Below, in pieces: positions 1-64,000 of a stretch of DNA of 64,000 nt. The position numbers and the translations under genes were made by a program. Within the stretch, counting starts at the first letter, position 1, and each line of letters begins with the position of its first letter. This DNA comes from Shinella lacus (GTDB taxonomy: Bacteria > Pseudomonadota > Alphaproteobacteria > Rhizobiales > Rhizobiaceae), in assembly GCF_010994755.1 (NCBI RefSeq), contig NZ_WHSB02000016.1, positions 1 to 64,000 of the forward strand. The letters run 5' to 3'. Below the pieces are notes generated by a model. The model saw nothing but the letters and a program-made list of their open reading frames with translations. It was not told where the DNA came from and made no database searches.

Positions 1-50
1 AAAAGGGGTGAAACTGATTTATCAACCGACCAAAGAAAAGGGGAATCACA

Positions 51-1079
51 ATGAAAAAATACCTGTCGTCCATCGCCATGGTCATGATGCTGACCACGAC
101 TGCAAGCTTCGCTCAGGAGAAGCCGACCCTCATCGTCAATTCGTGGGGTGGCCCCTATGAGAAGCTGCACAAGAAGCTTGTCTTCGAACCCTTCGAGAAG
201 GCGAACAACGTCAAGATCGAGGTGGTCACGCTCTACTCGGCCGATACGCTCGCGCAATTGCGAGCACAGAAGGATGCCCCGCAATACGACGTGGTGCATT
301 TTTCAGGCGGCCAGGAGGTGATCGCCGCGAGGGAGGGGCTTCTGGCGCCGATCAAGCCGGAAGAACTCACCAACGCCGCCGACCTCTATCCCTTCGCCGC
401 CGAAGGATTGGCCCGAGGGGAGGGACCGGTTCACCTCGTGACGACGGTCGGCCTGCTTTACAACGAAGAAAAGGTGCCGAGAGCCCCGGATTCTTGGAAG
501 GATCTGTGGAGCGACGAGTATGGCGATCACCTCATCTTGACGGACCTGTCCAACTCCTTCGGCATGCTCGGACTCCTGATGATGAATCAGATCTGGGGCG
601 GAACGCTCGCCGACACCGCGCCCGGCCTTGAGAAAGCTGGCGAGCTGCTCGATCGATCCGTCATCATCAGCTCGTCTCCCGAGGTCCAGCAGAACTTCGC
701 GCAGAACGATGCCTGGTTGGCGGCGTTCGCCCAGGACTATGCCTACACCATCCGCCAGAGCGGCCTTCCGGTGAAGTTCATAATCCCCAAGGAAGGCGCT
801 CCCGCCGTGTACTTCACCGCCAACCTCGTTGCCAATCGGCCGAACCAGGATCTGGCCAAGAAGCTGATCGATTTCGAATTGTCGCCGGAGGTGCAGGCCG
901 CATTCGCCCGCGAGATGCGCTACTCGCCCACCAACAGCAAGACCGAGCTCACGCCGGATGTGGCGCAGGATGTGGTCTACGGCGATGCGATCAAATCGAT
1001 GGTCCGGTTCGATCCTGTGCAGGTTGACGAAATCCGCAACGTGCTCGTCGAAAACTGGAAGAAGTTGATCTCGCGCTGA
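51..1079 (+). CDS. ABC transporter substrate-binding protein, polyamine (PotD/PotF) type
   Basis: This is a periplasmic binding protein that should capture a small organic cation or related solute and hand it to the permease pair encoded next. Residues 1-21 form a Sec signal peptide (two lysines, a hydrophobic core, then ASFA before Gln22). The mature part has the family-1 extracellular solute-binding layout and begins with the LIVNSWGGPY strand typical of spermidine/putrescine-like binders. At 342 residues it has the usual length. A purine-rich AAAAGGGG lies upstream of the ATG. It is the first gene of a tight binding protein-permease-permease-ATPase operon. The substrate cannot be read from sequence; thiamine, ferric iron or opine-like compounds are alternatives to polyamines. 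Confidence 0.85.
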   Translation: MKKYLSSIAMVMMLTTTASFAQEKPTLIVNSWGGPYEKLHKKLVFEPFEKANNVKIEVVTLYSADTLAQLRAQKDAPQYDVVHFSGGQEVIAAREGLLAPIKPEELTNAADLYPFAAEGLARGEGPVHLVTTVGLLYNEEKVPRAPDSWKDLWSDEYGDHLILTDLSNSFGMLGLLMMNQIWGGTLADTAPGLEKAGELLDRSVIISSSPEVQQNFAQNDAWLAAFAQDYAYTIRQSGLPVKFIIPKEGAPAVYFTANLVANRPNQDLAKKLIDFELSPEVQAAFAREMRYSPTNSKTELTPDVAQDVVYGDAIKSMVRFDPVQVDEIRNVLVENWKKLISR

Positions 1080-1108
1080 AGTTCAGAGGAGAAACCAAGG
1101 GGGTAGAC

Positions 1109-1933
1109 ATGAACAAACTCCGAACAGATCTTCTCATTGCTGCGCCCGGGTTTCTCCTCCTTATGGTGGGGTTCCTCATTCCTGTCGCCGGGATATTGCT
1201 TCTCGGCGTCAGGGATGCCAACGGGGTGCTCACGGCGACACACCTGAGCCGGTTTCTGACCGATCCTTTTTATCTCGAAATCGCCTGGCGGACCGTAAAG
1301 CTCTCGCTCATCATCACGGCGCTGTGCATCGTGGCCGGTTTCCCGCTCGCCTACATCATGGCGCGCGGGTCCGCACGGCTCCGCCTGTGGCTGATTATCA
1401 GCATTACGCTGCCTCTCATGACCAGCGTCGTGGTTCGAACCTTCGGCTGGATGGTCCTGCTCGGCCGCGGCGGGCTGATACCCGATACGCTCAATATGCT
1501 CGGATTGGTCAGGCGTAACTACTCACTCATGCAGACCGAGACCGCGGTTGTCCTGGGCATGACGCAGGTGCTCTTCCCCTTCATGGTCCTGTCGATTCTC
1601 GGCGTCGTCATGCGTATCGACATCCGTCTGGAAGAAGCGTCCCGCGTCATGGGTTGCACATTCCTGAAGTCGCTGCGCCTGGTTGTCCTGCCGCTTGCCA
1701 TTCCGGGGGTGATTGCCGGTTCGCTTCTCGTCTTCACCCTGTCGGCCAGTTATTTCATCACGCCTTCGCTGCTCGGGGGTGCGCGCCTGCCGGTTCTGGC
1801 CGGTTCGATCTACGAAACAGCAACCCGCACGCTGGACTGGCCCTTCGCCGCCGCTCAATCCATCATCCTCGTTGTCGGAGTCCTCATGCTTCTCATCCCC
1901 TATGCAAGACTGTCGAGGCGCGCCAATGGTTGA
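1109..1933 (+). CDS. ABC transporter permease, PotB/PotH type
   Basis: This is the first inner-membrane permease subunit of the uptake system. It has about six hydrophobic segments. The cytoplasmic EAA loop (EEASRVMGCTFLKSLRLVVL, followed by the P-x-I-P-G-x-I-A-G element) contacts the ATPase and sits near residues 175-200. The gene starts 29 bases after the binding-protein stop, with AGAGGAG in the gap. Its last 8 bases overlap the next permease, so the two are probably translationally coupled. It corresponds to the PotB/PotH half of polyamine-type transporters. Confidence 0.88.
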   Translation: MNKLRTDLLIAAPGFLLLMVGFLIPVAGILLLGVRDANGVLTATHLSRFLTDPFYLEIAWRTVKLSLIITALCIVAGFPLAYIMARGSARLRLWLIISITLPLMTSVVVRTFGWMVLLGRGGLIPDTLNMLGLVRRNYSLMQTETAVVLGMTQVLFPFMVLSILGVVMRIDIRLEEASRVMGCTFLKSLRLVVLPLAIPGVIAGSLLVFTLSASYFITPSLLGGARLPVLAGSIYETATRTLDWPFAAAQSIILVVGVLMLLIPYARLSRRANG

Positions 1934-2726
1934 ATCCGCCCCCACGTCTGTCCGCATTGCGGCGGTCATCTATCTGGTCGCAATCGTTGCCTTTGTCCTG
2001 GGTCCGCTGGCAGTGGTCGTCGGCGTCTCCTTCACGGCCGGCGACTACATCACCTTTCCGCCTCAGGGGCTGAGCCTGCGGTGGTACGAGGCGGTGCTTT
2101 CCTCGTCCGTATACATGGGCGCAGCTATCACCAGCCTGAAGCTGGCGGTGGTCGTGACGATCTCCGCGACGATCATCGGCGCTTCGGTCGCGACCGTGAT
2201 TCACAGGGGGAGATTGCCGGGCACGTCTGTGCTTTCGGCCCTTTTTCTGGCGCCGCTGGTGCTCCCGACAATCATCTTCGCATTGGGACTGCTTATCTTC
2301 TGGAGTGCCTATTTCGGGCGCACCTCGTTCGCGGCCTTGTGGATCGGTCATACCGTCATCGCCGTTCCCTACGTTATCCGCACGACCCTCGCCGTTCTAT
2401 CCACCTCCGACAGATATCTCGAAGAGGCTGCGCGGACGATGGGAGCGGGACCGTGGAAGGCCATCCTTCACGTCGTCGTGCCGCAAGCGATGCCGGGCAT
2501 CGCGGCCGGGGCGTTCTTCGCCTTCAACATATCCTTCGACGAAGCGATCGTCTCCCTGTTCCTTCGCTCACCAGAGGTCATCACGTTGCCCATTCAGATC
2601 TACACACAGCTTGAATACAGCCCTGACCCATCCATCGCTGCCGCCTCGGCCCTGATGATCGGACTGACCGTCGTGCTCATCTTTGTCATTGATCGCGTGC
2701 TCGGCATCCAGCGCGTGGCGGGGTGA
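1926..2726 (+). CDS. ABC transporter permease, PotC/PotI type
   Basis: This is the second inner-membrane permease subunit (266 residues), which would form a heterodimer with the preceding one. I start it at the ATG that overlaps the upstream gene by 8 bases. A longer in-frame extension upstream lies entirely inside the first permease and looks out of frame with its family. The EAA loop reads EEAARTMGAGPWKAILHVVV followed by P-Q-A-M-P-G-I-A-A-G. Several long hydrophobic stretches fit six transmembrane helices. Confidence 0.88.
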   Translation: MVESAPTSVRIAAVIYLVAIVAFVLGPLAVVVGVSFTAGDYITFPPQGLSLRWYEAVLSSSVYMGAAITSLKLAVVVTISATIIGASVATVIHRGRLPGTSVLSALFLAPLVLPTIIFALGLLIFWSAYFGRTSFAALWIGHTVIAVPYVIRTTLAVLSTSDRYLEEAARTMGAGPWKAILHVVVPQAMPGIAAGAFFAFNISFDEAIVSLFLRSPEVITLPIQIYTQLEYSPDPSIAAASALMIGLTVVLIFVIDRVLGIQRVAG

Positions 2727-2730
2727 TATC

Positions 2731-3795
2731 ATGAATGCTGTACAACTCGACAATATCTCCAAGTCCTTCGGCAATGTTCAGGTCATCAAGAACATTTCGC
2801 TTTCCATCGCGAAAGGCGAGTTCGTCAGCCTGCTTGGTCCGAGCGGATGCGGAAAGACCACCCTGCTGCGGATGATCGCGGGCCTGGAAGGGGCCACGAG
2901 CGGGACGATCCACATCGGCGGTAAGGATTCGACACGCTTGCCACCCGAGCTTCGCGACATCGCGATGGTGTTCCAATCCTATGCCCTGCTTCCGCATCTG
3001 ACGGTCCTAGAGAACGTGATGTTCCCGTTGCGCATGCGCAAGATCGGCAACCGGGCGGAACAGCGTGACCGCGCCGTCGCCGCGCTGAAGCTGGTCCAGC
3101 TCGACCATCTGACCGACCGGCGGCCCCGCGCTCTTTCAGGCGGCCAGCAACAGCGTGTCGCGGTTGCCCGTGCGGTGGTTTCTTCACCACAGGTGCTGCT
3201 GCTAGACGAGCCGCTTTCGAACCTCGATGCGCGGCTGCGTGAAAGCATGCAGGAGGAGTTGATCCTCCTGCACCGGCAGACCGGCCTTACCACCGTGTTC
3301 GTGACCCACGATCAGGAAGAAGCGCTGAGCTTGTCGGACCGCGTCATCCTGCTCAACGGCGGCAGGATCGAGCAGGAGGGAGCCCCGAAGGCCCTCTATT
3401 CGGTGCCGCGAACACGGTTTGCCGCCTCGTTCATGGGATCGACGAATCTCATCGATGCCGAATTGCAGCCCCATGGCGATGGCGCACGTGCGCTGCTTTC
3501 CGACGGACAGGTTCTGCTGCTGAGGGCCAAGCACTCGGCGAAGAAGCGAGCGACCATCATGTTCCGGCAGGAGGATGCCATCCTCGCGCCTGAGCCCGAC
3601 AACGCTGCGCTAAGCCGGGGAGCGCTGATCGCGTCCGTCGTTACACAGATCTTCCTCGGTGCGCGCACCCGCTATGTGCTTGACCTCGGCGGACACATGA
3701 TCCGTTGCCTTGCCCCCGCCGGCCAGTTCTACGCGGTCGGTGACAAGGTGGAACTCAAGATCTCGCCGGACAGCATACACGTCCTGGAAGATTGA
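2731..3795 (+). CDS. ABC transporter ATP-binding protein, PotA type
   Basis: This is the ATPase that powers the uptake system, on the inner face of the membrane. The Walker A motif GPSGCGKTT is at residues 36-44, a Q-loop lies in VFQSYALLPH, the ABC signature LSGGQQQ is near 135-141, Walker B LLLDEP is near 157-162, and the H-loop is in FVTHDQEEAL. The C-terminal third is the TOBE-type regulatory domain found in PotA/MalK-like ATPases. I chose the ATG at 2731, four bases after the permease stop, because the ABC domain begins there; 16 further in-frame codons upstream lie inside the permease gene. Confidence 0.9.
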   Translation: MNAVQLDNISKSFGNVQVIKNISLSIAKGEFVSLLGPSGCGKTTLLRMIAGLEGATSGTIHIGGKDSTRLPPELRDIAMVFQSYALLPHLTVLENVMFPLRMRKIGNRAEQRDRAVAALKLVQLDHLTDRRPRALSGGQQQRVAVARAVVSSPQVLLLDEPLSNLDARLRESMQEELILLHRQTGLTTVFVTHDQEEALSLSDRVILLNGGRIEQEGAPKALYSVPRTRFAASFMGSTNLIDAELQPHGDGARALLSDGQVLLLRAKHSAKKRATIMFRQEDAILAPEPDNAALSRGALIASVVTQIFLGARTRYVLDLGGHMIRCLAPAGQFYAVGDKVELKISPDSIHVLED

Positions 3796-3826
3796 ACAAC
3801 CTTAACCCTGAACAGTGGAGATGAAC

Positions 3827-4135
3827 ATGATTGGACGCGTCTGGCGTGGATGGGCCAAGCCCGAAATGGCGGATTCATACGAGGAACTCCTCACGAAGAC
3901 GACGCTTCCCGCCCTTCATCGGGTGGCGGGATACAAAGGGTCGTATTTCATGCGGCGTCCGCTCGACACCGGTGAGGTCGAGTTTGTCGAAATCACATTC
4001 TGGGAGTCGATGGACTCGATCATCGCCTTTGCCGGCGAAGATAACACGAAGGCCGTTGTGCCGCTGGATACGCAAGCGTTCCTGACGCGCTTCGACGACC
4101 GGTCTGTGCACTACGAAGCGACCTGGTGCCCCTGA
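3827..4135 (+). CDS. small antibiotic biosynthesis monooxygenase (ABM)-like protein
   Basis: A 102-residue alpha/beta protein resembling the dimeric ferredoxin-like ABM fold: an N-terminal strand (MIGRVWRGW), a helix with YEELL and TTLPAL, a GYKGSYFMRR strand, EFVEITFWESMDSI, and a closing strand before the C-terminus. The family ranges from quinol monooxygenases to proteins with no known activity, so no reaction is claimed. The ATG at 3827 is preferred because GGAG at 3817-3820 is six bases away. The ATG at 3821 and the GTG at 3815 are too close to that site. It follows the ABC operon by 31 bases and may be co-transcribed. Confidence 0.6.
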   Translation: MIGRVWRGWAKPEMADSYEELLTKTTLPALHRVAGYKGSYFMRRPLDTGEVEFVEITFWESMDSIIAFAGEDNTKAVVPLDTQAFLTRFDDRSVHYEATWCP

Positions 4136-4304
4136 CACCATATTTACTTCTGCCGGAGGCCCTTGGATGCCGCGGCACCGCGTGCCCAAGGGCAACCTCC
4201 TGTGCGGCGGCTTCAGAGTTTGGCGACAGGACCACGGCTTCGGGCTGCAATGACCCATGCGAAATGCATGGCGCATCCCTGTCCCAATGTGTCGAGAGAT
4301 GAAT

Positions 4305-5765
4305 ATGATGGATATCATGCCAATGGAACGTGTTGAAAAGGACCCGCTTGGGCCAGTCGCGATCCCGGCAAAAGCTTACTATGGTCCACAAACGGCACGG
4401 GGTATCGCAAATTTCCCGGTTTCAGGGATCGCGATCAATCATTTTCCCAACTTCATCAAGTCGCTCGCTTATGTGAAGATGGCCGCCGCGCGTGCGAACG
4501 CCAGGCTTGGAGAGCTGGAACAACGGAAAGCTGACATTATCTGCCAGGTCTGCGCGGAAATTGCTGACGGCCAGCATCTGCAGGAGTTTCCCCTCGACGT
4601 GTTCCAAGGCGGCGCGGGCACCTCGACCAACATGAACATTAACGAGGTCATCGCCAATCGTGGCCTGGATCTGATGGGATTGCCTCGTGGACAATATGGC
4701 TCCCTGCACCCGAACGACGATGTCAATCTCTCGCAATCCACGAACGATGTCTATCCGACGGCGATACGCTTGGCGATACTGCTGTCCTATCGTCAATTGC
4801 AGGATGCAATTACCCAGCTTTCAGACGAATTCGAGAATAAGGGAGCGCTCTTTTCCGATGTCATAAAGCTCGGGCGAACTCAATTGCAGGATGCCGTGCC
4901 GATGACGCTTGGGCAGGAGCTCCAGGCTTTCGCCGCAACGCTTCGCGAGGATGTCGATCGTCTTGGCGAGATCGCGTCCATTCTTCATGAAATCAATCTC
5001 GGTGGCACAGCGATCGGGACCGGCATCAATACCAATCCGGAATATCAGGCCGCCGCCGTGGCGGAGCTTCGTTCAATCTGCGGCCTTCCTCTGATTCCCG
5101 CCAAAAACCTGATAGAAGCCTGCTGGGATACCGGAGCATTCGTCCTGTTTTCCGGAATGTTAAAGCGAACGGCCACGAAGCTGTCGAAAATCTGCAACGA
5201 CCTTCGCCTGCTTTCCAGCGGGCCTCGTGGCGGTTTGAATGAGATCAACCTACCGCCCCTTCAGCCCGGCTCCTCGATTATGCCCGGCAAGGTCAATCCG
5301 GTGGTACCGGAAGTCGTCAACCAAGTGGCTTTCCAGATCATTGGTTACGACGTGACAATCACGCTTGCGGCTGAAGCCGGTCAACTCCAGTTGAATGTCA
5401 TGGAGCCGGTCATCGCCTATAACATTCTTCATGCACTTTACCTTCTGACCAACGCCGTAGACCTGCTTCGGGTGAAATGCATTGCCGGTATCACAGCCAA
5501 CCCGGACGTCTGCCGCAAGCATCTGGACGCAAGCGCTGCCATCGCAACTGCCTTGACGCCCGCCATCGGCTATGAGCGCGCGGCTGAATTGGCGAAAGAA
5601 GTTTTGGCCTCGGGTAAACCCATTCAAGAAGTAATAGCCGGAAACCCGGATATCTCTGAGTTCTTGATTTCCGAAGTCATTGATCCGCAGAGATTGACGC
5701 GACCGGCACATCGCTCTGGTTCTGCTGAAGCTGGGAAGGATCAAGAAAGTGGACGCATCAAATGA
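4305..5765 (+). CDS. aspA: aspartate ammonia-lyase (aspartase/fumarase superfamily)
   Basis: A 486-residue lyase that would deaminate L-aspartate to fumarate and ammonia. The superfamily signature GSSIMPGKVNP carries the catalytic serine loop. The substrate loops GGAGTSTNMN, STNDVYPTA and GRTQLQDAVPMT are all present, as is the N-terminal YYGPQTARG stretch. The run after the signature (VVPEVVNQVAFQIIG) is closer to aspartases than to class II fumarases. A related C-N lyase acting on an N-substituted aspartate cannot be excluded, and the adjacent uptake operon makes that worth noting. I start at 4305, where GAGAG at 4294-4298 is six bases upstream; ATGs at 4299 and 4308 are alternatives. Confidence 0.83.
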   Translation: MMDIMPMERVEKDPLGPVAIPAKAYYGPQTARGIANFPVSGIAINHFPNFIKSLAYVKMAAARANARLGELEQRKADIICQVCAEIADGQHLQEFPLDVFQGGAGTSTNMNINEVIANRGLDLMGLPRGQYGSLHPNDDVNLSQSTNDVYPTAIRLAILLSYRQLQDAITQLSDEFENKGALFSDVIKLGRTQLQDAVPMTLGQELQAFAATLREDVDRLGEIASILHEINLGGTAIGTGINTNPEYQAAAVAELRSICGLPLIPAKNLIEACWDTGAFVLFSGMLKRTATKLSKICNDLRLLSSGPRGGLNEINLPPLQPGSSIMPGKVNPVVPEVVNQVAFQIIGYDVTITLAAEAGQLQLNVMEPVIAYNILHALYLLTNAVDLLRVKCIAGITANPDVCRKHLDASAAIATALTPAIGYERAAELAKEVLASGKPIQEVIAGNPDISEFLISEVIDPQRLTRPAHRSGSAEAGKDQESGRIK

Positions 5766-5778
5766 AGGAGAATAACGC

Positions 5779-5886
5779 TCAGCTGATGGTGTCGGGCTCG
5801 AAGCCCCACGGCATAAGCGCGTCTAAGTCTTCTGCCGGCCACCCTTGAATAGCGCTGGTCAGGTTCTGAGAGCGCCAATGAGGAAG
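5779..5886 (-). pseudogene. possible IS66-family transposase C-terminal remnant
   Basis: On the minus strand this piece ends in LTSAIQGWPAEDLDALMPW followed by GFEP and a stop. It resembles the C-terminal tail of IS66 TnpC transposases, where a helix is followed by a D/E-x-L-L/M-P-W motif. Nothing recognisable precedes it, and no inverted repeats of an intact element were found. The rest of 5890-6228 shows no gene I can support. If correct, it is the scar of a lost insertion between the metabolic genes and the quorum-sensing genes. Confidence 0.35.
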
Positions 5887-6228
5887 CGTTCGAGCAATTC
5901 CTGCCGGGTGAGCGCATACCGGGTTGCTTTTGCACTCCCGGATATTCCTAGGCCCACTACCAGTTCTTTTTCCAGACGCCGAAGAGATTGGGTATGATAG
6001 ACAAGAACATTTCCTCGCGGAGACGAGTTCGGGTGCAGGCATGCCCTCCTCGAACCCCGTTTCTACCCTCTACAATTCACTCATGGCGATGATGGCGTTT
6101 AACTGCCTCCTGCGATGATCCTATGCCCCGTTACAAAATCGCAATCGATTCATCGATCCCGGGAAGTTCTCTAGTTACGTCGCGGCGTGACGTGGCAAAG
6201 GCGATCAAGTTCCATAAGATAGATTATG

Positions 6229-6248
6229 CGATATGTTATAACATAACG
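6229..6248. promoter_or_regulatory. lux-box-like 20-bp dyad upstream of luxR
   Basis: CGATATGTTATAACATAACG is a 20-bp inverted repeat with one mismatched pair; its inner 14 bases (6232-6245) are perfectly palindromic. The size and symmetry match the 18-20 bp sites bound by LuxR/TraR-type dimers. It lies 67 bases upstream of the luxR start codon in AT-rich DNA, so autoregulation of luxR is the simplest reading. Binding is inferred. Confidence 0.55.
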
Positions 6249-6315
6249 AACTATTGTTGAGTAGGAAATAGTCTGACATGGGCATCGGTGTACCCCGCAC
6301 TTCTGGAGCAACTAA

Positions 6316-7053
6316 ATGAAAGCAGAAAGACGGTCCCGCTTTGACAGGATTATGCTCGAGGTCGAGGAGGCCGATAGCATTCAAGACGCACTTCAGATAT
6401 TCCACCTCGCATACGGCGTTGATTTCTCAACATATCACCTCGCATTCACGATAGTGGACGTCGTCGATACCCCCTATGTGCGCACGACGTACGACGCCGC
6501 CTGGATTTCCCGTTATCTCCTGCGCGATTACGTCAAGATCGATCCCATTCTCCGCGAAGGTCTCGTACGTCAATTGCCCTTCGACTGGCGCGAAGTCGAT
6601 GTCCCGCCAACGGCTCACGCGTTCCTGCTGGATGCGCAACGCCATGACATTGGCGCGAATGGCTACTCGATCCCGATTGTCGACAAATCGCGGCGGGCGC
6701 TGCTCTCACTGAATTCGCGCCTACCAGGCGATGATTGGAGCGCAACCATCGCCCAGTATCGGGAGGAATGGCTGGAACTCGCGTTCCTGATCCATCACAA
6801 AGCGATCTACGAACTCTACGGAGAGCACGATCCCATTCCACAGCTCTCAGCGCGCGAAATCGAATGCCTGCATTGGAGGGCCCTCGGCAAGGACAGCGTC
6901 GATATCGCCCTCATGCTGAAACTGTCCGAGCACACCACTCGGGCCTACCTCAAGTCCGCTCGCAACAAGCTCGGTGGCGGCACGATCACCTATACGATCG
7001 CCCGAGCGATTCAGCTGCGCCTGATTCATCCATTTGGCAATACCCCCAGCTGA
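6316..7053 (+). CDS. LuxR-family quorum-sensing transcriptional regulator
   Basis: A 245-residue regulator expected to bind an acyl-homoserine lactone and then DNA. The N-terminal autoinducer-binding domain (about residues 1-165) has the conserved aromatic/acidic pattern W-x3-Y...Y-x3-D-P followed by FDWREV. The C-terminal LuxR helix-turn-helix runs from about residue 175 (LSAREIECLHWRALGKDSVD, then LSEHTTRAYLKSARNKL). Its cognate synthase gene follows 74 bases downstream on the same strand. Position next to the transfer genes suggests it controls conjugation, as TraR does on Ti plasmids, but no matching dyad was found next to traA or traC. Confidence 0.9.
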   Translation: MKAERRSRFDRIMLEVEEADSIQDALQIFHLAYGVDFSTYHLAFTIVDVVDTPYVRTTYDAAWISRYLLRDYVKIDPILREGLVRQLPFDWREVDVPPTAHAFLLDAQRHDIGANGYSIPIVDKSRRALLSLNSRLPGDDWSATIAQYREEWLELAFLIHHKAIYELYGEHDPIPQLSAREIECLHWRALGKDSVDIALMLKLSEHTTRAYLKSARNKLGGGTITYTIARAIQLRLIHPFGNTPS

Positions 7054-7102
7054 GGGTATCCTTCTGGGGAATTTATCGCACGTCTTTTGATCCGCATGAT
7101 GA

Positions 7103-7122
7103 CCTCCATCAACCTATGGAGG
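7103..7122 (+). promoter_or_regulatory. hairpin that pairs the luxI ribosome binding site
   Basis: CCTCCAT (7103-7109) and ATGGAGG (7116-7122) form a perfect 7-bp stem with a 6-base loop. The right arm contains the whole Shine-Dalgarno GGAGG (7118-7122), 5 bases before the luxI ATG at 7128. When folded, the mRNA would hide the ribosome binding site. Confidence 0.55.
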
Positions 7123-7127
7123 CACAC

Positions 7128-7784
7128 ATGTATATTCTTGTTCAGGCGCACGAGTACCAAAAACATCGCGATCTTCTCGATCAGTCGTTCAGGCTCAGGA
7201 AGAAGGTTTTCGCAGACAAGCTCGGCTGGGAGGTTGCCGTGTCCGGCCCGCGCGAACGGGACCAATACGATGACCTACATCCGGCCTATCTGTTGTGGTG
7301 CGACGAGGAGAAGCGACGCCTCTTTGGCTCCGTTCGTCTGATGCCGACGACAGGCCCGACCCTGCTCTATGACGTGTTCAGGGATACATTTCCCGATGCG
7401 TGCGATCTGGTCGCACCGGGCATCTGGGAAGGCACAAGGATGTGCATCGACGAAGACGCGATTGCACCGGAAATACGACCCGATCGCGCGTTTTGCCTTT
7501 TGCTTCTGGCATTGTGCGAGGTCGCGCTCGACAGCGGCATCCATACGATGATCTCGAACTACGAACCGCATATGAAGCGCGTTTACCAAAAGGCCGGCGC
7601 GGAACTCGATGAGCTCGGCCGGTCCGATGGGTATGGCCGCTTACCCGTCTGCTGCGGCGCGTTTGAGGTTTCGAACCGTGTCCTGGCTGCGATGCGGGAA
7701 AAGCTCAAGGTCAGCGACCGGCTTTACCGTCGGCCCGCCTTCCCGGCCCGGGCGATCCTCGAACCGGCGCGGATACCCGCATGA
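7128..7784 (+). CDS. LuxI-family acyl-homoserine-lactone synthase
   Basis: A 218-residue autoinducer synthase, making an acyl-homoserine lactone from S-adenosylmethionine and acyl-ACP. Family landmarks are visible: FRLRKKVFADKLGW near the N-terminus (the conserved Arg-Phe-Trp part), a D-x-Y-D-D region, R-L-M-P-T-T-G in the core, and WEGTRMCI with the invariant Glu and Arg. The start at 7128 is chosen for GGAGG five bases upstream; an in-frame ATG at 7116 lies on that ribosome binding site. It pairs with the LuxR gene upstream. The hairpin over its ribosome binding site is described separately. Confidence 0.9.
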   Translation: MYILVQAHEYQKHRDLLDQSFRLRKKVFADKLGWEVAVSGPRERDQYDDLHPAYLLWCDEEKRRLFGSVRLMPTTGPTLLYDVFRDTFPDACDLVAPGIWEGTRMCIDEDAIAPEIRPDRAFCLLLLALCEVALDSGIHTMISNYEPHMKRVYQKAGAELDELGRSDGYGRLPVCCGAFEVSNRVLAAMREKLKVSDRLYRRPAFPARAILEPARIPA

Positions 7785-7849
7785 GCTGCCGTCCTCCGGC
7801 CTACACGCTCCGCTCGGCTGGAGTGCCTCTAAAGCCTGGAGTTGATCCA

Positions 7850-8179
7850 ATGTACAAACATGTTGCGGAAGCCTTCGTGCCGGTCGCGCATGCCCGATGG
7901 GTTGCTGAAACGCTCTGCACGAAATGTTGCGAGTATTGCCTAGCGATCGACGTTACTGACGCCGACAAGCTTCTTACCTTCGAAGACGCCCGCGCGATTA
8001 TTCGGCCGGCCGACGAAGGCCTTCAGATGCGGGTCGAAGGAAAAAACTTGGTCGTCTTCTGCGGCATTCGAATGCTGCTGCAAGGCCAGCTTGCTGCAGT
8101 TACCACTGTCCACGCTCAAGCGCTCGAGTGGCAGGCAGCCGGCGACGTGCCCTTCAAAGTGGGCGGCACGACACCTTGA
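7850..8179 (+). CDS. DUF2218-like small protein
   Basis: A 109-residue protein fitting the DUF2218 pattern: an N-terminal A-x-A-R-W-V-x-x-L-C helix, a middle strand with an F-E/D-D-A-R element, the L-x-M-R-V-E-G-K-N-L strand pair, and a C-terminal hydrophobic helix before W-Q-A-A. Family function is unknown; members are small and often annotated near iron-related genes. The start at 7850 has TGGAG eight bases upstream. It follows luxI by 65 bases and may be in the same transcript. Confidence 0.6.
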   Translation: MYKHVAEAFVPVAHARWVAETLCTKCCEYCLAIDVTDADKLLTFEDARAIIRPADEGLQMRVEGKNLVVFCGIRMLLQGQLAAVTTVHAQALEWQAAGDVPFKVGGTTP

Positions 8180-8197
8180 GACGGCCAGAAATGCTGA

Positions 8198-8223
8198 GCG
8201 GCAGGCTGCTCTGAGCCTGCCGC
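8198..8223. terminator. bidirectional terminator hairpin
   Basis: GCGGCAGGCT (8198-8207) and AGCCTGCCGC (8214-8223) form a perfect 10-bp stem with a 6-base loop. It sits between the end of the DUF2218 gene (8179, plus strand) and the end of the zeta-toxin gene (8232, minus strand). It has no strong T-run. Confidence 0.6.
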
Positions 8224-8231
8224 GGTCGTAG

Positions 8232-10703
8232 TCAACGGCGGATTCCCAACTGGCTTCCACGAGCGAGGTCGCGGTTCTGGCGGAGGTTCCGCTCCTGCAG
8301 CGCACGTGCCTGGTCGTGGATCTCTCTCAGTGATGCCGCCTGGTCGCGCGTTGTGCCAAGCGAAGAGGCGAGCCGACCGACATTTCCCTCCTTCAGGTCT
8401 GCCTTGTCTGCCGGCGATAGACGCCTGCTGATCGCAAAGTTCATCGCCTCCAGCTCGCGACGAAGGGATGGCTCGCTGTTCAGGCGGCGCGCCTGATCGT
8501 GACCATCGCTCCTCAAGGCTTCGGTGAGCTTCGCGGACGGCGCCGGGATTTCGACCCGCTGCCGCGCCTGCGCTTCACGATGTTGGCTCACGATCTGGTG
8601 TCGCTCGAAATCCATCGCCTGTCCGTAGTCGGCCAATGCGGCCGCAAGCTGCGGCGCGTGAGCTTCGGCGGACTGTCGCGCGGGACTTGGACCCCGCAAC
8701 CAGCCTTTCCCCTCCCCAGCCATTTCCCCCAGACGGCCCTCGCGGACATCATCGCCAGCGGCCGCACCACTTCGCGCATCGCGAATGCTCAGCACTGACG
8801 GTGCCACCGCCTGGCTATTGCCGAAGACCAGTCGCGACAGGTTTTCGATCTCGGCGCGCTTGTCGGCGAGGCGTGCGGAACCATACAGCTTGCCGGCAAT
8901 CTCCTTCTCGGTCAAATCCGGAAGGTCCCGACCAGCGACCAGAACGTCGGGGCGACCGGCGCCGCGCCCTAACGTCTGGCGCGCGCCGAGACTGCGCTCG
9001 TTATCGGCTATGCCGCGCGCAAATTCCTCGGCCACGCGCCGCCGCTCAACGTCAAGCCGTTCATGCCGCGCGGTCTCATCCAGAATTACCTCCATCATGG
9101 CCTTCGCCCGCGCCCGGTTTTCAAGATCGCCGGTTCGCAGTCGCAGGTCGTCGACCATCGCGCGGAACGGTTCACCGCGTTGATCGACGATCGAGGTGGC
9201 GATGGTAGTCCGCTCGGCAAGTGCCATGTTCCGATCCAGGCGCTGGCGGGTGCGGGCCACCGCTGCAGCGTATCCCGGCTCCACGATATCGGACATGGCA
9301 GCACTCGCCGACATGCGTCTGGACGCGACGGCGTTTGCTGCCCGCACCAGCGTCTTGCGCATACCGGCGGCTTCCAGCCAGGAATCGACGACATTGGCCA
9401 TACGGGACAGGCGGTCCGTTCGAGCGAAGACATCGCGATCGACGGCAACCTGGTTGAGCCCCACATCGAAATGCTCGGTCAGCCGCTTGCGCTCGCCATT
9501 CGGCATTTCGACAGCGAGATCGGCCGGCAGGCGATGGGCGGCGGGAAACTCTCGGGCACCGCGCTTATCCTGAACCATGGCGCGTGTTGCGACGATCGTG
9601 CTGTCATCGGGCAAAAGGCCAAGGTCGCGGGCGGTTTCGACCAGTTTCAATGCCATGTAACTCTGTGACAGTCGCCCGACCGCATGCGCCTCGATGTTGC
9701 CGATCGGGCGGCGCTCGGCGTCGCGTAGCGCATTGTCGTAGAGCTCGACGAACATAGCAAGCGCGTCAGCGCGTGTCTGGAACATCGACCGCGCGCGCCG
9801 AGATCCATCATCGCCGTCCGCCTCGCGGCGTTGCGCAAGCAAATGGTTCACGTCCTCGACGGCTCGTGTCCTGACGGCCGCTACGCGGTCCTCGGGCGCA
9901 TGCCGCTCCTCCATGCGGGCGAGAACATGGCTCCAATCATCGGAAAAACGCTGTAGTTCGCCGCGCGTCATTGGCCGTGTTTGCTCGCGCTCGAGATTGG
10001 CCCGCGCCTCTGAGGGTCGCGACCAGCCGGCCGCACCTCGCTCATTGTCGTAAAGGATTGTGCCACCCCGCGTTCGAAGCTGGACACGGTCGACGAGGTT
10101 TTCCGTCTCGACCTTCTCGAGGCTCATGCGCAATCCGGTGACAGCCGCATCGTGAACGTGCTGCGGCGGAATGCGCGCTGCGTCGCCGGCATGCAGCATC
10201 TCCTCGAAGCGATAGTGGTTTCCCTGCCAGCTGAGCCGCGGATTGACGGCAACCGCTCGAGCCTCGACCTCGTAACCGGCGGCGCGGGCCATGCCGATGA
10301 CGCGGGCGACATTCTCCGGTGTGCGCATCGTGGTTTCGAACACGATGTTCACCTGGCGCTCGGCGGCCGCCGCCAGCAGCTTCTCCGTCCACCGCCCGGC
10401 ATCGGCCTGGGTGAACTGCGACGCGGTCTCCGGATCCTGTTTCTGGAACGCACGAAACTGTGGGTGATAGGAGCGCAGATCGTCGCCGACGATGCGGATC
10501 GTCGGCCCCGATTGTTCGAGCTCCGTCTGGCTCGCGATCAGAACCGCCGTTTTGCCAGCCCCGGGCTGGCCGCCGAGCAGGATCATCCGCGGCAGCTCCG
10601 CCGGCCTTATCGTCTCCGGCAGATAATCGGGAAGAATGTCGTTGCGGAAAATGCTCTCATTCCGCGCCAGTGAGAGCGGGCCGGATGCCTGATCGTCCGC
10701 CAT
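8232..10703 (-). CDS. zeta-toxin kinase fused to a C-terminal BID-like secretion domain
   Basis: An 823-residue two-part protein. The N-terminal 250 residues are a zeta-toxin P-loop kinase: Walker A GGQPGAGKT at residues 44-52, the IVGDDLRSYHP substrate-binding element, and VFETTMRTPENV. Zeta toxins phosphorylate UDP-N-acetylglucosamine-type sugars. A long helical middle follows. Residues about 595-720 read like a BID domain, the type IV secretion signal of Bartonella Bep effectors and rhizobial relaxases: LTEKEIAGK, then AEIENLSRLVFGN, then GEMAGEGKGWLRG and a helix ending ALADYGQAMD. The start has GGAG eight bases upstream, inside the preceding small gene, which ends two bases before this ATG. 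It shares its direction with traA. A secreted toxin or a transfer-linked addiction toxin are both possible. Confidence 0.8.
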   Translation of the reverse strand: MADDQASGPLSLARNESIFRNDILPDYLPETIRPAELPRMILLGGQPGAGKTAVLIASQTELEQSGPTIRIVGDDLRSYHPQFRAFQKQDPETASQFTQADAGRWTEKLLAAAAERQVNIVFETTMRTPENVARVIGMARAAGYEVEARAVAVNPRLSWQGNHYRFEEMLHAGDAARIPPQHVHDAAVTGLRMSLEKVETENLVDRVQLRTRGGTILYDNERGAAGWSRPSEARANLEREQTRPMTRGELQRFSDDWSHVLARMEERHAPEDRVAAVRTRAVEDVNHLLAQRREADGDDGSRRARSMFQTRADALAMFVELYDNALRDAERRPIGNIEAHAVGRLSQSYMALKLVETARDLGLLPDDSTIVATRAMVQDKRGAREFPAAHRLPADLAVEMPNGERKRLTEHFDVGLNQVAVDRDVFARTDRLSRMANVVDSWLEAAGMRKTLVRAANAVASRRMSASAAMSDIVEPGYAAAVARTRQRLDRNMALAERTTIATSIVDQRGEPFRAMVDDLRLRTGDLENRARAKAMMEVILDETARHERLDVERRRVAEEFARGIADNERSLGARQTLGRGAGRPDVLVAGRDLPDLTEKEIAGKLYGSARLADKRAEIENLSRLVFGNSQAVAPSVLSIRDARSGAAAGDDVREGRLGEMAGEGKGWLRGPSPARQSAEAHAPQLAAALADYGQAMDFERHQIVSQHREAQARQRVEIPAPSAKLTEALRSDGHDQARRLNSEPSLRRELEAMNFAISRRLSPADKADLKEGNVGRLASSLGTTRDQAASLREIHDQARALQERNLRQNRDLARGSQLGIRR

Positions 10704-10705
10704 GA

Positions 10706-10975
10706 TCAGAACTCCGCCCAGAACCGGGCATCGTCCTTTACGCGCGGCCCCCAGAGCGCGATGACGCTCTCGACAGAACCGCGGTCGGTGACGTTGATGC
10801 TTTGCTGCAGGGCGATCAGTTCACGACGGCGCGACCGCAACGCTTCGGCAGCATCGGGATCGGCAGCTTCGAGCTCATAGACCCGCGCCGTGACGATGGC
10901 GCGCGCGTGGTTGAGGATCTCGATGGCGATTTCGGCGCGGACGATCGCGTCGTAAGGGACTTCCTGTTCCGTCAT
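10706..10975 (-). CDS. small helical protein, candidate antitoxin for the zeta kinase
   Basis: An 89-residue, mostly alpha-helical acidic protein that I do not recognise by family. Helices are visible around VRAEIAIEILNHARAIVTA and AEALRSRRRELIALQQS. A clear AAGGAG lies six bases before the ATG. Its stop is two bases from the zeta-toxin start, and the toxin's ribosome binding site lies inside its last codons, the antitoxin-first arrangement of epsilon/zeta modules. Similarity to epsilon itself is not evident, so the antitoxin role is inferred from context. Confidence 0.65.
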   Translation of the reverse strand: MTEQEVPYDAIVRAEIAIEILNHARAIVTARVYELEAADPDAAEALRSRRRELIALQQSINVTDRGSVESVIALWGPRVKDDARFWAEF

Positions 10976-11006
10976 GGTCTTCTCCTTCTCTATATCGTCG
11001 AAATGC

Positions 11007-14000
11007 TCACCGGATGACGCCGCGGCCCCGGTCGATCGCCCGGCGCTGGCGTTCCGCTACAATCTGCTGGCTGCTGCCCATGCGGACGGTCTGCTGCAAT
11101 ATCTTCAGGCGCTCCTGCATCGCTTCGAATGGACGGCGCTGCCCAGGCGACACGCGGTTGATCACGTCCTTCTCGCCGCGCAGGATCGCATCGCGGCCGA
11201 ACCGCAGATCAAGGGACCGGCTGACGCCTGCAAATTCCTCCCATATGCGGGCATCGAGCGAACCGGCTGCGACATTGAGCTTGGCGTCCTTCTTCTTCAT
11301 GGCCGCCGCAAGCTCGCGCAACGCCTCGTCCGCCACCGGCGATAGGCCGGGAATGGCGACGCCCATGCGTTTGCGCTCCTCAGTGATCGCCTGCGACGCG
11401 GTGGCGAGGGCTGTGGCATAGGACGAGCCCAGCGACCGGACGCGACTCTCCGCTTCCGGCACAGCCTGAAGCGCGTCTTTTCGCTCGCGGCCGACAGCGA
11501 GCAATTTGTCCATGATCCGATCGGAGCCGCGCAGCGCACCATAGGCCGCAGGGTCGTTCGCAACGGCCGCCGCGATCCGCTCGCCCGAAAAACCTTTCAC
11601 GATGAGGGCTTCGATCTTGTTGACGGCGCCGACGGGATCGCGCCAGATGCGCCCGGCCGTTTCGACAAGGGCCGCGCGATTGTGACCGTAGTGGGCAACC
11701 TCGCGCGCCCTCACCCGCGCCTCGTCTTCGACCGAGGTCTTGAACTCCGTTACGGCGGCAAGCATCGGCAACACGGCACTCGTCTCCTTCCCCGGCTCGA
11801 CGCTGGCGCCGGCAACCACCTTCGAGCGGTCCTTCTTTTCCGCAAGATGCTGTTCCTCGGCAAACCTGCGCACGACCTTGAAGAGCCGCGTCAGTTTCTC
11901 GCGTCGATCGGAACCAAGATCGTCCGGCATACGCTCAACCATGTTGCGCTCCGCGATAGCATCGGCTTTCTCTGTGAAGGCGGACCATCCAAAGCGCGCC
12001 GTCAGCGCCTCATTGACCGCCTTGACCTCCTGGACCAGCAAACGGTCCTCGACAGCATAGGCGAAAGCGGTCTTGTAGGCGTCGGGGCCGCCGCGCTCGC
12101 GGACCGCCTCGATTTCGACAAGACGTGCCATGGCGGGTTTCGAGAGCGCGGGAATGGAGAGGGACATATGCCCACGCCTCTGTTCCTCGCGAATGCCGAA
12201 CCGCTCCGCCTGTATGCGGAATTCCGTCGCATGCGACCGGGCGAGCGGCAGCAGATCCGATAGGGCTGCCATCGCTGCATTCCGTTCGTCCCGCGCGGCG
12301 CGGCCATCGACCAGATGGTCCGATCCATGCAGGCGGCCGAGACGCTGCGGGCGCATCGCAAGATCTTCAGCAAGGCGGCGCGGCTCCATCCCGGCACCCG
12401 ACGCCAGCGCATTCAGCCTAGCCAGCGCGCCGTCAGGATCGCGATAGATTTTCTCCAGGACGGGATGAAGAATTGCCTCCCGCTCCTTCCATCGATCCGA
12501 GGCCAGTTGCGCCCGGCGGGAATCCTCCTCGATGCTCCGGGCAAATCGCGTCGTCGGCGGGATAAGGTACGGCCGGTCCGCGGGAATTTGCGCCGCGACG
12601 GTTTCCGAACGCTTCTCATTATAGGAGATGCTCTTCTCACGCTCGATGGCAAAGCCAAGCGCCACGCTGGCGCGCTCCCACAACTTCGCCACCTGCCCGC
12701 GCTTTTCCGCAAGCCACGCCAACCGCCGGACAGCTCCCTCCTCCATCCCGGCCGCGACCTCGGCGAATGTGTCGATGCCGCGGCGACGGGCAAAGTCGCG
12801 GGCGTGCGTCTGGTAGCCAGCCTCGCTCTCGAAATCGAGCGTCGTGGTCTTCGCGCCCGAACGGCCGAGACGTTCGACCATCTGCTTGAACAATTCCGGC
12901 CGATGGCTTTCGCGCTCGATCCGCTCCTGACGTGCATCGGCCGATTCCTTCAGCTCCGCCGTCCAGACATTGCGCTGAACCTCGCGTTTCTCCGTTCGCT
13001 TCTCGCGTGTCTCCTCATCGGTCACGACAACGTCCACCTTGACCGTTTCGGTACCATCCTTGCGAAGCGTGACCGTATCGCCGACAAAAACGCCGCCCTT
13101 GGCCAGAGCCTTCGGCAGGCTCACACCCCAGACACGCTGGACGGTTCCGTCATCCGTGCGGACATCGGCATAGGGGCTTTCCTTGGCATCCTCATCTTCC
13201 GGCCGGAACTTGGCCTCGCCGGTCTCCACGAGTTCGCCGGTGACGCCGGCTGCGTGATCGGCGCGCGGCTTGCGGCCCCATTCCGGCTTCGCCTCGAAAT
13301 CCTCGCGCGCCGCATAGAGCGTTGCCTGATCGCGATGACGGGTCATCGACACATAGGTCAGATGCTGGTCCATCATGCCGGTGGCGAGCACGAAGGTCCG
13401 GTCGACAGTAGCGCCTTGGGATTTGTGGATCGTCGCGGCATAGCCGTGATCGACATTGCGATAGCTGTCCTCGCTGATGACGACGTCGCGGCCATTGTCG
13501 AGACGAACCGACAGCAACGGCCCTCCGCGCTGATCTCCGGTCGCAACGACCGTTCCAAGCATGCCGTTCTTCACATATTGCGGCCCGAGGCGGCGCGCCC
13601 GCGGTTCGAGGAAGCGGGCATTTTCGAGAAAGATGATGCGGTCGCCGGCAGCGAATTCGCGCGCGCCGCGCTCGGTCTGAAACTCCCGTGCGCCCGTCAG
13701 CGCGCCGGCAGCATTCATCACGCCGCGCAGCGATTCATTGAGGCGCTTCACGTCCTCGTTGGTATGGGCAAGCACGAGCATCTCGTCGCCCCGCAGCCGG
13801 CCGTGGTGACCTTCCGCCTGTGACCGCGCGATTGCTTCTTGGCGCGCCGCGCTCCAGTCCGCGACGATCCGCTCGACGACTTCGACGCGCTGCTCGGTCT
13901 CGACGATCCGTCCTCTCTGGGCGTAGGCGTCCAAACCCTCCTGGACCTTGCCGCGGGCGAAGAGACGCGAGGCATCGCGCGCCCATGCTTCCCGCTGCCG

Positions 14001-15626
14001 GCGAACACCGGCAAGCTCGGCGGAACCGATCCGTTCCGATATCGCCCGGAAAGCCGCGCCGGCCTGGATCGGCTGAAGCTGCATGGCGTCTCCGACCAGA
14101 ACCGCCTTCGCGCCGGCATCTTCGACCGCCTTCAAGACACGCGCCATCTGCTGCGACGGCACCATGCCGGCCTCGTCGATGACGAAGACGTCGCCACGAT
14201 CGAGCAGATCGCGCCCGTTCTCCCAGGCCAATTCCCATGACGCGAGCGTGCGCGACTTGATGCCGGAACTGTCTTCCAGCCCTTCTGCCGCCTTGCCGGC
14301 AAGGGCCGCGCCAAAGACACGACGATGTTCACCTTCCCAGGCGACACGCGCGGCGGCAAGCAGCGTAGACTTTCCCGCGCCGGCAAGCCCGACGACGGCC
14401 GCGATCGCACTGTCGCCGGTGACGTGACGGACGGCGTCGACTTGCTCCCGGTCGAGCTTGAAGGGCTTTTCCGGATCGGCCGTTTCGACCTGACGCACGG
14501 CTTTGGCGACCTTCGCATTGGCAACACCGAAGCCGGTGCGCTGCGACAGGACTTCCGCAGACTGCGCCATGTCGTATTCGATGCGGAGGATCTCGCGCGT
14601 GGTGAAGACCGCCGGCTCCGCCACCTTGCGGGTCTGCCGGTCGGCCTGCTGTGGCTTCAACAGAACCAGATCGTCGGACGCCATAAGGCGCGCGCGAATG
14701 TTGGCGAAATCCATGGGGTCGTCGACATAGCGATGCAGCGCCTTGGCGATATCCTTCTCGTCGAAGGTCGAGCGTTCGTTGGCGAGCTGCTTCAGCAGAA
14801 GCTCCGGCTCGGCGAGCAGCCGGTCGGCCATGTCCTGCCGCCGCGCCAGATCGGCGGGCGCAAAATACATCTCGACACCCTTGCGGGCGAGTGCCGCTTT
14901 TTCCGGGCCAAGATGTTTCTGTGCAATGCCATCGAGGCCCTGCTCGGCGTAGGAGCGCCCGTCGAGACGGATATCATGGCCAGCGAGCGCCAGATGTCGG
15001 TTGGCCGTTTCCGCCCAACCGATCTTCCATGCTTTCATCGTTTCCTTGTCGCCTGCCCAGAGCTTGTAGACGATCTTGCCCTTCGGCCGGTCCGGCGTGA
15101 CGACACGCAATGGCTCGCCGTCGTCGCCGAGCACCGGCACCTTCTTCGGCCCGAACCCCTCCTCCGTAAGAGGCCGCAGCGCTGTCATCAGATGGATATG
15201 CGGATTGCCGTCCTTGTCGTGATAGACCCAGTCGGCGATCATGCCCTGCGAGGTCAGATTGTCCCGGACGAATTCCTGGACCAGGGCGATGTTCTCCGCC
15301 CGCGTCAGTTCCTCCGGCAGGGCGATGATCAGCTCGCGGGCAAGCTGGGCGTCCGCCCGCGTCTCGAAGGCCTCCACCGCATTCCACAGCGCCTCGCTCG
15401 CGCCGGCAACGTTCTTCCCTTCGATAGCGATCCGCAGCCAGGCCGGAACCTGGTCCGGCAGCGCAAGCTCCTCATGCTTCAGTTCGGCGGCGCCGCCGCG
15501 ATAGCTGAAGGAGGTACCGACCTGCTCGTCCATCATCCGGGCGCGGTGACGGTAGGCGGCGGCCGAGACGATACTGCGTCCCGCTCCCCTGCTGATCACC
15601 TGCGCTCTGACGAACATGATCGCCAC
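11007..15626 (-). CDS. traA: conjugative relaxase/helicase TraA (MOBQ/Ti type) with C-terminal BID-like repeats
   Basis: A 1539-residue nickase-helicase. The N-terminal relaxase (about 1-260) has the AQVISRGAGRSIVSAAAYRH start with the catalytic Tyr and a metal-binding PHIHLMTA histidine cluster. The RecD/TraI-like helicase has VVGLAGAGKSTLL near 410 and VFVIDEAGMV near 470. The C-terminus holds two related segments (about 1055-1190 and 1325-1460), each starting I-Y/W-R-D-P and continuing to R-L-H/R-G-S-D, like BID secretion domains. It is longer than Ti TraA (about 1100). I start at GTG 15626 (M-A-I-M-F-V-R), with GGGAG six bases upstream; an ATG three codons later is the alternative. oriT lies just upstream of the gene. 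Confidence 0.93.
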   Translation of the reverse strand: MAIMFVRAQVISRGAGRSIVSAAAYRHRARMMDEQVGTSFSYRGGAAELKHEELALPDQVPAWLRIAIEGKNVAGASEALWNAVEAFETRADAQLARELIIALPEELTRAENIALVQEFVRDNLTSQGMIADWVYHDKDGNPHIHLMTALRPLTEEGFGPKKVPVLGDDGEPLRVVTPDRPKGKIVYKLWAGDKETMKAWKIGWAETANRHLALAGHDIRLDGRSYAEQGLDGIAQKHLGPEKAALARKGVEMYFAPADLARRQDMADRLLAEPELLLKQLANERSTFDEKDIAKALHRYVDDPMDFANIRARLMASDDLVLLKPQQADRQTRKVAEPAVFTTREILRIEYDMAQSAEVLSQRTGFGVANAKVAKAVRQVETADPEKPFKLDREQVDAVRHVTGDSAIAAVVGLAGAGKSTLLAAARVAWEGEHRRVFGAALAGKAAEGLEDSSGIKSRTLASWELAWENGRDLLDRGDVFVIDEAGMVPSQQMARVLKAVEDAGAKAVLVGDAMQLQPIQAGAAFRAISERIGSAELAGVRRQREAWARDASRLFARGKVQEGLDAYAQRGRIVETEQRVEVVERIVADWSAARQEAIARSQAEGHHGRLRGDEMLVLAHTNEDVKRLNESLRGVMNAAGALTGAREFQTERGAREFAAGDRIIFLENARFLEPRARRLGPQYVKNGMLGTVVATGDQRGGPLLSVRLDNGRDVVISEDSYRNVDHGYAATIHKSQGATVDRTFVLATGMMDQHLTYVSMTRHRDQATLYAAREDFEAKPEWGRKPRADHAAGVTGELVETGEAKFRPEDEDAKESPYADVRTDDGTVQRVWGVSLPKALAKGGVFVGDTVTLRKDGTETVKVDVVVTDEETREKRTEKREVQRNVWTAELKESADARQERIERESHRPELFKQMVERLGRSGAKTTTLDFESEAGYQTHARDFARRRGIDTFAEVAAGMEEGAVRRLAWLAEKRGQVAKLWERASVALGFAIEREKSISYNEKRSETVAAQIPADRPYLIPPTTRFARSIEEDSRRAQLASDRWKEREAILHPVLEKIYRDPDGALARLNALASGAGMEPRRLAEDLAMRPQRLGRLHGSDHLVDGRAARDERNAAMAALSDLLPLARSHATEFRIQAERFGIREEQRRGHMSLSIPALSKPAMARLVEIEAVRERGGPDAYKTAFAYAVEDRLLVQEVKAVNEALTARFGWSAFTEKADAIAERNMVERMPDDLGSDRREKLTRLFKVVRRFAEEQHLAEKKDRSKVVAGASVEPGKETSAVLPMLAAVTEFKTSVEDEARVRAREVAHYGHNRAALVETAGRIWRDPVGAVNKIEALIVKGFSGERIAAAVANDPAAYGALRGSDRIMDKLLAVGRERKDALQAVPEAESRVRSLGSSYATALATASQAITEERKRMGVAIPGLSPVADEALRELAAAMKKKDAKLNVAAGSLDARIWEEFAGVSRSLDLRFGRDAILRGEKDVINRVSPGQRRPFEAMQERLKILQQTVRMGSSQQIVAERQRRAIDRGRGVIR

Positions 15627-15643
15627 TGACGTCTCCCGATCTC

Positions 15644-15684
15644 CCAAGCACGTCGCGCCAGCGACGTATATTGCGCCCTCAAAT
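15644..15684 (+). other. oriT: origin of transfer (oriT), RSF1010/Ti nic class
   Basis: The plus strand has the inverted repeat ACGTCGC-GCCA-GCGACGT (15650-15667) followed at once by ATATTGCGCCCTC. An inverted repeat immediately 5' of a TTG/CGCCCT nic core is the layout of RSF1010 and of Ti/rhizobial oriT sites. By that analogy the plus strand is cut at about 15673/15674. It lies between divergent traA and traC, where Ti-type plasmids keep oriT. Confidence 0.85.
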
Positions 15685-15686
15685 CG

Positions 15687-15744
15687 ATCGGACCGCAGGT
15701 CCGATGCCGCTTTTCCGGAAGACGGCCCAAGCCGGAATTCCGGC
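15687..15744. repeat. inverted repeats beside oriT
   Basis: ATCGGACC-GCA-GGTCCGAT (15687-15705) is a perfect 8-bp stem with a 3-base loop. TTCCGGAA (15713-15720) and GCCGGAATTCCGGC (15731-15744, 14 bp) are perfect palindromes. They fill the traA-traC gap on the traC side of the nic core. They may be binding sites for transfer accessory proteins such as TraC/TraD or operators for the divergent promoters. Confidence 0.5.
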
Positions 15745-15849
15745 ATCGACGTTTTGGGGACTTGCACAAGGTAGCTTATTTTACTATCGTTTTCTAGTCA
15801 GTATGAGAGACCAGTGACAATATTCATTTCGAGAGAGGAAACCCGGTAA

Positions 15850-16137
15850 ATGGCTGCAAAATCGTCAATTCTGGATATCGACGCGCAAATCGAGAAGCTG
15901 CGTGAACGTCGTAAAACTTTGATAGTAAAATCTGCGGACCGATTTGCACGCGCGGCCACCAAGGCGGGGCTGGCGGAGATGGAGATCGCCGACGAGGAGG
16001 TCGATCGCATCTTCGAAGAGATCGCCGCGCGATTTCGCAAAGCGGAGAAGAAAGGGGCTGGTGGCGCAGCTGCTTCGCCGCGTGGACAGCCAGGTGGCGG
16101 GACTGGAGCGGCGACGGAGGTTTCTCATGACGGCTGA
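15850..16137 (+). CDS. traC: conjugal transfer protein TraC
   Basis: A 95-residue, highly charged helical protein matching Ti-type TraC: an N-terminal coiled helix (ILDIDAQIEKLRERRK), a second helix with AGLAEMEIADEEVDRIFEEI, and a Gly-rich tail. TraC is an accessory of the oriT relaxosome. It is the first gene of traC-traD-traG, divergent from traA with oriT in between, and overlaps traD by 11 bases. The ribosome binding site (GAGAGAGG) is 11 bases or more from the ATG. Confidence 0.8.
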   Translation: MAAKSSILDIDAQIEKLRERRKTLIVKSADRFARAATKAGLAEMEIADEEVDRIFEEIAARFRKAEKKGAGGAAASPRGQPGGGTGAATEVSHDG

Positions 16138-16357
16138 TCGCAAGAAGGAAGCCCGCGAGAAATTCCTGCTCGGCGGGATCGTCGTGCGCGCCGGACTGTC
16201 GAAGGCCGACCGGGCATTTCTACTCGGTGGGCTCATCGAACTGGCGCGCGTCGTGTCCGGTTCGCCGGAATATCGGCGGTTGCGCGATGCGGGCGAGGAA
16301 GCCTTCAAGGCTCCGGTCCTCGATGGCGACCGTCCGATACTGGAGGCTGCTGAGTGA
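16127..16357 (+). CDS. traD: conjugal transfer protein TraD
   Basis: A 76-residue protein matching Ti-type TraD (a small relaxosome-associated protein, not the F-plasmid coupling protein of the same name). The pattern KFLLGGIVVRAGLSKADRAF then LLGGLIELA is typical. GGAGG lies six bases before the ATG. It overlaps traC by 11 bases and shares a base with the traG start (TGATG), so the three genes are translationally coupled. Confidence 0.82.
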   Translation: MTADRKKEAREKFLLGGIVVRAGLSKADRAFLLGGLIELARVVSGSPEYRRLRDAGEEAFKAPVLDGDRPILEAAE

Positions 16358-18273
16358 TGGGACGAGCCAAACCGCATCCGAGCCTGTTGCTCATTTTCGT
16401 GCCGATCGTCGTTTCCGGTTTTGCGTTCTATGTCGCCAACTGGCGCTGGCCGGAGCTGGCGACCGGCATGTCCGGAAAGACGCAGTATTGGTTCCTGCGG
16501 ACGTCGCCGGTTCCCGTCCTTTTGTTCGGACCGCTCGCGGGGTTGCTCACGGTCTGGGCGCTACCGCTGCATCGGCGTCGGCCGATCGCGATGGCAAGCT
16601 TCGTCTGCTTTCTGCTGATGGCGGGGTTTTATGGGCTTCGCGAGGTCGCCCGGCTTTCACCCTATGTCGAGCGCGGCGCATTGAGCTGGGATCAGGCGCT
16701 ATCGTTCCTCGATATGGTGGCAGTTGCCAGCGCGGCGGTCGGTTTCATGGCGGCGGCAGTGTCGGCGCGCATCTCCAGTGTCGTGCCCGAACCGGTCAAG
16801 CGCGCCAAGCACGGAACCTTCGGCGACGCGGATTGGCTGCCGATGGGGGCGGCCGCGCGGCTCTTCCCCGACGATGGTGAGATCGTCGTCGGAGAACGCT
16901 ATCGCGTCGACAAGGAACTCGTCCACGCGCTGCCGTTCGATCCGATCGATCCGTCGACATGGGGCAAGGGCGGAACAGCGCCGCTGCTCACCTACAAGCA
17001 GGACTTCGATTCCACGCACATGCTCTTCTTCGCCGGGTCCGGCGGCTACAAGACGACCAGCAACGTCGTACCAACCGCGCTGCGTTACACCGGTCCGATC
17101 ATTTGCCTCGATCCGTCAACCGAGGTCGCGCCGATGGTCGTCGAGCATCGCCGGAAGGCGTTGCGACGGGAGGTCATGGTGCTCGATCCGACCAACCCGA
17201 TCATGGGCTTCAACGTGCTCGACGGGATCGAGGCGTCGACGAAGAAGGAGGAGGACATCGTCGGCATCGCCCATATGCTGCTGTCGGAAAGCGTGCGCTT
17301 CGAAAGTTCCACCGGCTCCTACTTCCAGAACCAGGCGCACAATCTGCTGACCGGACTTCTGGCGCATGTGATGCTGTCGCCGGAATTTGCCGATCGGCGC
17401 AATCTGCGCAGCCTTCGCCAGATCGTCTCGGAACCGGAGACCTCTGTGCTCGCCATGCTCCGCGACGTTCAGGAGCATTCGGCCTCCGCCTTCATCCGTG
17501 AAACGCTGGGCGTGTTCGTCAACATGACGGAGCAAACCTTCTCGGGCGTCTATTCGACGGCATCGAAGGATACGCAGTGGCTGTCGCTCGACAACTACGC
17601 TGCCCTCGTCTGCGGCAACACGTTCAAATCGTCCGAGATCGCCGAAGGCAGGAAAGACGTGTTCCTCAATATCCCCGCTTCGATCCTTCGGTCCTATCCG
17701 GGCATCGGCAGGGTGATCATCGGCTCGCTGATCAATGCGATGATCGAGGCCGACGGCGCGTTTCAGCGCCGAGCCCTGTTCATGCTCGATGAGGTCGACC
17801 TGCTTGGCTATATGCGGGTGCTGGAGGAAGCGCGCGATCGCGGCCGCAAATACGGGATCAGCATGATGCTGATGTACCAGTCCGTCGGCCAGCTTGAGCG
17901 GCATTTCGGCAAGGACGGCGCGGTGTCATGGATCGACGGCTGCGCGTTCGCGAGCTATGCCGCGATCAAGGCGCTCGATACGGCGCGCAACGTCTCGGCG
18001 CAATGTGGGGAAATGACCGTCGAAGTGAAGGGCAGTTCGCGCAATATCGGCTGGGATACGAAAATCAGTTCCTCGCGGAAATCCGAAAGCCTCAACTTCC
18101 AGCGCCGGCCGCTGATCATGCCGCACGAGATCACGCAATCGATGCGCAAGGACGAGCAGATCATTATCGTGCAGGGACACAGCCCGATCCGTTGCGGGCG
18201 CGCGATCTATTTCCGACGCAGGGAAATGGATTCCGTCGCGAGGACCAATCGCTTCGTCAAGCGCAGCCCCTGA
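16357..18273 (+). CDS. traG: type IV coupling protein TraG
   Basis: A 638-residue VirD4/TraG ATPase of the inner membrane that brings the relaxase-DNA complex to the secretion channel. Three or four transmembrane segments occupy about residues 8-145. The Walker A variant GSGGYKTT is near 226-233, and Walker B FMLDEVDLLG is near 475. The start is the ATG overlapping the traD stop; a GTG one codon earlier is possible, with GGAGG at 16342-16346 serving either. No mating-pair-formation genes (virB/trb) are in this window, so TraG needs a channel encoded elsewhere. BID domains in TraA and the zeta protein would be its expected recognition signals. Confidence 0.92.
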   Translation: MGRAKPHPSLLLIFVPIVVSGFAFYVANWRWPELATGMSGKTQYWFLRTSPVPVLLFGPLAGLLTVWALPLHRRRPIAMASFVCFLLMAGFYGLREVARLSPYVERGALSWDQALSFLDMVAVASAAVGFMAAAVSARISSVVPEPVKRAKHGTFGDADWLPMGAAARLFPDDGEIVVGERYRVDKELVHALPFDPIDPSTWGKGGTAPLLTYKQDFDSTHMLFFAGSGGYKTTSNVVPTALRYTGPIICLDPSTEVAPMVVEHRRKALRREVMVLDPTNPIMGFNVLDGIEASTKKEEDIVGIAHMLLSESVRFESSTGSYFQNQAHNLLTGLLAHVMLSPEFADRRNLRSLRQIVSEPETSVLAMLRDVQEHSASAFIRETLGVFVNMTEQTFSGVYSTASKDTQWLSLDNYAALVCGNTFKSSEIAEGRKDVFLNIPASILRSYPGIGRVIIGSLINAMIEADGAFQRRALFMLDEVDLLGYMRVLEEARDRGRKYGISMMLMYQSVGQLERHFGKDGAVSWIDGCAFASYAAIKALDTARNVSAQCGEMTVEVKGSSRNIGWDTKISSSRKSESLNFQRRPLIMPHEITQSMRKDEQIIIVQGHSPIRCGRAIYFRRREMDSVARTNRFVKRSP

Positions 18274-18475
18274 GACGTTCAGCATTTTGGGCGAATCCGA
18301 ATTGCAGGAAGCCAGCCCCCGGAAACCAGACTTTTCATTCGCAAGAACTTGGGGAGCCGATTGGACCAAAATCACTATGTTGCGACAGGAGGCTGCGTGC
18401 CTATTGGCAAGCGAAGGCACTGAGAAGGGAAGGACGGAATGTGCCTCTGAATGATTTCAGATCGAGAGGAATTTC

Positions 18476-18718
18476 ATGGAACTGTTATTTACGCTTGGTG
18501 GTCTGATCGCGATTGCGAACGTGCTCTATCTTTTCATGTCACAGCGGGGAAAGCGTCTTTCGTGGCGCGTGAAGTGCCTGATCCTGAGCGTGCTTGTCGC
18601 ATTATTGGCCGCGCTTTGGTGCATCGTCTACGGACCGGATTTGTGGGTATTGATCCAGGCGGGGATTCTGATCGTCGTGGGAACGGTCGCCAGCGTTCTG
18701 GCGGCGCGGAAAGGGTGA
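18476..18718 (+). CDS. small membrane protein, function unknown
   Basis: An 80-residue hydrophobic protein with three predicted membrane segments (about residues 3-20, 32-48 and 54-74) separated by short basic loops. AGAGGA lies six bases before the ATG. It follows traG by about 200 bases, in which I see no gene. I do not recognise a family. A role in transfer or surface exclusion is possible only by position. Confidence 0.6.
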   Translation: MELLFTLGGLIAIANVLYLFMSQRGKRLSWRVKCLILSVLVALLAALWCIVYGPDLWVLIQAGILIVVGTVASVLAARKG

Positions 18719-18809
18719 CCAAAGGGAGAAGCCGCGATGCGCGCAGCGGGCACATCGCTCGGTCGGTCAGCGGCGTAGCGATCGCATCGGGCAGCCACGA
18801 CGATGGGGC

Positions 18810-19265
18810 CTAGCGCGGCGGTTCGATCCAATCGACGAATTTCGAATAGCCGATAGAGACGCCGACAAAGCCGGCGGCCATCAGGAGGAAAACCCAAAAT
18901 GGTATCCCGTTGGCCGCTTCCGGTTTCACGAAGGCGACGAAGGCGACCAGCGGCATGATGAGACCGCCGAGCATCAGCACGTCTACGACCGGCCGGAGCA
19001 GGCTGAGGACGGAATAGGCGAGGGACCAAGCGCAAAAGAAGATGCCGCGGGCGACTGCGACCGGCAGGGCAACTAGCGCCCGGGCGACATATCGCATCGG
19101 GCGAAAAAGCGGATTCCGCTCTTCGGGCCGTGCGTTCACATCGACAATGGCTGGTTCCTCGATCACGGCGACAACACCCTTGTTCTGGAAGGTCGCGCCA
19201 TCATCGACAGACGGCGCATACTCTCGGATTTCAGTGAGTCTAGTCTCGGCGGGTGAGCGAGGCAA
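18810..19265 (-). CDS. membrane protein, function unknown
   Basis: A protein of up to 151 residues. The N-terminal 55 residues are soluble and acidic. They are followed by hydrophobic segments at about 65-95, 97-112 and 120-140 and a short tail ending DWIEPPR. The only upstream start is a TTG without a clear ribosome binding site, so the N-terminus is uncertain. It converges with the small membrane gene upstream of it on the map. No family recognised. Confidence 0.5.
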   Translation of the reverse strand: MPRSPAETRLTEIREYAPSVDDGATFQNKGVVAVIEEPAIVDVNARPEERNPLFRPMRYVARALVALPVAVARGIFFCAWSLAYSVLSLLRPVVDVLMLGGLIMPLVAFVAFVKPEAANGIPFWVFLLMAAGFVGVSIGYSKFVDWIEPPR

Positions 19266-19342
19266 CCAAAGATCGGCGCGCCCTATTGGAGAGAACCGTC
19301 ATCACGTCGTAGCGAGGTGACGCGTTGCCGATTGCAAGAATG

Positions 19343-19366
19343 AAGGGAGGCGCGGACGCCTCCCTT
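19343..19366 (-). terminator. terminator hairpin
   Basis: AAGGGAGGCG (19343-19352) and CGCCTCCCTT (19357-19366) pair perfectly over 10 bp around a CGGA loop. It begins 8 bases after the stop of the 19375-19815 gene. No long T-run follows. Confidence 0.65.
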
Positions 19367-19374
19367 CCTATTGT

Positions 19375-19815
19375 TCAGACGCGCGCGGCGATGAACTCAA
19401 TGCCGGTCTCGCGCCGGATGCGGTCGAGGATCCCGCCGATTTCTCCCAGCTGCTCTGTGGGAATGACGGTGTAGTCCAGACCGACCCGGCAGGTTTCTCC
19501 CTCCGCGACGACATCCTCGTAAATCTCGTCGAGGATCGAGATCGGCCCGCTTTCCATCCACAGATGCTCGAAGGTCGTGCAGGTGTGGTAAATCTCGTAC
19601 AGGAAATCGCCGTCCTCGGTTCCCTTGCCGGCGGCGAGCCGCATTTCCGTCTCGGCCTCCTCGTGAAGAGCGGCAACCGCTCTGTCGAGCTTCGCGGCAA
19701 GCGTGTCATGCAGGGCGGCCGCGAACGCGGCCGTGCATGCGGTGCGGCTCGCGAGAACTTCGTCGCGGAAGCCAGCGATGGTCGGGACGAGTGCGCGTGC
19801 GTTGAACGTCATCAT
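19375..19815 (-). CDS. conserved plasmid protein, function unknown
   Basis: A 146-residue soluble, acidic protein. The first half is alpha-helical (FRDEVLASRTACTAAFAAAL, then KLDRAVAALHEEAETEMRLA). The second half has aromatic and acidic residues around YEIYHTCTTFEHLWMESG and ends in a short Ile-rich tail. AAGGAGA lies seven bases before the ATG at 19815; a second ATG follows directly. I do not recognise a domain. The next 433 bases upstream hold no gene I can support, but contain the long inverted repeat described separately. Confidence 0.6.
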   Translation of the reverse strand: MMTFNARALVPTIAGFRDEVLASRTACTAAFAAALHDTLAAKLDRAVAALHEEAETEMRLAAGKGTEDGDFLYEIYHTCTTFEHLWMESGPISILDEIYEDVVAEGETCRVGLDYTVIPTEQLGEIGGILDRIRRETGIEFIAARV

Positions 19816-19871
19816 GATATGTCTCCTTTCGTCTTCTGACGGAAGGTGTCCACGTTGTTGCCCGGCGGGGG

Positions 19872-19970
19872 TCAAGGACCGCGGAACGCGGCTTGCAAGC
19901 GGATAGGCTGATTTTCTGATGTCGCCTCTTGGGCGGCTGCAGAAAATCAGCCTATCCGCGCCGTCCTTGA
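19872..19970. repeat. long perfect inverted repeat in a gene-free stretch
   Basis: GCGGATAGGCTGATTTTCTG (19899-19918) is repeated as its exact reverse complement at 19940-19959, giving 20-bp perfect arms with a 21-base loop that has an inner CGCC/GGCG stem. Outer arms TCAAGGAC (19872-19879) and GTCCTTGA (19963-19970) extend the symmetry, with about 16 extra bases on the left. It lies in the 433-base gap 19816-20248; the rest of that gap has shorter GC-rich palindromes and no gene. Confidence 0.8.
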
Positions 19971-20248
19971 GGCCCGTTGGGCTGGCGTATAGTTGGACGT
20001 CAGAAGAAGAACCCCCGCGCCCCTGGGGCGCGGTCCGCATCCGGCGACCAGCCGGGGGGAGATCGAGGGGAATCCCCTCGTGATGAAGCGGCCGGTCGAT
20101 CCGGACGGTTCATCCTGCGAGATGTGGGCGTTACCCGCATGGGCGGAGACCGCTTGCGGGCTCCGTGAGCGTAGCGAATAGCACGCGGTCGGCCGCAGGC
20201 CGGCTCGCCCAAATCACCCGCTATCCTGAGTGACCAACCATCACGAAA

Positions 20249-20587
20249 ATGAATCGGAGCATCGGGATCGATTCGAAACTGTCGTTGGACGCCGGAAGCT
20301 GGACCGGCGATTCTCCGACAATGCTCATCCAGCCCTATCACCTCTATGTCGAGCGCGTGGATCCTGACCGGAACATGGCACGGTTCTATACGCTCGCGAT
20401 CGAACCAACCCTGTTCGGGACGCCGCGTCTGCTGCGTCGCTGGGGCAGAATCGGGACGCTGGGGCGGACAATGGTGCATCATTTCGAGCCGGAGGAAGAT
20501 GCTGTCGCGCTGTTTCTCGACCTGCTTCGGGAGAGGCGTGCCCATGGATACCGGGCAAGACACACTGAGGCACTGAAGGGCGGGTGA
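20249..20587 (+). CDS. WGR-domain protein
   Basis: A small protein consisting essentially of a WGR domain, the fold found in PARP-type and rhizobial plasmid proteins and thought to bind nucleic acid. Landmarks in order: LYVERVDPDRNMARFYTLAI, FGTPRLLRRWGRIGTLGRT with the W-G-R triplet, and a C-terminal helix ending RAHGYRARH. The domain starts just after residue 25, so the ATG at 20321 is an alternative; neither start has a clear ribosome binding site. It is one of the few plus-strand genes in this block. Confidence 0.75.
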   Translation: MNRSIGIDSKLSLDAGSWTGDSPTMLIQPYHLYVERVDPDRNMARFYTLAIEPTLFGTPRLLRRWGRIGTLGRTMVHHFEPEEDAVALFLDLLRERRAHGYRARHTEALKGG

Positions 20588-20679
20588 TCCTTGGTGAAGA
20601 TGGCGACGTTAGGGTGAGGCGCAGCCTCGGGCCGAGGCGCCGGTCGATCCGGCGCGTCGGCCCCATCGTTCAAGGCAAA

Positions 20680-20701
20680 AGCCTCCCTCAGTGGGGAGGC
20701 T
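20680..20701 (-). terminator. rho-independent terminator of the small coiled-coil gene
   Basis: AGCCTCCC (20680-20687) and GGGAGGCT (20694-20701) form an 8-bp stem whose 6-base loop contains the stop codon of the 20688-20843 gene. Read leftwards, the stem is followed by TTTTGCC. Confidence 0.6.
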
Positions 20702-20843
20702 CGGCGTCTTCGGCGGCGATGAGCGCGGCCAGTTCGGCGCGGGCCTGTTCCAGCTCGGCCTCGATCTGGGCGCGCTCAGCCGGGTCGCAGTGGTTCGCTT
20801 CGCGGCGCAGTTCTTCGATGTGGTTTTCGAGGGTCATCGTCAT
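20688..20843 (-). CDS. very small coiled-coil protein
   Basis: A 51-residue, strongly charged helical protein (LENHIEELRREANHCD, then IEAELEQARAELAALIAAE). The AAGGAG at the right distance (9 bases) points to the ATG at 20843; ATGs at 20852 and 20888 are possible but have worse or no spacing. It ends inside its own terminator hairpin, which supports expression. No family recognised. Confidence 0.55.
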   Translation of the reverse strand: MTMTLENHIEELRREANHCDPAERAQIEAELEQARAELAALIAAEDAEPPH

Positions 20844-20884
20844 CGTCGTCATCTCCTTGTTGATGTGAAAGATGACGGTGTCGG

Positions 20885-21024
20885 CCATGACGGAGCGGTG
20901 CGGGTCAAAACCCGCTTTAGCGGCTCGCGCGTGGGGGAGCCGATTTTTTTGTCGAGCCGCTTCAGCGGTTCGGCGGAAAAATTGGGGGTACCGCGCGGTT
21001 TTGACGCGCGCCGCTCCGTCATGG
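20885..21024. repeat. nested inverted repeats between small genes
   Basis: CCATGACGGAGCGG (20885-20898) is exactly reverse-complemented at 21011-21024, and the arms continue imperfectly through GTCAAAACC / GGTTTTGAC. Inside, 20912-20927 and 20954-20969 form a second near-perfect pair around CGAGCCGCT. A T7 run lies between. The gap 20844-21149 holds no gene I can support. Confidence 0.65.
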
Positions 21025-21118
21025 CAGACTTGGTCTTCTGAGCAGACAGACCTTCCTCTCGTGGGGCACCCTGACATGCGCGCCGGTTCGCGATCGTGGC
21101 TGGAAGCACGCGAGGAAG

Positions 21119-21138
21119 CCGGCCCCTTGCGGGGCCGG
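21119..21138 (-). terminator. terminator of the DUF736 gene
   Basis: CCGGCCCC (21119-21126) and GGGGCCGG (21131-21138) form an 8-bp stem, with a GCAA tetraloop when read on the minus strand. It begins 12 bases after the DUF736 stop. Confidence 0.65.
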
Positions 21139-21149
21139 TTCGGTTCGGG

Positions 21150-21473
21150 TCACTCCGGGTTGTTCCAGAGGAGCACCTTCTTGCCTTCTTCGCCGCCGGG
21201 TGCGGGGGCCAGGTTCCCGAAGATGACGCCGATCTCGGGGGCCTCCATCCGGATCGAGACGTATTCTGCCCCGCTGCGCGGCGAGACCCGGTTCCAGCCC
21301 GCGCCGATCTCGAACCCGGTGCGCTTGTTGATGACGCGGTAGTCCGGGGCGTCCTCGCGGGACTTGTGGGCGTTGGGGAGGACGGCGATCGGGGCATTGA
21401 CGCGGAGCGTGGCGAAGACGCCTTCCATCGAGCCGTCGGTCTTGGTGGTGAGGTTTGCGATCGTGGATGCCAT
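21150..21473 (-). CDS. DUF736 family protein
   Basis: A 107-residue single-stranded-DNA-binding-like small protein of the DUF736 family, common on rhizobial plasmids. Landmarks are MEGVFATLRVNAPIAVLPN, the A-P-D-Y-R-V-I strand, FEIGAGWNRVS, Y-V-S-I-R-M-E-A-P, and GVIFGNLAP near the end. AAGGAGA lies six bases before the ATG. Family function is unknown. A decayed inverted copy of this gene and its flanks lies directly to the right (21690-22090). Confidence 0.85.
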   Translation of the reverse strand: MASTIANLTTKTDGSMEGVFATLRVNAPIAVLPNAHKSREDAPDYRVINKRTGFEIGAGWNRVSPRSGAEYVSIRMEAPEIGVIFGNLAPAPGGEEGKKVLLWNNPE

Positions 21474-21555
21474 GGTAGTTCTCCTTCGGTTCCATCGGGA
21501 CCGTTCCCGATGGCGGCAAAGGAGAGGGCTGATCTGCTGCGGTCAGCTCGGCGGA

Positions 21556-21619
21556 AAATTTTGCAAAATTCGATTTGCCGCCAAAGCGGACAAACCGAAA
21601 TCGAATTTTGCAAAAATTT
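21556..21619. repeat. 21-bp inverted repeat at the centre of an inverted duplication
   Basis: Left arm 21556-21576 and right arm 21598-21619 are reverse complements over 21 bp with one extra A on the right. The left arm itself contains the perfect 14-bp palindrome AATTTTGCAAAATT (21557-21570). The loop has an inner CCGC/GCGG stem. It marks the junction between the DUF736 gene and its degraded mirror copy. Confidence 0.75.
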
Positions 21620-21689
21620 CTGTCGAGTCTTACCCCTTCAGGGGTTGGCCGCAAAAGCAGGCAGTCCTCTACAAAGTCGGCATCAATGG

Positions 21690-22090
21690 GAACGGGCCGG
21701 GTGGAACCGGAGGCGATGCCTGCCGTGGCGTCCCGACTTGCAGGCTCTCCGCCAGCGCCCAGACCTGCTCGTGGATGCGCCTTTGCCTGTCGGTCTGCCG
21801 GCCATTGCCTTCGCCGCCCTTCCCGCACGGCCACCCCGCGAGGGCGCTCCGGGGTGCCGCCGTCATCGCAAGCGCCCGGCGTTCGACGGCGTGGGTTGGG
21901 ACCAGGTTGAGACGTGCAGCGGGTCCGATATGCCGCGTCTCGTCCCGGATGGAGGTCTTCGAGACGGGCGTTATCTTCCGCATCGGTCCTGGCCGTCGCC
22001 CCGGCGGCGAAGAAGGCGAGAAGACGATCTTTCTGCGCACGACACCGGAGAGGCCGAGCGGACTGGTCCCGCAAGGGGCCGGCTTCCTGA
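21690..22090 (+). pseudogene. decayed inverted copy of the DUF736 gene
   Basis: The plus strand here is a diverged mirror image of the minus-strand DUF736 gene and its flanks. Matches include GGTGGAACCGGAGG near 21700, GTCATCGCAAGCGCCCGG near 21868, CGGATGGAGG near 21948 with GGCGTTATCTTC after it, CCCGGCGGCGAAGAAGGC near 21998, and the terminator-like CCCGCAAGGGGCCGGCTTCC near 22072. Reading frames are broken: the tail keeps GVIF and GGEEG in one frame, while the 5' part matches in another. No ribosome binding site or intact product remains. Confidence 0.65.
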
Positions 22091-22181
22091 CGGGCGGCGG
22101 GAAGCCACGGGGACCATCGGCAAACGCCGGCGTGCTGTCGCCTGTTCGGCGGGCGGACACGCCACCCGCCGAACAGGCGTG

Positions 22182-22718
22182 TCATCTCCCCTTGGCGAGA
22201 TCGCGTTCCTCGGCGGTCATTCGTGCCTCGATCCGCCCCACCAGATCCCGGCCGGCATTGCGCAGCATCTCATGCCAATCGGGAACGTTCCGAAGCGTGA
22301 ACGTCGCGCTGCGCATCGTGTCGTAGACGACGCAGGGCGAGCCGGCTGCCGCAAGGCGCAGCATGTTGAGGCAGGTTCCCGGCGAAGCGCCATCCCAGAC
22401 CATCAGTCCGTAATCGGCGCGCCGCGCCATCTCGCGGTCTTTTTCGGCATGAAAGGCGTAGCCATGCGCGCCGCCGGGCGCGGGCCGGTGATATGCCGCC
22501 CAGTCGCCCAGATTGTTGCGCGGCTCGCTGCCGGCATGGAAGACGCCGACATGCTCATAGCCATAGCCGGCGAGCAGGCTCTGCGCCTCCGCATCGGCTC
22601 CGGGCGCGTCGCCGACCAGCACGCCATGCTCGGCGGCGATCATCGCGCCGATGCGCGCTATCACCGGTTCCGGCAGTTCGAATATGTCGCGTGATCCGCC
22701 TACGAATATCATCGCCAT
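22182..22718 (-). CDS. SLOG/DUF2493-like nucleotide-binding protein
   Basis: A 178-residue Rossmann-like protein. FVGGSRDIFELP at the N-terminus, VLVGDAPGADAEAQ near 34-47 and YGLMVWDGASPGTCLN near 103-118 are the phosphate-binding and G-x-S/D motifs of the SLOG (LOG/DprA-like) superfamily, to which DUF2493 also belongs. Such proteins may sense nucleotide-derived ligands. AAGGAGA lies six bases before the ATG. A second DUF2493-type gene lies 1 kb away on the same strand. Confidence 0.75.
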   Translation of the reverse strand: MAMIFVGGSRDIFELPEPVIARIGAMIAAEHGVLVGDAPGADAEAQSLLAGYGYEHVGVFHAGSEPRNNLGDWAAYHRPAPGGAHGYAFHAEKDREMARRADYGLMVWDGASPGTCLNMLRLAAAGSPCVVYDTMRSATFTLRNVPDWHEMLRNAGRDLVGRIEARMTAEERDLAKGR

Positions 22719-22799
22719 GGTCGCTCTCCTTTTTCCACCAACAGCCCTCCCCCTCCTGGCCTAACTCTTCCCTCTAGGCGACCGCATCGTCTCGAAGGA

Positions 22800-22857
22800 G
22801 CGGAACGGCGAAGCCGTTCCGCGGGCCGGCAGATGGTCGGGCCGGCCTTCGGCCGGC
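22800..22857. repeat. two GC-rich hairpins in the SLOG-parD gap
   Basis: GCGGAACGGC / GCCGTTCCGC (22800-22822, GAA loop) and GCCGGCC / GGCCGGC (22841-22857, TTC loop, effectively a UUCG tetraloop) lie in the 295-base gap between divergent genes. They could be leader hairpins for the minus-strand SLOG gene or protein sites. No further gene is seen in the gap. Confidence 0.5.
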
Positions 22858-22940
22858 GCTTGCTGCGCGGGGAGATAGCGGGAACCGACCGTGCCAGTCG
22901 TCTGATGAGGATCGTGGCCAACGCCGGCAGCGCCAGCCCG

Positions 22941-22957
22941 ATGTCAAATATTGACAT
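22941..22957. promoter_or_regulatory. candidate parDE operator
   Basis: ATGTCAA-ATA-TTGACAT is a 17-base dyad with perfect 7-bp arms, centred 65 bases upstream of parD. ParD-type antitoxins repress their own operon through such palindromes. The first TTGACA could also serve as a -35 element. Confidence 0.5.
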
Positions 22958-23013
22958 TGAGGTCCCGGTGCGGGAAAATCCGCCTCGACAATTCCAACCG
23001 GGAGGGCGCGGCG

Positions 23014-23271
23014 ATGACCAGCAGCCTGCATGTGAGTTTGCCCGATGAAATGCGCGCCTTCGTCGATATGCGCGCAAACGGCAAGAACCAATACACGACG
23101 CCGAGTGAATATGTGCGCGCGCTGATCCGCGAGGACATGGCGCGCGAGGAAGACCGCCGATATGCGGTCCGCTCCTTGCTGAAGGCGGAGGAAGAGTTCC
23201 GGCGCGGGGAGATGCTGCCCCTGTCCGACCTGGACGCCGTCGACGCGGAACTGGACGAAGAGCTGCGTTAG
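23014..23271 (+). CDS. parD: ParD-type antitoxin
   Basis: An 85-residue antitoxin with an N-terminal ribbon-helix-helix (MTSSLHVSLPDEMRAFVD, then TTPSEYVRALIRED) and an acidic C-terminal tail for binding the toxin. GGAGG lies eight bases before the ATG at 23014. Its stop overlaps the toxin GTG start by one base (TAGTG), so the pair is translationally coupled. Confidence 0.88.
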   Translation: MTSSLHVSLPDEMRAFVDMRANGKNQYTTPSEYVRALIREDMAREEDRRYAVRSLLKAEEEFRRGEMLPLSDLDAVDAELDEELR

Positions 23272-23642
23272 TGGCTCCCCGCATCCTTATCCTGCCGACG
23301 GCGTTGGAAAACTACCGCCTCGCGATCCGCGAGACGGCGCGCATCTGGTCGCCGCAGCAGGCGAAAGCCTATGGACGCCTGCTTCGGAAAGGCTTCGAGG
23401 AGATTCCCGAAGCCTATGCCCGCGTGCGTAGGAAGAAGGACGAGCGGGTGGGCCATTCCCTGTTCCGCCTCCACAAGATCGAGCATCACTATGCTGCCTA
23501 TATCGTTGTGGACGACGCGACTTTTGTCGTCGCCGCTGTTCTCCACGAACGGATGGACATTCCCGCGCAGCTGCGCACCGTCGAACGATTGACCGACCGC
23601 GAATATGAGAGCCTGATGGGGCATCCTCGCCCGAAGCGCTAG
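23271..23642 (+). CDS. parE: ParE/RelE-superfamily toxin
   Basis: A 123-residue toxin of the ParE/RelE fold: two N-terminal helices (LENYRLAIRETARIW, then QQAKAYGRLLRKGFEEI) and a beta-sheet core containing SLFRLHKIEHHYAAYIVVD and VVAAVLHERMDIPAQL. ParE toxins poison DNA gyrase. The start is GTG, overlapping the parD stop. The pair would stabilise the replicon. Confidence 0.85.
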   Translation: MAPRILILPTALENYRLAIRETARIWSPQQAKAYGRLLRKGFEEIPEAYARVRRKKDERVGHSLFRLHKIEHHYAAYIVVDDATFVVAAVLHERMDIPAQLRTVERLTDREYESLMGHPRPKR

Positions 23643-23653
23643 GGACGCTTCGA

Positions 23654-23674
23654 CGCCGGGCTGAACGCCCGGCG
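23654..23674. terminator. bidirectional terminator after parE
   Basis: CGCCGGGC (23654-23661) and GCCCGGCG (23667-23674) form an 8-bp stem with a 5-base loop between the convergent parE and DUF2493 genes. Confidence 0.6.
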
Positions 23675-23702
23675 GAAAAGAGCCTGAAGAGAGAAAGGGC
23701 GC

Positions 23703-24641
23703 TCACGCGCCCTCTCCTTTCAGTTCCCAGACGGTGATGCCGAAGCGGCGGGCCTTGTCGCGCAGGTTTTCGGTGATGCCGGAGCCAGGGAAGACGATGA
23801 CGCCTGCCGGCATCACGGAGAGCATCTCGTCGTTGCGACGGAACGGAGCAGCTTTCGCGTGCTTGCTCCAGTTCGGCTTAAAGGCGACCTGCGTCACGCC
23901 GCGGGATTCGGCCCAGCACGCTGCGATGCGTTCAGCGCCCTTCGGCGAGCCGCCGTGCAGCAGCACCATGTCGGCGTGCTTGGCGAGCGCCTTGTCGAGG
24001 GCGGCCCAGATCCGCTCGTGATCGTTGTAGTCCAGGCCGCCTCCGAAGGCGATCTTGGTGCCGGCCGGGATCAGAACCTCGGTCTCGGCGCGCCGGCGGG
24101 CAGAAAGGAAGTCTCTGGAGTCGATCATCGCCGCGGTCATGTTGGCGTGATTGACCTTGGAGCCGGTTCGCGGCCGCCATGTCGAGCCGGTCTGGGCCTC
24201 GAAGAGGTCACTGGCGAAATCGCGCATGAACTCGAAGGCGTTGCGGCGCTCGAGGAGCGAGATGCCCTCCATGATATGGCGTTCGAGCTCGACGCTTTTC
24301 ACCTCCGATCCATCCTGCTCCCGCTGTCCGTTGCGCTGGGAGTCCTCGTTGCGCTGAAGCTCGCGCTGGATGCGCTCGCCGGCACGGTGGAAGAGATTGA
24401 CGGTCGACCAGAGCATGTCTTCGAGATCGGGTTCCAGGCGCGTGTCGCCGAGCATCTCGAACATGGCGTCGAACATCGCGGTCAGCGCGGACTGGACGAC
24501 CGGCTCCTCCGGCAGGGGGCGCGGGTCCGGCTCGTCCTGGAAGGGACGATAACCGTAGACCTGCATCTCGTAGATGATGCGGTCGGTCGGGGACGAGGCG
24601 TGGGGTTCGGCAGCGGCATCGATGGGAAGCAGGACGTTCAT
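23703..24641 (-). CDS. DUF2493 domain protein
   Basis: A 312-residue protein. The N-terminal half is acidic and helical (MFDAMFEMLGDTRLEPDLED, later MEGISLLERRNAFEFMRDF). The C-terminal half from about residue 195 is the DUF2493 Rossmann-like domain, with IAFGGGLDYNDHERIW, HADMVLLHGGSPKGAERIAA, and VIVFPGSGITENLRDKARR. The start at 24641 is set by GGAG shortly upstream. DUF2493 belongs to the SLOG superfamily, so it may bind a nucleotide. The 326-base gap to the next gene (24642-24967) has no gene, but one strong hairpin. Confidence 0.8.
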   Translation of the reverse strand: MNVLLPIDAAAEPHASSPTDRIIYEMQVYGYRPFQDEPDPRPLPEEPVVQSALTAMFDAMFEMLGDTRLEPDLEDMLWSTVNLFHRAGERIQRELQRNEDSQRNGQREQDGSEVKSVELERHIMEGISLLERRNAFEFMRDFASDLFEAQTGSTWRPRTGSKVNHANMTAAMIDSRDFLSARRRAETEVLIPAGTKIAFGGGLDYNDHERIWAALDKALAKHADMVLLHGGSPKGAERIAACWAESRGVTQVAFKPNWSKHAKAAPFRRNDEMLSVMPAGVIVFPGSGITENLRDKARRFGITVWELKGEGA

Positions 24642-24785
24642 GATAGTCTCCGTCGGTTGGGGCCGCGCCTCTCGCGGCCTGACGGCGATCCCTTCCATCC
24701 GGCGAGCGGGCCGGAACCGCGGCGCTCGCGCCGCGGCCCAGCGCAGCGCCGGGCCGCCGGGGACAGGTTTTTTGCTTCGCGAGGA

Positions 24786-24804
24786 GCGCCGGCTCCGCCG
24801 GCGC
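24786..24804. repeat. hairpin in the 24642-24967 gap
   Basis: GCGCCGGC-TCC-GCCGGCGC is a perfect 8-bp stem flanked by a T6 run on the left and an A6 run on the right of the plus strand. It could terminate transcription in either direction between the Toprim and DUF2493 genes. Confidence 0.5.
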
Positions 24805-24967
24805 GGGGAAAAAACTTGGGGCCCCGGCGGTTGGAGGCCCGAACGCCGGATGGTAAGGGTCGCCTCTCGGCAGGCCCGCGGGCGGGCGCTCCTCCGTGCG
24901 GCGACCGGCATGCCCTGCCCTCCCCTCTGACGCTCCCGCCCCGCCGCATCTCCCCATCACCGCCTCA

Positions 24968-26002
24968 TCACGACGGCAGGAAGACGGTAGCGTCCTCCGG
25001 GGCGAGCTGTGCGCGGAGACTGGCGATGAGCCGGCTCGGGTCCAGCCGCAGATCGTCGTTGAAGTCGCCGAGTTCCGGAGCGAGCACCAGCGGCAGGATC
25101 CCGCGAGCCTGCGCTCGGCGGCTCAGTCGCTCGATGCCGTTGCGGCCAGCTGCATCCGCGTCCGCGGCGATGTAGAGGCGCACGCATTCAGGCGGCAGCT
25201 CGAAGGCCGCGAGGTGATTGGCCGTCAGCGCCGAGACCATTGGCATGGCGGGCATGACGTGCGACAGCGACAGGATGCTTTCGAGACCTTCGCCGGCCGC
25301 CATGACAGGCACGGGACCGCAGACAGGAAAGGCGAAGCGGACCGCATTGCCGAGCAGACCGCCAAGCGCGCGGCGCGGATCCTCGACCTGTGCCTTGCCG
25401 CAACCGTCGGGATCGAGCCAGGTGCGATGCACGCCGGTGATCGTGCCGCCGGGATCGGTCACGGCTGCGATCAGCGCGGGAAAACTCGTCGTCCGGCCTG
25501 ACACGAGATCGCGATAGTAGCAGCACGGATGATAGCGAAGCGACGGATGCAGGGATGCCCGCACGATGCCCCGCTGCCGCAGATAGCTGTCCGCCAAAGT
25601 CCCCGCCAGCGGCTGCGACATGCGAAACAGGCGCTGCGCGCGCTCGTCTGCCGGTCTGTCGACCGGCGGATCGGTTCGGGCGTCGTCCCTGCGGGACGCC
25701 GCCGGATCGGGACGGGGCTCGTTAAGGAAACGCCGAGCTTCGTCGGCAACGTCGCGGAAATCGACCAGCCCGCAGGTCTCGCGCACGAGATCGAGCAGGT
25801 CCCCATACTCGGCCGTGGCTCCGTCGGCCCACCGGCCGGCGCGCGGGCCGGTGAGGTGGACATAGAGCGACTTGCCCTTGCTGTTGGCGGTATCGCCGAC
25901 GATCCAGTAGTTGCCGGCCCTGCGGCCGGCGGAGAGATAATGCCGGCAGACCGCCTCGGCATCGCGCGCGAGACGGTTCGCCAGTTCGGAGGCCGAGAGC
26001 AT
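24968..26002 (-). CDS. Toprim-domain primase-like protein
   Basis: A 344-residue protein resembling plasmid/phage primases. The N-terminal 100 residues look like a zinc-ribbon-type CHC2-derived domain without obvious cysteine ligands (HYLSAGRRAGNYWIVGDTA). The middle part has YLRQRGI and HPSLRYHPCCYYRD. The Toprim core follows, with VMAAGEGLESILSLS (conserved Glu) and VRLYIAADADAAGR (D-x-D). AAGGAGG lies six bases before the ATG. It follows the big helicase gene by 12 bases and is likely co-transcribed. Replication-priming or nucleic-acid repair roles are inferred. Confidence 0.82.
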   Translation of the reverse strand: MLSASELANRLARDAEAVCRHYLSAGRRAGNYWIVGDTANSKGKSLYVHLTGPRAGRWADGATAEYGDLLDLVRETCGLVDFRDVADEARRFLNEPRPDPAASRRDDARTDPPVDRPADERAQRLFRMSQPLAGTLADSYLRQRGIVRASLHPSLRYHPCCYYRDLVSGRTTSFPALIAAVTDPGGTITGVHRTWLDPDGCGKAQVEDPRRALGGLLGNAVRFAFPVCGPVPVMAAGEGLESILSLSHVMPAMPMVSALTANHLAAFELPPECVRLYIAADADAAGRNGIERLSRRAQARGILPLVLAPELGDFNDDLRLDPSRLIASLRAQLAPEDATVFLPS

Positions 26003-26014
26003 AGCGGTCCTCCT

Positions 26015-29000
26015 TCAGTGCCGGCTGACGACATCGAGCAAGCGATGACGCTGCATCAGGCGCGAAAGGATCGCAGCGCCTTCATCGGTGACCGGAATGA
26101 AGAAGCGCAGCTTCCATGCGATCATCTCCGAAAACAGCCCGATGGAGCGTAACCAGTCACGCATGCCGTCCGTAAAGCCGGTCAATTCGACGCGATTGTC
26201 ACTCATGACCCGGACGCGGCGCAACGTCATCTCACCGGCAAGGCTGATGATGGAGGAGCCATCGACCACCGATCTCCACGCCTGCTCCGGGTCGAGCACC
26301 TCGCTCCGGTCGATCCCGAAATTGTTGCACAGCCGTGAAAGGCCGGCAGGCGCGATCACGCGGCCGACGATGCGCTCGCCATCGTCGGTTTGCAGGCGAT
26401 AGACCCGGCAATAATCTTGCGGCAGCAGCTTCCAGATCGGCAGCAGCAGGCCCGAGACGACATGCAACGTCGAGGTCGAGAATTCCGGCACATTGGCAAC
26501 CTCAGCATTCCAGGCAGCGGCGAACACCTGTTCGTCCGCTTCCTCCCAGTTCGTCTCCTCAAGCTGGCGGACCTCGAAGCGCAGTTCGTCCATCGGCCGG
26601 ATCAGGGCGACGCGCGGCTGCACGGAGCCGTCGTCGAGCATGATGGAGCGCGTCGGCGCCATGACCGCGGCGCGATCGGACTTTCCGTTGATCATCAGCT
26701 TCGCGCGCGGATCTCGCGCTACCAGATGAAGGGCATCCTCAAGGAGCATCGGCCGGTTGCGGTCCATGCGCTCGATGGTCAGCAGGTGCGACTGCGCGCC
26801 CGTGACCGGATGAGTGTAGACCAGCTTGCGATGCTTCAGCGTCATGCGATCGGCCGTCAGCGTCTCCAGGCCCTTGTCGTAGACGCCGGCGGCAATCGCG
26901 CCCTCGATGCGGGCTGCCAGCAGTTCCTCGAAGGACTCGAACAGCACGTTTTGCATGGTGATGGTCAGCGCCAGCATGCGATTGAGGAAGGTGTGAATCG
27001 GCGGCAATTCATCCTTCAGTCCCCCTTCCTCGTCGCAGAGTGAGAGGCCCGTGATCGTCTCGAAGGTTTCCAGCGAGCAGCCGGCGACCGCGCCGCTATG
27101 GACGCGCTTGTAGAATTGCCTGAGCGCATCGCGGGCGTATTGGGATTCGAGATTGTCCTCGCTGCGGAACATGCCCTGCCCGCCGGTCTGGCGCTGGCCA
27201 CGGGTGATCGCGCCGAGCGTGTCGAGCCGCCGGGCGATCGTCGACAGGAAGCGGCGCTCGGCCTTCACGTCGGTCGCGACCATCCGGAAGCGCGGCGGCT
27301 GGGCCTGGTTGGTGCGATGGCTGCGCCCGAGGCCCTGGATCGCGACATCGGCGCGCCAGCCGGCTTCGAGGAGGTTGTGCAGGCGCTGGCGCTGGTTCTT
27401 CGCGCCGAGATCGGCATGATAGGAACGCCCGGTTCCACCGGCTTCCGAAAAGATCAGGATCGGTTTCTGGTCGTCCATGAACGCGCGCGTCTCGTCGAGA
27501 TTGGCGCTGCCCGGCCGGCTCTCGACGGCGAAGCGTGCAAAGGCACCGTCACCATCCCGGCGAACGATACGACGGGAGCGCCCGGTGATCTCGGCAACCT
27601 TGTCCGCCCCGAAATGCTGGACGATCTGGTCGAGCGCGGCCGGGATCGCCGGCAGGCTACCGAGTTTTTCCAGCAATTCGTCACGGCGGGCGACGGCCTC
27701 GCGGCACAAGACCGGATTGCCGTCGCCGTCATAGGCAGGTCGGGAAAGCAGATTGCCCTCGTTGTCCGAATATTCCTCGAAGAGCTGGGTCGGGAACGAG
27801 TTCATCAGGTACTCCGCGACGATCTCGCGCGGGGTCACGTCGACCTGGATGTCGTTCCATTCCTCTGTCGGGATTTCCGCAAGCCGGCGTTCGGTTATCG
27901 ACTGTCCCGTCGAAATCAGCTGGACGATGGCGGCGTGGCCCTCCGCCACGTCCTCGTTGATCGTGCCGATCAGCGTCGGGGTCTTCATGCTCGTCAAAAG
28001 ATGATTGAAGAAACGCTGCTTCGTGCTCTCGAAGGCGGAACGCGCCGCGGCTTTGGCGTTTTTGTTGAGCGTTCCAGTCGCCGAGGTGATGCTGCAGGCT
28101 TCCAGCGCCTGGTCCAGCCGATTGTGGATGACCTGGTAGGCTTCGGCATAGGAGTCGTAGATGCGGACCTGCTCCTCGGTCAGCGCATGTTCGAGGATCT
28201 CGTATTCGACGCCCTCGAACGACAACGAGCGAGAGGCATAAAGCCCCATCGCCTTGAGGTCGCGGGCGAGCACCTCCATGGTCGCGACGCCGCCATCCTC
28301 GACGGCGGCAATGAACTCGCTGCGCGTGGCGAAGGGGAAGTCGGCGCTGCCCCAAAGACCGAGCCGTTCCGCATAGGCGAGCGACTCGACCTCGGATGCA
28401 CCCGTCGCCGAGACATAGACGACGCGTGCATCGGGCAAGGCGCGCTGAAGGCGAAGGCCGGCGCGGCCCTGCTGCGAGGCCGCCTTGTCGCCACGGTCGG
28501 TTTTTCCGCCCGCGGCATTGGCCATGGCATGGCCTTCGTCGAAGACGATGACGCCGTCGAAGATCCTGGCTTCATCGACTGTGCCCCCTTTATCCTCGCC
28601 CTCGCAGAGCCAGTCGACGATCTGCTGGACGCGCGACCGCTTGCCCTCGCGCTCGTCGCTGCGGAGCGTTGCGAAGGTCACGAACAGGATGCCCTCGTCC
28701 AGCTTGATCGGCTTGCCCTGCCGGAAGCGCGACAGGGGCGTGACCAGCAGCTTCTCCTGGCCGAGCGCGCTCCAGTCGCGCTGGGCATCTTCGATCAAGG
28801 TCTCGGATTTCGAGATCCAGACGTGCCGCCGGCGGCCCTTCAGCCAATTGTCGAGAATGATGCCCGCGGCCTGCCGACCCTTCCCGGCTCCCGTGCCGTC
28901 GCCCAAAAACCATCCTCGACGATATCGCACCGCGCCTTCGGTTTCAGGGCTTACGGCTGTGAGATTGTCGAAGGAGGCATCGACTTTCCAAAAGCCGGCG

Positions 29001-30487
29001 AGATGGCCCGAATGGGCTTCGCCGGCATAGATCACACTTTCGAGCTGGGCGTCCGAAAGATCGCCGGTGATGATCACATTCTTGGGGAGGTGCGGCCGAT
29101 AGCTGGGCTTGGGCGGCGCGACCGACGCCATGGCGACGGACTCGACCAGCTTGTCGGGATGCGGCCTGGCGTCCGGAATGCGGATCGCCCGGAGCTCATA
29201 GGGTTCGTAGATGCCATCGGCGACATCCAGCCTCGTCGACGTCGGCGTATCGCGTAGCTCGTAGGCGAGTTCGACGATCTCGTCATGGACGGGCGCGGGG
29301 GTCAATGACGCCCGGTTCGGTGCGCTGGGAGAGAGCGCGGGGCGCGACCGCAATCCGGCCACCGCGGCGGGGCGCAGTGTCTCGGCGGCCTTGCGCGCGG
29401 CCATCTTCGCGGCGCAGGCGCGCAGAATGCCGTTGGAGAGCGCGCCGATGGAGTTCGATGCGGTCGTCGGAGAGCGCGGTGGCAGGCCCGAGATCCAGGA
29501 CAGCAATGTGGTGAGGTTGGGTGCGACACCCATGCTTGCGACCAGCTTCGTCGGCTCGGCAGCCGCAATCTTGTCGATGACCGTCAGCCGGGTTTCCATC
29601 GTCGTGCCGTGACGGGCAAAGATGCTGCCTGCGATCCCGGCGCTGAACACGACCGTACCGCGCTCCTGCAAGCGAACGAAGGCGTCACGCCACTTCGGAT
29701 TATCGGGAGAAAGGCTGGAGCCGGTGATGGCAACCAGGCGGCCGCCGGGCGCGAGGCGGGCGAAAGCCGAGGTGAGATGCCGCCACGCCGCATCGGCCAT
29801 GCGCCCCTCCACATGCACGCCGGCCGAGAACGGCGGGTTCATCAGCACGACGGTGGGACGGGCGACGCGATCGAGATAGTCGTCGAGATGGGCCGCGTCG
29901 TGGTGCGTGACCGGTGTTCCGGGAAACAGATGTTCGAGGAGGGAATGACGGACCGGCGCATATTCGTTGAGAACGAGGCGCGCGTGGGAGAGTTCGCCGA
30001 AGATCGCCATGAGGCCGGTCCCGGCGGACGGCTCAAGCAGGACGTCGTCCGCCATGATGGAGGCGGCCCTTGCTGCGACATAGGCGAGTTCGACGGGCGT
30101 GGAAAACTGCTGGAGCCTCTGGGTTTCCTCGGATCGGCGCGTGTGCGTCGGGTTGAGCGACGCGAGCCTGGTCAGGATGGAAAGGGCCGCCTCCGGCGTA
30201 TTCGTCCGTGCGGATATGGCCGAGCCGAATTTGCGAAGGAAGAGCACCTGAGCGACTTCGGTCGCCTCGTAGGCGTCTTTCCACGACCAAAATCCCTCGG
30301 CGTCCGAGCCGCCGGATTCCGTGGTGAGGACGGCGCGCAGGTGGGCCGATGTGATGGACTGGCCCGCTTCGAGAAGGGGCAGGAGCGCACCCCCGGCTGC
30401 AAAGATGTTGCTGGCGCGGCTGCGTTGTTCGGGCAAGCGGGGCGCGATGGCAAACGGGTTCGTGGCAAAGGAGGACCGAGCGTTCAT
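26015..30487 (-). CDS. giant methyltransferase-like / strawberry-notch helicase
   Basis: A 1490-residue protein in two parts. The N-terminal 350 residues form a class I methyltransferase-like domain with LEPSAGTGLMAIF (SAM motif) near 155 and the N6-adenine-type LMNPPF near 216. The remainder is a strawberry-notch (SNO) SF2 helicase: GDGTGAGKGRQ near 530, VIVFDEGHAMANA near 647, and a C-terminal SNO helicase lobe with GLGRSHRTNQ near 1095. Such fusions occur on large plasmids and phages. GAGG lies six bases before the ATG at 30487; the ATG four codons earlier overlaps that site. A function in DNA processing or defence against restriction is inferred. Confidence 0.83.
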   Translation of the reverse strand: MNARSSFATNPFAIAPRLPEQRSRASNIFAAGGALLPLLEAGQSITSAHLRAVLTTESGGSDAEGFWSWKDAYEATEVAQVLFLRKFGSAISARTNTPEAALSILTRLASLNPTHTRRSEETQRLQQFSTPVELAYVAARAASIMADDVLLEPSAGTGLMAIFGELSHARLVLNEYAPVRHSLLEHLFPGTPVTHHDAAHLDDYLDRVARPTVVLMNPPFSAGVHVEGRMADAAWRHLTSAFARLAPGGRLVAITGSSLSPDNPKWRDAFVRLQERGTVVFSAGIAGSIFARHGTTMETRLTVIDKIAAAEPTKLVASMGVAPNLTTLLSWISGLPPRSPTTASNSIGALSNGILRACAAKMAARKAAETLRPAAVAGLRSRPALSPSAPNRASLTPAPVHDEIVELAYELRDTPTSTRLDVADGIYEPYELRAIRIPDARPHPDKLVESVAMASVAPPKPSYRPHLPKNVIITGDLSDAQLESVIYAGEAHSGHLAGFWKVDASFDNLTAVSPETEGAVRYRRGWFLGDGTGAGKGRQAAGIILDNWLKGRRRHVWISKSETLIEDAQRDWSALGQEKLLVTPLSRFRQGKPIKLDEGILFVTFATLRSDEREGKRSRVQQIVDWLCEGEDKGGTVDEARIFDGVIVFDEGHAMANAAGGKTDRGDKAASQQGRAGLRLQRALPDARVVYVSATGASEVESLAYAERLGLWGSADFPFATRSEFIAAVEDGGVATMEVLARDLKAMGLYASRSLSFEGVEYEILEHALTEEQVRIYDSYAEAYQVIHNRLDQALEACSITSATGTLNKNAKAAARSAFESTKQRFFNHLLTSMKTPTLIGTINEDVAEGHAAIVQLISTGQSITERRLAEIPTEEWNDIQVDVTPREIVAEYLMNSFPTQLFEEYSDNEGNLLSRPAYDGDGNPVLCREAVARRDELLEKLGSLPAIPAALDQIVQHFGADKVAEITGRSRRIVRRDGDGAFARFAVESRPGSANLDETRAFMDDQKPILIFSEAGGTGRSYHADLGAKNQRQRLHNLLEAGWRADVAIQGLGRSHRTNQAQPPRFRMVATDVKAERRFLSTIARRLDTLGAITRGQRQTGGQGMFRSEDNLESQYARDALRQFYKRVHSGAVAGCSLETFETITGLSLCDEEGGLKDELPPIHTFLNRMLALTITMQNVLFESFEELLAARIEGAIAAGVYDKGLETLTADRMTLKHRKLVYTHPVTGAQSHLLTIERMDRNRPMLLEDALHLVARDPRAKLMINGKSDRAAVMAPTRSIMLDDGSVQPRVALIRPMDELRFEVRQLEETNWEEADEQVFAAAWNAEVANVPEFSTSTLHVVSGLLLPIWKLLPQDYCRVYRLQTDDGERIVGRVIAPAGLSRLCNNFGIDRSEVLDPEQAWRSVVDGSSIISLAGEMTLRRVRVMSDNRVELTGFTDGMRDWLRSIGLFSEMIAWKLRFFIPVTDEGAAILSRLMQRHRLLDVVSRH

Positions 30488-30593
30488 GGGAAACCTCATC
30501 GAGAGCGGGAAAGAGCCGACCGCCGGGCGCTCTCCAGGCCCGCCAGGTCACCCCTTCCCGGCCCCTCTCTCCCTCTCGGCGGCATGGGCGGCG

Positions 30594-30616
30594 GCGCCCG
30601 GCCCTCAGCCGGGCGC
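30594..30616 (-). terminator. terminator overlapping a stop codon
   Basis: GCGCCCGGC (30594-30602) and GCCGGGCGC (30608-30616) form a 9-bp stem; the 5-base loop contains the stop of the 30605-30916 gene. Confidence 0.55.
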
Positions 30617-30916
30617 GACCTTGAGGTTTCCGAATGCCGCAACGCCTCCGACCGAGACTTCGTGCAGGACAGCCTTGCCGCCTGCAGCAATCCACGCTGC
30701 GGCTTCGACGGCGGACAGTTGCTGGACATGGACGAGGTTGCGTTCGGCGCAGAGGCGCTGGCGATCGAAGGCGTCAGGGTCCTCGAAGGCGTAGAGTGTG
30801 TCGCCCGGACCGTCCCAATAGACGATGGCGAAACACACGGGCGCGACCACTTCGGAGCGGAAATTCAAAAAGACCGGCGCGGCGATGGGTGGGCAGGCGA
30901 TGGCTGAAAGGCTCAT
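30605..30916 (-). CDS. small plasmid protein, function unknown
   Basis: A 103-residue protein with mixed alpha/beta character. YWDGPGDTLYAFEDPDAFDR and CAERNLVHVQQLSAVEAAAW are the most distinctive stretches. AGGAGA is five bases before the ATG at 30916. A 13-bp hairpin with a GNRA-type loop lies 24 bases upstream. No family recognised. Confidence 0.6.
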   Translation of the reverse strand: MSLSAIACPPIAAPVFLNFRSEVVAPVCFAIVYWDGPGDTLYAFEDPDAFDRQRLCAERNLVHVQQLSAVEAAAWIAAGGKAVLHEVSVGGVAAFGNLKVAPG

Positions 30917-30940
30917 GTTGCTCTCCTGAAAATGCAGAAA

Positions 30941-30970
30941 GGCCCGGCGCTCCTTGCGGAGCACCGGGCC
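30941..30970 (-). promoter_or_regulatory. leader/terminator hairpin with GNRA loop
   Basis: 30941-30953 pairs with 30958-30970 over 13 bp with one wobble. On the minus strand it has a GCAA tetraloop and is followed by TTTCTGCATTTTC. It ends 24 bases before the start of the 30605-30916 gene and 37 bases after the stop of the upstream gene. Confidence 0.7.
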
Positions 30971-31007
30971 TGGTTGGGAGGGAGGAAGGTGAATTGCGGG
31001 CAGTCGC

Positions 31008-31289
31008 CTACGGCTGCCAGAATGCGACAGAGTCGACGCGGGTGATCGCCAGAATGGGCTTGGCGCAGGCTGGCGACGGTTGCTCCGCGGTCCACCGGGA
31101 TGTAATGAACCGCCGGTCCGTCAGCGTTCGCGAATTGATCATCGCCGCTTGAACGGCGCCGGAAAGCTGTCGAGCTCCAGGCGCGTCGCGAGTGTCGTCG
31201 AGATAGAATGTTTCGCCGGGTCGGAGCGTCAAAGGCTTTGACACCAGCGATCCCTCCTTAAGCCTACTCTTTCTAACGGTCCTTTTCAT
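31008..31289 (-). CDS. small basic protein, function unknown
   Basis: A 93-residue protein with a basic N-terminus (MKRTVRKSRLKEG) followed by RPGETFYLDDTRDAPGARQL and a C-terminal strand-rich part. AAGGAGG lies six bases before the ATG at 31289. No family recognised; the basic start would allow nucleic-acid contact. Confidence 0.55.
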   Translation of the reverse strand: MKRTVRKSRLKEGSLVSKPLTLRPGETFYLDDTRDAPGARQLSGAVQAAMINSRTLTDRRFITSRWTAEQPSPACAKPILAITRVDSVAFWQP

Positions 31290-31475
31290 CGGATTCCTCC
31301 TTCTGGCAATAAGGTCACGCACGGGTCCGCACGGCATGCCGCGGCGGATACCGTGTTTGATCGATCGGATAGAACTTCTGGAAATGCGGCTGGATCACCG
31401 CTATCGGGACACCCGCGCATCATTGAGGTTCAGCTGCGCAAGCGAGAAACGCGGTCCAATGGCCGGATTGGCCGC

Positions 31476-31661
31476 CTAGCTATGCGTGTAGCCGTCGGCC
31501 TCTATACACAACCACATCCCGCACCAGGGGAGTGCAACGGCTCCGTCGGCAGCGGTGACGGGAATGGCAAGCTTCCTGAAAGCGCGATAGGAAAGGCCCT
31601 GATCGGCCTGTTGCCATTTCAGATGAATGGCGCGGCGTTGCTCCTTCGTGATGGGAAACAC
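31476..31661 (-). CDS. small conserved protein ending WCGMW...DGYTHS
   Basis: A 61-residue protein with a GTG start. AGAGGAGG is seven bases upstream. Its features are FPITKEQRRAIHLKW, LSYRAFRKLAIPV and PWCGMWLCIEADGYTHS; from memory, similar stand-alone proteins occur on proteobacterial plasmids. It is currently in frame with the broken end of the gene upstream, so a naive gene call merges the two. Confidence 0.65.
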   Translation of the reverse strand: MFPITKEQRRAIHLKWQQADQGLSYRAFRKLAIPVTAADGAVALPWCGMWLCIEADGYTHS

Positions 31662-31719
31662 GCGATGTCCTCCTCTGTTGTGGGCGCATCGGCGCCCATG
31701 ATGTTCAAACTGAGCACAG

Positions 31720-32639
31720 TCATTCCACGAGTTCGATTTCATCGGTGTCGAAGCCTTGGAGTTCCTCCGGGTCGAGGAGTGCGGGATCGAGATCTCATCC
31801 GTGCGTGCCGCTAAGATCGGCAGCCGCTGCTTATGAATTACGAGGCGCTGCATCTTCGGAAGCCCTGCTGCATCATCTGAGGCGCGGTCTGCGGATGTCA
31901 ATATGCCATCCTGCTCGAGGAGCTCGGCCGAGGGATCGACGGGATCTTCGGTCCCGATCAGACGCCAAAGAGCGCGCGCCGCGGCCGTGTCGCACTGCGG
32001 CTCGCCAGTGTCGATTCCGATGTCATAATATTCGGCCGAGGATCGATCAAACAGAGTGCCCATGCGATCATAGACCTCCGATATCCTTTCGATATCGGAG
32101 AGCTCGGTTGGAACCGTCTTGGCGATGTGAGCGTCGGCGAGCGCAGACAATGCGGCCTGGGTGCGCAAAAGGCGGTGGCCATCAACCCAGGCTAGGGCTG
32201 CATAGAACCGCCGTTTCGGCGTGCTGGTCGAGCGTTCCGCCAGGTTGGTGTCAATCTCGAACCGCATATCCTCCGCCAGGGCGCGTAGTTTCGCGGCAAT
32301 GGGAGGAACCGGCTCGTGGGCAGAATCGGCTTCCTCCGCGTCGTCCGGACCTACGGGCTCGGCAAAGCGTTCGGCCGCGGCACGATCCATGAATGCGAAA
32401 CCGCCCGGCGCGTTTTCCCAGGGACGGGAGTACCATCCCCCCTGCTTGCGCGCCTGATTTCGGAGTGCGCGGTATTCGGCCTGATCGATTCGGTCGTCAA
32501 CAACGCAAATGAAGATCGGGATGCCCCTCGACGTGTGCACATGCTCCGCGATGGTGAAGCGAGGGGCCGCCCTCGCACCGTACACAGGCGCGCCGACCAC
32601 GTTTTCGACGCGGGCGGAATTGGTTTTGTTCTGCATCAT
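31720..32639 (-). pseudogene. frameshifted plasmid gene, function unknown
   Basis: The product has FTIAEHVHTSRGIPIFICVV, QGGWYSRPWENAPGGFAF, and a helical middle with RSTSTPKRRFYAALAWVDGH. After DEISIP the reading frame runs into an unlikely Ser/Asn/Arg-rich stretch and on into the next gene. One base inserted in the G-run at 31783-31785 (plus strand) restores ALLDPEELQGFDTDEIELVE and a stop at 31720-31722, an acidic tail that looks genuine. GGAG precedes the start (ATG 32639 or 32636). A true mutation or a sequencing error are both possible. Confidence 0.6.
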
Positions 32640-32665
32640 GCTTCTCCATTAGTGCAGGCGTCTGC

Positions 32666-32692
32666 GCCGCCGGGCGCTATGTGCCCGGCGGC
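32666..32692 (-). promoter_or_regulatory. leader hairpin upstream of the frameshifted gene
   Basis: GCCGCCGGGC (32666-32675) and GCCCGGCGGC (32683-32692) form a perfect 10-bp stem with a 7-base loop, ending 26 bases before the start codon at 32639. Confidence 0.65.
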
Positions 32693-32817
32693 AGAGCAGG
32701 TCGGTGTTGACGTGATGAGAGAGCGGGATCTGCTATATGAAATCAGGCGACGCAGGCGCGGTCTCGACGGATTGTTTCAGGAAGGACAGGGTTCTCGTGC
32801 GCTCCCGAAATGTGGAG

Positions 32818-32848
32818 AGGCCCGGCGCTCCTTTCGGAGGACCGGACC
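32818..32848 (-). terminator. degenerate hairpin with GAAA loop
   Basis: On the minus strand a stem of about 14 positions (two wobbles, one mismatch) closes a GAAA tetraloop; sequence and layout match the hairpin at 30941-30970. It lies 45 bases after the stop of the 32894-33301 gene. The rest of 32640-32893 holds no gene I can support. Confidence 0.5.
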
Positions 32849-32893
32849 TGACAGGGAAAATGAAGATGAGGTGCGGGCGGCGGCCCGCTGCCG

Positions 32894-33301
32894 TCAGGCT
32901 TTCGCAGACGGACCTGTGTCGATGAAAACCTCGTCGCGATTGGCTTCGAGCAGCATCAGGATGCGGCCGCCGACCGCGACGCATTCATTGATCCAGCAAT
33001 GGTCAGCGGCGGAATGCCGGCCGAACCGCTTCGCCGGAACATAGATGATCGTGAAATGCGGATATTCACGACCATCCTGCCCGCGATGGATGGTCGGGCC
33101 TTCGACCGCGACGACGATGCCGCCCGTCCCATACGATGTGCGAACAGGCATGCCCGGCTGCACCAGAGCCGGGAGATCGGGCGCGCAGGGCGGCGTCAGG
33201 CGATATCGCCCGGGGTCATGTGCGCCGAGCTCGGCCGAGTAGAGCGAATGGGCAAGATGCAAGCCGGGCTGGCCGGGACGGGGTTTACGCCGATTTTGCA
33301 T
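32894..33301 (-). CDS. conserved plasmid protein, function unknown
   Basis: A 135-residue protein. The N-terminus is basic and Pro-rich (MQNRRKPRPGQPG). It is followed by a strand-rich domain with GMPVRTSYGTGGIVVAVEGP, FTIIYVPAKRFGRHS and GGRILMLLEANRDEVFID. AAGGAAGG lies five bases before the ATG at 33301. Its start overlaps the end of the upstream gene by 17 bases, suggesting a common transcript. No family recognised. Confidence 0.6.
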   Translation of the reverse strand: MQNRRKPRPGQPGLHLAHSLYSAELGAHDPGRYRLTPPCAPDLPALVQPGMPVRTSYGTGGIVVAVEGPTIHRGQDGREYPHFTIIYVPAKRFGRHSAADHCWINECVAVGGRILMLLEANRDEVFIDTGPSAKA

Positions 33302-33497
33302 CGTGGCCTTCCTTTCGGTTTCTGGTGGCGTTGCGGTACGGCGGGTCGTTCGAAACCTCGCCATCACGCAGAGGATCGAGGAAATTCGGAGATCCGAATC
33401 CCTTGTCGAAAAGCTGCTGCGCTTCGTCAGCATCCTCGGCGAGAACTTGCAGGGTCCCTTCGATGCGCCAGTCGATCAACCAGAGTTTCTTAGGCAT
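33285..33497 (-). CDS. small plasmid protein, function unknown
   Basis: A 70-residue protein beginning MPKKLWLIDWRIEGTLQVLA and containing DADEAQQLFDKGF; the tail is charged. GGGAGG is five bases before the ATG at 33497. It overlaps the methyltransferase gene by 8 bases and the next gene by 17, so three genes form a compact unit. Confidence 0.6.
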   Translation of the reverse strand: MPKKLWLIDWRIEGTLQVLAEDADEAQQLFDKGFGSPNFLDPLRDGEVSNDPPYRNATRNRKEGHDAKSA

Positions 33498-34272
33498 ATC
33501 CACCTCCCGCCGTCAGGGTGAGCATGCAGGTATTGACCGTCGTTCCCGACGAACGGAAAGAGCCGTCCGGAAGTGGTTCGATGGCTCCGCCGTTGTCGGC
33601 GACGAGATCGCAAAACGCTGCCGTCAGCTTGTTGGTTCTGAACAGCACACCGGCGGACATGATCGCGACCAGCCGGCCATTGGGCTTGAGGAACCTGAAA
33701 GCATGCATGACGTGACGGATGTCGTCCTGCCCGGCGAAGGGCGGGTTCATGACGACGCGGTCATAGGAAGCATCGGGCTGGATACGGAGGAAATCGGCCT
33801 GTTGCCCAGTGCAGAATGATGCCGCCGGCATGTGGAGATCTGCGATCCTGAGCGCCAGGCGAGCGCATCGCGTTGCGTCGATCTCGATTGTATGGACCTG
33901 TCCGCCGGCGGCGATTGCTTCCACGGCGATGTTCCCGAGCCCGGCGCTCGGTTCGAGGACCCGCATCTGCGGCCTGATGTCGGCGCGGTCGACCACATCG
34001 CCGGCAAGGGGTTGAGGCGTATCGAACTGGCCGAAGTCCTGTTTGGTGCGGGAATATTCGCCGGTAAGCAGGATCGGATCCAGCGCTTCGGCGGCATCCC
34101 CTTCGAAAATATGGGCCTTCGCGGAGCGGTTCCATTTTCCACCGGCGGCCTGAAGGACCTTGTCGATCTCGACATAGAGCTTGTGATCGAGCTGGTCGAC
34201 CAAGGATACCTTCGAGCCTTCGACGACGGCAGCGCCGAGAATCCTGAGTACGTTTGTCGCGATCTGCGGCAT
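33490..34272 (-). CDS. class I DNA methyltransferase-like protein (NPPF motif)
   Basis: A 260-residue SAM-dependent methyltransferase. SAM motif I is MRVLEPSAGLGNIAVEAI near residue 103, an acidic residue follows in VHTIEIDATRCARLALR, and the catalytic motif IV is YDRVVMNPPFAGQDD near 168-182. NPPF points to amino-group methylation such as N6-adenine. The N-terminal 85 residues (KLYVEIDKVLQAAGGKW) look like a small substrate-recognition part. AAGGA lies eight bases before the ATG. No partner endonuclease is adjacent, so it may be an orphan protecting incoming plasmid DNA. Confidence 0.78.
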   Translation of the reverse strand: MPQIATNVLRILGAAVVEGSKVSLVDQLDHKLYVEIDKVLQAAGGKWNRSAKAHIFEGDAAEALDPILLTGEYSRTKQDFGQFDTPQPLAGDVVDRADIRPQMRVLEPSAGLGNIAVEAIAAGGQVHTIEIDATRCARLALRIADLHMPAASFCTGQQADFLRIQPDASYDRVVMNPPFAGQDDIRHVMHAFRFLKPNGRLVAIMSAGVLFRTNKLTAAFCDLVADNGGAIEPLPDGSFRSSGTTVNTCMLTLTAGGGYA

Positions 34273-34385
34273 TGTGAAATTCCTTTTTTGTGGAGGGGAA
34301 AGCGAAGACGCCCGACCGCATCGGGGGAGAATCCGGCACCAGACAGGTGAGGCGTCGCGGTCGCCGGCGAGGGCGATACCTCGGG

Positions 34386-34592
34386 CTACGAGACGTCAAA
34401 GGCGGAAGGCGTTGGCAAGTTCGCGGCGTCGGTTCGATGCTCTGCGAGCATCGAGCGGTAAAAGCGCTTGCGCGCGAAGCGGAAGGCAGGGTCATGCCGA
34501 ATTCCGCGATCGATCTGGCAGGCAGCGGCGCGCACAACGGTGCGCCAGTTCGCATCCGCACGAAGCCGAAGGCGCGGATAGGGGAGGATCAT
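34386..34592 (-). CDS. possible small basic protein coupled to a PP-loop gene
   Basis: A 68-residue basic reading frame (RADANWRTVVRAAACQIDRG, then FRFARKRFYRSMLAEHR). It has no separate ribosome binding site, but its ATG overlaps the stop of the upstream PP-loop gene (ATGA), the usual mark of coupled translation. Composition is plausible for a real protein. If it is not real, 34273-34588 is a 316-base gene-free stretch. Confidence 0.4.
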   Translation of the reverse strand: MILPYPRLRLRADANWRTVVRAAACQIDRGIRHDPAFRFARKRFYRSMLAEHRTDAANLPTPSAFDVS

Positions 34593-35728
34593 TCATGGCG
34601 GTGGTCCGTGGAGCGCGCGGAGGTGAGCCCGACCGGCTGTGCGCTCTCTCCAACCTTCAGCCGGGCCGACCGGCCCGCCGCCCCCCTCTCTCTCGGCCCG
34701 CCAGCCGCCCCGCCCGCCGCCCCGTCATCCGGCATAGCGTGCCCACAATGCGCGCTGGCGGATGCCAGAAAGCGAGCGCGGTTGGCGTCGCCCCGCCGAA
34801 CATGGAAATCGTCATCGACGACGCCGTTGACACGCGCCCACTGGTTCCATGAAAAATTGCGCCCCAGCCCGACCGTGGTGTTCGAACTGGGGAAGCGGTC
34901 GGCGTTGCGCACGAGGTCCTCCCAGGACGCGCCGAACTCGATCTCATCGAACCGGCTATGCTTGCCGGTCAGCGCGTTGCGCTCAAGAAACAGCGCCTGC
35001 TCTAGAAGGTCCGGATGATGTGCGGCAAGCCAGAAAAGCTCCCAGATTTTGCTCGCCGGGCAGAAGAAGCAGGCCGACTTGATCGGCACAAATTCGGGGC
35101 CGAGAACCTCTGTGATGACGTCGATGCAATCCTCCCGCGACCACCCAAGGATCTGTAGAGGATATGCGAAGTCGAAATCGGCATCGGCCGCCGGGAGATT
35201 GCGTGAACGGCGCATGTCGGCGCGGCCGCAGTCATAGCCGATCAGCTTGACGATCCGCTTTCCTGTCTGCCGCGCCTCGATCCAGATCGGGTGCGGTGGC
35301 GCGGCGTTCGGGCCGGATCGCGATCCCTTCAACGCCTGATCCTGCGGCTTCTGCTTCCATTTTATCGAGCAGCTTTTCATGCCGAAGGCCAACGACGGCA
35401 GGGTCTCGTTTACGATGCAGTTGCCGTAGAGGTTGTCGTAGCCGGTCGATGCGAGAGGCACCTTCCGGCAGACGATGATCGGCGGCCAGCCCCATTCGGC
35501 CAGGATTGCGCCGATCCGGTCGAGATGGGCCATGGTTTCGGGCTTTTCGGCGGCAACGTCTGCGAAGGTGATGACGTGCGGCCGGAGGCCTGCGAGACGC
35601 AGGGCGATCAGCATTGCCGTCGAATCCACCCCGGCCCCAAAGCATACTGCGAGCAGGCGTCCGCTCAGCGCGCGCAAAAGGCGTTGCCGCCCGGCGGCTC
35701 GGAGCCGCGGGGTTTCGTGGGTCAACAT
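34589..35728 (-). CDS. PP-loop (PAPS-reductase-like) ATPase
   Basis: A 379-residue protein of the adenine-nucleotide alpha-hydrolase/PAPS reductase superfamily. The PP-loop is a variant, LAVCFGAGVDSTAML near residues 26-40 (G-A-G-V-D-S instead of S-G-G-K-D-S). VITFADVAAEKPET follows. A cysteine pair lies in KSACFFCPASK near 220. The last 70 residues are Gly/Ala/Arg-rich and look disordered. Stand-alone members are found on plasmids and phages; sulfur insertion or nucleotide modification is possible, but no partner enzyme is obvious. The ribosome binding site is weak. Confidence 0.75.
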   Translation of the reverse strand: MLTHETPRLRAAGRQRLLRALSGRLLAVCFGAGVDSTAMLIALRLAGLRPHVITFADVAAEKPETMAHLDRIGAILAEWGWPPIIVCRKVPLASTGYDNLYGNCIVNETLPSLAFGMKSCSIKWKQKPQDQALKGSRSGPNAAPPHPIWIEARQTGKRIVKLIGYDCGRADMRRSRNLPAADADFDFAYPLQILGWSREDCIDVITEVLGPEFVPIKSACFFCPASKIWELFWLAAHHPDLLEQALFLERNALTGKHSRFDEIEFGASWEDLVRNADRFPSSNTTVGLGRNFSWNQWARVNGVVDDDFHVRRGDANRARFLASASAHCGHAMPDDGAAGGAAGGPRERGAAGRSARLKVGESAQPVGLTSARSTDHRHE

Positions 35729-35833
35729 TGTGGGAGTCCGTTCAAAATTCAGTGGGGCCGCGGGGCGCGTCGTTCGGGCGACGGGAGCGTCGGCCAGCGT
35801 GCATCACGGGCACAGCCGACACGGCGGAATCTG

Positions 35834-36052
35834 TCAGGCGTAGCTGACGTTTGCCTCGGGATATTTCAGGAGGAACGCATCGACAGCTGCCTCAGCCTCC
35901 TCGGTGGTGGCCAGATCCACCGCCTCGTCGAGAAGGTCGCCATCCTCCGCCTGAACGGCTACGTCCCAGAATTCCGGGAAAAACGGATGCTCGGCGGTTT
36001 CCGCAGAACCGTCCGGTAGATTTCGCATCGGGAAAACCGTGATGTCGGTCAT
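35834..36052 (-). CDS. small acidic protein, function unknown
   Basis: A 72-residue, strongly acidic protein (DVAVQAEDGDLLDEAVDLAT, then EEAEAAVDAFLLKYPEANVS). AAAGGA is seven bases before the ATG. The charge would fit a DNA-mimic or partner-binding protein, but nothing else supports that. No family recognised. Confidence 0.55.
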   Translation of the reverse strand: MTDITVFPMRNLPDGSAETAEHPFFPEFWDVAVQAEDGDLLDEAVDLATTEEAEAAVDAFLLKYPEANVSYA

Positions 36053-36234
36053 CGTTGAATCCTTTCATGAAAAGTATGAACGGCGGGATATCCGGTCGCG
36101 GACATGACGCCGGTGGCAGATGCCACCGACTTTGTCACGGGAAGGCGCGCTCTCTTTACCTCAGCCGGGCCGCCCGGCCCGTAGCCGCCCTCTCCCTCGC
36201 GTCCGGATCTAGGGGGAGGAGCGCCGCCGTCGGA

Positions 36235-36879
36235 TTAGCCGAACCGACGACCGGACGCAGTGAAGGTGTAGGCATTGGCCACGATGGTCTCGTCGACCAT
36301 TTCGTCCGAGTTCAGCGCGTTGTATTCGCTTTCGAGCTGACGGTAGAGCCAACGGGCGAGATCCCGCAGAGCCTCGATGACCGTATCCTCGGCGTCAGCG
36401 GTCATGTCCTGATAGTTGAGACTTTCCCTCGTGACAGAGATCGCCATGCAATACTCGTGATAGTAGTTCCCGCAATGGCTGACATCGGCCCGAAGCTGGT
36501 AGAAGTTGCGGCGCTGGATCGCCCGCAGGCCGTCGGCAATCCCGTGCAGCGTCGTATCCTTCGGCGCATAGTCCCGGATCGCCCGGGGCGAGCCCTTTCG
36601 ATAGGAGTAGAGTGCCTGGAAAGACGCACCGTCTCCTTGAGACCAGAAGCCCGTGAAGTGTATTCTTGGCTCATCCCGTGTGCCGCCGCCAACAAGATGG
36701 ACCGGCGACGTTTTAAGGCGAACGCCAAGGCATTCGCATATTCGGCCGAAATCCTCGAAGACAAACTCGTACCACTCGTAGTCAAAGCCGCCCTCGCGGT
36801 ACCAGGTGCGAGCTTCCTCCTTCGCTTTTTCCGACAATTCCTCGAATTTGTAGACCATGGTTTCAATGACTTCGGGCAT
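36235..36879 (-). CDS. conserved plasmid protein, possible antitoxin-type annotation
   Basis: A 214-residue acidic protein, rich in aromatic residues: YKFEELSEKAKEEARTWYRE, FDYEWYEFVFEDFGRICECL, FTGFWSQGDGASFQALYSYR, and NYYHEYCMAISV. From memory, similar plasmid proteins are sometimes annotated as antitoxin of a stability system, without experimental basis that I know of. AGGAGG is five bases before the ATG at 36879. A GC hairpin lies 21 bases upstream even though no gene ends there; the next gene is divergent. Confidence 0.65.
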   Translation of the reverse strand: MPEVIETMVYKFEELSEKAKEEARTWYREGGFDYEWYEFVFEDFGRICECLGVRLKTSPVHLVGGGTRDEPRIHFTGFWSQGDGASFQALYSYRKGSPRAIRDYAPKDTTLHGIADGLRAIQRRNFYQLRADVSHCGNYYHEYCMAISVTRESLNYQDMTADAEDTVIEALRDLARWLYRQLESEYNALNSDEMVDETIVANAYTFTASGRRFG

Positions 36880-36900
36880 ACGAACCTCCTGAATTGCAAA

Positions 36901-36921
36901 AGCCCGGCGCGGGGCCGGGCT
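36901..36921 (-). promoter_or_regulatory. leader hairpin
   Basis: AGCCCGGC (36901-36908) and GCCGGGCT (36914-36921) form an 8-bp stem; on the minus strand it is followed by TTTT. It ends 21 bases before the start at 36879. The upstream gene is divergent, so there is no minus-strand transcript unit ending here to terminate. Confidence 0.7.
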
Positions 36922-37176
36922 CAAGGGGAATGGACAATGCCGGCGATTGCCGGCGGCTGGAATGGATGGCGGTCCATAGGGGGCAGCGGAGAAACGTGCC
37001 TCAGGCGTGAGCAGCCGCGCGCCACATCGCCAATCTCCTTTCCGCAGTGCGCTCGTGCTTGCGGGAAATCGCGCTGCGCCCATTATTCGGCCGGTCAGAT
37101 AAGCCGACGGTCGACGTTTTACTATACGTATTTTTGATAGTATAACGCCACCACGCCGCGCAGGGTTGGGACTGAG

Positions 37177-38382
37177 ATGGAGAGAGCGACAGTGCGAACA
37201 TTCACGATCGGCGATGAGGTGTTCTCGGAAAATTCCCCGGAATTCCGGGCGCTTCTTCCGCGTGCCCATGAAGAGCGGCTCCGCCCGATGTGCATGTGCA
37301 GGCAGCCGGCTGTTGCGATGTACATCGCCCGAATGGACGACCAGTATCTTGTAAAACGCATGCCACTATCCGGACGCGAGCACGACCCGGCCTGCCCTTC
37401 CTACGAACCGCCATACGAGCTTTCCGGCCTCGGGCCGCTCATCGGCAGCGCTATCCAGATCGACGCCAGCGGCAAAGCCGATCTGAAGCTCGATTTCTCC
37501 CTGACGAAACGGGGTCCGCGCACCGCGGCCGGTACGGCGGCGGAACAGTCGGAGCCAGCTATTCGCAGCGAGCCGCGCAAGCTGTCGCTCAAGGCGATGC
37601 TTCATTATCTCTGGGAGGCCGGCGAACTGACCGAATGGCGTTCCGTCTGGGCGGGTCGGCGCGGCTGGGGCCGCGTGCGCACCAGCGTAATCAACGCGGC
37701 GTCGCAGATGACGGCGAGAGGTGGACCGCTCAGCGACATGCTGTATGTGCCGGAGGTCTATCAGGCAGACGACAAGGACGGCATCGCCACCCGGCGCGCC
37801 ACGGCGCTGAAACCCGTACAGGCCGCAGGTTCGGGGCCGCGCAAGCTGATGATGATCGTCGCCGAGGTGAAGGAGTTCTCTCCGGCCCGCGAGGGACAGA
37901 GGATCGTGATGCGGCACATGCCCTTCCCCCTGATGATCGAGGATGGCGCGTGGCGGCGGCTGGCGGCCCGCTACGAAACCGAACTCGAACTGTGGCGTTC
38001 CAGCGAGGCGTTCCATCTGGTCGTCATCGCCACCTTCGGCATCTCGACCTCCGGCATCGCGTCGGTCGAAGAAGTCGCTTTGATGGTGGTGAACGAGCAC
38101 TGGCTACCCTTCGAGGACATCAACGAATTGCGCCTGCTGGAAAAGCTCAGCCACCTGAAGCGGAAGAGCGTGAAAGGCCTGCGCTTCAACCTTCCGCGCG
38201 ACGCGCCGATCGTGTCGGTGACGCTACCCGAGCAGAAGCCCGCGCCGGTGGCGATGTTCATCGTGCCGGCGAGTGCCGGCGACGAATACGAGCATGCGCT
38301 TGCCGACATGATCGAGACGAGACCGGAGATCACACCTTGGATCTGGCGGGTCGGCGATGGCGAGATCCCCCGAATTCCCTGA
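37177..38382 (+). CDS. DUF1173 family protein
   Basis: A 401-residue protein of DUF1173, common on alphaproteobacterial plasmids. Landmarks: the N-terminal cysteine motif RPMCMCRQPAVAMYIA, a second Cys-His region GREHDPACPSYEPP, LSLKAMLHYLWEAGELTEW, and MMIVAEVKEFSPAREGQRIV. The cysteine clusters could bind a metal. The C-terminal part has an alpha/beta look with IVSVTLPEQKPAPVAMFIVP. It is one of the few plus-strand genes here. Function unknown. Confidence 0.75.
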   Translation: MERATVRTFTIGDEVFSENSPEFRALLPRAHEERLRPMCMCRQPAVAMYIARMDDQYLVKRMPLSGREHDPACPSYEPPYELSGLGPLIGSAIQIDASGKADLKLDFSLTKRGPRTAAGTAAEQSEPAIRSEPRKLSLKAMLHYLWEAGELTEWRSVWAGRRGWGRVRTSVINAASQMTARGGPLSDMLYVPEVYQADDKDGIATRRATALKPVQAAGSGPRKLMMIVAEVKEFSPAREGQRIVMRHMPFPLMIEDGAWRRLAARYETELELWRSSEAFHLVVIATFGISTSGIASVEEVALMVVNEHWLPFEDINELRLLEKLSHLKRKSVKGLRFNLPRDAPIVSVTLPEQKPAPVAMFIVPASAGDEYEHALADMIETRPEITPWIWRVGDGEIPRIP

Positions 38383-38474
38383 TCGTGGACTTCCCTGCGT
38401 AGGCCGTTGACAGGTTGCCGCGAATAAGAACAGCTGCCGGGAGACAGTCATCTGCCACATTCAGCCGGAGCATC

Positions 38475-38684
38475 ATGAAGCCTGAGAAAAAGCCGTTCGT
38501 CGTCGAGTTCAAGAATCGGCGACGCCTCTCCCGGAAAGAAACGTCGATCTGGGGGCGCATCGACCTGAAGGCCGCCAGCGACGTGGTCGAGGTCGAAGAG
38601 ATGGGCACCGAAGCTGCTTCGATGGCCCACGGCCAGTCGCCGGAATCCGAGGCGACACTGACCCCTGCCGGAATCAGCGCCTGA
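38475..38684 (+). CDS. small basic protein, function unknown
   Basis: A 69-residue protein with a basic front (MKPEKKPFVVEFKNRRRLSR, then KETSIWGRIDL) and an acidic, disordered tail. GGAG is four bases before the ATG at 38475. It follows the DUF1173 gene by 92 bases. The MKP-E-KKPFVVE-F-K-RR-R pattern looks conserved, but I cannot assign a function. Confidence 0.6.
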   Translation: MKPEKKPFVVEFKNRRRLSRKETSIWGRIDLKAASDVVEVEEMGTEAASMAHGQSPESEATLTPAGISA

Positions 38685-38713
38685 TCGCGTCATAGACTGA
38701 CGAAAACCGTGCA

Positions 38714-39691
38714 TCAGGATTTTCGGGCGATGAGGTTCTCGCTGGCGAGTGCTTCGGCCGCAACGTCCCGTCGGCGGCCGGCGACCGACGCCATGACGGT
38801 TTCGAGAAATTCCTCGGGTTCGCCATCCCGATATGGCCCGTATTCGGACCAGTCCAAAGCACCTACGACAGCGGGAATGAAATCGAAATCGAAGGTAAAT
38901 CCGCCCTCCTCCAATGCATCCGAGAGATCGGTGTACGCTTGCTCTGCAAGAGATACGATCGCCAGGACATGACTCCGCATCGCCAGCCAGCCGGTCGCAT
39001 CCCACAATTCGGACATCCGGATAACACCATGGGGAACCGGACGGCGATCCTCGTGAAGGCCACGGAAATAGAGCATGGCCTCCCAGATGCAGAGAGCCGT
39101 CTCCATCTCGCCAACGGTAAATGAACGAGGGGCGACGACTGGAAAACCGTCTGGCAGCGCAGGCAGCGAGACCGGCGGCACGAGCGCACGATCCTGCAAA
39201 CGAAACCGCTTCAGCAGCTCCTCGCTTGTCGCATGATGGATGCCTTTACCGGTGATGAGCGAAACGCTGGCCCCGTAGGTCTCCAGCCGCTGTGAAGGAT
39301 GATTCATCCATTGGATCACCGTGACCTCCGGCAGGCTCGGCGAGCGCGCAACAATATCATGCACGATGAATGGCCACGGAAACTCGTTTAGATCGATTTC
39401 GGCAGCGACATCATTACCATCAGGCGAGGTTGGCAACAGCGCGAGAATGCGGCTGCCGATGAAGGCATTGAGTGCGCTGTCTGCCTGTGGCGCCGACGCT
39501 CCAAAGGCGTCAAGAAGCGCCTGCCGTTTCATATTGATCGGGTTGATCGGGCCGACGTCGGTGAACAGGACAAGCCCGGCTTCGGTCTCGCTGCATTCGA
39601 GAACGTGGGTCAGCACGAGCTTTTCGAGCGGCGTGATATCGGCAAGCGGAATTGGCGGATAGGTGTAAATTCGGGTTTCGAGATTGTTCAT
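38714..39691 (-). CDS. plasmid protein, function unknown
   Basis: A 325-residue, mostly helical acidic protein. Recognisable stretches are LADITPLEKLVLTHVLECSE, FGASAPQADSALNAFIGSRI and VGEMETALCIWEAMLYFRGL. AAAGG lies upstream of the ATG, and a hairpin ends 26 bases before it. It is the downstream neighbour of the GHKL ATPase gene and may work with it. No family recognised. Confidence 0.6.
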   Translation of the reverse strand: MNNLETRIYTYPPIPLADITPLEKLVLTHVLECSETEAGLVLFTDVGPINPINMKRQALLDAFGASAPQADSALNAFIGSRILALLPTSPDGNDVAAEIDLNEFPWPFIVHDIVARSPSLPEVTVIQWMNHPSQRLETYGASVSLITGKGIHHATSEELLKRFRLQDRALVPPVSLPALPDGFPVVAPRSFTVGEMETALCIWEAMLYFRGLHEDRRPVPHGVIRMSELWDATGWLAMRSHVLAIVSLAEQAYTDLSDALEEGGFTFDFDFIPAVVGALDWSEYGPYRDGEPEEFLETVMASVAGRRRDVAAEALASENLIARKS

Positions 39692-39717
39692 GGGACTGCC
39701 TTTCAGTCGGTACGACA

Positions 39718-39739
39718 AACCCGGCGCGATGGCCGGGTT
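39718..39739 (-). promoter_or_regulatory. leader/terminator hairpin
   Basis: AACCCGGC (39718-39725) and GCCGGGTT (39732-39739) form an 8-bp stem, 23 bases after the GHKL gene stop and 26 bases before the next start. Confidence 0.65.
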
Positions 39740-39762
39740 GATGGGTGTTTTTTGATTGGGGG

Positions 39763-41430
39763 CTAGGTCGCCGCGTGCGGCTCGGGCGACCCACCGACAG
39801 GTGGGGAAAGACCTTCGACCGAGATCTTTCGATGCTCGATCCTGATCAGAATCGCGTCTTCGCGAGGCACGCGCCAAACCAGTTCGCGTTCGACGACACG
39901 CACGATCGCATTGAGGTCGGCAGCGTGCGCCGTTTCCAGCAAGGCGATGCTCAGATCCTCCGCCTCGTCGGAGAACCATCGCTTCTGGTCTTCGTAGGAG
40001 CCGGCTTCCGCATCGTCCGCGGGAGAATAGAGAGCATCGACAAGGAAGGTGGTCAGATTTGACGGCGTGATAGACGACTGCATGGTGACGAGGATCTCCG
40101 CCTCGTCCAGGGAACCGTAATCTACCCCTTGAACGATCAGGTCGGTGTCCAGCACCCACTCCGTCTTTTCTGCGCCCGAAACGTCCAGAACCAGTTCGAG
40201 GCGATCCGGCCGCCCGTTTGCGGCGAACAGATCGAAGGGCTCTTTTTCTTCGACCGCGCCGCCAACTTCCATCTTGTAGGATCTGATCTGAATCCAACGT
40301 AGCCCGTCGTACCAGCTGTATCCGCTAAACGCGCTGTGAGGCTCGAAGAGCTGGGGAGGACGGTCCAGTCGCGCGATTGCGCGGGCAAACGTCTGCTCTT
40401 CGAGCGGACCCTCGCCTTCGAAGACAAGCGCCCCTGCCTCGACCGGCTCGGGCACGAGAACAACAATCCGGTCCGTATCCGCGCACGAAGGCGTAAATGG
40501 TCGCAGGAGTGGGACGGCCTCTTTCAGGTCGATGCCAAGAGTCCGGCCGAAGTGATAGTCCTTGAACTTCAAGCTGTGCGCACCGCCGACCGCGACCATG
40601 CGAAAATATAGGCGCGTGATCTCTTTCATGAGAGCGGCATACATCGCATCGCGCACAACGTCCTTGCGGGCCGGAAGCACGAGCTTCAGGTGGGCACAAT
40701 CGACCACATCGATGCGTGCGAAATAGCTCCGATGCCAGGATTGCTGAAGCTCCGGCAAGGGAATTTTCAGCGTCACGCCATGGAAATTGACGTTCTCATC
40801 GTGGTAGCGGGAGAGGTCCCGACCAAACACGCCGATCCGGATTCCTTGCCATTCCTCGGTATGATCCGCGCCGTCGAGGAAGTCCGAGGATGGCATTTCC
40901 TCGCCGTTGAAGATGACGGGGATAGGGAAAAAGCGAGCGGCGCGGCGGACCGCACCCGCAAAATGCTCACCCTTCTTTTCCGGGAAGATCACCGTCAACC
41001 CATGATGCCCCTCTGGACCGGCATCGACCGTGACCGGTTCCTTGCCGTGAAAGGCATCCGGTGTCGCCGCGATCGCCCAGGTCTGGTCCGTGCCTTTCTG
41101 GCCGGCGACAATCTTCGCTCCGCGATTGGCGAGAGAAAAGAAGCCCATGCCGGCGGCGTCTTCAGACTGGGACAAAGCCTTCGACCATTCGCTCTTTCCA
41201 AGAGAAAAGAGCGAGCGGGGATCGTCGAGGCCCGCGCCGTCATCGGCGATGCGGATTGCCGGCCCGAGCCGCGGATCCTCAATCTGGTCGATCAAGACCT
41301 TCGCGGCGCCAGCGCGCCGTGCGTTCTGGAGCAGTTCGTTGAGGATATCGTCGATCGAGGCGTTGAAAAGGCGGCCGACCTTTTCGATCGCCTCCGCGGC
41401 GACCTGTGCGTGAAAGGAAAAGCTGGTCAT
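39763..41430 (-). CDS. GHKL-type ATPase (Hsp90/MutL-like ATP-binding domain)
   Basis: A 555-residue protein with an N-terminal GHKL ATP-binding domain: ILNELLQNARRAGAAKVLID (N box) near residues 29-48, IRIADDGAGLDDPRSLFSLG (G1 box) near 60-79, and DAAGMGFFSLANRGAKIVAG (G2) near 91-110. The C-terminal 350 residues are unlike Hsp90 or MutL as far as I can see. GGAGA is seven bases before the ATG at 41430. GHKL ATPases drive conformational cycles; several anti-phage and plasmid systems use them. The substrate is unknown. Confidence 0.75.
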   Translation of the reverse strand: MTSFSFHAQVAAEAIEKVGRLFNASIDDILNELLQNARRAGAAKVLIDQIEDPRLGPAIRIADDGAGLDDPRSLFSLGKSEWSKALSQSEDAAGMGFFSLANRGAKIVAGQKGTDQTWAIAATPDAFHGKEPVTVDAGPEGHHGLTVIFPEKKGEHFAGAVRRAARFFPIPVIFNGEEMPSSDFLDGADHTEEWQGIRIGVFGRDLSRYHDENVNFHGVTLKIPLPELQQSWHRSYFARIDVVDCAHLKLVLPARKDVVRDAMYAALMKEITRLYFRMVAVGGAHSLKFKDYHFGRTLGIDLKEAVPLLRPFTPSCADTDRIVVLVPEPVEAGALVFEGEGPLEEQTFARAIARLDRPPQLFEPHSAFSGYSWYDGLRWIQIRSYKMEVGGAVEEKEPFDLFAANGRPDRLELVLDVSGAEKTEWVLDTDLIVQGVDYGSLDEAEILVTMQSSITPSNLTTFLVDALYSPADDAEAGSYEDQKRWFSDEAEDLSIALLETAHAADLNAIVRVVERELVWRVPREDAILIRIEHRKISVEGLSPPVGGSPEPHAAT

Positions 41431-41453
41431 TGCAAATTCTCCAGAATGGCGAA

Positions 41454-41475
41454 CGCCCGGCACGGTGGCCGGGCG
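41454..41475 (-). promoter_or_regulatory. leader/terminator hairpin
   Basis: CGCCCGGC (41454-41461) and GCCGGGCG (41468-41475) form an 8-bp stem, 43 bases after the DUF932 gene stop and 23 bases before the GHKL start. Confidence 0.65.
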
Positions 41476-41518
41476 CTGATGGGATAGAGGGGGGAGTGTG
41501 TGCGGGAGCGGAACGTGG

Positions 41519-42709
41519 TCAGGCCGCGCTTTCGAGCAGCTTGCGCGCTTTCCCCTCCAGTTCCAGGCGCGTGTCCTGATGCGCTTTTCCGCGCGCGAGG
41601 GCGGTGATGCCCTGCACGAAATCGAAAATGGATTCCGGCGGGCGCCCTTCCTCGGCAAGCACCGTGTCGATGATCTTGCCGGTTTCCGCCTTCGAGAAAC
41701 CACGCTTGCGCAGGAAACTGGACCGGTCCTCTTCGTTGCGGGCGACGATCTTCTCGCGCGCACCTCGGATGCCGTTGATAAACGGCGCGGGCGATGAGTT
41801 CGCGAAATTCATCAGCGCCGGGGCGGCCTCGTGCGCGAAGCGCTTTGCGGCGAACTTCGAGTGCCGAATGGTGATTTCCTCGAAATTTTCGCAGCCCCAA
41901 AGGTTGCGATTCATGCACACAGCCCGCAGGTAGAAGCTCGCGATTCCGAGGGTTTTCGAGCCGACCTCCGAGTTCCAGGCATAGAAGCCGCGGAAGTAAA
42001 GGTCCGGCTCGCCGTTCGGCAGGCGGCCCGCCTCAATGGGGTGCGTGTCGTCCACCAAGAACAGGAAGACGTCCCTGTCGCTGGCATAGAGCGTCGTCGT
42101 ATCCTTGGTGACGTCGACGAAAGGATTGTGGGTCATGGTCGACCAGTCGAGGACGCCAGGCACCTTCCAGATCGTGTCGCCGGTCCCGTTCCCGGCGATG
42201 CTCATCACCGCCGCAACGAGTTCCTTATCCCAGATACGACCGTATTCGGGGCCGGTCACCGCGCGCAACTCGACGCGACCGTCGTCCATTTCCAAGGTCT
42301 TGACCAGTTCCGCGCTGTGGTTCAGCAGCCCATGTTGGAGATTGATCGCAGCAAGCGGCGCGGGAAGCTGGCGCATGTAGCTCGCCGGCGCGCCGACAAG
42401 GCTGCACAATTGGCCGTAGCTCCAATGGGTCGGTGCCAGCGGCACGCGGCTGCCGGGAACCACAAGGGAAAGGCGCTCGGCGTTGTCGCGCGTCGCCTCG
42501 ACGCGGATCTCTGCGCTTTCGACAGTGCGTACACGGGCGCGTTCCGTGCGCTCGCTGACCGCGCGATGGAGGTCGGAGAGCGAGAGATAACGCTCGTCGT
42601 CCGGGCGAGAGAACCATTCGGACGATACCCGGCCGATGCGTTCGCCGCGCGAGATGTCGACCTTGAAGCCGGAGGATACGGCGGGCGGGGTGGAAATCAT
42701 GGTGTTCAT
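41519..42709 (-). CDS. DUF932 (phage/plasmid-like) protein
   Basis: A 396-residue protein of the DUF932 family found on many plasmids and phages. Landmarks: LSYGQL-like THWSYGQLCSLVGAPASYMR near 95, VTGPEYGRIWDKELVAAVM near 157, FVDVTKDTTTLYASDRDVFL near 197, and FYLRAVCMNRNLWGCENFEE near 262. GGAGA lies six bases before the ATG. The family's role is not established. It sits among DNA-handling genes. Confidence 0.8.
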   Translation of the reverse strand: MNTMISTPPAVSSGFKVDISRGERIGRVSSEWFSRPDDERYLSLSDLHRAVSERTERARVRTVESAEIRVEATRDNAERLSLVVPGSRVPLAPTHWSYGQLCSLVGAPASYMRQLPAPLAAINLQHGLLNHSAELVKTLEMDDGRVELRAVTGPEYGRIWDKELVAAVMSIAGNGTGDTIWKVPGVLDWSTMTHNPFVDVTKDTTTLYASDRDVFLFLVDDTHPIEAGRLPNGEPDLYFRGFYAWNSEVGSKTLGIASFYLRAVCMNRNLWGCENFEEITIRHSKFAAKRFAHEAAPALMNFANSSPAPFINGIRGAREKIVARNEEDRSSFLRKRGFSKAETGKIIDTVLAEEGRPPESIFDFVQGITALARGKAHQDTRLELEGKARKLLESAA

Positions 42710-42732
42710 AAGTCGTCTCCTGAAACGTGAAA

Positions 42733-42752
42733 GCCCGGCGCGAGGGCCGGGT
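42733..42752 (-). promoter_or_regulatory. leader/terminator hairpin
   Basis: CCCGGC (42734-42739) and GCCGGG (42746-42751) form the core stem, 24 bases after the stop of the next gene upstream and 23 bases before the DUF932 start. Confidence 0.6.
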
Positions 42753-42776
42753 CGGTGGAAAGAAAAGGGATGAAGC

Positions 42777-43047
42777 TCAGCGCGCTGGCGCGGGGTGAAT
42801 GCGGTCGTCGTCAAACTCGACATTTTCGATGACGGGTTCCGTTCCGTCCGCTGTAACGCGATCGATATAGATGATGGTGCCTTCGCGCCGTTGATCGATC
42901 TCGATGTGTTCCGGCTGATCGGATGCCTCCATGGCCACGGTGGCGGCTGCCTTGGCTTTCTCGATCGCCTCGGCATCGCTATCGGCCTCGAGAGAACCCG
43001 TCATAGGCGCTGAGCCAGAATCCGATTTCGACTTTGTATTGCGTCAT
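42777..43047 (-). pseudogene. frameshifted small plasmid gene
   Basis: The gene starts at 43047 (MTQYKVEIGFWLSAYDGF), overlapping the upstream stop as ATGA, with GGGAGA nearby. It then meets a stop at 42979-42981. One base removed in the GAGAGA run near 42990-42996 continues into LEADSDAEAIEKAKAAATVA and on to FDDDRIHPAPAR. Both halves look like one acidic protein of about 90 residues. A shorter 75-residue frame from ATG 43004 covers only the second half. Mutation or sequencing error are both possible. Confidence 0.6.
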
Positions 43048-43466
43048 AGGCGCTCTCCCTCGGCAGGATCGTCAGGATCGCGAGCGCCTGCGAGGATCGC
43101 CTCGCCGCGCGCGACGGCAGAGATGGCGCGCTCGATCCAGTCGTCCGAGGCCGCCCGGCCGGCCTGGACGTCAGCGAGGAGCAGCTTCAGCAGGCCAAGC
43201 AGGATTTCGAAGTGCCTGACCTTTCGCTCGACCGTTTCTGAAAAGTGCGAGGGAACAGGGATCGCCTGGCCGGAATATGCGGCATCGACTCCGTTCCATA
43301 TGCCGGAAATGTAATTCTCGCCGGCGTCTTCGTAGCTGAGCTTCTCGCCGGACCAGTCATCGTCCTCGATGGCTTGCCGGCAGGCGAGCGCAGCGCTGTC
43401 GGCCTGGTAGGTGCGATGACGGTAAGCTGGCAGGCGGTAGCTTGTTTCAATGGTATAGTCGGGCAT
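43044..43466 (-). CDS. conserved plasmid protein, function unknown
   Basis: A 140-residue acidic protein. The N-terminal half has YTIETSYRLPAYRHRTYQAD and a Trp-containing acidic stretch; the C-terminal half is a long helix (KVRHFEILLGLLKLLLADVQ) with a charged tail. AGGAG is six bases before the ATG at 43466. It overlaps the next gene as ATGA. No family recognised. Confidence 0.6.
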   Translation of the reverse strand: MPDYTIETSYRLPAYRHRTYQADSAALACRQAIEDDDWSGEKLSYEDAGENYISGIWNGVDAAYSGQAIPVPSHFSETVERKVRHFEILLGLLKLLLADVQAGRAASDDWIERAISAVARGEAILAGARDPDDPAEGERL

Positions 43467-43487
43467 CTCAAGCTCCTGAAACGAAAG

Positions 43488-43519
43488 AGCCCGGTCGCCG
43501 CTATCGCGCCAACCGGGCT
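43488..43519 (-). promoter_or_regulatory. leader/terminator hairpin
   Basis: AGCCCGGT (43488-43495) and ACCGGGCT (43512-43519) form an 8-bp stem with a 16-base loop; CTTTCGTTTC follows on the minus strand. It ends 21 bases before the start at 43466. Confidence 0.65.
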
Positions 43520-43593
43520 GGTGAAGTGGGAATGGATCGGTGGGTCGCAGCTCACTGCGGAACACCCGCGCCCCGCAGTCGTGCGAGTGGGCT

Positions 43594-44007
43594 TCAATCG
43601 ATTGCCTGGAAGATCTCGGAGGCCTCGGGATGATCCGCCGAATAAGCGTAGAGGTGCTCATAACCTTCGACGAGTCGATCGGACTGAAACTGGAATGACA
43701 GGTGCGAGAAGGCGAACATCGTGGCGATGATGCCGGCGGCCTCCGCGGTGACCTCGCCCTGGAAGCATGTGACGTCACCGGTAATCCGGAAACGTGTCCT
43801 GGATCTCGGTGCGAGGAAAAGCGGCTTGCCCTGATGCTCGTAGAAATCCCAGGAACCGCCACGATAGTCGAGAGGGCTAAGCCTTTCCATCCAGGCATAG
43901 ACGGCATTCTCGGCGACGATCAGGTGCGAACGGCCGAAGAGGGCCGGCAGGAAATCCTGACGGGCTTCGTCGGGGACGATCACAGCGCGCGGGGTATCGT
44001 TCAACAT
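43594..44007 (-). CDS. ArdB/KlcA-family antirestriction protein
   Basis: A 137-residue protein matching ArdB/KlcA: FLPALFGRSHLIVAENAVYA, the MERLSPLDYRGGSWDFYEHQ core, VTAEAAGIIATMFAFSHLSF, and a C-terminal HPEASEIFQAID. These proteins relieve type I restriction of incoming DNA and are typical of conjugative plasmids. GGAGGG is seven bases before the ATG at 44007, which overlaps the upstream stop by one base. Its presence supports an establishment role for this block. Confidence 0.85.
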   Translation of the reverse strand: MLNDTPRAVIVPDEARQDFLPALFGRSHLIVAENAVYAWMERLSPLDYRGGSWDFYEHQGKPLFLAPRSRTRFRITGDVTCFQGEVTAEAAGIIATMFAFSHLSFQFQSDRLVEGYEHLYAYSADHPEASEIFQAID

Positions 44008-44480
44008 CACGCCACCCTCCCTTCGACAGCATCCGCGCAGATTTCCTCGACGCAAACCTCCTCGAGGCGGATATTGATGTGACCGCTCTCTTCGATCCAA
44101 CGACGGGCGTCGGCCATGTTTGCCGCAAGGTAGAGCAGGATGCTGTGGGCGCCGTATTCCTGAAGAACACGAACTTCGCCGGCGGCGGGGCGACGGACAA
44201 CCTCGAACGAGAGATCGCTATCGAGTGGAAAGGCTTCGCGGGCGGCGATCGCAGCATCGAGGTCCATTTGAAACTCGCCCGGTAGGAGCGTAATCGCGCC
44301 TGCCGTCGACCAGATGATGCTGGAACGAGGCGGCGTGCACCGCACGAGCCAACCAGTGCCATTGCATTTCTTCCAGGCGGCGAGGGCATCAGCGTCCTCG
44401 TCGGATGGCCTCGGAACCGAATTGCGAAAGGCGATCATTGCGCCGATCGGCGCGCGTTCGTAGATGGTCATGACGGACAT
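44007..44480 (-). CDS. plasmid protein, function unknown
   Basis: A 157-residue soluble protein; MTIYERAPIGAMIAFRNSVP, KCNGTGWLVRCTPPRSSIIW and an acidic C-terminus (IRLEEVCVEEICADAVEGRV) are the visible features. GGAGA is five bases before the ATG at 44480. It is translationally coupled to the antirestriction gene (TGATG) and may assist it. No family recognised. Confidence 0.6.
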   Translation of the reverse strand: MSVMTIYERAPIGAMIAFRNSVPRPSDEDADALAAWKKCNGTGWLVRCTPPRSSIIWSTAGAITLLPGEFQMDLDAAIAAREAFPLDSDLSFEVVRRPAAGEVRVLQEYGAHSILLYLAANMADARRWIEESGHINIRLEEVCVEEICADAVEGRVA

Positions 44481-44509
44481 GTTCGTCTCCGAGTTTCGAG
44501 AAACAGAAA

Positions 44510-44531
44510 GGCCCGGCGCGACGGCCGGGCC
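44510..44531 (-). promoter_or_regulatory. leader/terminator hairpin
   Basis: GGCCCGGC (44510-44517) and GCCGGGCC (44524-44531) form an 8-bp stem followed on the minus strand by TTTCTGTTTCTC. It lies 28 bases after the ParB-like gene stop and 29 bases before the next start. Confidence 0.7.
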
Positions 44532-44559
44532 CTGGATCGATCGTTGTTGGTCCGAGGAT

Positions 44560-46704
44560 TTATTCCGCGGCTTCGAGATGCCCGTCCTGATCGTCATCAG
44601 CGTCGGCAGCAGTCTGCTCGCCATCCAGCTCCTCGGTCAGGAAGGCCGGCAGCATGACGTTGCCGGCTTCGACGGCCTCGTCGTCAACGGTCACCGCATC
44701 GTTCGTCTCCGCAGTCCCGACCTCCTCGGCGATTTCGTCGGCGGGATAGCGCAGCACTTCGGGGAGCCATCCGCTACCGTCGAGCAGCCGGGCCGCTTCC
44801 CGCGCCATGTCCGGCTTCTTCAGGTGATCGATAAGCTGGGCCGACTGATCGCCCTTTGCTTCGCGAACGGCCTGCAGGATGTGCGCCTTGGTCACGCGGC
44901 CCAGATAGTTGTCGACCGTCGGCGTCCAGCCCGCACCCACCATGCCGAACCCGATCGTCTGGGCCAGCTGCACGGCATGCTTGTTTTCCTTGGTCCGGCG
45001 GTTCCATTGCTGGATCGTGGCGTTCAGCGATGTCGACGCGCAATGCGCAAACAGCGCCATCCGGCTGTCGTGATCGAGGGCAATCAGGTAAGCCCAGACC
45101 GCATCGGCGTCACCCGGAAGATCGTGCCCCCAGGCTTCCTGGCGCTGTTCGATCTCCTTCGCCCAGACCGTATCGGAAAGCCCCTGCGTCTTGGTCGAGA
45201 CCGTATGCTGCACCGAGATTTCCAGGCACGACGTCGTGCGGAAGTGATAGAACGTGTTCAGCACGAGCAGGTGCAGCACAGCGATGAAGGCTACCATCGG
45301 CTCGTTGGCGAGCGCATTCCTGAGCGCAAGCGTGCGGGCAGCGGTCAGATCCTCGATGAGCCGTTCCGAGAGCGGCCGGATCTTGCCGTCGTCCTCGTCC
45401 GACTCCTCGACACCAACGGGCGTGCCGTTGATCGTCACACCACCCCCTGCCGCAGCGGCGGTGTTGTCGCCATCGTCACCATCCTGCTCGGCGCCATCGC
45501 CATCCTGCGCCTCGATGACAGGCTCGTCTTCCGGCCGGACGAAGCCGCGCTCGATCCTGATTTCGCCGTTGCCGGCCAGCGAGATAAAGGCGCCGCCGCG
45601 AGCGACGTCCTCGGGATCGAGGACAAAGGGGCGCTCATTCAGCGCCGTCAGCTGAGCGTCGAGATCATCGAGGTGCCCTTCCGTCTCCGCCGAATAGTCG
45701 TCGGCAGCTTCGTATTCCGCGTTGAGCTTCTCGAACTCCGCCGTCAGGGCATCATGCAGCGCGAGTTCCTCCTCGGTGAGCTCCGGCTGCTTGCCGTAAA
45801 AGCGGCGAAGACCGGAAGCGTGGCCGAAGTGGAAGTCGATGGCGGATTCGACCCACTTCCAGCCCTCCTCGGCCTTCAGCACTTCGGCATCAGCCGTCAG
45901 CTTCTCCAACACGAGCTGTTCGAGCAGCGCCGGATCCTGAAGCCATCCGCCGTTGTCCTGCTCGAAGAGATCACGCATGACAATGCCGCCAGCGGCCTCA
46001 TAGGCTTCGATGCCGACATAGACCGCTCGGCGATCGCTCGCCCGGATCGCCGTTTCGGTCAGCAGCCGGCGGATGTAATAGGGGTCGGTGCTTTGCGCGC
46101 GCGAAATCGTCTCCCAGACCTGCTCCTGTCGGGCATGATCCTTGGTGATCGAGAACGCCATGACCTGCCCGAGCTTCATCTGGTCATCGCCATAGAGCTC
46201 GAGCAGGCGGGGCGACACAGACGCCAGCCGGAGGCGCTGCTTCACCGTCGCAACGGAGATGTGGAAGCGAGCGGCGATCTCCTCCTCGTCGAGCCCCTGT
46301 TCGCGAAGAGCCATCATCGCGCGGAACTCGTCCAGCGGATGGAGGTCGACCCGCTTGACGTTTTCGGCGAGCGAGTCCTCGGCTTCGAGCGTTTCGCCTT
46401 CGCTGACGATGCAGGGAACGCCCGTGGTCTTCGTCAGCTGCTTCCGGTCGACCAGCAGCTTGAGGGCACGATAGCGGCGGCCGCCGGCCGGGATGCGGTA
46501 GATGCCGGTCTCCTTGCCCTCCGCGTCGCGTTCCGCGCGCACGTTGATGCTGGTCAGCAGCCCGCGGCGAGCGATGTCGTCGGCAAGTTCCTCGATCGAG
46601 ACGCCGGCCTTGGTCTTGCGCACGTTCTGCTGGCTGAGGACGAGCTTGTTGAAGGGGATATCGCGCCCGACGTTGAGCGCGATTTTCTGAATGGCCTGTG
46701 CCAT
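44560..46704 (-). CDS. large ParB/RepB/Spo0J-domain protein
   Basis: A 714-residue protein. The N-terminal ParB-like nuclease/CTPase-fold domain has IPFNKLVLSQQNVRKTKAGV near 17, PAGGRRYRALKLLV near 72, LAENVKRVDLHPLDEFRAM near 113, and an HTH with EIAARFHISVATVKQRLRLA near 140. A coiled and acidic middle follows, then a conserved C-terminal part near 480-640. It is much longer than partition ParB (about 300 residues) and has no adjacent parA, so a role in DNA processing or regulation is likelier than partition. GGAGA is six bases before the ATG. Leading regions of plasmids often carry such ParB-domain proteins. Confidence 0.82.
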   Translation of the reverse strand: MAQAIQKIALNVGRDIPFNKLVLSQQNVRKTKAGVSIEELADDIARRGLLTSINVRAERDAEGKETGIYRIPAGGRRYRALKLLVDRKQLTKTTGVPCIVSEGETLEAEDSLAENVKRVDLHPLDEFRAMMALREQGLDEEEIAARFHISVATVKQRLRLASVSPRLLELYGDDQMKLGQVMAFSITKDHARQEQVWETISRAQSTDPYYIRRLLTETAIRASDRRAVYVGIEAYEAAGGIVMRDLFEQDNGGWLQDPALLEQLVLEKLTADAEVLKAEEGWKWVESAIDFHFGHASGLRRFYGKQPELTEEELALHDALTAEFEKLNAEYEAADDYSAETEGHLDDLDAQLTALNERPFVLDPEDVARGGAFISLAGNGEIRIERGFVRPEDEPVIEAQDGDGAEQDGDDGDNTAAAAGGGVTINGTPVGVEESDEDDGKIRPLSERLIEDLTAARTLALRNALANEPMVAFIAVLHLLVLNTFYHFRTTSCLEISVQHTVSTKTQGLSDTVWAKEIEQRQEAWGHDLPGDADAVWAYLIALDHDSRMALFAHCASTSLNATIQQWNRRTKENKHAVQLAQTIGFGMVGAGWTPTVDNYLGRVTKAHILQAVREAKGDQSAQLIDHLKKPDMAREAARLLDGSGWLPEVLRYPADEIAEEVGTAETNDAVTVDDEAVEAGNVMLPAFLTEELDGEQTAADADDDQDGHLEAAE

Positions 46705-46804
46705 GTCATTTCTCCGCGGCGGACCGGCCGGAGCCTCTCTCCAGCCACCTCAATCCGCCACGAACGCCCCTTCCCCCCTCTCCCTCTTTTGCCGGCCACC
46801 GCCC

Positions 46805-47383
46805 TCACCGCCTGCCGCCAGCGTCCGCGTCGCCGCTGGCATCCCGCAAGCACCTGTTCAGCCAGATCGTCATCTGCTGGCGCATGATGCCGATCGGCGC
46901 GCAGATTTCCGTGATTGCCGCGCTCCCCGTGACAAAGCCATCCTCCTGGAACAGGTCGACGAAGTGCTGCATGACGTCGAGATAAAGAGCGCCACCGACC
47001 AGGCAGATATCGACGAACGGTTGCCGACCATGCTCCGTCATCGAGGCAATGTGCATGCCCGGATGCTCGCCCGATGGTATCGCGCGCCGCTGCGTTTTCG
47101 GCGGCGGCCATCGCGTGCCGAGGCCGCCAGCTTTCATCACGGCCGCGATTTCTGGCGTCATCCGCCGATCGTAGTTTTCGATCGTGGTCTTGGCTTCGCG
47201 AAAACCGTACTCGGCCGACAGGAAGGCAACCCGTGCCTTCTGCTCGTCGGGATCGACACGACGGAGTGTGCGCCAGATCGGACCATCGTATCGGTCGCGC
47301 GCCGGCATATATTGCGGGCCGCCGCGTTTGGTCATCGAGCAGGACAGGATGAGCAGGCGGCGGGAGGGTGACGTGTCGATCAT
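46805..47383 (-). CDS. DUF6884/YaaA-like protein
   Basis: A 192-residue protein. LLILSCSMTKRGGPQYMPAR at the start, then RYDGPIWRTLRR and VAFLSAEYGFREAKTTIENY, recall the DUF6884/YaaA-like fold linked to nucleotide or DNA-modification enzymes. Its ATG overlaps the stop of the upstream PP-loop gene (ATGA), so the two are probably made together. The exact activity is not known. Confidence 0.6.
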   Translation of the reverse strand: MIDTSPSRRLLILSCSMTKRGGPQYMPARDRYDGPIWRTLRRVDPDEQKARVAFLSAEYGFREAKTTIENYDRRMTPEIAAVMKAGGLGTRWPPPKTQRRAIPSGEHPGMHIASMTEHGRQPFVDICLVGGALYLDVMQHFVDLFQEDGFVTGSAAITEICAPIGIMRQQMTIWLNRCLRDASGDADAGGRR

Positions 47384-48531
47384 GCGGCCCTCCCCCGGCT
47401 GGCGTGAAGGTCGAGCAGCTCGGCATAGCGTGCATGGATCGATGCCCGATCACGGTAGCGGGCACGAAATCCCAGCATCGCGCTGACCTCCGAGCGCACC
47501 TCGGCGAGGAGGTCTGCTTCCCTGTCGGACAGCATCCGAACCGGCCATCCTTTCACATAGAGCATCGGCTTCGTCAGCCGGTGTTCCGCCTCACGACGGC
47601 GGTCCGCCTTTTCCTTCGCCATGGCGAGGAGATCGCGGGTTCTCGGCTCAAGGAGATGGGGGGCGATATCGCCTAGCCACCGGCTGCTCTGAAACGCAAA
47701 CGTGCTGCGGCATTCCAGGCCAACCATCTGTCGATAGAGATCGTGTGCTTCGGGCTGCGCTGCCGCGGCTACCAGATCGGGAAGGCTCGACATGATACAG
47801 TAGCGGCACGACACACGCGTGAGGCCAAATCGGCGATAGGCGGGGTGGGGTTCGATGCCCCAGAAATCCAGCGACGAAAAGACCTCCGCCTCGGACCAGT
47901 CGAGTATCGGCCGCCAGGTCCATATTCGCTCGCCCGGCTTGTGATCGAAGATTTCGGAGCGGGCGCGCCGCGGGCTTTCCTCGCGCCGGACGCCGGTCAC
48001 GCTGACGATCGGCAATCTGGAAAACCGGCGTTTAAGCTCGGCATGGATTTTCGAGGTCTTCATCTCGGACGTGCAGAATCTCATCGCCGGCGTGCTCCAG
48101 CATGGCACGAGCGTCACGGTGCTGAGGTTTTCGTAGCGCGCGACGTTGGATCGCCAGCGGCTTTCCCAGCGGTCCATCAGTCCACCTTGCTTGCGGCGGA
48201 CGACAATGAGTTCGACGTCGAGGCGATCGGCCAATTGCTCGCAGGTCGGCAGCGAAGCCGCCCATTCCACCGAACCGAGATCAGCATGGATCAGTAGACG
48301 CGGGCCGGAATGCCCGATCCGATCGAGATAGTCGAAGGTCGCCATGGCTGCGGCCTGGCTGTCTTTTCCGCCCGAAACGCCGATGGCGACGGCCGCGCCT
48401 TGTTCAAGAAGATCCGCGATCGGCGAAAGGATAGAAATCGACGGGAAAGCGCGGGAAATCGATATCGCCGGCGGTGTCTTATGGGTGGCAAATCGCTGGT
48501 GCGCGGAATCCACATTTGAATTGTGACGCAT
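47380..48531 (-). CDS. PP-loop (PAPS-reductase-like) ATPase, canonical motif
   Basis: A 383-residue protein with a canonical PP-loop AVAIGVSGGKDSQAAAMATF near residue 50, an HADLGSVEWAASLP acidic loop, the TGVRREESPRRAR element typical of PAPS-reductase and DndC-like proteins, and a cysteine pair in VSCRYCIMSS near 245. GGAG is seven bases before the ATG at 48531. It is coupled to the DUF6884/YaaA-like gene. No other dnd genes are near, so classical phosphorothioation is not supported; sulfur transfer or nucleotide activation for DNA or RNA modification is the general possibility. Confidence 0.77.
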   Translation of the reverse strand: MRHNSNVDSAHQRFATHKTPPAISISRAFPSISILSPIADLLEQGAAVAIGVSGGKDSQAAAMATFDYLDRIGHSGPRLLIHADLGSVEWAASLPTCEQLADRLDVELIVVRRKQGGLMDRWESRWRSNVARYENLSTVTLVPCWSTPAMRFCTSEMKTSKIHAELKRRFSRLPIVSVTGVRREESPRRARSEIFDHKPGERIWTWRPILDWSEAEVFSSLDFWGIEPHPAYRRFGLTRVSCRYCIMSSLPDLVAAAAQPEAHDLYRQMVGLECRSTFAFQSSRWLGDIAPHLLEPRTRDLLAMAKEKADRRREAEHRLTKPMLYVKGWPVRMLSDREADLLAEVRSEVSAMLGFRARYRDRASIHARYAELLDLHASRGRAA

Positions 48532-48968
48532 GGTGCGGCTCCATGGCGAGCGGCCGGAGCCTCTCTCCAGCCTCTCAACCCGCCGCCGCCGTTCCGCCCC
48601 CCTCTCCCTCTCCCGCCGCCGATCCCCTCTCCCCATTCCCGGCCGCCCGCGCCCCCGTTCCCGGTTCGGAAAGTGGTGTGTCACGCGCGAGCGCGCGAAG
48701 AAATTCAGGACAAATTCAACGGGATGTCCTATCCTCCGCGCCGAAGCGGTACGTGCCGCTTTGGGGCGTGGAAACCCCTGTGAACGGTTGGTGCTGGCCG
48801 ATACAGCATCACCTCCTTGACCTTTGGGTCGGGGGGCCTGACGCTATGTCCAGGTTCTCCGAACTAAAAGCTCAGGGCCGTTTCACACGGTTTCCAACCC
48901 CCCGATCATGGGGTCATTGAGCATTGAACGGCGGGGACGTACCGCCGAAGTTGCTTCAGGAGAAACCG
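48532..48968. other. gene-free stretch between divergent genes
   Basis: These 437 bases hold a GC-rich, pyrimidine-biased segment (48540-48665) followed by more ordinary sequence. I see no convincing reading frame, tRNA or repeat. It must contain the promoters for the minus-strand PP-loop pair and the plus-strand gene at 48969. Confidence 0.5.
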
Positions 48969-49265
48969 TTGGCTGAAGGTCTTGTGTTCACTTTTTACAC
49001 GTATGCCGACGCCCGCATCCCGCGCGAGGAGCGCTGGAAACCGACAGGGCTGCGCGATATTTTCTTCGACAATTACGACGACGTGAAAAGCACCGTTCTT
49101 GCGATGCGCGACGACATCGCCGCCGATCCCGACATGGAATGGGAGACAACGAATATCGAAAAGGTGGAGACGGTCCCGATTTGTCAGTCCAGCGTCTTGG
49201 CGTTGCTGAACGATGGACCCGGTGCGTTTGTTGCGAACTACGAAATCATCGAGACCATCGCTTGA
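48969..49265 (+). CDS. small acidic protein, function unknown
   Basis: A 98-residue protein beginning with TTG. AGGAG (48958-48962) is six bases upstream, which decides this start over a TTG at 48924. Features: LVFTFYTYADARIPREERWK, RDIFFDNYDDVKSTVLAMRD, and VANYEIIETIA at the end. No family recognised. Confidence 0.5.
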   Translation: MAEGLVFTFYTYADARIPREERWKPTGLRDIFFDNYDDVKSTVLAMRDDIAADPDMEWETTNIEKVETVPICQSSVLALLNDGPGAFVANYEIIETIA

Positions 49266-49331
49266 TAGGTTTGCAGGACCTCACCTGCTTCCGCCTTGAA
49301 CATCTTTACTTTCTGGGCCATTCCACTTATA

Positions 49332-49351
49332 TATTCTCCACAAGGAGAATA
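49332..49351 (+). promoter_or_regulatory. dyad over promoter and ribosome binding site of the DUF433 gene
   Basis: TATTCTCC (49332-49339) and GGAGAATA (49344-49351) are perfect 8-bp arms around ACAA. The right arm contains the Shine-Dalgarno of the gene at 49355; the left arm abuts a possible -10 (TTATAT, 49327-49332) with TTTACT 16 bases upstream. It could be the antitoxin's operator or an mRNA hairpin. Confidence 0.5.
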
Positions 49352-49354
49352 ATT

Positions 49355-49984
49355 ATGGCCGCGACGTATCGAGAGTATACCCCAGCTGAAGCAGCTGCGG
49401 TCAGCGGGATTGCTGTGAAGACCGTGCATAATGCCATCGACAAGCGCATTGTCTCGACGGCGACGTCGAGGACTGGCGGTCGAGCGTTGACGGACGACGA
49501 TCTTCTGCACCTCAAGCTGTGGTATGGTGTTGGTTCGATCCTCTCCGCCGAACGCAGGAAGCGTCTTTTCGATGCAATCGCCGATGATCCGAAAGCTGAG
49601 ACGGTCCGGGCCGACGATTACCTTATCGTCGACGTCGCCCGCGCGCGCCAGCAACTGGCGGCTCGCGCCGATGCGTTGCGGGAGGCTGAGGCTGCAATCC
49701 ACAGCGTCAAAGGCGTCGCCGGTGGAGATGCCGTTTTCAAAGGCACCCGCGTTCCCGTCCGCGCTATCGCCGGCATGCGAGCACAGGGCGCTGCGGTTGA
49801 GGAGTTGCTTGACGGCTATCCTGCCCTCACCACGCGTATGATCGAGTTGGCAGAAATCTGGACCGCCGCCCATCCGGCGCGTGGCCGACCCAAGACGCTT
49901 TCCGAGCAGGGGTTGCGCTTGAAGGAGTCGAAGAAGGTTCCTCTGAAATCCGTCTCGCGGCCATCGGCAGGCTCGCATTCGTGA
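49355..49984 (+). CDS. DUF433-type antitoxin
   Basis: A 209-residue protein. An N-terminal MerR-like helix-turn-helix (YTPAEAAAVSGIAVKTVHNA) binds DNA, and a C-terminal DUF433 domain (GDAVFKGTRVPVRAIAGMRA, then AAVEELLDGYPALTTRMIEL) follows. DUF433 proteins act as antitoxins of PIN-like toxins. AAGGAGAA is upstream at normal spacing. The gene overlaps its toxin gene by four bases (GTGA). Confidence 0.85.
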   Translation: MAATYREYTPAEAAAVSGIAVKTVHNAIDKRIVSTATSRTGGRALTDDDLLHLKLWYGVGSILSAERRKRLFDAIADDPKAETVRADDYLIVDVARARQQLAARADALREAEAAIHSVKGVAGGDAVFKGTRVPVRAIAGMRAQGAAVEELLDGYPALTTRMIELAEIWTAAHPARGRPKTLSEQGLRLKESKKVPLKSVSRPSAGSHS

Positions 49985-50361
49985 AATTCCTGATTGATGA
50001 ATGCCTTCATACGTCGCTCGTGACCGTAGCTCAGACCCGCGGCCACGAGTGTTTTCACGTCAATTGGCTGGGATTGAGCGGAGAGACCGATTGGGATCTC
50101 ATGCCGCGCATCGTCGAAGGCAATTTCACCTTCGTGACGAACAATGCCCGCGACTTCCGAAAGCTCTATGCGAAGGAAGAGCTGCATGCGGGCCTCGTCA
50201 TCATCGTCCCGCAAGTTTTGCCGGCTCAGCAACGCGAGATGTTCGATACCGTGCTGGACGAGCTGGCGAACAGTGACGAGCTTCTCAATGAAATCATCGA
50301 GATTTCCGTCGAGGAAGACGCGCTCGTGATTACCCGATACGTCCTCCCGGAAATCGAATAG
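49981..50361 (+). CDS. DUF5615 PIN-like toxin
   Basis: A 126-residue PIN-fold ribonuclease-like toxin. MKFLIDECLHTSLVTVAQTR carries the first catalytic acid pair (D and E), WDLMPRIVEGNFTFVTNNAR DF the later ones. It begins with GTG overlapping the DUF433 gene stop. With that gene it forms a VapBC-like module expected to stabilise the replicon or respond to stress. Confidence 0.85.
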   Translation: MKFLIDECLHTSLVTVAQTRGHECFHVNWLGLSGETDWDLMPRIVEGNFTFVTNNARDFRKLYAKEELHAGLVIIVPQVLPAQQREMFDTVLDELANSDELLNEIIEISVEEDALVITRYVLPEIE

Positions 50362-50418
50362 GCGCCGCCTGGACGCTGGAGCGAAATGCTCTTCGCTGAG
50401 CCGGAGAGCCCCAGGCTA

Positions 50419-53400
50419 TCAGTGAAAATTCCGGCTCTTCACCTTCAGCCGGTCGATCAGAAGATCTGGTGTATAGATGTCGCGTGCCGGCGCCGCTGCC
50501 TTCGGCCGCTCGCGCGGATCCGGCGCACCATTGCCGCGCGCGAACTCGTCGCCCCGGCCATGGGGCAAGAGAAACTGCTCGTCCTGTTCTCCCAGCCGGC
50601 CGAGATCGTCCGACAGGTCGAACAGCCGCTGCGCCAGAAGATGAACGACATCACCTTCCCGCTGGATTTTTCCGTTGATCGCCATCATCGAAGCTGAGAG
50701 AAGAACGCGGCGCTGACGCTCGAACAGCGTCGGCCAGACCACCGCATTGACGATGCCGGTCTCGTCTTCGAGCGTCAGAAACATCACGCCCTTGGCCGAG
50801 CCCGGCCGCTGGCGCACCAGCACGAGACCTCCGGTCATCAGCCAGCGGCCGTCGCGCTCGGCCATCGCATGGGCGCATGTGACCATGCCCTTCTGGCGAA
50901 GGTCTTTGCGGAGGAAGGTGATCGGGTGCTGGCGGAGGGTGAGGCCGGTGTGGGCGTAATCCTCGACGACCTCGTGTCCTGCCCTCATGGAGGGCAAGGC
51001 AACCGACGGCTCCTGCATTTCAGCGATCCGCCGCTCCTCGCGCTCGGCGGCCGCGGCCCAAAGCTCAAGCGGCTCGTCACGCAGACCCTTGATCGCCCAT
51101 AGCGCATCACGGCGCTGGAGCTGCAGCGATGGCAGAAACGCGTCGGCTTCGGCGAGCTTCACCAGCGCAGCCGTCGGCACGCCGGAGCGTCGCCAGAGGT
51201 CGTCGGCCGACGCGAAGGGGTCATCGGCGCGCGCCGCCACGATCCGGGCTGCATCCGCCGTCGAGAGCCCCTTCACCATGCGCAAGCCGAGGCGGACCGC
51301 GCAATGACGGCTTCCATCGACTTGCTCGAGTGTGCAGTCCCAGCGCGAAGCGTTGACGCAGACCGGCCTGATCTCGACACCATGCTGCAGGGCGTCCCTC
51401 ACGATCTGAGCTGGCGCATAAAAACCCATCGGCTGTGAATTGAGAAGCGCGGCACAGAAAGCATCTGGGTGATGGCATTTGACCCAGCTCGACGCATAGG
51501 CAATCAATGCAAAGCTGGCAGCATGGCTTTCCGGAAAGCCGTAGCTGCCGAAGCCTTCCAACTGCGAGAATGTGTTCTCAGCGAACTCCGCAGAGTAGCC
51601 ATTCCTAACCATGCCGGCGATCAGCTTGTCCTTGAACTTGCTGACCCCGCCGGAAAACTTGAAGGTCGCCATGGATTTCCGGAGTTGGTCCGCCTCGCCG
51701 CCAGTAAACCCGGCGCAGACCATGGCGACTTTCATGGCCGACTCTTGAAACAACGGGACACCGAGGGTTTTCGAGAGCACCGCCTCCAGTTCGGGTGTCG
51801 GATAGACGACCGGCTCCTTGCCTTCGCGCCGGCGGAGATAGGGATGCACCATGTCGCCCTGGATCGGCCCGGGTCTAACAATCGCCACCTGCACGACCAG
51901 ATCATAAAATGTGCGCGGTTTCAGGCGCGGAAGCATGGACATCTGCGCCCGGCTTTCGATCTGGAAGGTGCCGAGCGTGTCTGCCTTGCGGATCATGGCG
52001 TAGGTGCGGGAATCTTCGGAAGGAATGGACGCGAGATCCCAAACCTCACCCTTGTGCTCTGCCATCAGCGCGAAAGCCTTGGCCATGCAGGTCAGCATGC
52101 CCAAGGCCAACACGTCCACCTTCATGAATTTCAGTGCCTCGATGTCGTCCTTATCCCATTCGATGACCTGGCGATCGTCCATGCGCGCCGGTTCGATCGG
52201 CACGAGATCGTCGAGCCGGTCATTGGTCAGGACGAAGCCACCGGGATGCTGACCGAGATGGCGCGGCGCCCCCATCAGCTGCTGCGCCAGTTCCAGCGTC
52301 AGCTTCAGCCTGTAATCAGCCGCGTTGAGGTTGTTTTCCCGGATCTGGCGTTCGGAAACCCCTTCCGACCAGCCCCAGACGCCCGACGACAGCTGCCCGA
52401 TCATGTCTTCGGGCAGACCGAGGGCCTTGCCGACATCACGCAGCGCGCCCTTGGCCCTATACCGCGTCACCGTCGAACAGAGCGCCGCCTTGCTGCGACC
52501 GTAGGTGTTGTAGATCCACTGGATGACCTCCTCCCTCCTCTCGTGTTCAAAATCCACGTCGATGTCCGGTGGTTCATCGCGCTCCTGGGAGATAAAGCGC
52601 TCGAAGAGCAGGTCATTGGTATCGGGATCGATGGAGGTGACGCCGAGGCAATAGCAGACGGCGGAATTGGCGGCTGAGCCCCTGCCCTGGCAAAGAATCC
52701 CCTTCGACCGGGCGAACCGGACGATCGAAAACACGGTCAGAAAATAGGGGGCATAGTTCATGACCCGGATCAGCTCCAGCTCGTCGCGCAAGGATTTTTG
52801 GACCTTGTCAGGCACGCCCTCGGGATAGCGATTGGCGGCTCCCTCCCAGGTGAACTTGACCAGCGATTGCTGCGGATCGAGCCCCGGCACGATCGCCTCC
52901 TCGGGATACTGGTATTGCAGCTCGGCGAGGTCGAACTTGCACCGCTCGACAATCTCGCGTCCGCGCGCCAGTGCTTCCGGGTATTCGGCAAAAAGCCGGT
53001 GCATCTCCTCCGGGGTTTTGAGAAAGCGGTCGGCATGACGCTCGCGGTCGAATCCCACATCATCGATGGTCGTGCGGGTGCGGATGCAGGTCACGACATC
53101 CTGGAGCTGCCGCCGGCTCGGCTCATGAAACAGCACATCGTTGGTGACGACGGTGCGAACCTTGAAGCGCGCCGCCATGGTGGCGATGCCGTGCAGGCGC
53201 ATGCGGTCGTTCGGCCGTCGGCGCAGACAGAGGCTGACATAGGCCCGGTCATCGAACAGCTCTGACATCTTGCGAAGCTGCACGGCGCAGGTCTCGTCGG
53301 CTTCGTCGGGCACCAGCATGCCGATCATACCGGCGGCATGCTCTGCGACATCAGCAAAGTCGATGCTGCAATTGCCCTTGCCGCCGCGGCTCTTCCCGAG

Positions 53401-53679
53401 CGACAGCAGCCGCGTCAGCCGCGAATAGGCTGGCCGGTCCATCGGATAGACCAGGATCGACATGCCGTCGGTCAGGTCAAGCCGACACCCGACGACCAGG
53501 CGAACACCGGTCGCCTTGGCCGCCTCCCACGCGCGCACGATGCCGGCGAGGCTGTTGCGATCGACGACGCCGAGCGCATCGATGCCGAGTGCGGCCGCTG
53601 TGGCAAACAGTTCATCGGCGCTGGATGCTCCGCGGAGAAATGAAAAGTGTGTCGTGACCTGAAGCTCGGCATACCTCAT
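50419..53679 (-). CDS. dnaE2: error-prone DNA polymerase DnaE2 (ImuC)
   Basis: A 1086-residue C-family polymerase that performs damage-tolerant, mutagenic synthesis with ImuA and ImuB. The N-terminal PHP domain begins [17 protein letters not shown]. Catalytic aspartates are in [20 protein letters not shown] near residue 390; the finger/thumb region includes [11 protein letters not shown] near 480. The C-terminal OB part has [14 protein letters not shown]. The ATG at 53679 overlaps the imuB stop as ATGA; an ATG eight codons earlier lies inside imuB. It is the last gene of an SOS cassette. Confidence 0.93.
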
Positions 53680-55190
53680 CCGAACACCCCATGCACGAAC
53701 CACAGATGCGAACCGGTCTCAGGATCGATACCGTCGCCGGCGCGGTAGACCCAGTAACGCCCGCCAAGCTCGTCCTCGACCACGAAGTAGTCCCTGACCG
53801 CCTGGAACTCGCGCGGCCGGCGCCACCACTCGCCAAAAATCCGTTCCGGGCCATCGGCGCGCACGACCTTCCGGCGCTTGCCGCGCCAGGTGAATATCGC
53901 TGGCGGCTGGTCCGGCAGGAGCGCGATGACCTCAATGCGTTCAGGGTTTGCGAAGAGCCGCGTCGGTCGCGGCCATTTCACCGCCCAGGCCTCGCCGATG
54001 TCAGGCGCGGTCGCGGCGATGCGCCGGATTGAACGCTCCGGCACGTCGGAAGCGACAGGCGCGACACGGAACAGCCGGTGGCCGCGATTGCCGAGGATGT
54101 CGACCAGCGGCGTGATGTCGGCGATCTCCTCCTCGATAAGCGAGGAAGCGACCTGCCGTTCCTCCAGCGGCTCGGCGAAGACGGCGACCAGCACCAGCTT
54201 CTCGATGCCAAATCCGGGATCGATGGTCTCGATGCGGTCGCAGAGCAGCTTCGACAGCCGGGCCGGATCGCGGACAGGTTTGGCAAGACCAGCACGCAGA
54301 TGCTGCCTGGTGTTGTCGACGCGATGGATGAAAAGGTCGCAGCGCCGCGCGCCGAGGCCATCCTCGGCAAGGCGCGCCGAGAGCTGGCCGACCAGCCGGC
54401 GCACATATTTGGCAATAGTCTCCGGCGCACCGATGGGCTCGGCAAAATTCTTGGCGACCTCGACAAGCTCCGGCGTGCGGATCGGCTCGATCGGTTCGGC
54501 GATGCGGCCGAACATCTGGTCGAGCCGACGTGCGGGCTCCGACCCGAACCGCAACGTCAGCGGCGCACGCGGCATGGCCGAGAGTTGGCCAACCGTGTCG
54601 ATGCCGAGGACTCGCAGGCCCTGGACGATCTCCGCCGGCAGCCGTAGCGCGACGATCGGCAGGTCGATGACGGCTTTCGTGACGTCGCCCGCCGGCACCA
54701 CCGTCGTTTCCGCCGCCAGCAGCCGGGCGAGCGCATGCGCGGCGCCCCATGTATCGGCGACAGCGGCGCGAGCCGTCAGCCCGCGGCCGCGCAGCATGTT
54801 GACGAGGCCCGACACGAGCAGCGCCTCGCCGCCGCGCAGGTGATCCGCGCCTTCGGTATCGATAACGAGACCGTCGGCGCCATCGACGGCGACGACGGGG
54901 CTATATTGCCGGAGCGCCCACAATGCCAGCCGCTCCAGCGCAGCCGCATCCTCGGACGGCGCTGCGTCGACCATGAGGAGATCGGCGATCATAGCCTGCG
55001 CCTTGCTGGCGGCCATGCCGACGCGCAGGCCGAGCTTCAGGGCTGTCGGATCGGCGGCCGAGATCCATCGCTTGGATCCCCGGCGCGCAATCACGACTAG
55101 CGGCTTGTCAGCCGGCAAGGCTTCGCCAGCGTGCCGTCTGATCCGCTCCGTCGCGAGCTGTGGGAAGTAGACAGATACGACCCTGGGCAT
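53676..55190 (-). CDS. imuB: ImuB, Y-family-like protein of the SOS mutasome
   Basis: A 504-residue Y-family relative that links ImuA, DnaE2 and the beta clamp. The N-terminus [16 protein letters not shown] replaces the catalytic D-x-D/D motif seen in the dinB product encoded nearby (HVDMDAFYASVE), so it is predicted to be catalytically inactive, as is known for the family. Helix-hairpin-helix and little-finger regions follow ([20 protein letters not shown] near 205). The start at 55190 is supported by GGAG six bases upstream; an ATG six codons earlier is possible. It overlaps imuA by 83 bases and dnaE2 by 4. Confidence 0.92.
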
Positions 55191-55866
55191 CGGGGGCTCC
55201 AATTTCAAATTCGGCGCATTCGCCGGCTTTCACGCGCATCAGTTCTGCGAGCCAACGCGCCCTCCCGACGCCGGCAACAGGCAGTCTTTCCGACGGCAAG
55301 GTGCTGATGCGCCATCGCGTCGTCGAGGCGGTCGGCTGCCCATAGTCCGAGGCCTCGTTTTGCCTTCGCCATCGCCGCAGCACGATGCCCATGGCCCCCG
55401 TCTTCTCGGCGGCGAGCTGCAGACGCCGCGAGGCGGTCATCGGCAGACGGACAAGCTCGCCGATCACGGCAGCAAGCCCACCGAAGGACAATCCCTCCTC
55501 CATCGCGGACAGCGCCTCCTCTTCCCGATCGCTTTCGCAAAAGACCACACGGTCTGGATGGAGCCCTGCCTGGGCGACAGCAGGGAAAAACAGGTCAGGG
55601 CGCGTCATGCACCAGAGCACCTTGCCTCTTGATCGGGCAGCGATGCCGGCGACGAACAACGCAGCCGCGGCCCCATCGACGGTCCCTCCCCCGCCGCCGG
55701 CGACCTCGTGCAAAGCGCCGAAGGCCAGACCTCCCCCCGGCAGTACCCGATCAACCTCGGCAACGCCGAAAGGCAGGACCTGCCTTGCGCGCGGCGAGCC
55801 GCCTTCAAGCTGCTCAATGCGCTCGCGAAGCTCGGCCAGCACGGGGTTGAGGGCATGGTTGGCCAC
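55108..55866 (-). CDS. imuA: ImuA, RecA-like accessory of the SOS mutasome
   Basis: A 252-residue RecA-fold protein. FGVAEVDRVLPGGGLAFGAL matches the family start, and VLWCMTRPDLFFPAVAQAGL with VVFCESDREEEALSAMEEGL form the core. It lacks a good Walker A, as expected for ImuA. The start is GTG at 55866, with AAGGAG 13 bases upstream, farther than usual. It is the first gene of imuA-imuB-dnaE2, and a LexA box lies 51 bases upstream. Confidence 0.9.
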   Translation of the reverse strand: MANHALNPVLAELRERIEQLEGGSPRARQVLPFGVAEVDRVLPGGGLAFGALHEVAGGGGGTVDGAAAALFVAGIAARSRGKVLWCMTRPDLFFPAVAQAGLHPDRVVFCESDREEEALSAMEEGLSFGGLAAVIGELVRLPMTASRRLQLAAEKTGAMGIVLRRWRRQNEASDYGQPTASTTRWRISTLPSERLPVAGVGRARWLAELMRVKAGECAEFEIGAPDAQGRICLLPTARDGADQTARWRSLAG

Positions 55867-55916
55867 GGCAGAATTGTTGCTCCTTCAGGGTTTGCAGCGG
55901 TTCTCTAAGCTGATAT

Positions 55917-55931
55917 GTTCATTATTTGTTC
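55917..55931 (-). promoter_or_regulatory. LexA (SOS) box of the imuA operon
   Basis: GTTCATTATTTGTTC is an exact GTTC-N7-GTTC direct repeat, the alphaproteobacterial LexA site. It lies in the imuA upstream region in AT-rich DNA. The divergent UvrD-like gene starts 143 bases away on the other side and could share it. Confidence 0.85.
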
Positions 55932-56073
55932 CGATTGCCCAACTGAGTCAATCGGGCCTCCGGTCCGGAAATTGTTCCTCGGCTAAGTCGTTGAAACGAA
56001 TCCCTTAGCTGCATCAAGGAGATATCTGGTGATCGGAGGGGTAGGAAATTTTTCTTAGGCATGCTGGGGACAA

Positions 56074-58143
56074 ATGGCGGCTACGCATCTCGAAAAACTC
56101 AACGACCGGCAACGCGAGGCCGTCGAACATGGCGTTGGTCTGCCCGACGGGAAGATCGGCGGCCCGCTGCTTATCATCGCCGGCGCGGGCTCCGGCAAGA
56201 CCAACACCCTGGCGCATCGCGTCGCCCATCTGATCGTCAACGGCGCCGATCCGCGGCGCATTCTGCTGATGACGTTTTCCCGGCGAGCGGCTTCAGAAAT
56301 GGCGCGCCGGGTGCAACGTATCTGCCGGCAGGTGCTGGGTGACAATGCCGCCGTCATGAGGGACGCTCTCGCATGGGCCGGCACGTTTCATGGTATCGGC
56401 GCCCGGCTCTTGCGGATGTATGCCGAGCAGATCGGTCTCAGCGTCGATTTCACCATCCACGACCGCGAGGACAGCGCCGACCTGATGAACCTCGTCCGGC
56501 ATGACCTTGGCTTTTCCGCCAAGCAAAGCCGCTTCCCCACCAAGAGCACCTGCATTGCGATCTATTCCCGCGTGGTCAATTCCGAGGCTTCGATCAAGGA
56601 TATCCTGAAGTCCTCGTATCCGTGGGTGCTGGAATGGGAAGAGGAGCTGAAGCAGCTCTTCGCCGCCTATGTTGAGGCGAAGCAGGCGCAGAACGTTCTG
56701 GATTACGACGACCTCTTGCTCTACTGGGCGCAGATGGTTTCCGAACCAGAGCTGGCCGAGGACGTCGGCAACCGTTTCGACCACATTCTCGTCGACGAAT
56801 ACCAGGACACCAATCGCCTGCAGGCGTCGATCTTGATGTCGCTGGCGCCCGGCGGCCGCGGGCTGACTGTCGTCGGCGACGACGCACAGTCGATCTATTC
56901 CTTCCGCGCCGCGACCATCCGCAACATCCTCGATTTCCCGAAGGAATTCTCGCCGAAGCCGGCCGATGTCATAACGCTCGACCGCAATTATCGCTCGACC
57001 CAGCCGATCCTGGCTGCGGCCAACGGTGTCATCGAATTGGCGCGGGAACGCTATACGAAAAATCTCTGGACCGATCGGGTCTCCGAGCAACGGCCCATGC
57101 TCGTCACAGTGAAGGACGAGATCGATCAGGCCGCCTATATCGTCGAGCAGGTGCTGGCCAACCGCGAGATCGGCATGACGCTGAAGCAGCAGGCGGTGCT
57201 CTTTCGAACATCGAGCCACAGCAATGCGCTGGAGATCGAGCTCACGCGGAGAAACATTCCCTTTGTCAAATTCGGCGGCCTCAAGTTCCTCGACGCCGCG
57301 CATGTCAAGGACATGCTGGCGGTCATGCGGTTCGCGCAGAACCCGCGCGACCGGGTTGCCGGGTTCCGGGTCTTGAAACTTCTACCTGGCATCGGGCCGA
57401 AGCTGGCCGGCAAGATCCTCGACACGATCGCGGTTGATCCCGAGCCGTTGCAGTCGCTCGCCGAAATCCCGGCGCCCGCCAAGACCGGCGACGACTGGCC
57501 CGCCTTTGTCACGCTGGTCACGGCGTTGCGAAAGGCCGAGGCCGGCTGGCCTGCTGAAATCGGCACGGTGCGGATGTGGTACGAGCCGCATCTCGACCGC
57601 ATCCATGAGGATGCGGACACCCGCAAGGATGACCTGCTGCAGCTCGAACAGATTGCCGGCGGCTATGCGAGCCGCGAACGTTTTCTCACGGAATTGACCC
57701 TGGACCCGCCGGACGCCACCAGCGACCAGGCCGGCGTGCCGCTGCTCGATGAGGACTATCTGATCTTGAGCACGATCCATTCGGCCAAGGGCCAGGAATG
57801 GCGTGCCGTGTTCATGCTCAATGTCGTCGACGGCTGCATCCCGTCTGACCTTGGCACCGGCTCTACCCCTGAACTCGAGGAAGAACGCCGTCTGCTTTAT
57901 GTCGGCATGACCCGGGCGCGCGACAACCTCACGCTGATCACGCTGCAGCGCTTCTTCACGCACGGCCAGAATGCCCAGGGCGACCGCCATGTCTATGCGT
58001 CGCGAACCCGCTTCATACCGGCCACGCTCTTGCAGTTCTTCGAAACGGCAAGCTGGCCAAAGATATCGGCCGCCGCCAACGAGCAGAGCAGTCGCCAGGT
58101 TCGCGTCGATATCGGTGCGCGAATGCGCTCGATGTGGAAATGA
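56074..58143 (+). CDS. UvrD/PcrA-type SF1 DNA helicase
   Basis: A 689-residue 3'-5' helicase. Motifs in order: LNDRQREAV (Q motif), IIAGAGSGKTNTL near 34-46, DHILVDEYQDTN near 238-249, VVGDDAQSIYSFRAAT near 266-281, LDRNYRSTQPIL near 306, STIHSAKGQEWRAVF near 567, and YVGMTRARDNLTLI near 608. It is slightly shorter than UvrD. The stop is three bases before the dinB start, so helicase and polymerase are co-expressed. GGGGA is close to the ATG. Confidence 0.9.
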   Translation: MAATHLEKLNDRQREAVEHGVGLPDGKIGGPLLIIAGAGSGKTNTLAHRVAHLIVNGADPRRILLMTFSRRAASEMARRVQRICRQVLGDNAAVMRDALAWAGTFHGIGARLLRMYAEQIGLSVDFTIHDREDSADLMNLVRHDLGFSAKQSRFPTKSTCIAIYSRVVNSEASIKDILKSSYPWVLEWEEELKQLFAAYVEAKQAQNVLDYDDLLLYWAQMVSEPELAEDVGNRFDHILVDEYQDTNRLQASILMSLAPGGRGLTVVGDDAQSIYSFRAATIRNILDFPKEFSPKPADVITLDRNYRSTQPILAAANGVIELARERYTKNLWTDRVSEQRPMLVTVKDEIDQAAYIVEQVLANREIGMTLKQQAVLFRTSSHSNALEIELTRRNIPFVKFGGLKFLDAAHVKDMLAVMRFAQNPRDRVAGFRVLKLLPGIGPKLAGKILDTIAVDPEPLQSLAEIPAPAKTGDDWPAFVTLVTALRKAEAGWPAEIGTVRMWYEPHLDRIHEDADTRKDDLLQLEQIAGGYASRERFLTELTLDPPDATSDQAGVPLLDEDYLILSTIHSAKGQEWRAVFMLNVVDGCIPSDLGTGSTPELEEERRLLYVGMTRARDNLTLITLQRFFTHGQNAQGDRHVYASRTRFIPATLLQFFETASWPKISAAANEQSSRQVRVDIGARMRSMWK

Positions 58144-58146
58144 GCG

Positions 58147-59271
58147 ATGCAGCCCATTATTTTGGCCGAGATAGAGGAGCATAAACCGGATCGCGAAGAT
58201 CGGGTCCGGCGCATCATTCATGTGGACATGGATGCGTTTTATGCCTCCGTCGAACAACGCGATAATCCCGAACTGCGGGGCAAACCCGTTGCTGTGGGCG
58301 GCGCGGCCGCCCGCGGCGTCGTGGCGGCAGCAAGCTATGAGGCCCGTGTGTTCGGCGTGCGATCCGCTCTGCCATCGATCACCGCCAAGCGGCGCTGCCC
58401 GGATCTGATCTTCGTTTCACCCCGCTTCGATGTCTATCGAACCGTTTCATCGCAGATCCATGCAATCTTCGCCGAATACACTGATCTGATCGAGCCCCTG
58501 TCGCTCGACGAAGCCTATCTCGATGTCACCGACAACAAGCAGGGCATTGCGATCGCGACGGAGATCGCCACGAGGATCCGCGCCCGCATCAAGGATGTCA
58601 CCGGGCTGAACGCCTCGGCCGGTATCTCGTATTGCAAGTTTCTGGCCAAGATGGCCTCCGACCTCAACAAGCCCAACGGCCAGGCGGTCATTACGCCCAA
58701 AAACGGGCCGGCTTTCGTCGAGGGGCTCGCCGTCAAGAGATTCCACGGCGTCGGGCCCGCGACTGCGGCCAAAATGGAGCGGCTCGGCATCCTGACGGGC
58801 GCCGATCTCAAGGCGAAGTCGCTTGCTTTCCTGCAGGAGCATTTCGGGAAGTCGGGCGCCTGGTATTACAATATCTCCCGAGGCATCGACGATCGACCGG
58901 TCCGCCCGGATCGGGAGCGCAAGTCGGTCGGCGCCGAGGATACCTTCATGACCGACCTCTTCGATCTGGATGCGGCTCGTGCGGAAATCTCCCCGCTCAT
59001 CGACAAGGTCTGGCGGCATTGCGAGGCCAAGGACTTGCATGGCCGCTCCGTCACCCTGAAAGTGAAATATGCCGACTTCCAGATTATCACGCGGAGCAGG
59101 ACCGAAGCCACCGCGTTCAGCTCGCCCGGCGAGATCGTGGCGACGGTCCAGACGCTCCTCGCCCCCCTGTTTCCGACGGCGAAAGGCATCCGCCTCCTCG
59201 GCGTGACCCTGTCCTCGTTTGGCGACGAAACCGCGAGCGGACCTGCCGATCAACTTCGGTTGGAGATTTAG
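58147..59271 (+). CDS. dinB: DNA polymerase IV (DinB), Y family
   Basis: A 374-residue translesion polymerase. The catalytic motifs are intact: IHVDMDAFYASVEQ near residue 24 and EPLSLDEAYLDVT near 114-126. The helix-hairpin-helix region has FHGVGPATAAKMERLGI near 198. The C-terminus ends LRLEI without an obvious strong beta-clamp motif. The ATG at 58147 follows the helicase stop by three bases; an internal start near the HVDMD motif would shorten it by about 25 residues. Confidence 0.92.
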   Translation: MQPIILAEIEEHKPDREDRVRRIIHVDMDAFYASVEQRDNPELRGKPVAVGGAAARGVVAAASYEARVFGVRSALPSITAKRRCPDLIFVSPRFDVYRTVSSQIHAIFAEYTDLIEPLSLDEAYLDVTDNKQGIAIATEIATRIRARIKDVTGLNASAGISYCKFLAKMASDLNKPNGQAVITPKNGPAFVEGLAVKRFHGVGPATAAKMERLGILTGADLKAKSLAFLQEHFGKSGAWYYNISRGIDDRPVRPDRERKSVGAEDTFMTDLFDLDAARAEISPLIDKVWRHCEAKDLHGRSVTLKVKYADFQIITRSRTEATAFSSPGEIVATVQTLLAPLFPTAKGIRLLGVTLSSFGDETASGPADQLRLEI

Positions 59272-59362
59272 GCTCACCCTCTTCTTGATCGTCGCATCGA
59301 AATCCTCAGCCGCCGCGCTAGATTATTGCGGAGCCAGAATTCGCGGAGCCGCCGGAGGGACC

Positions 59363-59953
59363 ATGTGCAACGATTATAGGCTGATGGTCGAACTTGCCTC
59401 GGTCATCGAGGAATTCGAGCACCTCAAGATCAAGATCCGCTTCCCCGAGGGCAGGCCCAACATCGAAGCGCGCGAGGACATCAGGATCACCGACACGGCG
59501 CCCATCGTTCGCACAGCCGCTGGCGAGCGTGGGGTCGGCGAGTTGGTGCAGCGCCGATGGAGTTGGCCGAGCCCGACCAAGAAGCCGGTCTATAATTTCC
59601 GGTCGGAGGGCCGCGAGTTCAATTCGCACCGGGCCCTCGTCATTGCTGACGCCTTCTTCGAATTCACAACGCCAGAGGATCCGAAAAAGAAGCGGAAAAA
59701 CAAATGGATGTTCCGGAAGGCCGGCGAGCCGATCTTCGCGATCGCCGGCATCTGGCGCGAGACGGAGGAGGTTGGCGAAGCCTTCACCATGCTCACGATG
59801 GAACCCGGTCCCGATATCGCACCCTACCACGACCGCCAGATCGTCATCCTCGAGCGCGAGGCATGGGCGGATTGGCTAGATCCCTCCGTTTCCGCCAAGA
59901 CGCTGATCAAGCCGCTGCCGGCCGGCTCCCTTTCCGCGGAGCAGGTGGGCTGA
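59363..59953 (+). CDS. SOS-response-associated peptidase (SRAP/YedK/HMCES type)
   Basis: A 196-residue SRAP-domain protein. The N-terminal MCNDY exposes the catalytic Cys2 after Met removal, which in this family forms a thiazolidine cross-link with abasic sites in single-stranded DNA. FNSHRALVIADAFFEF supplies the conserved Asn/Arg/Glu part, and IAPYHDRQIVIL the conserved His. GGAGG lies a few bases before the ATG at 59363. It is shorter than E. coli YedK (222). It sits 91 bases after dinB. Confidence 0.88.
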   Translation: MCNDYRLMVELASVIEEFEHLKIKIRFPEGRPNIEAREDIRITDTAPIVRTAAGERGVGELVQRRWSWPSPTKKPVYNFRSEGREFNSHRALVIADAFFEFTTPEDPKKKRKNKWMFRKAGEPIFAIAGIWRETEEVGEAFTMLTMEPGPDIAPYHDRQIVILEREAWADWLDPSVSAKTLIKPLPAGSLSAEQVG

Positions 59954-60210
59954 TGCGCTTCTCCTTCCCGCATAGTCACGCCTTTCCCGGCGGCGAGGTC
60001 CGGGTCGAGGATGCCGAGGCTGCAGAAGGCATGTGCGTGGTCGAGTTCGGCGACGGCATCGCCATGATTGGAGAATGGCATCCGGACGGCGACGACATTC
60101 AGCTTTCTGTCCCGGCCTATCGCACCGCCCGCGGTACGGATGTCGATGCGCGCCGCTGGCGGCTGGTCATGGACAAGGCTGGATCCTGGCGCTCGCGGCG
60201 ATCCGCATGA
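59953..60210 (+). CDS. small protein coupled to the SRAP gene
   Basis: An 85-residue, strand-rich protein (FPGGEVRVEDAEAAEGMCVV, then DIQLSVPAYRTARGTDVDAR). The ATG overlaps the SRAP stop by one base (TGATG), so it is co-translated. No family recognised. Confidence 0.6.
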   Translation: MRFSFPHSHAFPGGEVRVEDAEAAEGMCVVEFGDGIAMIGEWHPDGDDIQLSVPAYRTARGTDVDARRWRLVMDKAGSWRSRRSA

Positions 60211-60241
60211 CCGCCCCTCGCGCGAGCCTTCCCGAAATGAC

Positions 60242-60275
60242 GAAGGGCGCTCGACCCTTTCGGGGAGCGCCCTTC
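60242..60275. terminator. strong bidirectional terminator
   Basis: GAAGGGCGCTC (60242-60252) and GAGCGCCCTTC (60265-60275) pair perfectly over 11 bp, with a small inner stem in the loop. It separates the plus-strand repair genes from the convergent gene ending at 60325. Confidence 0.75.
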
Positions 60276-60324
60276 CGACCCGGACGACTGCGAACGCGCG
60301 ACGGATATCGTCGCTGCAGACAGT

Positions 60325-60576
60325 TCATCGATGACGGGCAGTGAGCGATAGATGGGGAAAGGCATCCGGGAAATCAAGGCCGTCGGGATTGCCGGTCGCC
60401 TGCAGCGGTGCATCGAGGCACGCATCGCAGATACCGCAGCCGTCATCGTCCATCGCCTGACCTGCCTGCCCGCAACAGATGCAGGCAGCCGCAGGGCGGG
60501 CAGCGTCGTCGCACCGGTGCGGCAGCATGATCTCGGCGGCGGGGTCAAAAAGGGTATCGATGGGAATTGTCTTCAT
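60325..60576 (-). CDS. small cysteine-rich (zinc-ribbon-like) protein
   Basis: An 83-residue protein with CICCGQAGQAMDDDGCGICD AC, that is two C-x2-C knuckles about 15 residues apart, a likely zinc site, plus LPHRCDDAARPAAAC before it. GGAGA is eight bases before the ATG at 60576. Function unknown; position among repair genes suggests a nucleic-acid role. Confidence 0.6.
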   Translation of the reverse strand: MKTIPIDTLFDPAAEIMLPHRCDDAARPAAACICCGQAGQAMDDDGCGICDACLDAPLQATGNPDGLDFPDAFPHLSLTARHR

Positions 60577-60756
60577 CGCGGTCGTCTCCAACGATCTTGA
60601 GCACAGATAGGAGCGCTCAAAATCTTTGCAATGGCAGGGAAAGACGCCCAGAGCGATCAAGTTGCCGCACACGTCCCTGGAGCTTCAAAGCGCGGGGAAC
60701 CTTTGTAATTCCGGGACGGTTTTCCCTCGAACCATCGCCCCGCCCGGAGCAGCTTC

Positions 60757-61539
60757 GTGAAACTCGCCACCTACAACGTCAACGGCATCAACGGCCGGCT
60801 TCCAGTCCTTCTGCGATGGCTGGAAGAAGACGCGCCCGACATCGTCTGCCTGCAGGAACTCAAATCGCCGGACGAGCGCTTTCCCCGGCGCGAACTTCAG
60901 CGAATGGGATACGAGGCCGTCTGGCATGGACAGAAAAGTTGGAACGGTGTCGCGATCCTCGCCAGGGATGCAACCCCCATCCTGACGCGCCGCGGCCTGC
61001 CTGGCGATGCCGACGACAGCCACAGCCGCTATATCGAGGCCGCCGTCGACGGCATCCTGGTCGGCTGCCTCTACCTGCCGAACGGCAATCCGGCGCCCGG
61101 TCCCAAATTCGACTACAAGCTGCGCTGGTTCGAGCGGCTCCGCACCTATGCGGCCGATCTGCTGGCGCTCGATCTTCCCGTCGCGCTGATCGGGGATTTC
61201 AATGTCATGCCGACGGAACTCGACGTCTATGCGCCGGAGCGCTGGCGCGACGACGCATTGTTCCGCCCCGAGGTCAGGTCAGCCTATGCGGACCTTCTCA
61301 CCCAGGGCTGGACCGACGCCGTCCGTCAGCTGCATCCGAAGGAACGCATCTACACCTTCTGGAAATACTGGCGACACTCCTTCGAACGTGACGCGGGCCT
61401 GCGCATCGACCATCTTCTCCTCAGCCCGGCGCTGGCACCCTGGCTTCGGAAGGCGAGCGTGCGGCGTGGTCCACGAGGCTGGGAGCACACCAGCGACCAC
61501 GCACCCGTCATGATCGAGATAGAGCCACCATCGGATTGA
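60757..61539 (+). CDS. xth: exodeoxyribonuclease III / AP endonuclease
   Basis: A 260-residue XthA-type nuclease that cleaves abasic sites and trims 3' ends. Motifs: KLATYNVNGINGRLP (Asn), DIVCLQELKSPDERFP (catalytic Glu), YLPNGNPAPGPKFDYKLRWF, VALIGDFNVMPTELDVY (Asp-Asn), LRIDHLLLSPAL and HTSDHAPVMIEI (Asp-His). It starts with GTG, with GGAG seven bases upstream. It ends two bases from the convergent gene at 61542. Confidence 0.93.
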   Translation: MKLATYNVNGINGRLPVLLRWLEEDAPDIVCLQELKSPDERFPRRELQRMGYEAVWHGQKSWNGVAILARDATPILTRRGLPGDADDSHSRYIEAAVDGILVGCLYLPNGNPAPGPKFDYKLRWFERLRTYAADLLALDLPVALIGDFNVMPTELDVYAPERWRDDALFRPEVRSAYADLLTQGWTDAVRQLHPKERIYTFWKYWRHSFERDAGLRIDHLLLSPALAPWLRKASVRRGPRGWEHTSDHAPVMIEIEPPSD

Positions 61540-61541
61540 GG

Positions 61542-62423
61542 TCAGGCGGAAGTGCGTCGGGTCGCCCGACGCTCGCGCGCCCTCGCCGTTCGACGCGCCT
61601 CGCGCAACTCCTCAAGGGTCGGTAGCCACCAGCCCCGCCGACGTTCTTGTTCTCCCGGTTCGACCTTCGACGGCCAGGTGTGGACAAGCTCGTCCAGCGA
61701 AGGCGTCTGCCAAACTCCCCAGACGTAATCCTCGGAGAGATCAGGATAGAGGTCGGCGATGTCTTCGCGCTCGACCACTTCGCCGGTGATATCGCTGACG
61801 ACGACAATCCCGTACGATGTCGTCGCAATCGGTCGGTCCAACGGAGGCAGATCGTCGGCGGGAAGCGGGATGCGCCGGCGCTTGCGTTCGGTCGTCCGGA
61901 GCCGGGACGTCCTCTCCTCGTCCGTCCCTTTACGCGCCTCGGCGCGCTTGCGCCGTTCTTCAGGCTCGCACCGCTTTGCTTCCGTCTCGATGACCTGCCA
62001 GCGATCAACGAGATGCTCATAGGAGGCGAAAGGCACCCGCCAGACCTTGTTGTCGCCGTCCCAACGGGCGAACGGCACCTGGCGGATTTCCTCGACCAGC
62101 TTGCGCGAATATGGCGTCTTGATGCGAAACCCTTCTCTGTCAACGCCGAGATAGGGGCTGAGGATCGGCTCGAACGCGAAGGCATCCCTGCCCTTCGCAT
62201 CGGCATAGGGATCGACACGGGACTCTTCCCTTGCCATCCAGCGATCGATGCGCCGCCGCGCGGTCTTTCCGGGGACGAGCCACGCCTTCCGTCGGTCGCT
62301 CCAGCGGGCGCGTGGAAAGGTTTCGCGAAACCGCTGCACCGTCATCCGATCGAACGGAAACGAGACGGCGGCGCGCTCGTCGTTCTCCATGGCGTCCTGG
62401 CCAATGTCGTCGCCGTCGACCAT
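61542..62423 (-). CDS. protein with two HARP-like repeats
   Basis: A 293-residue protein. Two related segments, residues about 20-65 (SFPFDRMTVQRFRETFPRAR, then W-S-x3-K-A-W-L-V-P) and about 95-145 (FRIKTPYSRKLVEEIRQVPF, then ARWDGDNKVWRVP), resemble the HARP repeat that lets SMARCAL1 bind forked DNA. A basic linker and an acidic/aromatic C-terminal part (DLYPDLSEDYVWGVWQTPSL) follow. There is no helicase domain. The start is uncertain: 62423 or an ATG 11 codons later. Fork- or junction-binding is inferred. Confidence 0.6.
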   Translation of the reverse strand: MVDGDDIGQDAMENDERAAVSFPFDRMTVQRFRETFPRARWSDRRKAWLVPGKTARRRIDRWMAREESRVDPYADAKGRDAFAFEPILSPYLGVDREGFRIKTPYSRKLVEEIRQVPFARWDGDNKVWRVPFASYEHLVDRWQVIETEAKRCEPEERRKRAEARKGTDEERTSRLRTTERKRRRIPLPADDLPPLDRPIATTSYGIVVVSDITGEVVEREDIADLYPDLSEDYVWGVWQTPSLDELVHTWPSKVEPGEQERRRGWWLPTLEELREARRTARARERRATRRTSA

Positions 62424-62622
62424 CCCATTGTCTTTCAGTTGCGGTTCTCAAGAAACGCACGCCAACTCGAAAAGATGCAGTGAATCAAAGGCATGATCGA
62501 GACTCGCAAAAAGCGAGGCGACGATCGCCTAAGTTATTGATTTCCGATTCTTTTCGACTCGGAACAAATTCGCAAGTGATTCGCTTGACTCGCTTTGGTT
62601 GCGTCGAGTCGGGAGTATCGAG

Positions 62623-63528
62623 ATGGCCGGTCATCGTGCCCAATGGAAGGGTTTCATCAAGTTCGGCGAGGTCAGTTGTGGGGTTGGCCTCTACACGGCC
62701 GCCAGCACGTCCGAGCGCATCTCGTTCCACACGATCAACAAAAAGACCGGCAATCGCGTCAACCGCGTCTTCATCGACAGCGACACCGGCAAGGAGGTCG
62801 AGCGCGAGGACCAGACCAAGGGCTTCGAGATCGAGAACGGCCAGTACATCATGATCGATCCCGAAGAGGTCGCAGCGACCATTCCGGACAGCAACAAGAC
62901 GCTGACGATTGAGGCCTTCATCCCCTGCTCCGATGTCGATGACGTCTATTTCGACAAGCCCTACTATCTCGTGCCGACTGACCGTGTTTCGTCGGACGCC
63001 TTCACCGCGCTCAGGGACGCCATGGAGAAGTCGAAGGTCGCCGCGGTCGCCCGCACGGTGTTGTTCCGGCGCATGCGCACCGTCCTGATCCGCACGCATG
63101 GCAAAGGCCTGATCGCCACGACCATGCAATACGACTATGAGGTTCGCTCCTCGGAAAAGGCATTCGAGGAGATACCGAAGCTGCGCATCAAGGGCGAAAT
63201 GCTGGATCTCGCCAAGCACATCATCGCCACCAAGAAGGGCACCTTCGATCCGGCGGCGTTCGACGATCGATACGAGACTGCCGTCGCTGAACTGGTGAAG
63301 ACCAAGATCGAGGGCAAGGCTCTGCCGAAGCGCAAGGAAGTCAAGGTGTCCAAGCCCGACGATCTGCTGGCTGCCTTGCGCGAAAGTGCCAGGATGCTGA
63401 AGGCCGATGACGACACGCCGAAGCGTTCCGCCGCCAATGCCAACAAGGGCGTCGGCCGCAAGCCGGCGGCGCGCGCCACCGCGTCGAAGGCGCGCAGCCC
63501 GGCGGCCGCACAGCGCAAAGCCGGTTGA
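62623..63528 (+). CDS. ku: Ku protein (non-homologous end joining), first copy
   Basis: A 301-residue bacterial Ku. WKGFIKFGEVSCGVGLYTA, ISFHTINKKTGNRVNRVFID, FDKPYYLVPTDRVSSDAFTA and LRDAMEKSKVAAVARTVLF match the Ku core ring. The C-terminal 60 residues are Lys/Ala-rich, as in many rhizobial Ku proteins. GGAG is seven bases before the ATG at 62623; an ATG eight codons earlier is less likely. Ku homodimers hold DNA ends for LigD. It is followed 11 bases later by a second Ku. Confidence 0.93.
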   Translation: MAGHRAQWKGFIKFGEVSCGVGLYTAASTSERISFHTINKKTGNRVNRVFIDSDTGKEVEREDQTKGFEIENGQYIMIDPEEVAATIPDSNKTLTIEAFIPCSDVDDVYFDKPYYLVPTDRVSSDAFTALRDAMEKSKVAAVARTVLFRRMRTVLIRTHGKGLIATTMQYDYEVRSSEKAFEEIPKLRIKGEMLDLAKHIIATKKGTFDPAAFDDRYETAVAELVKTKIEGKALPKRKEVKVSKPDDLLAALRESARMLKADDDTPKRSAANANKGVGRKPAARATASKARSPAAAQRKAG

Positions 63529-63539
63529 GGAGATAGATC

Positions 63540-64000
63540 ATGGCACCCCGCCCCTATTGGAAAGGCTATCTAAAGCTCTCACTCGTCACATGCCCCGTCT
63601 CAATGTCGCCGGCGACGTCGGAGAGCGACAAGGTCCGGTTTCACACCTTGAACCGGGAGACCGGCAACCGCGTCGTCTCGCAATATGTCGACGCCGTCAC
63701 GCGCAAGCCGGTGAAGGATGAGGACGAGGTGAAGGGTTATGCCCGCGGCGAGAACGACTATGTCCTGCTCACCGACGACGAGCTGGATGCGGTGGCGCTC
63801 GACACGGTGAAGACGATCGACATCGACACGTTCGTGCCGCGCGACAGCATCGAATGGATCTATCTGGAAAAGCCGCATTATCTCGTGCCCGACGATCCGG
63901 TCGGACACGAAGCTTTCGCCGTCATCCGCGACGCCATGGCGTCGGACAAGGTCTTTGGCGTGTCACGTCTGGTCATCGGCCGGCGCGAGCGAGCCGTCGT
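63540..64000 (+). CDS. ku: Ku protein, second copy (cut by window end)
   Basis: The first 153 residues of a second Ku. WKGYLKLSLVTCPVSMSPAT, VRFHTLNRETGNRVVSQYVD, LEKPHYLVPDDPVGHEAFAV and IRDAMASDKVFGVSRLVIG line up with the first copy but differ throughout, so this is an old duplication, possibly a heterodimer partner. GAGGAG is seven bases before the ATG. The 3' end lies beyond the window. A ligD gene might follow but is not seen. Confidence 0.92.
   Translation, partial: MAPRPYWKGYLKLSLVTCPVSMSPATSESDKVRFHTLNRETGNRVVSQYVDAVTRKPVKDEDEVKGYARGENDYVLLTDDELDAVALDTVKTIDIDTFVPRDSIEWIYLEKPHYLVPDDPVGHEAFAVIRDAMASDKVFGVSRLVIGRRERAV

Follow-up and report, generated by a model that had tools for sequence, protein, structure and literature searches.

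GC-rich hairpins at a short distance ahead of minus-strand genes in a Shinella lacus gene module as candidate RNA leaders of the following genes

The window (the whole 64,000-nt stretch of contig NZ_WHSB02000016.1 of Shinella lacus that was analyzed) carries, as part of a conjugative plasmid of this soil bacterium, a gene module in which eight minus-strand genes are preceded by GC hairpins. All eight hairpins are real. Refolding gives −12.5 to −30.8 kcal/mol, the GC-rich stems consist of 6 to 13 pairs with a short loop in every case, and the recomputed gaps to the start codons (24, 26, 21, 26, 23, 23, 21, and 29 nt) are exactly those given in the initial annotation. The common core described there, G/A-CCCGGC...GCCGGG-C/T, is found in seven hairpins but not in the one at 32666, where the core is inverted (GCCGCCGGGC...GCCCGGCGGC) and no U tail follows. 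In the hairpins at 30941 and 43488, the core reads CCCGGT...CCGGG. The seven hairpins are of one design, called type 1 hereafter, in which a G-poor stretch, the GC hairpin, a mostly U-rich tail, the ribosome-binding site, and ATG follow each other in this order. At the start site, the leaders read here show TTTCAGGAG or similar. The hairpins and the other leaders in the window are as follows.

30941-30970, minus strand: type 1 leader hairpin of hp103 (gene 30605-30916), U tail TTTCTGCATTTT, kept in L002, L003, L004, L007, and L011
32666-32692, minus strand: leader hairpin of hp31476 (gene 31476-32639), not type 1, without a U tail
36901-36921, minus strand: type 1 leader hairpin of hp215 (gene 36235-36879), upstream of which lies a divergent DUF1173 gene
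39718-39739, minus strand: type 1 leader hairpin of hp325 (gene 38714-39691)
41454-41475, minus strand: type 1 leader hairpin of the GHKL-like ATPase gene (39763-41430)
42733-42752, minus strand: type 1 leader hairpin of the DUF932-type gene (41519-42709)
43488-43519, minus strand: type 1 leader hairpin of hp140 (gene 43044-43466)
44510-44531, minus strand: type 1 leader hairpin of hp157 (gene 44007-44480)
46702-46768, minus strand: type 2 leader including the start codon, ParB-like gene (44560-46704), model R1, 51.3 bits
48529-48593, minus strand: type 2 leader including the start codon, PAPS-reductase-type gene (47380-48531), model R1, 64.6 bits
24661-24679, minus strand: tail-less hairpin 19 nt ahead of the DUF2493 (YAcAr) gene (23703-24641)
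21492-21513, minus strand: tail-less hairpin 18 nt ahead of the ATG at 21473, probably the start of a DUF736-type gene judging from the likeness of its leader to that in L004
48929-48947, plus strand: tail-less hairpin 21 nt ahead of a TTG-start ORF (48969-49265)
32808-32857, minus strand: decayed second copy of the hp103 leader (family D10, 82%)

The product of the GHKL-like ATPase gene matches Pfam HATPase_c_3 under the cut-off. A second hairpin beyond 32666 is present as had been described, at approximately 32820-32848, and is part of the decayed copy of the 30941 leader (82% identity over 50 nt).

The placement of the hairpins relative to neighboring genes should be noted. A hairpin was counted when it folds at ≤ −11 kcal/mol and lies 17-34 nt before the start. 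In the window alone, 7/8 module genes starting 50-150 nt after a same-strand gene have such a hairpin, compared with 5/39 genes of the same class in a genome sample (Fisher, 9e-5), where the module starts are annotated or hand-set and those of the sample come from a simple gene caller with a ribosome-site filter. When nine related plasmid stretches are added, the count in this class is 48/62, the plasmids being related to one another and the module having been delimited after the hairpins had been seen. Abutting module genes have a hairpin in 2/31 cases, and the rest of the same contig has none in any spacing class (0/48). The virB genes also have none (0/34), though each of them abuts its neighbor or is at most 49 nt away from it, and they are therefore no match for the 50-150 nt class. 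The other genes of the plasmid stretches give 0/13 (50-150 nt), 8/18 (>150 nt), and 4/37 (divergent); the eight positives in the >150 nt class are seven DUF2493 genes and one DUF736 gene. A pattern picked after seeing the elements, CCCGGY-N3-16-RCCGGG-N9-18-GGAG, has 22 exact matches in the 7.04-Mb genome, and the reversed pattern has 11. Five of the 22 are the module's own minus-strand elements within 12.6 kb (binomial, 5e-10), and a sixth is one module hairpin read on the plus strand. Judging from these counts, hairpins precede most uncoupled module genes and are rare where genes abut; these two features, together with the parts and their order, are apparent at the level of sequence.

Comparison with relatives indicates to which gene the hairpin belongs. 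The hairpin is kept with the downstream gene even where the upstream neighbor has changed. The DUF932-type gene retains its type 1 leader behind hp43, ArdB, ParB, an opposite-strand gene, or three further called ORFs (81, 132, and 219 aa). In the orthologues of hp157, a hairpin of ≤ −13 kcal/mol at 18-36 nt is found in 29/33 leaders, whereas 2.05% of 1,320 dinucleotide shuffles have one. The corresponding value for DUF932 leaders, which were preselected as type 1, is 11/17 versus 1.6% of 680 shuffles. Both comparisons exclude the near-identical L001, L002, and L250, and that of hp157 also L003 and L012, in which the start is annotated elsewhere or the gene is absent. The spacing of 21-29 nt, described as nearly fixed, holds in the window but widens to 20-34 nt in hp157 orthologue leaders (30/33 with a hairpin seen). 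Compensatory changes in the hp157 stem are mixed. The covariation score and the number of double-change cells exceed those of all 500 shuffles, but the numbers of pairs with a double change (2) and of further pair types (9) do not. The covariation score is also equaled when the alignment is slid by −1, and a second class of stems is out of register by one column (alignment A2 excludes L250 and L260). Orthologues of hp325 are found in 1/150 genomes of the order, which is its own genome, and those of hp103 in 3/297 genomes of the family, its own included. The persistence of the hairpin through changes of the upstream neighbor and in distant hp157 orthologues suggests a leader rather than a gene-end terminator, and upstream of the hairpin at 36901 the only gene is the divergent DUF1173 gene, as had been pointed out. 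In the genes that could be tested, the hairpins thus belong to the downstream gene, judging from these alignments, and the initial proposal of a repeated leader element instead of simple terminators is supported.

Among the relatives, three type 1 leaders are found in Neorhizobium (L008), and those of the Agrobacterium leguminum plasmid (L060) precede the DUF932 gene and hp325, while none is seen at the annotated GHKL start of L060. The stretches of pSymA (L010) and S. chiapasense (L005) show no type 1 leader, and both have the DUF2493-type hairpin. No type 1 leader precedes the relatives of the GHKL-like gene carried by plasmids of Yoonia, Novosphingobium (pNL1), Sphingobium, and Roseomonas; the leader of the pNL1 gene contains a strong hairpin without a U tail. 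The type 1 design also occurs in phage DNA, where 82 viral stretches match, compared with 29 for a control pattern in which GGAAG replaces AGGAG and 41 for one in which AGGAG is placed 42-50 nt on. Among the 80 of these 82 loci that are given, some of which are near-duplicates, an ORF of at least 40 codons starts 3-11 nt past AGGAG in 55. The type 2 pattern matches one stretch among viral contigs.

The type 2 leader is found across Alphaproteobacteria ahead of ParB-like, DUF932, ArdC-like, and PAPS-reductase-type genes. Its predicted fold has a nested GACGGG-CCCGTC stem and a GAGAG-type loop and spans the Shine-Dalgarno sequence, and 12 of the 15 pairs show changes on both sides. It is a well-supported candidate for a new structured RNA with a clear gene set. 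Rfam gives no match in the window at the gathering threshold or in 30500-46800 at E ≤ 1, and 11 relatives give three sub-threshold matches (E 0.11 to 0.78) and none above threshold. No description of type 1 or type 2 leaders was found in the portion of the literature that the search covered. In other genomes, the DUF932-type gene has type 2 and type 3 leaders at a similar position without U tails, and the tail-less hairpins of DUF2493 and DUF736 genes lie at 18-19 nt.

A GC stem followed by a U tract is the signature of an intrinsic terminator. In 33 leaders with a finder-detected hairpin, the ten bases 3′ of the stem contain 42-91% T per position and the 14 bases 5′ of the stem contain ≤24% G per position. 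A terminator score calculated after d'Aubenton-Carafa is above 0 for 2/8 window hairpins in the finder's register and 4/8 in the best register; the values for hp157 orthologues are 19/25 and 21/25, respectively. A simple stem-plus-T scan detects one of the eight (44508-44533). The statement that each hairpin looks like an intrinsic terminator is therefore too strong: it holds for the GC stem in all eight but for the score in only four and for the scan in one. Pairing of C-rich upstream stretches with the Shine-Dalgarno sequence was inspected by eye only and dropped.

We favor the reading that the type 1 hairpin is a cis-acting RNA leader of the following gene, acting as a leaky or controlled attenuator that also caps the translation start, and give it about an even chance. 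The attenuator is preferred because of the terminator signature of the stem and U tract; as with a leader attenuator, the gene that it would control is the one whose leader contains the hairpin. Polymerase coming from the upstream gene or promoter would transcribe the C-rich, G-poor stretch, the GC hairpin, and approximately 10 U-rich nucleotides, which lie just ahead of the ribosome-binding site. Since this order is that of an intrinsic terminator, a share of the transcripts should end at the U tail, with attenuation being leaky or relieved by some factor. Read-through transcripts would keep the hairpin directly 5′ of the ribosome landing site, where it could delimit the region in which translation of each uncoupled cistron is initiated. 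Termination, its extent and control, and effects on stability or translation are what we infer here. Against attenuation, the terminator score stays below 0 in four of the eight window hairpins even when the best register is taken, and a region with many attenuators would suffer a steep loss of expression if read-through were not high.

The tail-less leaders at DUF932, DUF2493, and DUF736 genes suggest that a hairpin near the ribosome-binding site may outweigh termination. The hairpin could then be a 5′ stabilizer or insulator that shields the mRNA after upstream processing or initiation and separates the ribosome landing site from upstream RNA, with weak or absent termination and the U-rich stretch aiding ribosome binding; we regard this as the close competitor of attenuation, though as less likely. 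U-rich stretches help ribosome binding via protein S1, and the size of the ribosome footprint is such that a gap of 20-30 nt puts the stem just upstream of it, as is the case here. The differing leaders of the DUF932-type gene at an equal position, some of them tail-less, the tail-less hairpin of the TTG-start ORF in addition to those of the DUF2493 and DUF736 genes, and the failure of half the window hairpins in the terminator score fit this reading. However, the U-rich tail begins right at the stem end in the profiled leaders, which an insulator does not need. The predicted openness of the Shine-Dalgarno sequence (mean 0.24, n = 25, in hp157 leaders; 0.28, n = 54, in chromosomal controls) is no better than in the controls and does not separate type 1 leaders from them. 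That the hairpins are ordinary terminators of the upstream genes, with a separate promoter for the next gene, is very unlikely. Their linkage to the following gene already refutes most of this reading and the divergent neighbor also speaks against it, though part of the copies have terminator-like stems and tails and, in the window and in near relatives, most lie 14-75 nt past the stop codon of the preceding gene. The 21-29 nt left before the start gives no room for a promoter.

Of the three suggestions in the initial annotation, the attenuator thus fits best and the RNA stabilizer second, while the single-strand DNA promoter is not supported. For the last, hairpins serving as promoters or priming sites during strand entry into the recipient, the context would be suitable if TGCGCCCT at 15672, between the relaxase and coupling-protein genes, is the nick site, as its motif suggests, since the module may then be part of the leading region and the entering strand would be its template. 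This reading is nevertheless highly improbable, because stems of 6-13 pairs are too short to accommodate −35 and −10 boxes, a sigma-70 scan over 30000-47500 shows no promoter excess (4 against an expectation of 3.2), and the conserved U tail is left without an obvious role; the identical design in phage DNA also argues against it. Spreading of a dispersed palindromic repeat that is tolerated at such sites might explain the alike cores in seven copies and the decayed second copy of one leader. It is, however, just as improbable, as placement is bound to uncoupled starts, stem sequences vary between genes and orthologues, and the rest of the genome has few matches to the loose pattern.

Several known systems resemble the type 1 leader in part. 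Intrinsic terminators and leader attenuators share the GC stem, the adjacent U-rich tail, and the unstructured 5′ flank, but type 1 hairpins sit approximately 20-34 nt before the starts of many successive cistrons and half of the window's copies score below 0. In rpsU-dnaG, an intercistronic partial terminator precedes a coding gene, and a terminator-like hairpin likewise lies shortly 5′ of the next gene's ribosome-binding site; it is a single case there and a module-wide rule here. The extended start-associated sequences (ESAS) of cluster K mycobacteriophages (PMC3203893) are inverted repeats just 5′ of the translation starts of a subset of genes, with 17-bp half-sites with a consensus and a 13-bp repeat (GGGATAGGAGCCC) at the start site; they are kept within gene families, and their function was not known to the authors. 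Placement near starts of mobile-element genes and conservation by gene family are common to both, but type 1 stems vary more between genes, are followed by a U-rich tail, and occur in other hosts. Frpo/ssi folds, which are single-strand DNA promoters (PMC11541004), imitate a double-stranded promoter including its −35 and −10 regions; the possible leading-region context is shared, but type 1 stems are too short for such mimicry.

A wider reading, which we regard as speculative and unlikely, would be that alphaproteobacterial conjugative elements have an RNA control layer in a leading-region island, with a few interchangeable leaders on most uncoupled cistrons. Type 1 would attenuate inner cistrons and type 2 would gate ParB-like, DUF932, ArdC-like, and PAPS-reductase-type genes, and the two types would jointly set the timing of establishment genes following entry and of their later shut-down, perhaps via one shared regulator reading the type 2 fold. 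If the leaders act as proposed, plasmid genes possibly needed on arrival are controlled per cistron by leader RNA structures besides promoters, and editing one stem or U tail would be a simple handle on expression and transfer. The class-wide spread of the type 2 leader makes a ligand or protein search possible, and terminator or operon predictors should allow for terminator-like hairpins that are part of the gene after them.

All eight GC hairpins that the initial annotation had placed before start codons are present, and their gaps recompute exactly. One design (type 1: a G-poor stretch, GC hairpin, mostly U-rich tail, ribosome-binding site, and ATG) is common to seven of them; the hairpin at 32666 has an inverted core without a U tail. 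The sole gene upstream of the 36901 hairpin is indeed divergent, and the further hairpin noted beyond 32666 exists as a degenerate copy of the leader at 30941.

The leader of the hypothetical protein gene hp103 occurs in two copies (window 30941-32857), the intact one at 30941 and the decayed one at 32808-32857, which flank a two-gene block. In the related stretches L002, L004, L007, and L011, hp9122 directly precedes hp103, so the block at 31008-32639 looks inserted between the two leader copies. The insertion may have happened at the hp103 leader.

The window covers the first 64 kb of contig C9 (140,822 bases) in a genome of 7.04 Mb, and its nearest records in a plasmid collection search are plasmids of Shinella and Agrobacterium (L001-L004). 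The region contains mainly minus-strand genes, as follows (hp, hypothetical protein).

Module, first part, minus strand: PAPS-reductase type, ParB-like, hp157, ArdB-type antirestriction, hp140, hp43, DUF932-type, GHKL-like ATPase, hp325
Module, past the plus-strand DUF1173 gene and one small gene: further small genes, methyltransferase, strawberry-notch helicase, toprim gene, DUF2493 gene

The GHKL-like ATPase assignment is a weak Pfam match. "DUF932" is the annotators' name, and the DUF932-type protein of the window itself has no Pfam match at E ≤ 0.001.

A loose element pattern matches the genome exactly at 22 sites, of which five are the module's minus-strand elements within 12.6 kb, and the same pattern read backwards as a control has 11. 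Placement was counted as a hairpin of ≤ −11 kcal/mol at 17-34 nt, with the module taken as the window plus nine related plasmid stretches. For module genes whose start lies 50-150 nt past a gene on the same strand, the count is 48 of 62, the relatives compared being not independent of one another. The same class gives 5/39 in 18 sampled 20-kb stretches of the genome, 0/13 for the other genes of the plasmid stretches, and 0/8 in the rest of C9 (0/48 there over all classes). The hairpin precedes 2 of the 31 abutting or overlapping module genes, 7/13 divergent genes, 8/16 at >150 nt, and 0/2 at 21-49 nt. The window alone shows it in seven of eight genes of the 50-150 nt class (Fisher, 9e-5). The hairpin pattern is more than chance, and, as a working rule, an uncoupled module gene usually carries a leader hairpin.

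In the orthologous leaders compared, the hairpin belongs to the gene after it. A match to hp157 was found in 64 of 297 family genomes, and most of the loci used show 34-41% identity. A hairpin of ≤ −13 kcal/mol is present in 29/33 hp157 leaders versus 2.05% of shuffles, with a gap to the start of 20-34 nt (n = 30 where the finder, a strict hairpin search, saw the hairpin). ParB matches lie upstream of hp157 at 22/29 loci, and none within the 1.5 kb examined at the remaining seven; the GC inverted repeat and U-rich tail are still aligned in these seven, the repeat being outside the finder's range in three. The 40 DUF932-type orthologue leaders read, sorted by a pattern flag (19/22 type 2) and by eye, comprise 12 of type 1, 22 of type 2 (a nested-stem RNA structure ending in the start codon), five of a third type, and one unclear. 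Five of the 12 type 1 stems are imperfect and missed by the finder, and those in L006 and L011 are imperfect or displaced. The type 1 leaders have ParB, ArdB, or hp43 upstream, one of three other called ORFs, or a gene on the opposite strand. The third type (L037, L228, and L230-L232) has a hairpin GGAGGCATGTC...GACATGCCTCC and then an A-rich stretch, without a U tail.

Across 33 leaders, each of the ten positions after the stem is 42-91% T, and G is scarce at the 14 preceding the stem; stem, T-rich tail, and G-poor flank appear to be the make-up of a terminator. The terminator score formula gives values above 0 for 21/25 hp157 orthologues and 4/8 window hairpins in the best register, and for 19/25 and 2/8 in the finder's register. 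However, hairpins without a tail precede DUF2493, DUF736, and a TTG-start ORF at 18-21 nt, and quite different structures stand ahead of the DUF932-type gene in other genomes. Since both observations count against termination as the whole story, we give about an even chance to the type 1 hairpin acting as a leaky or controlled attenuator and at the same time capping the initiation region. The same observations would suit a stabilizer or insulator, the close but less likely alternative, against which the T-rich tail argues. The role of S1 and the ribosome footprint form the background to the stabilizer or insulator reading, and rpsU-dnaG offers a comparison for a partial terminator ahead of a coding gene.

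The ParB-like and PAPS-type window genes have the nested-stem leader with the start codon at its end.

46702-46768, minus strand, type 2 leader, 51.3 bits with covariance model R1
48529-48593, minus strand, type 2 leader, 64.6 bits with covariance model R1

The model was built from 15 leaders, in which both-sided changes occur at 7/15 pairs and 96% of cells are paired. Matches were found in 22/289 genomes of a class sample and 27/249 of a phylum sample, the five outside the class being weak (E 7.6e-6 to 0.009). An alignment of 36 matches, fitted to the model and including five with E > 0.1, has both-sided changes at 12/15 pairs and 94.5% of cells pairing; slid controls were all far lower. A start codon and ORF directly follow the motif at 27 of 30 class loci (L286-L315), and by their first residues the genes look DUF932-type, ArdC-like, ParB-like, or PAPS-type. 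Predicted Shine-Dalgarno openness averages 0.10 in 26 class loci versus 0.28 in 54 chromosomal genes, and is 0.44-0.47 in the window's own two leaders. No Rfam match to the leader was above threshold. With its strong covariation, type 2 is very probably a structured RNA leader, and it is spread over Alphaproteobacteria.

A third, weaker type 2 match in the window's genome (G000:C40:488185-488253, minus strand, 29.3 bits) is off the plasmid contig. Purine-rich minus-strand stretches (e.g. GGGAGAGGGGGG) at 34641-34739 and 36145-36199, and by eye at about 30520-30600 and 46720-46800, recur near type 2-like folds, before ParB, strawberry-notch, and small genes.

The window also contains conjugation genes.

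11007-15626, minus strand, MobA/MobL relaxase gene
16357-18273, plus strand, coupling-protein gene

These flank the window's only TGCGCCCT, at 15672, a nick motif; because 3.9 copies are expected by chance, it is from place alone that we take it as a possible nick site. If it is one, the module would belong to the leading region, and the entering strand would serve as its template. Even in that position the hairpins would not thereby be single-strand promoters, a reading that we consider very unlikely. TTTTACTAT occurs three times in the window versus 0.01 expected, with two copies in the space that separates the relaxase gene from the coupling-protein gene (15779-15787, plus; 15922-15930, minus) and one before DUF1173 (37117-37125, plus), and is maybe a common operator.

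A strict version of the type 1 design was found in viral DNA at 82 stretches, a number 2-3 times that of either of two controls, and an ORF of at least 40 codons directly follows the element at 55 of the 80 viral loci given, near-duplicates included. In the prophage-like stretch L062 of the window's genome (G000:C13:656501-661500), two adjacent genes near that of a phage head-maturation protease, themselves without a Pfam or PHROG match, have type 1-like leaders. The viral stretches and the L062 genes show that the hairpin arrangement is not private to the Shinella lacus plasmid. On the Sphingobium plasmid L058, two DUF736 genes (11323 and 18110) are preceded by the same 70-nt sequence, which may form a hairpin.
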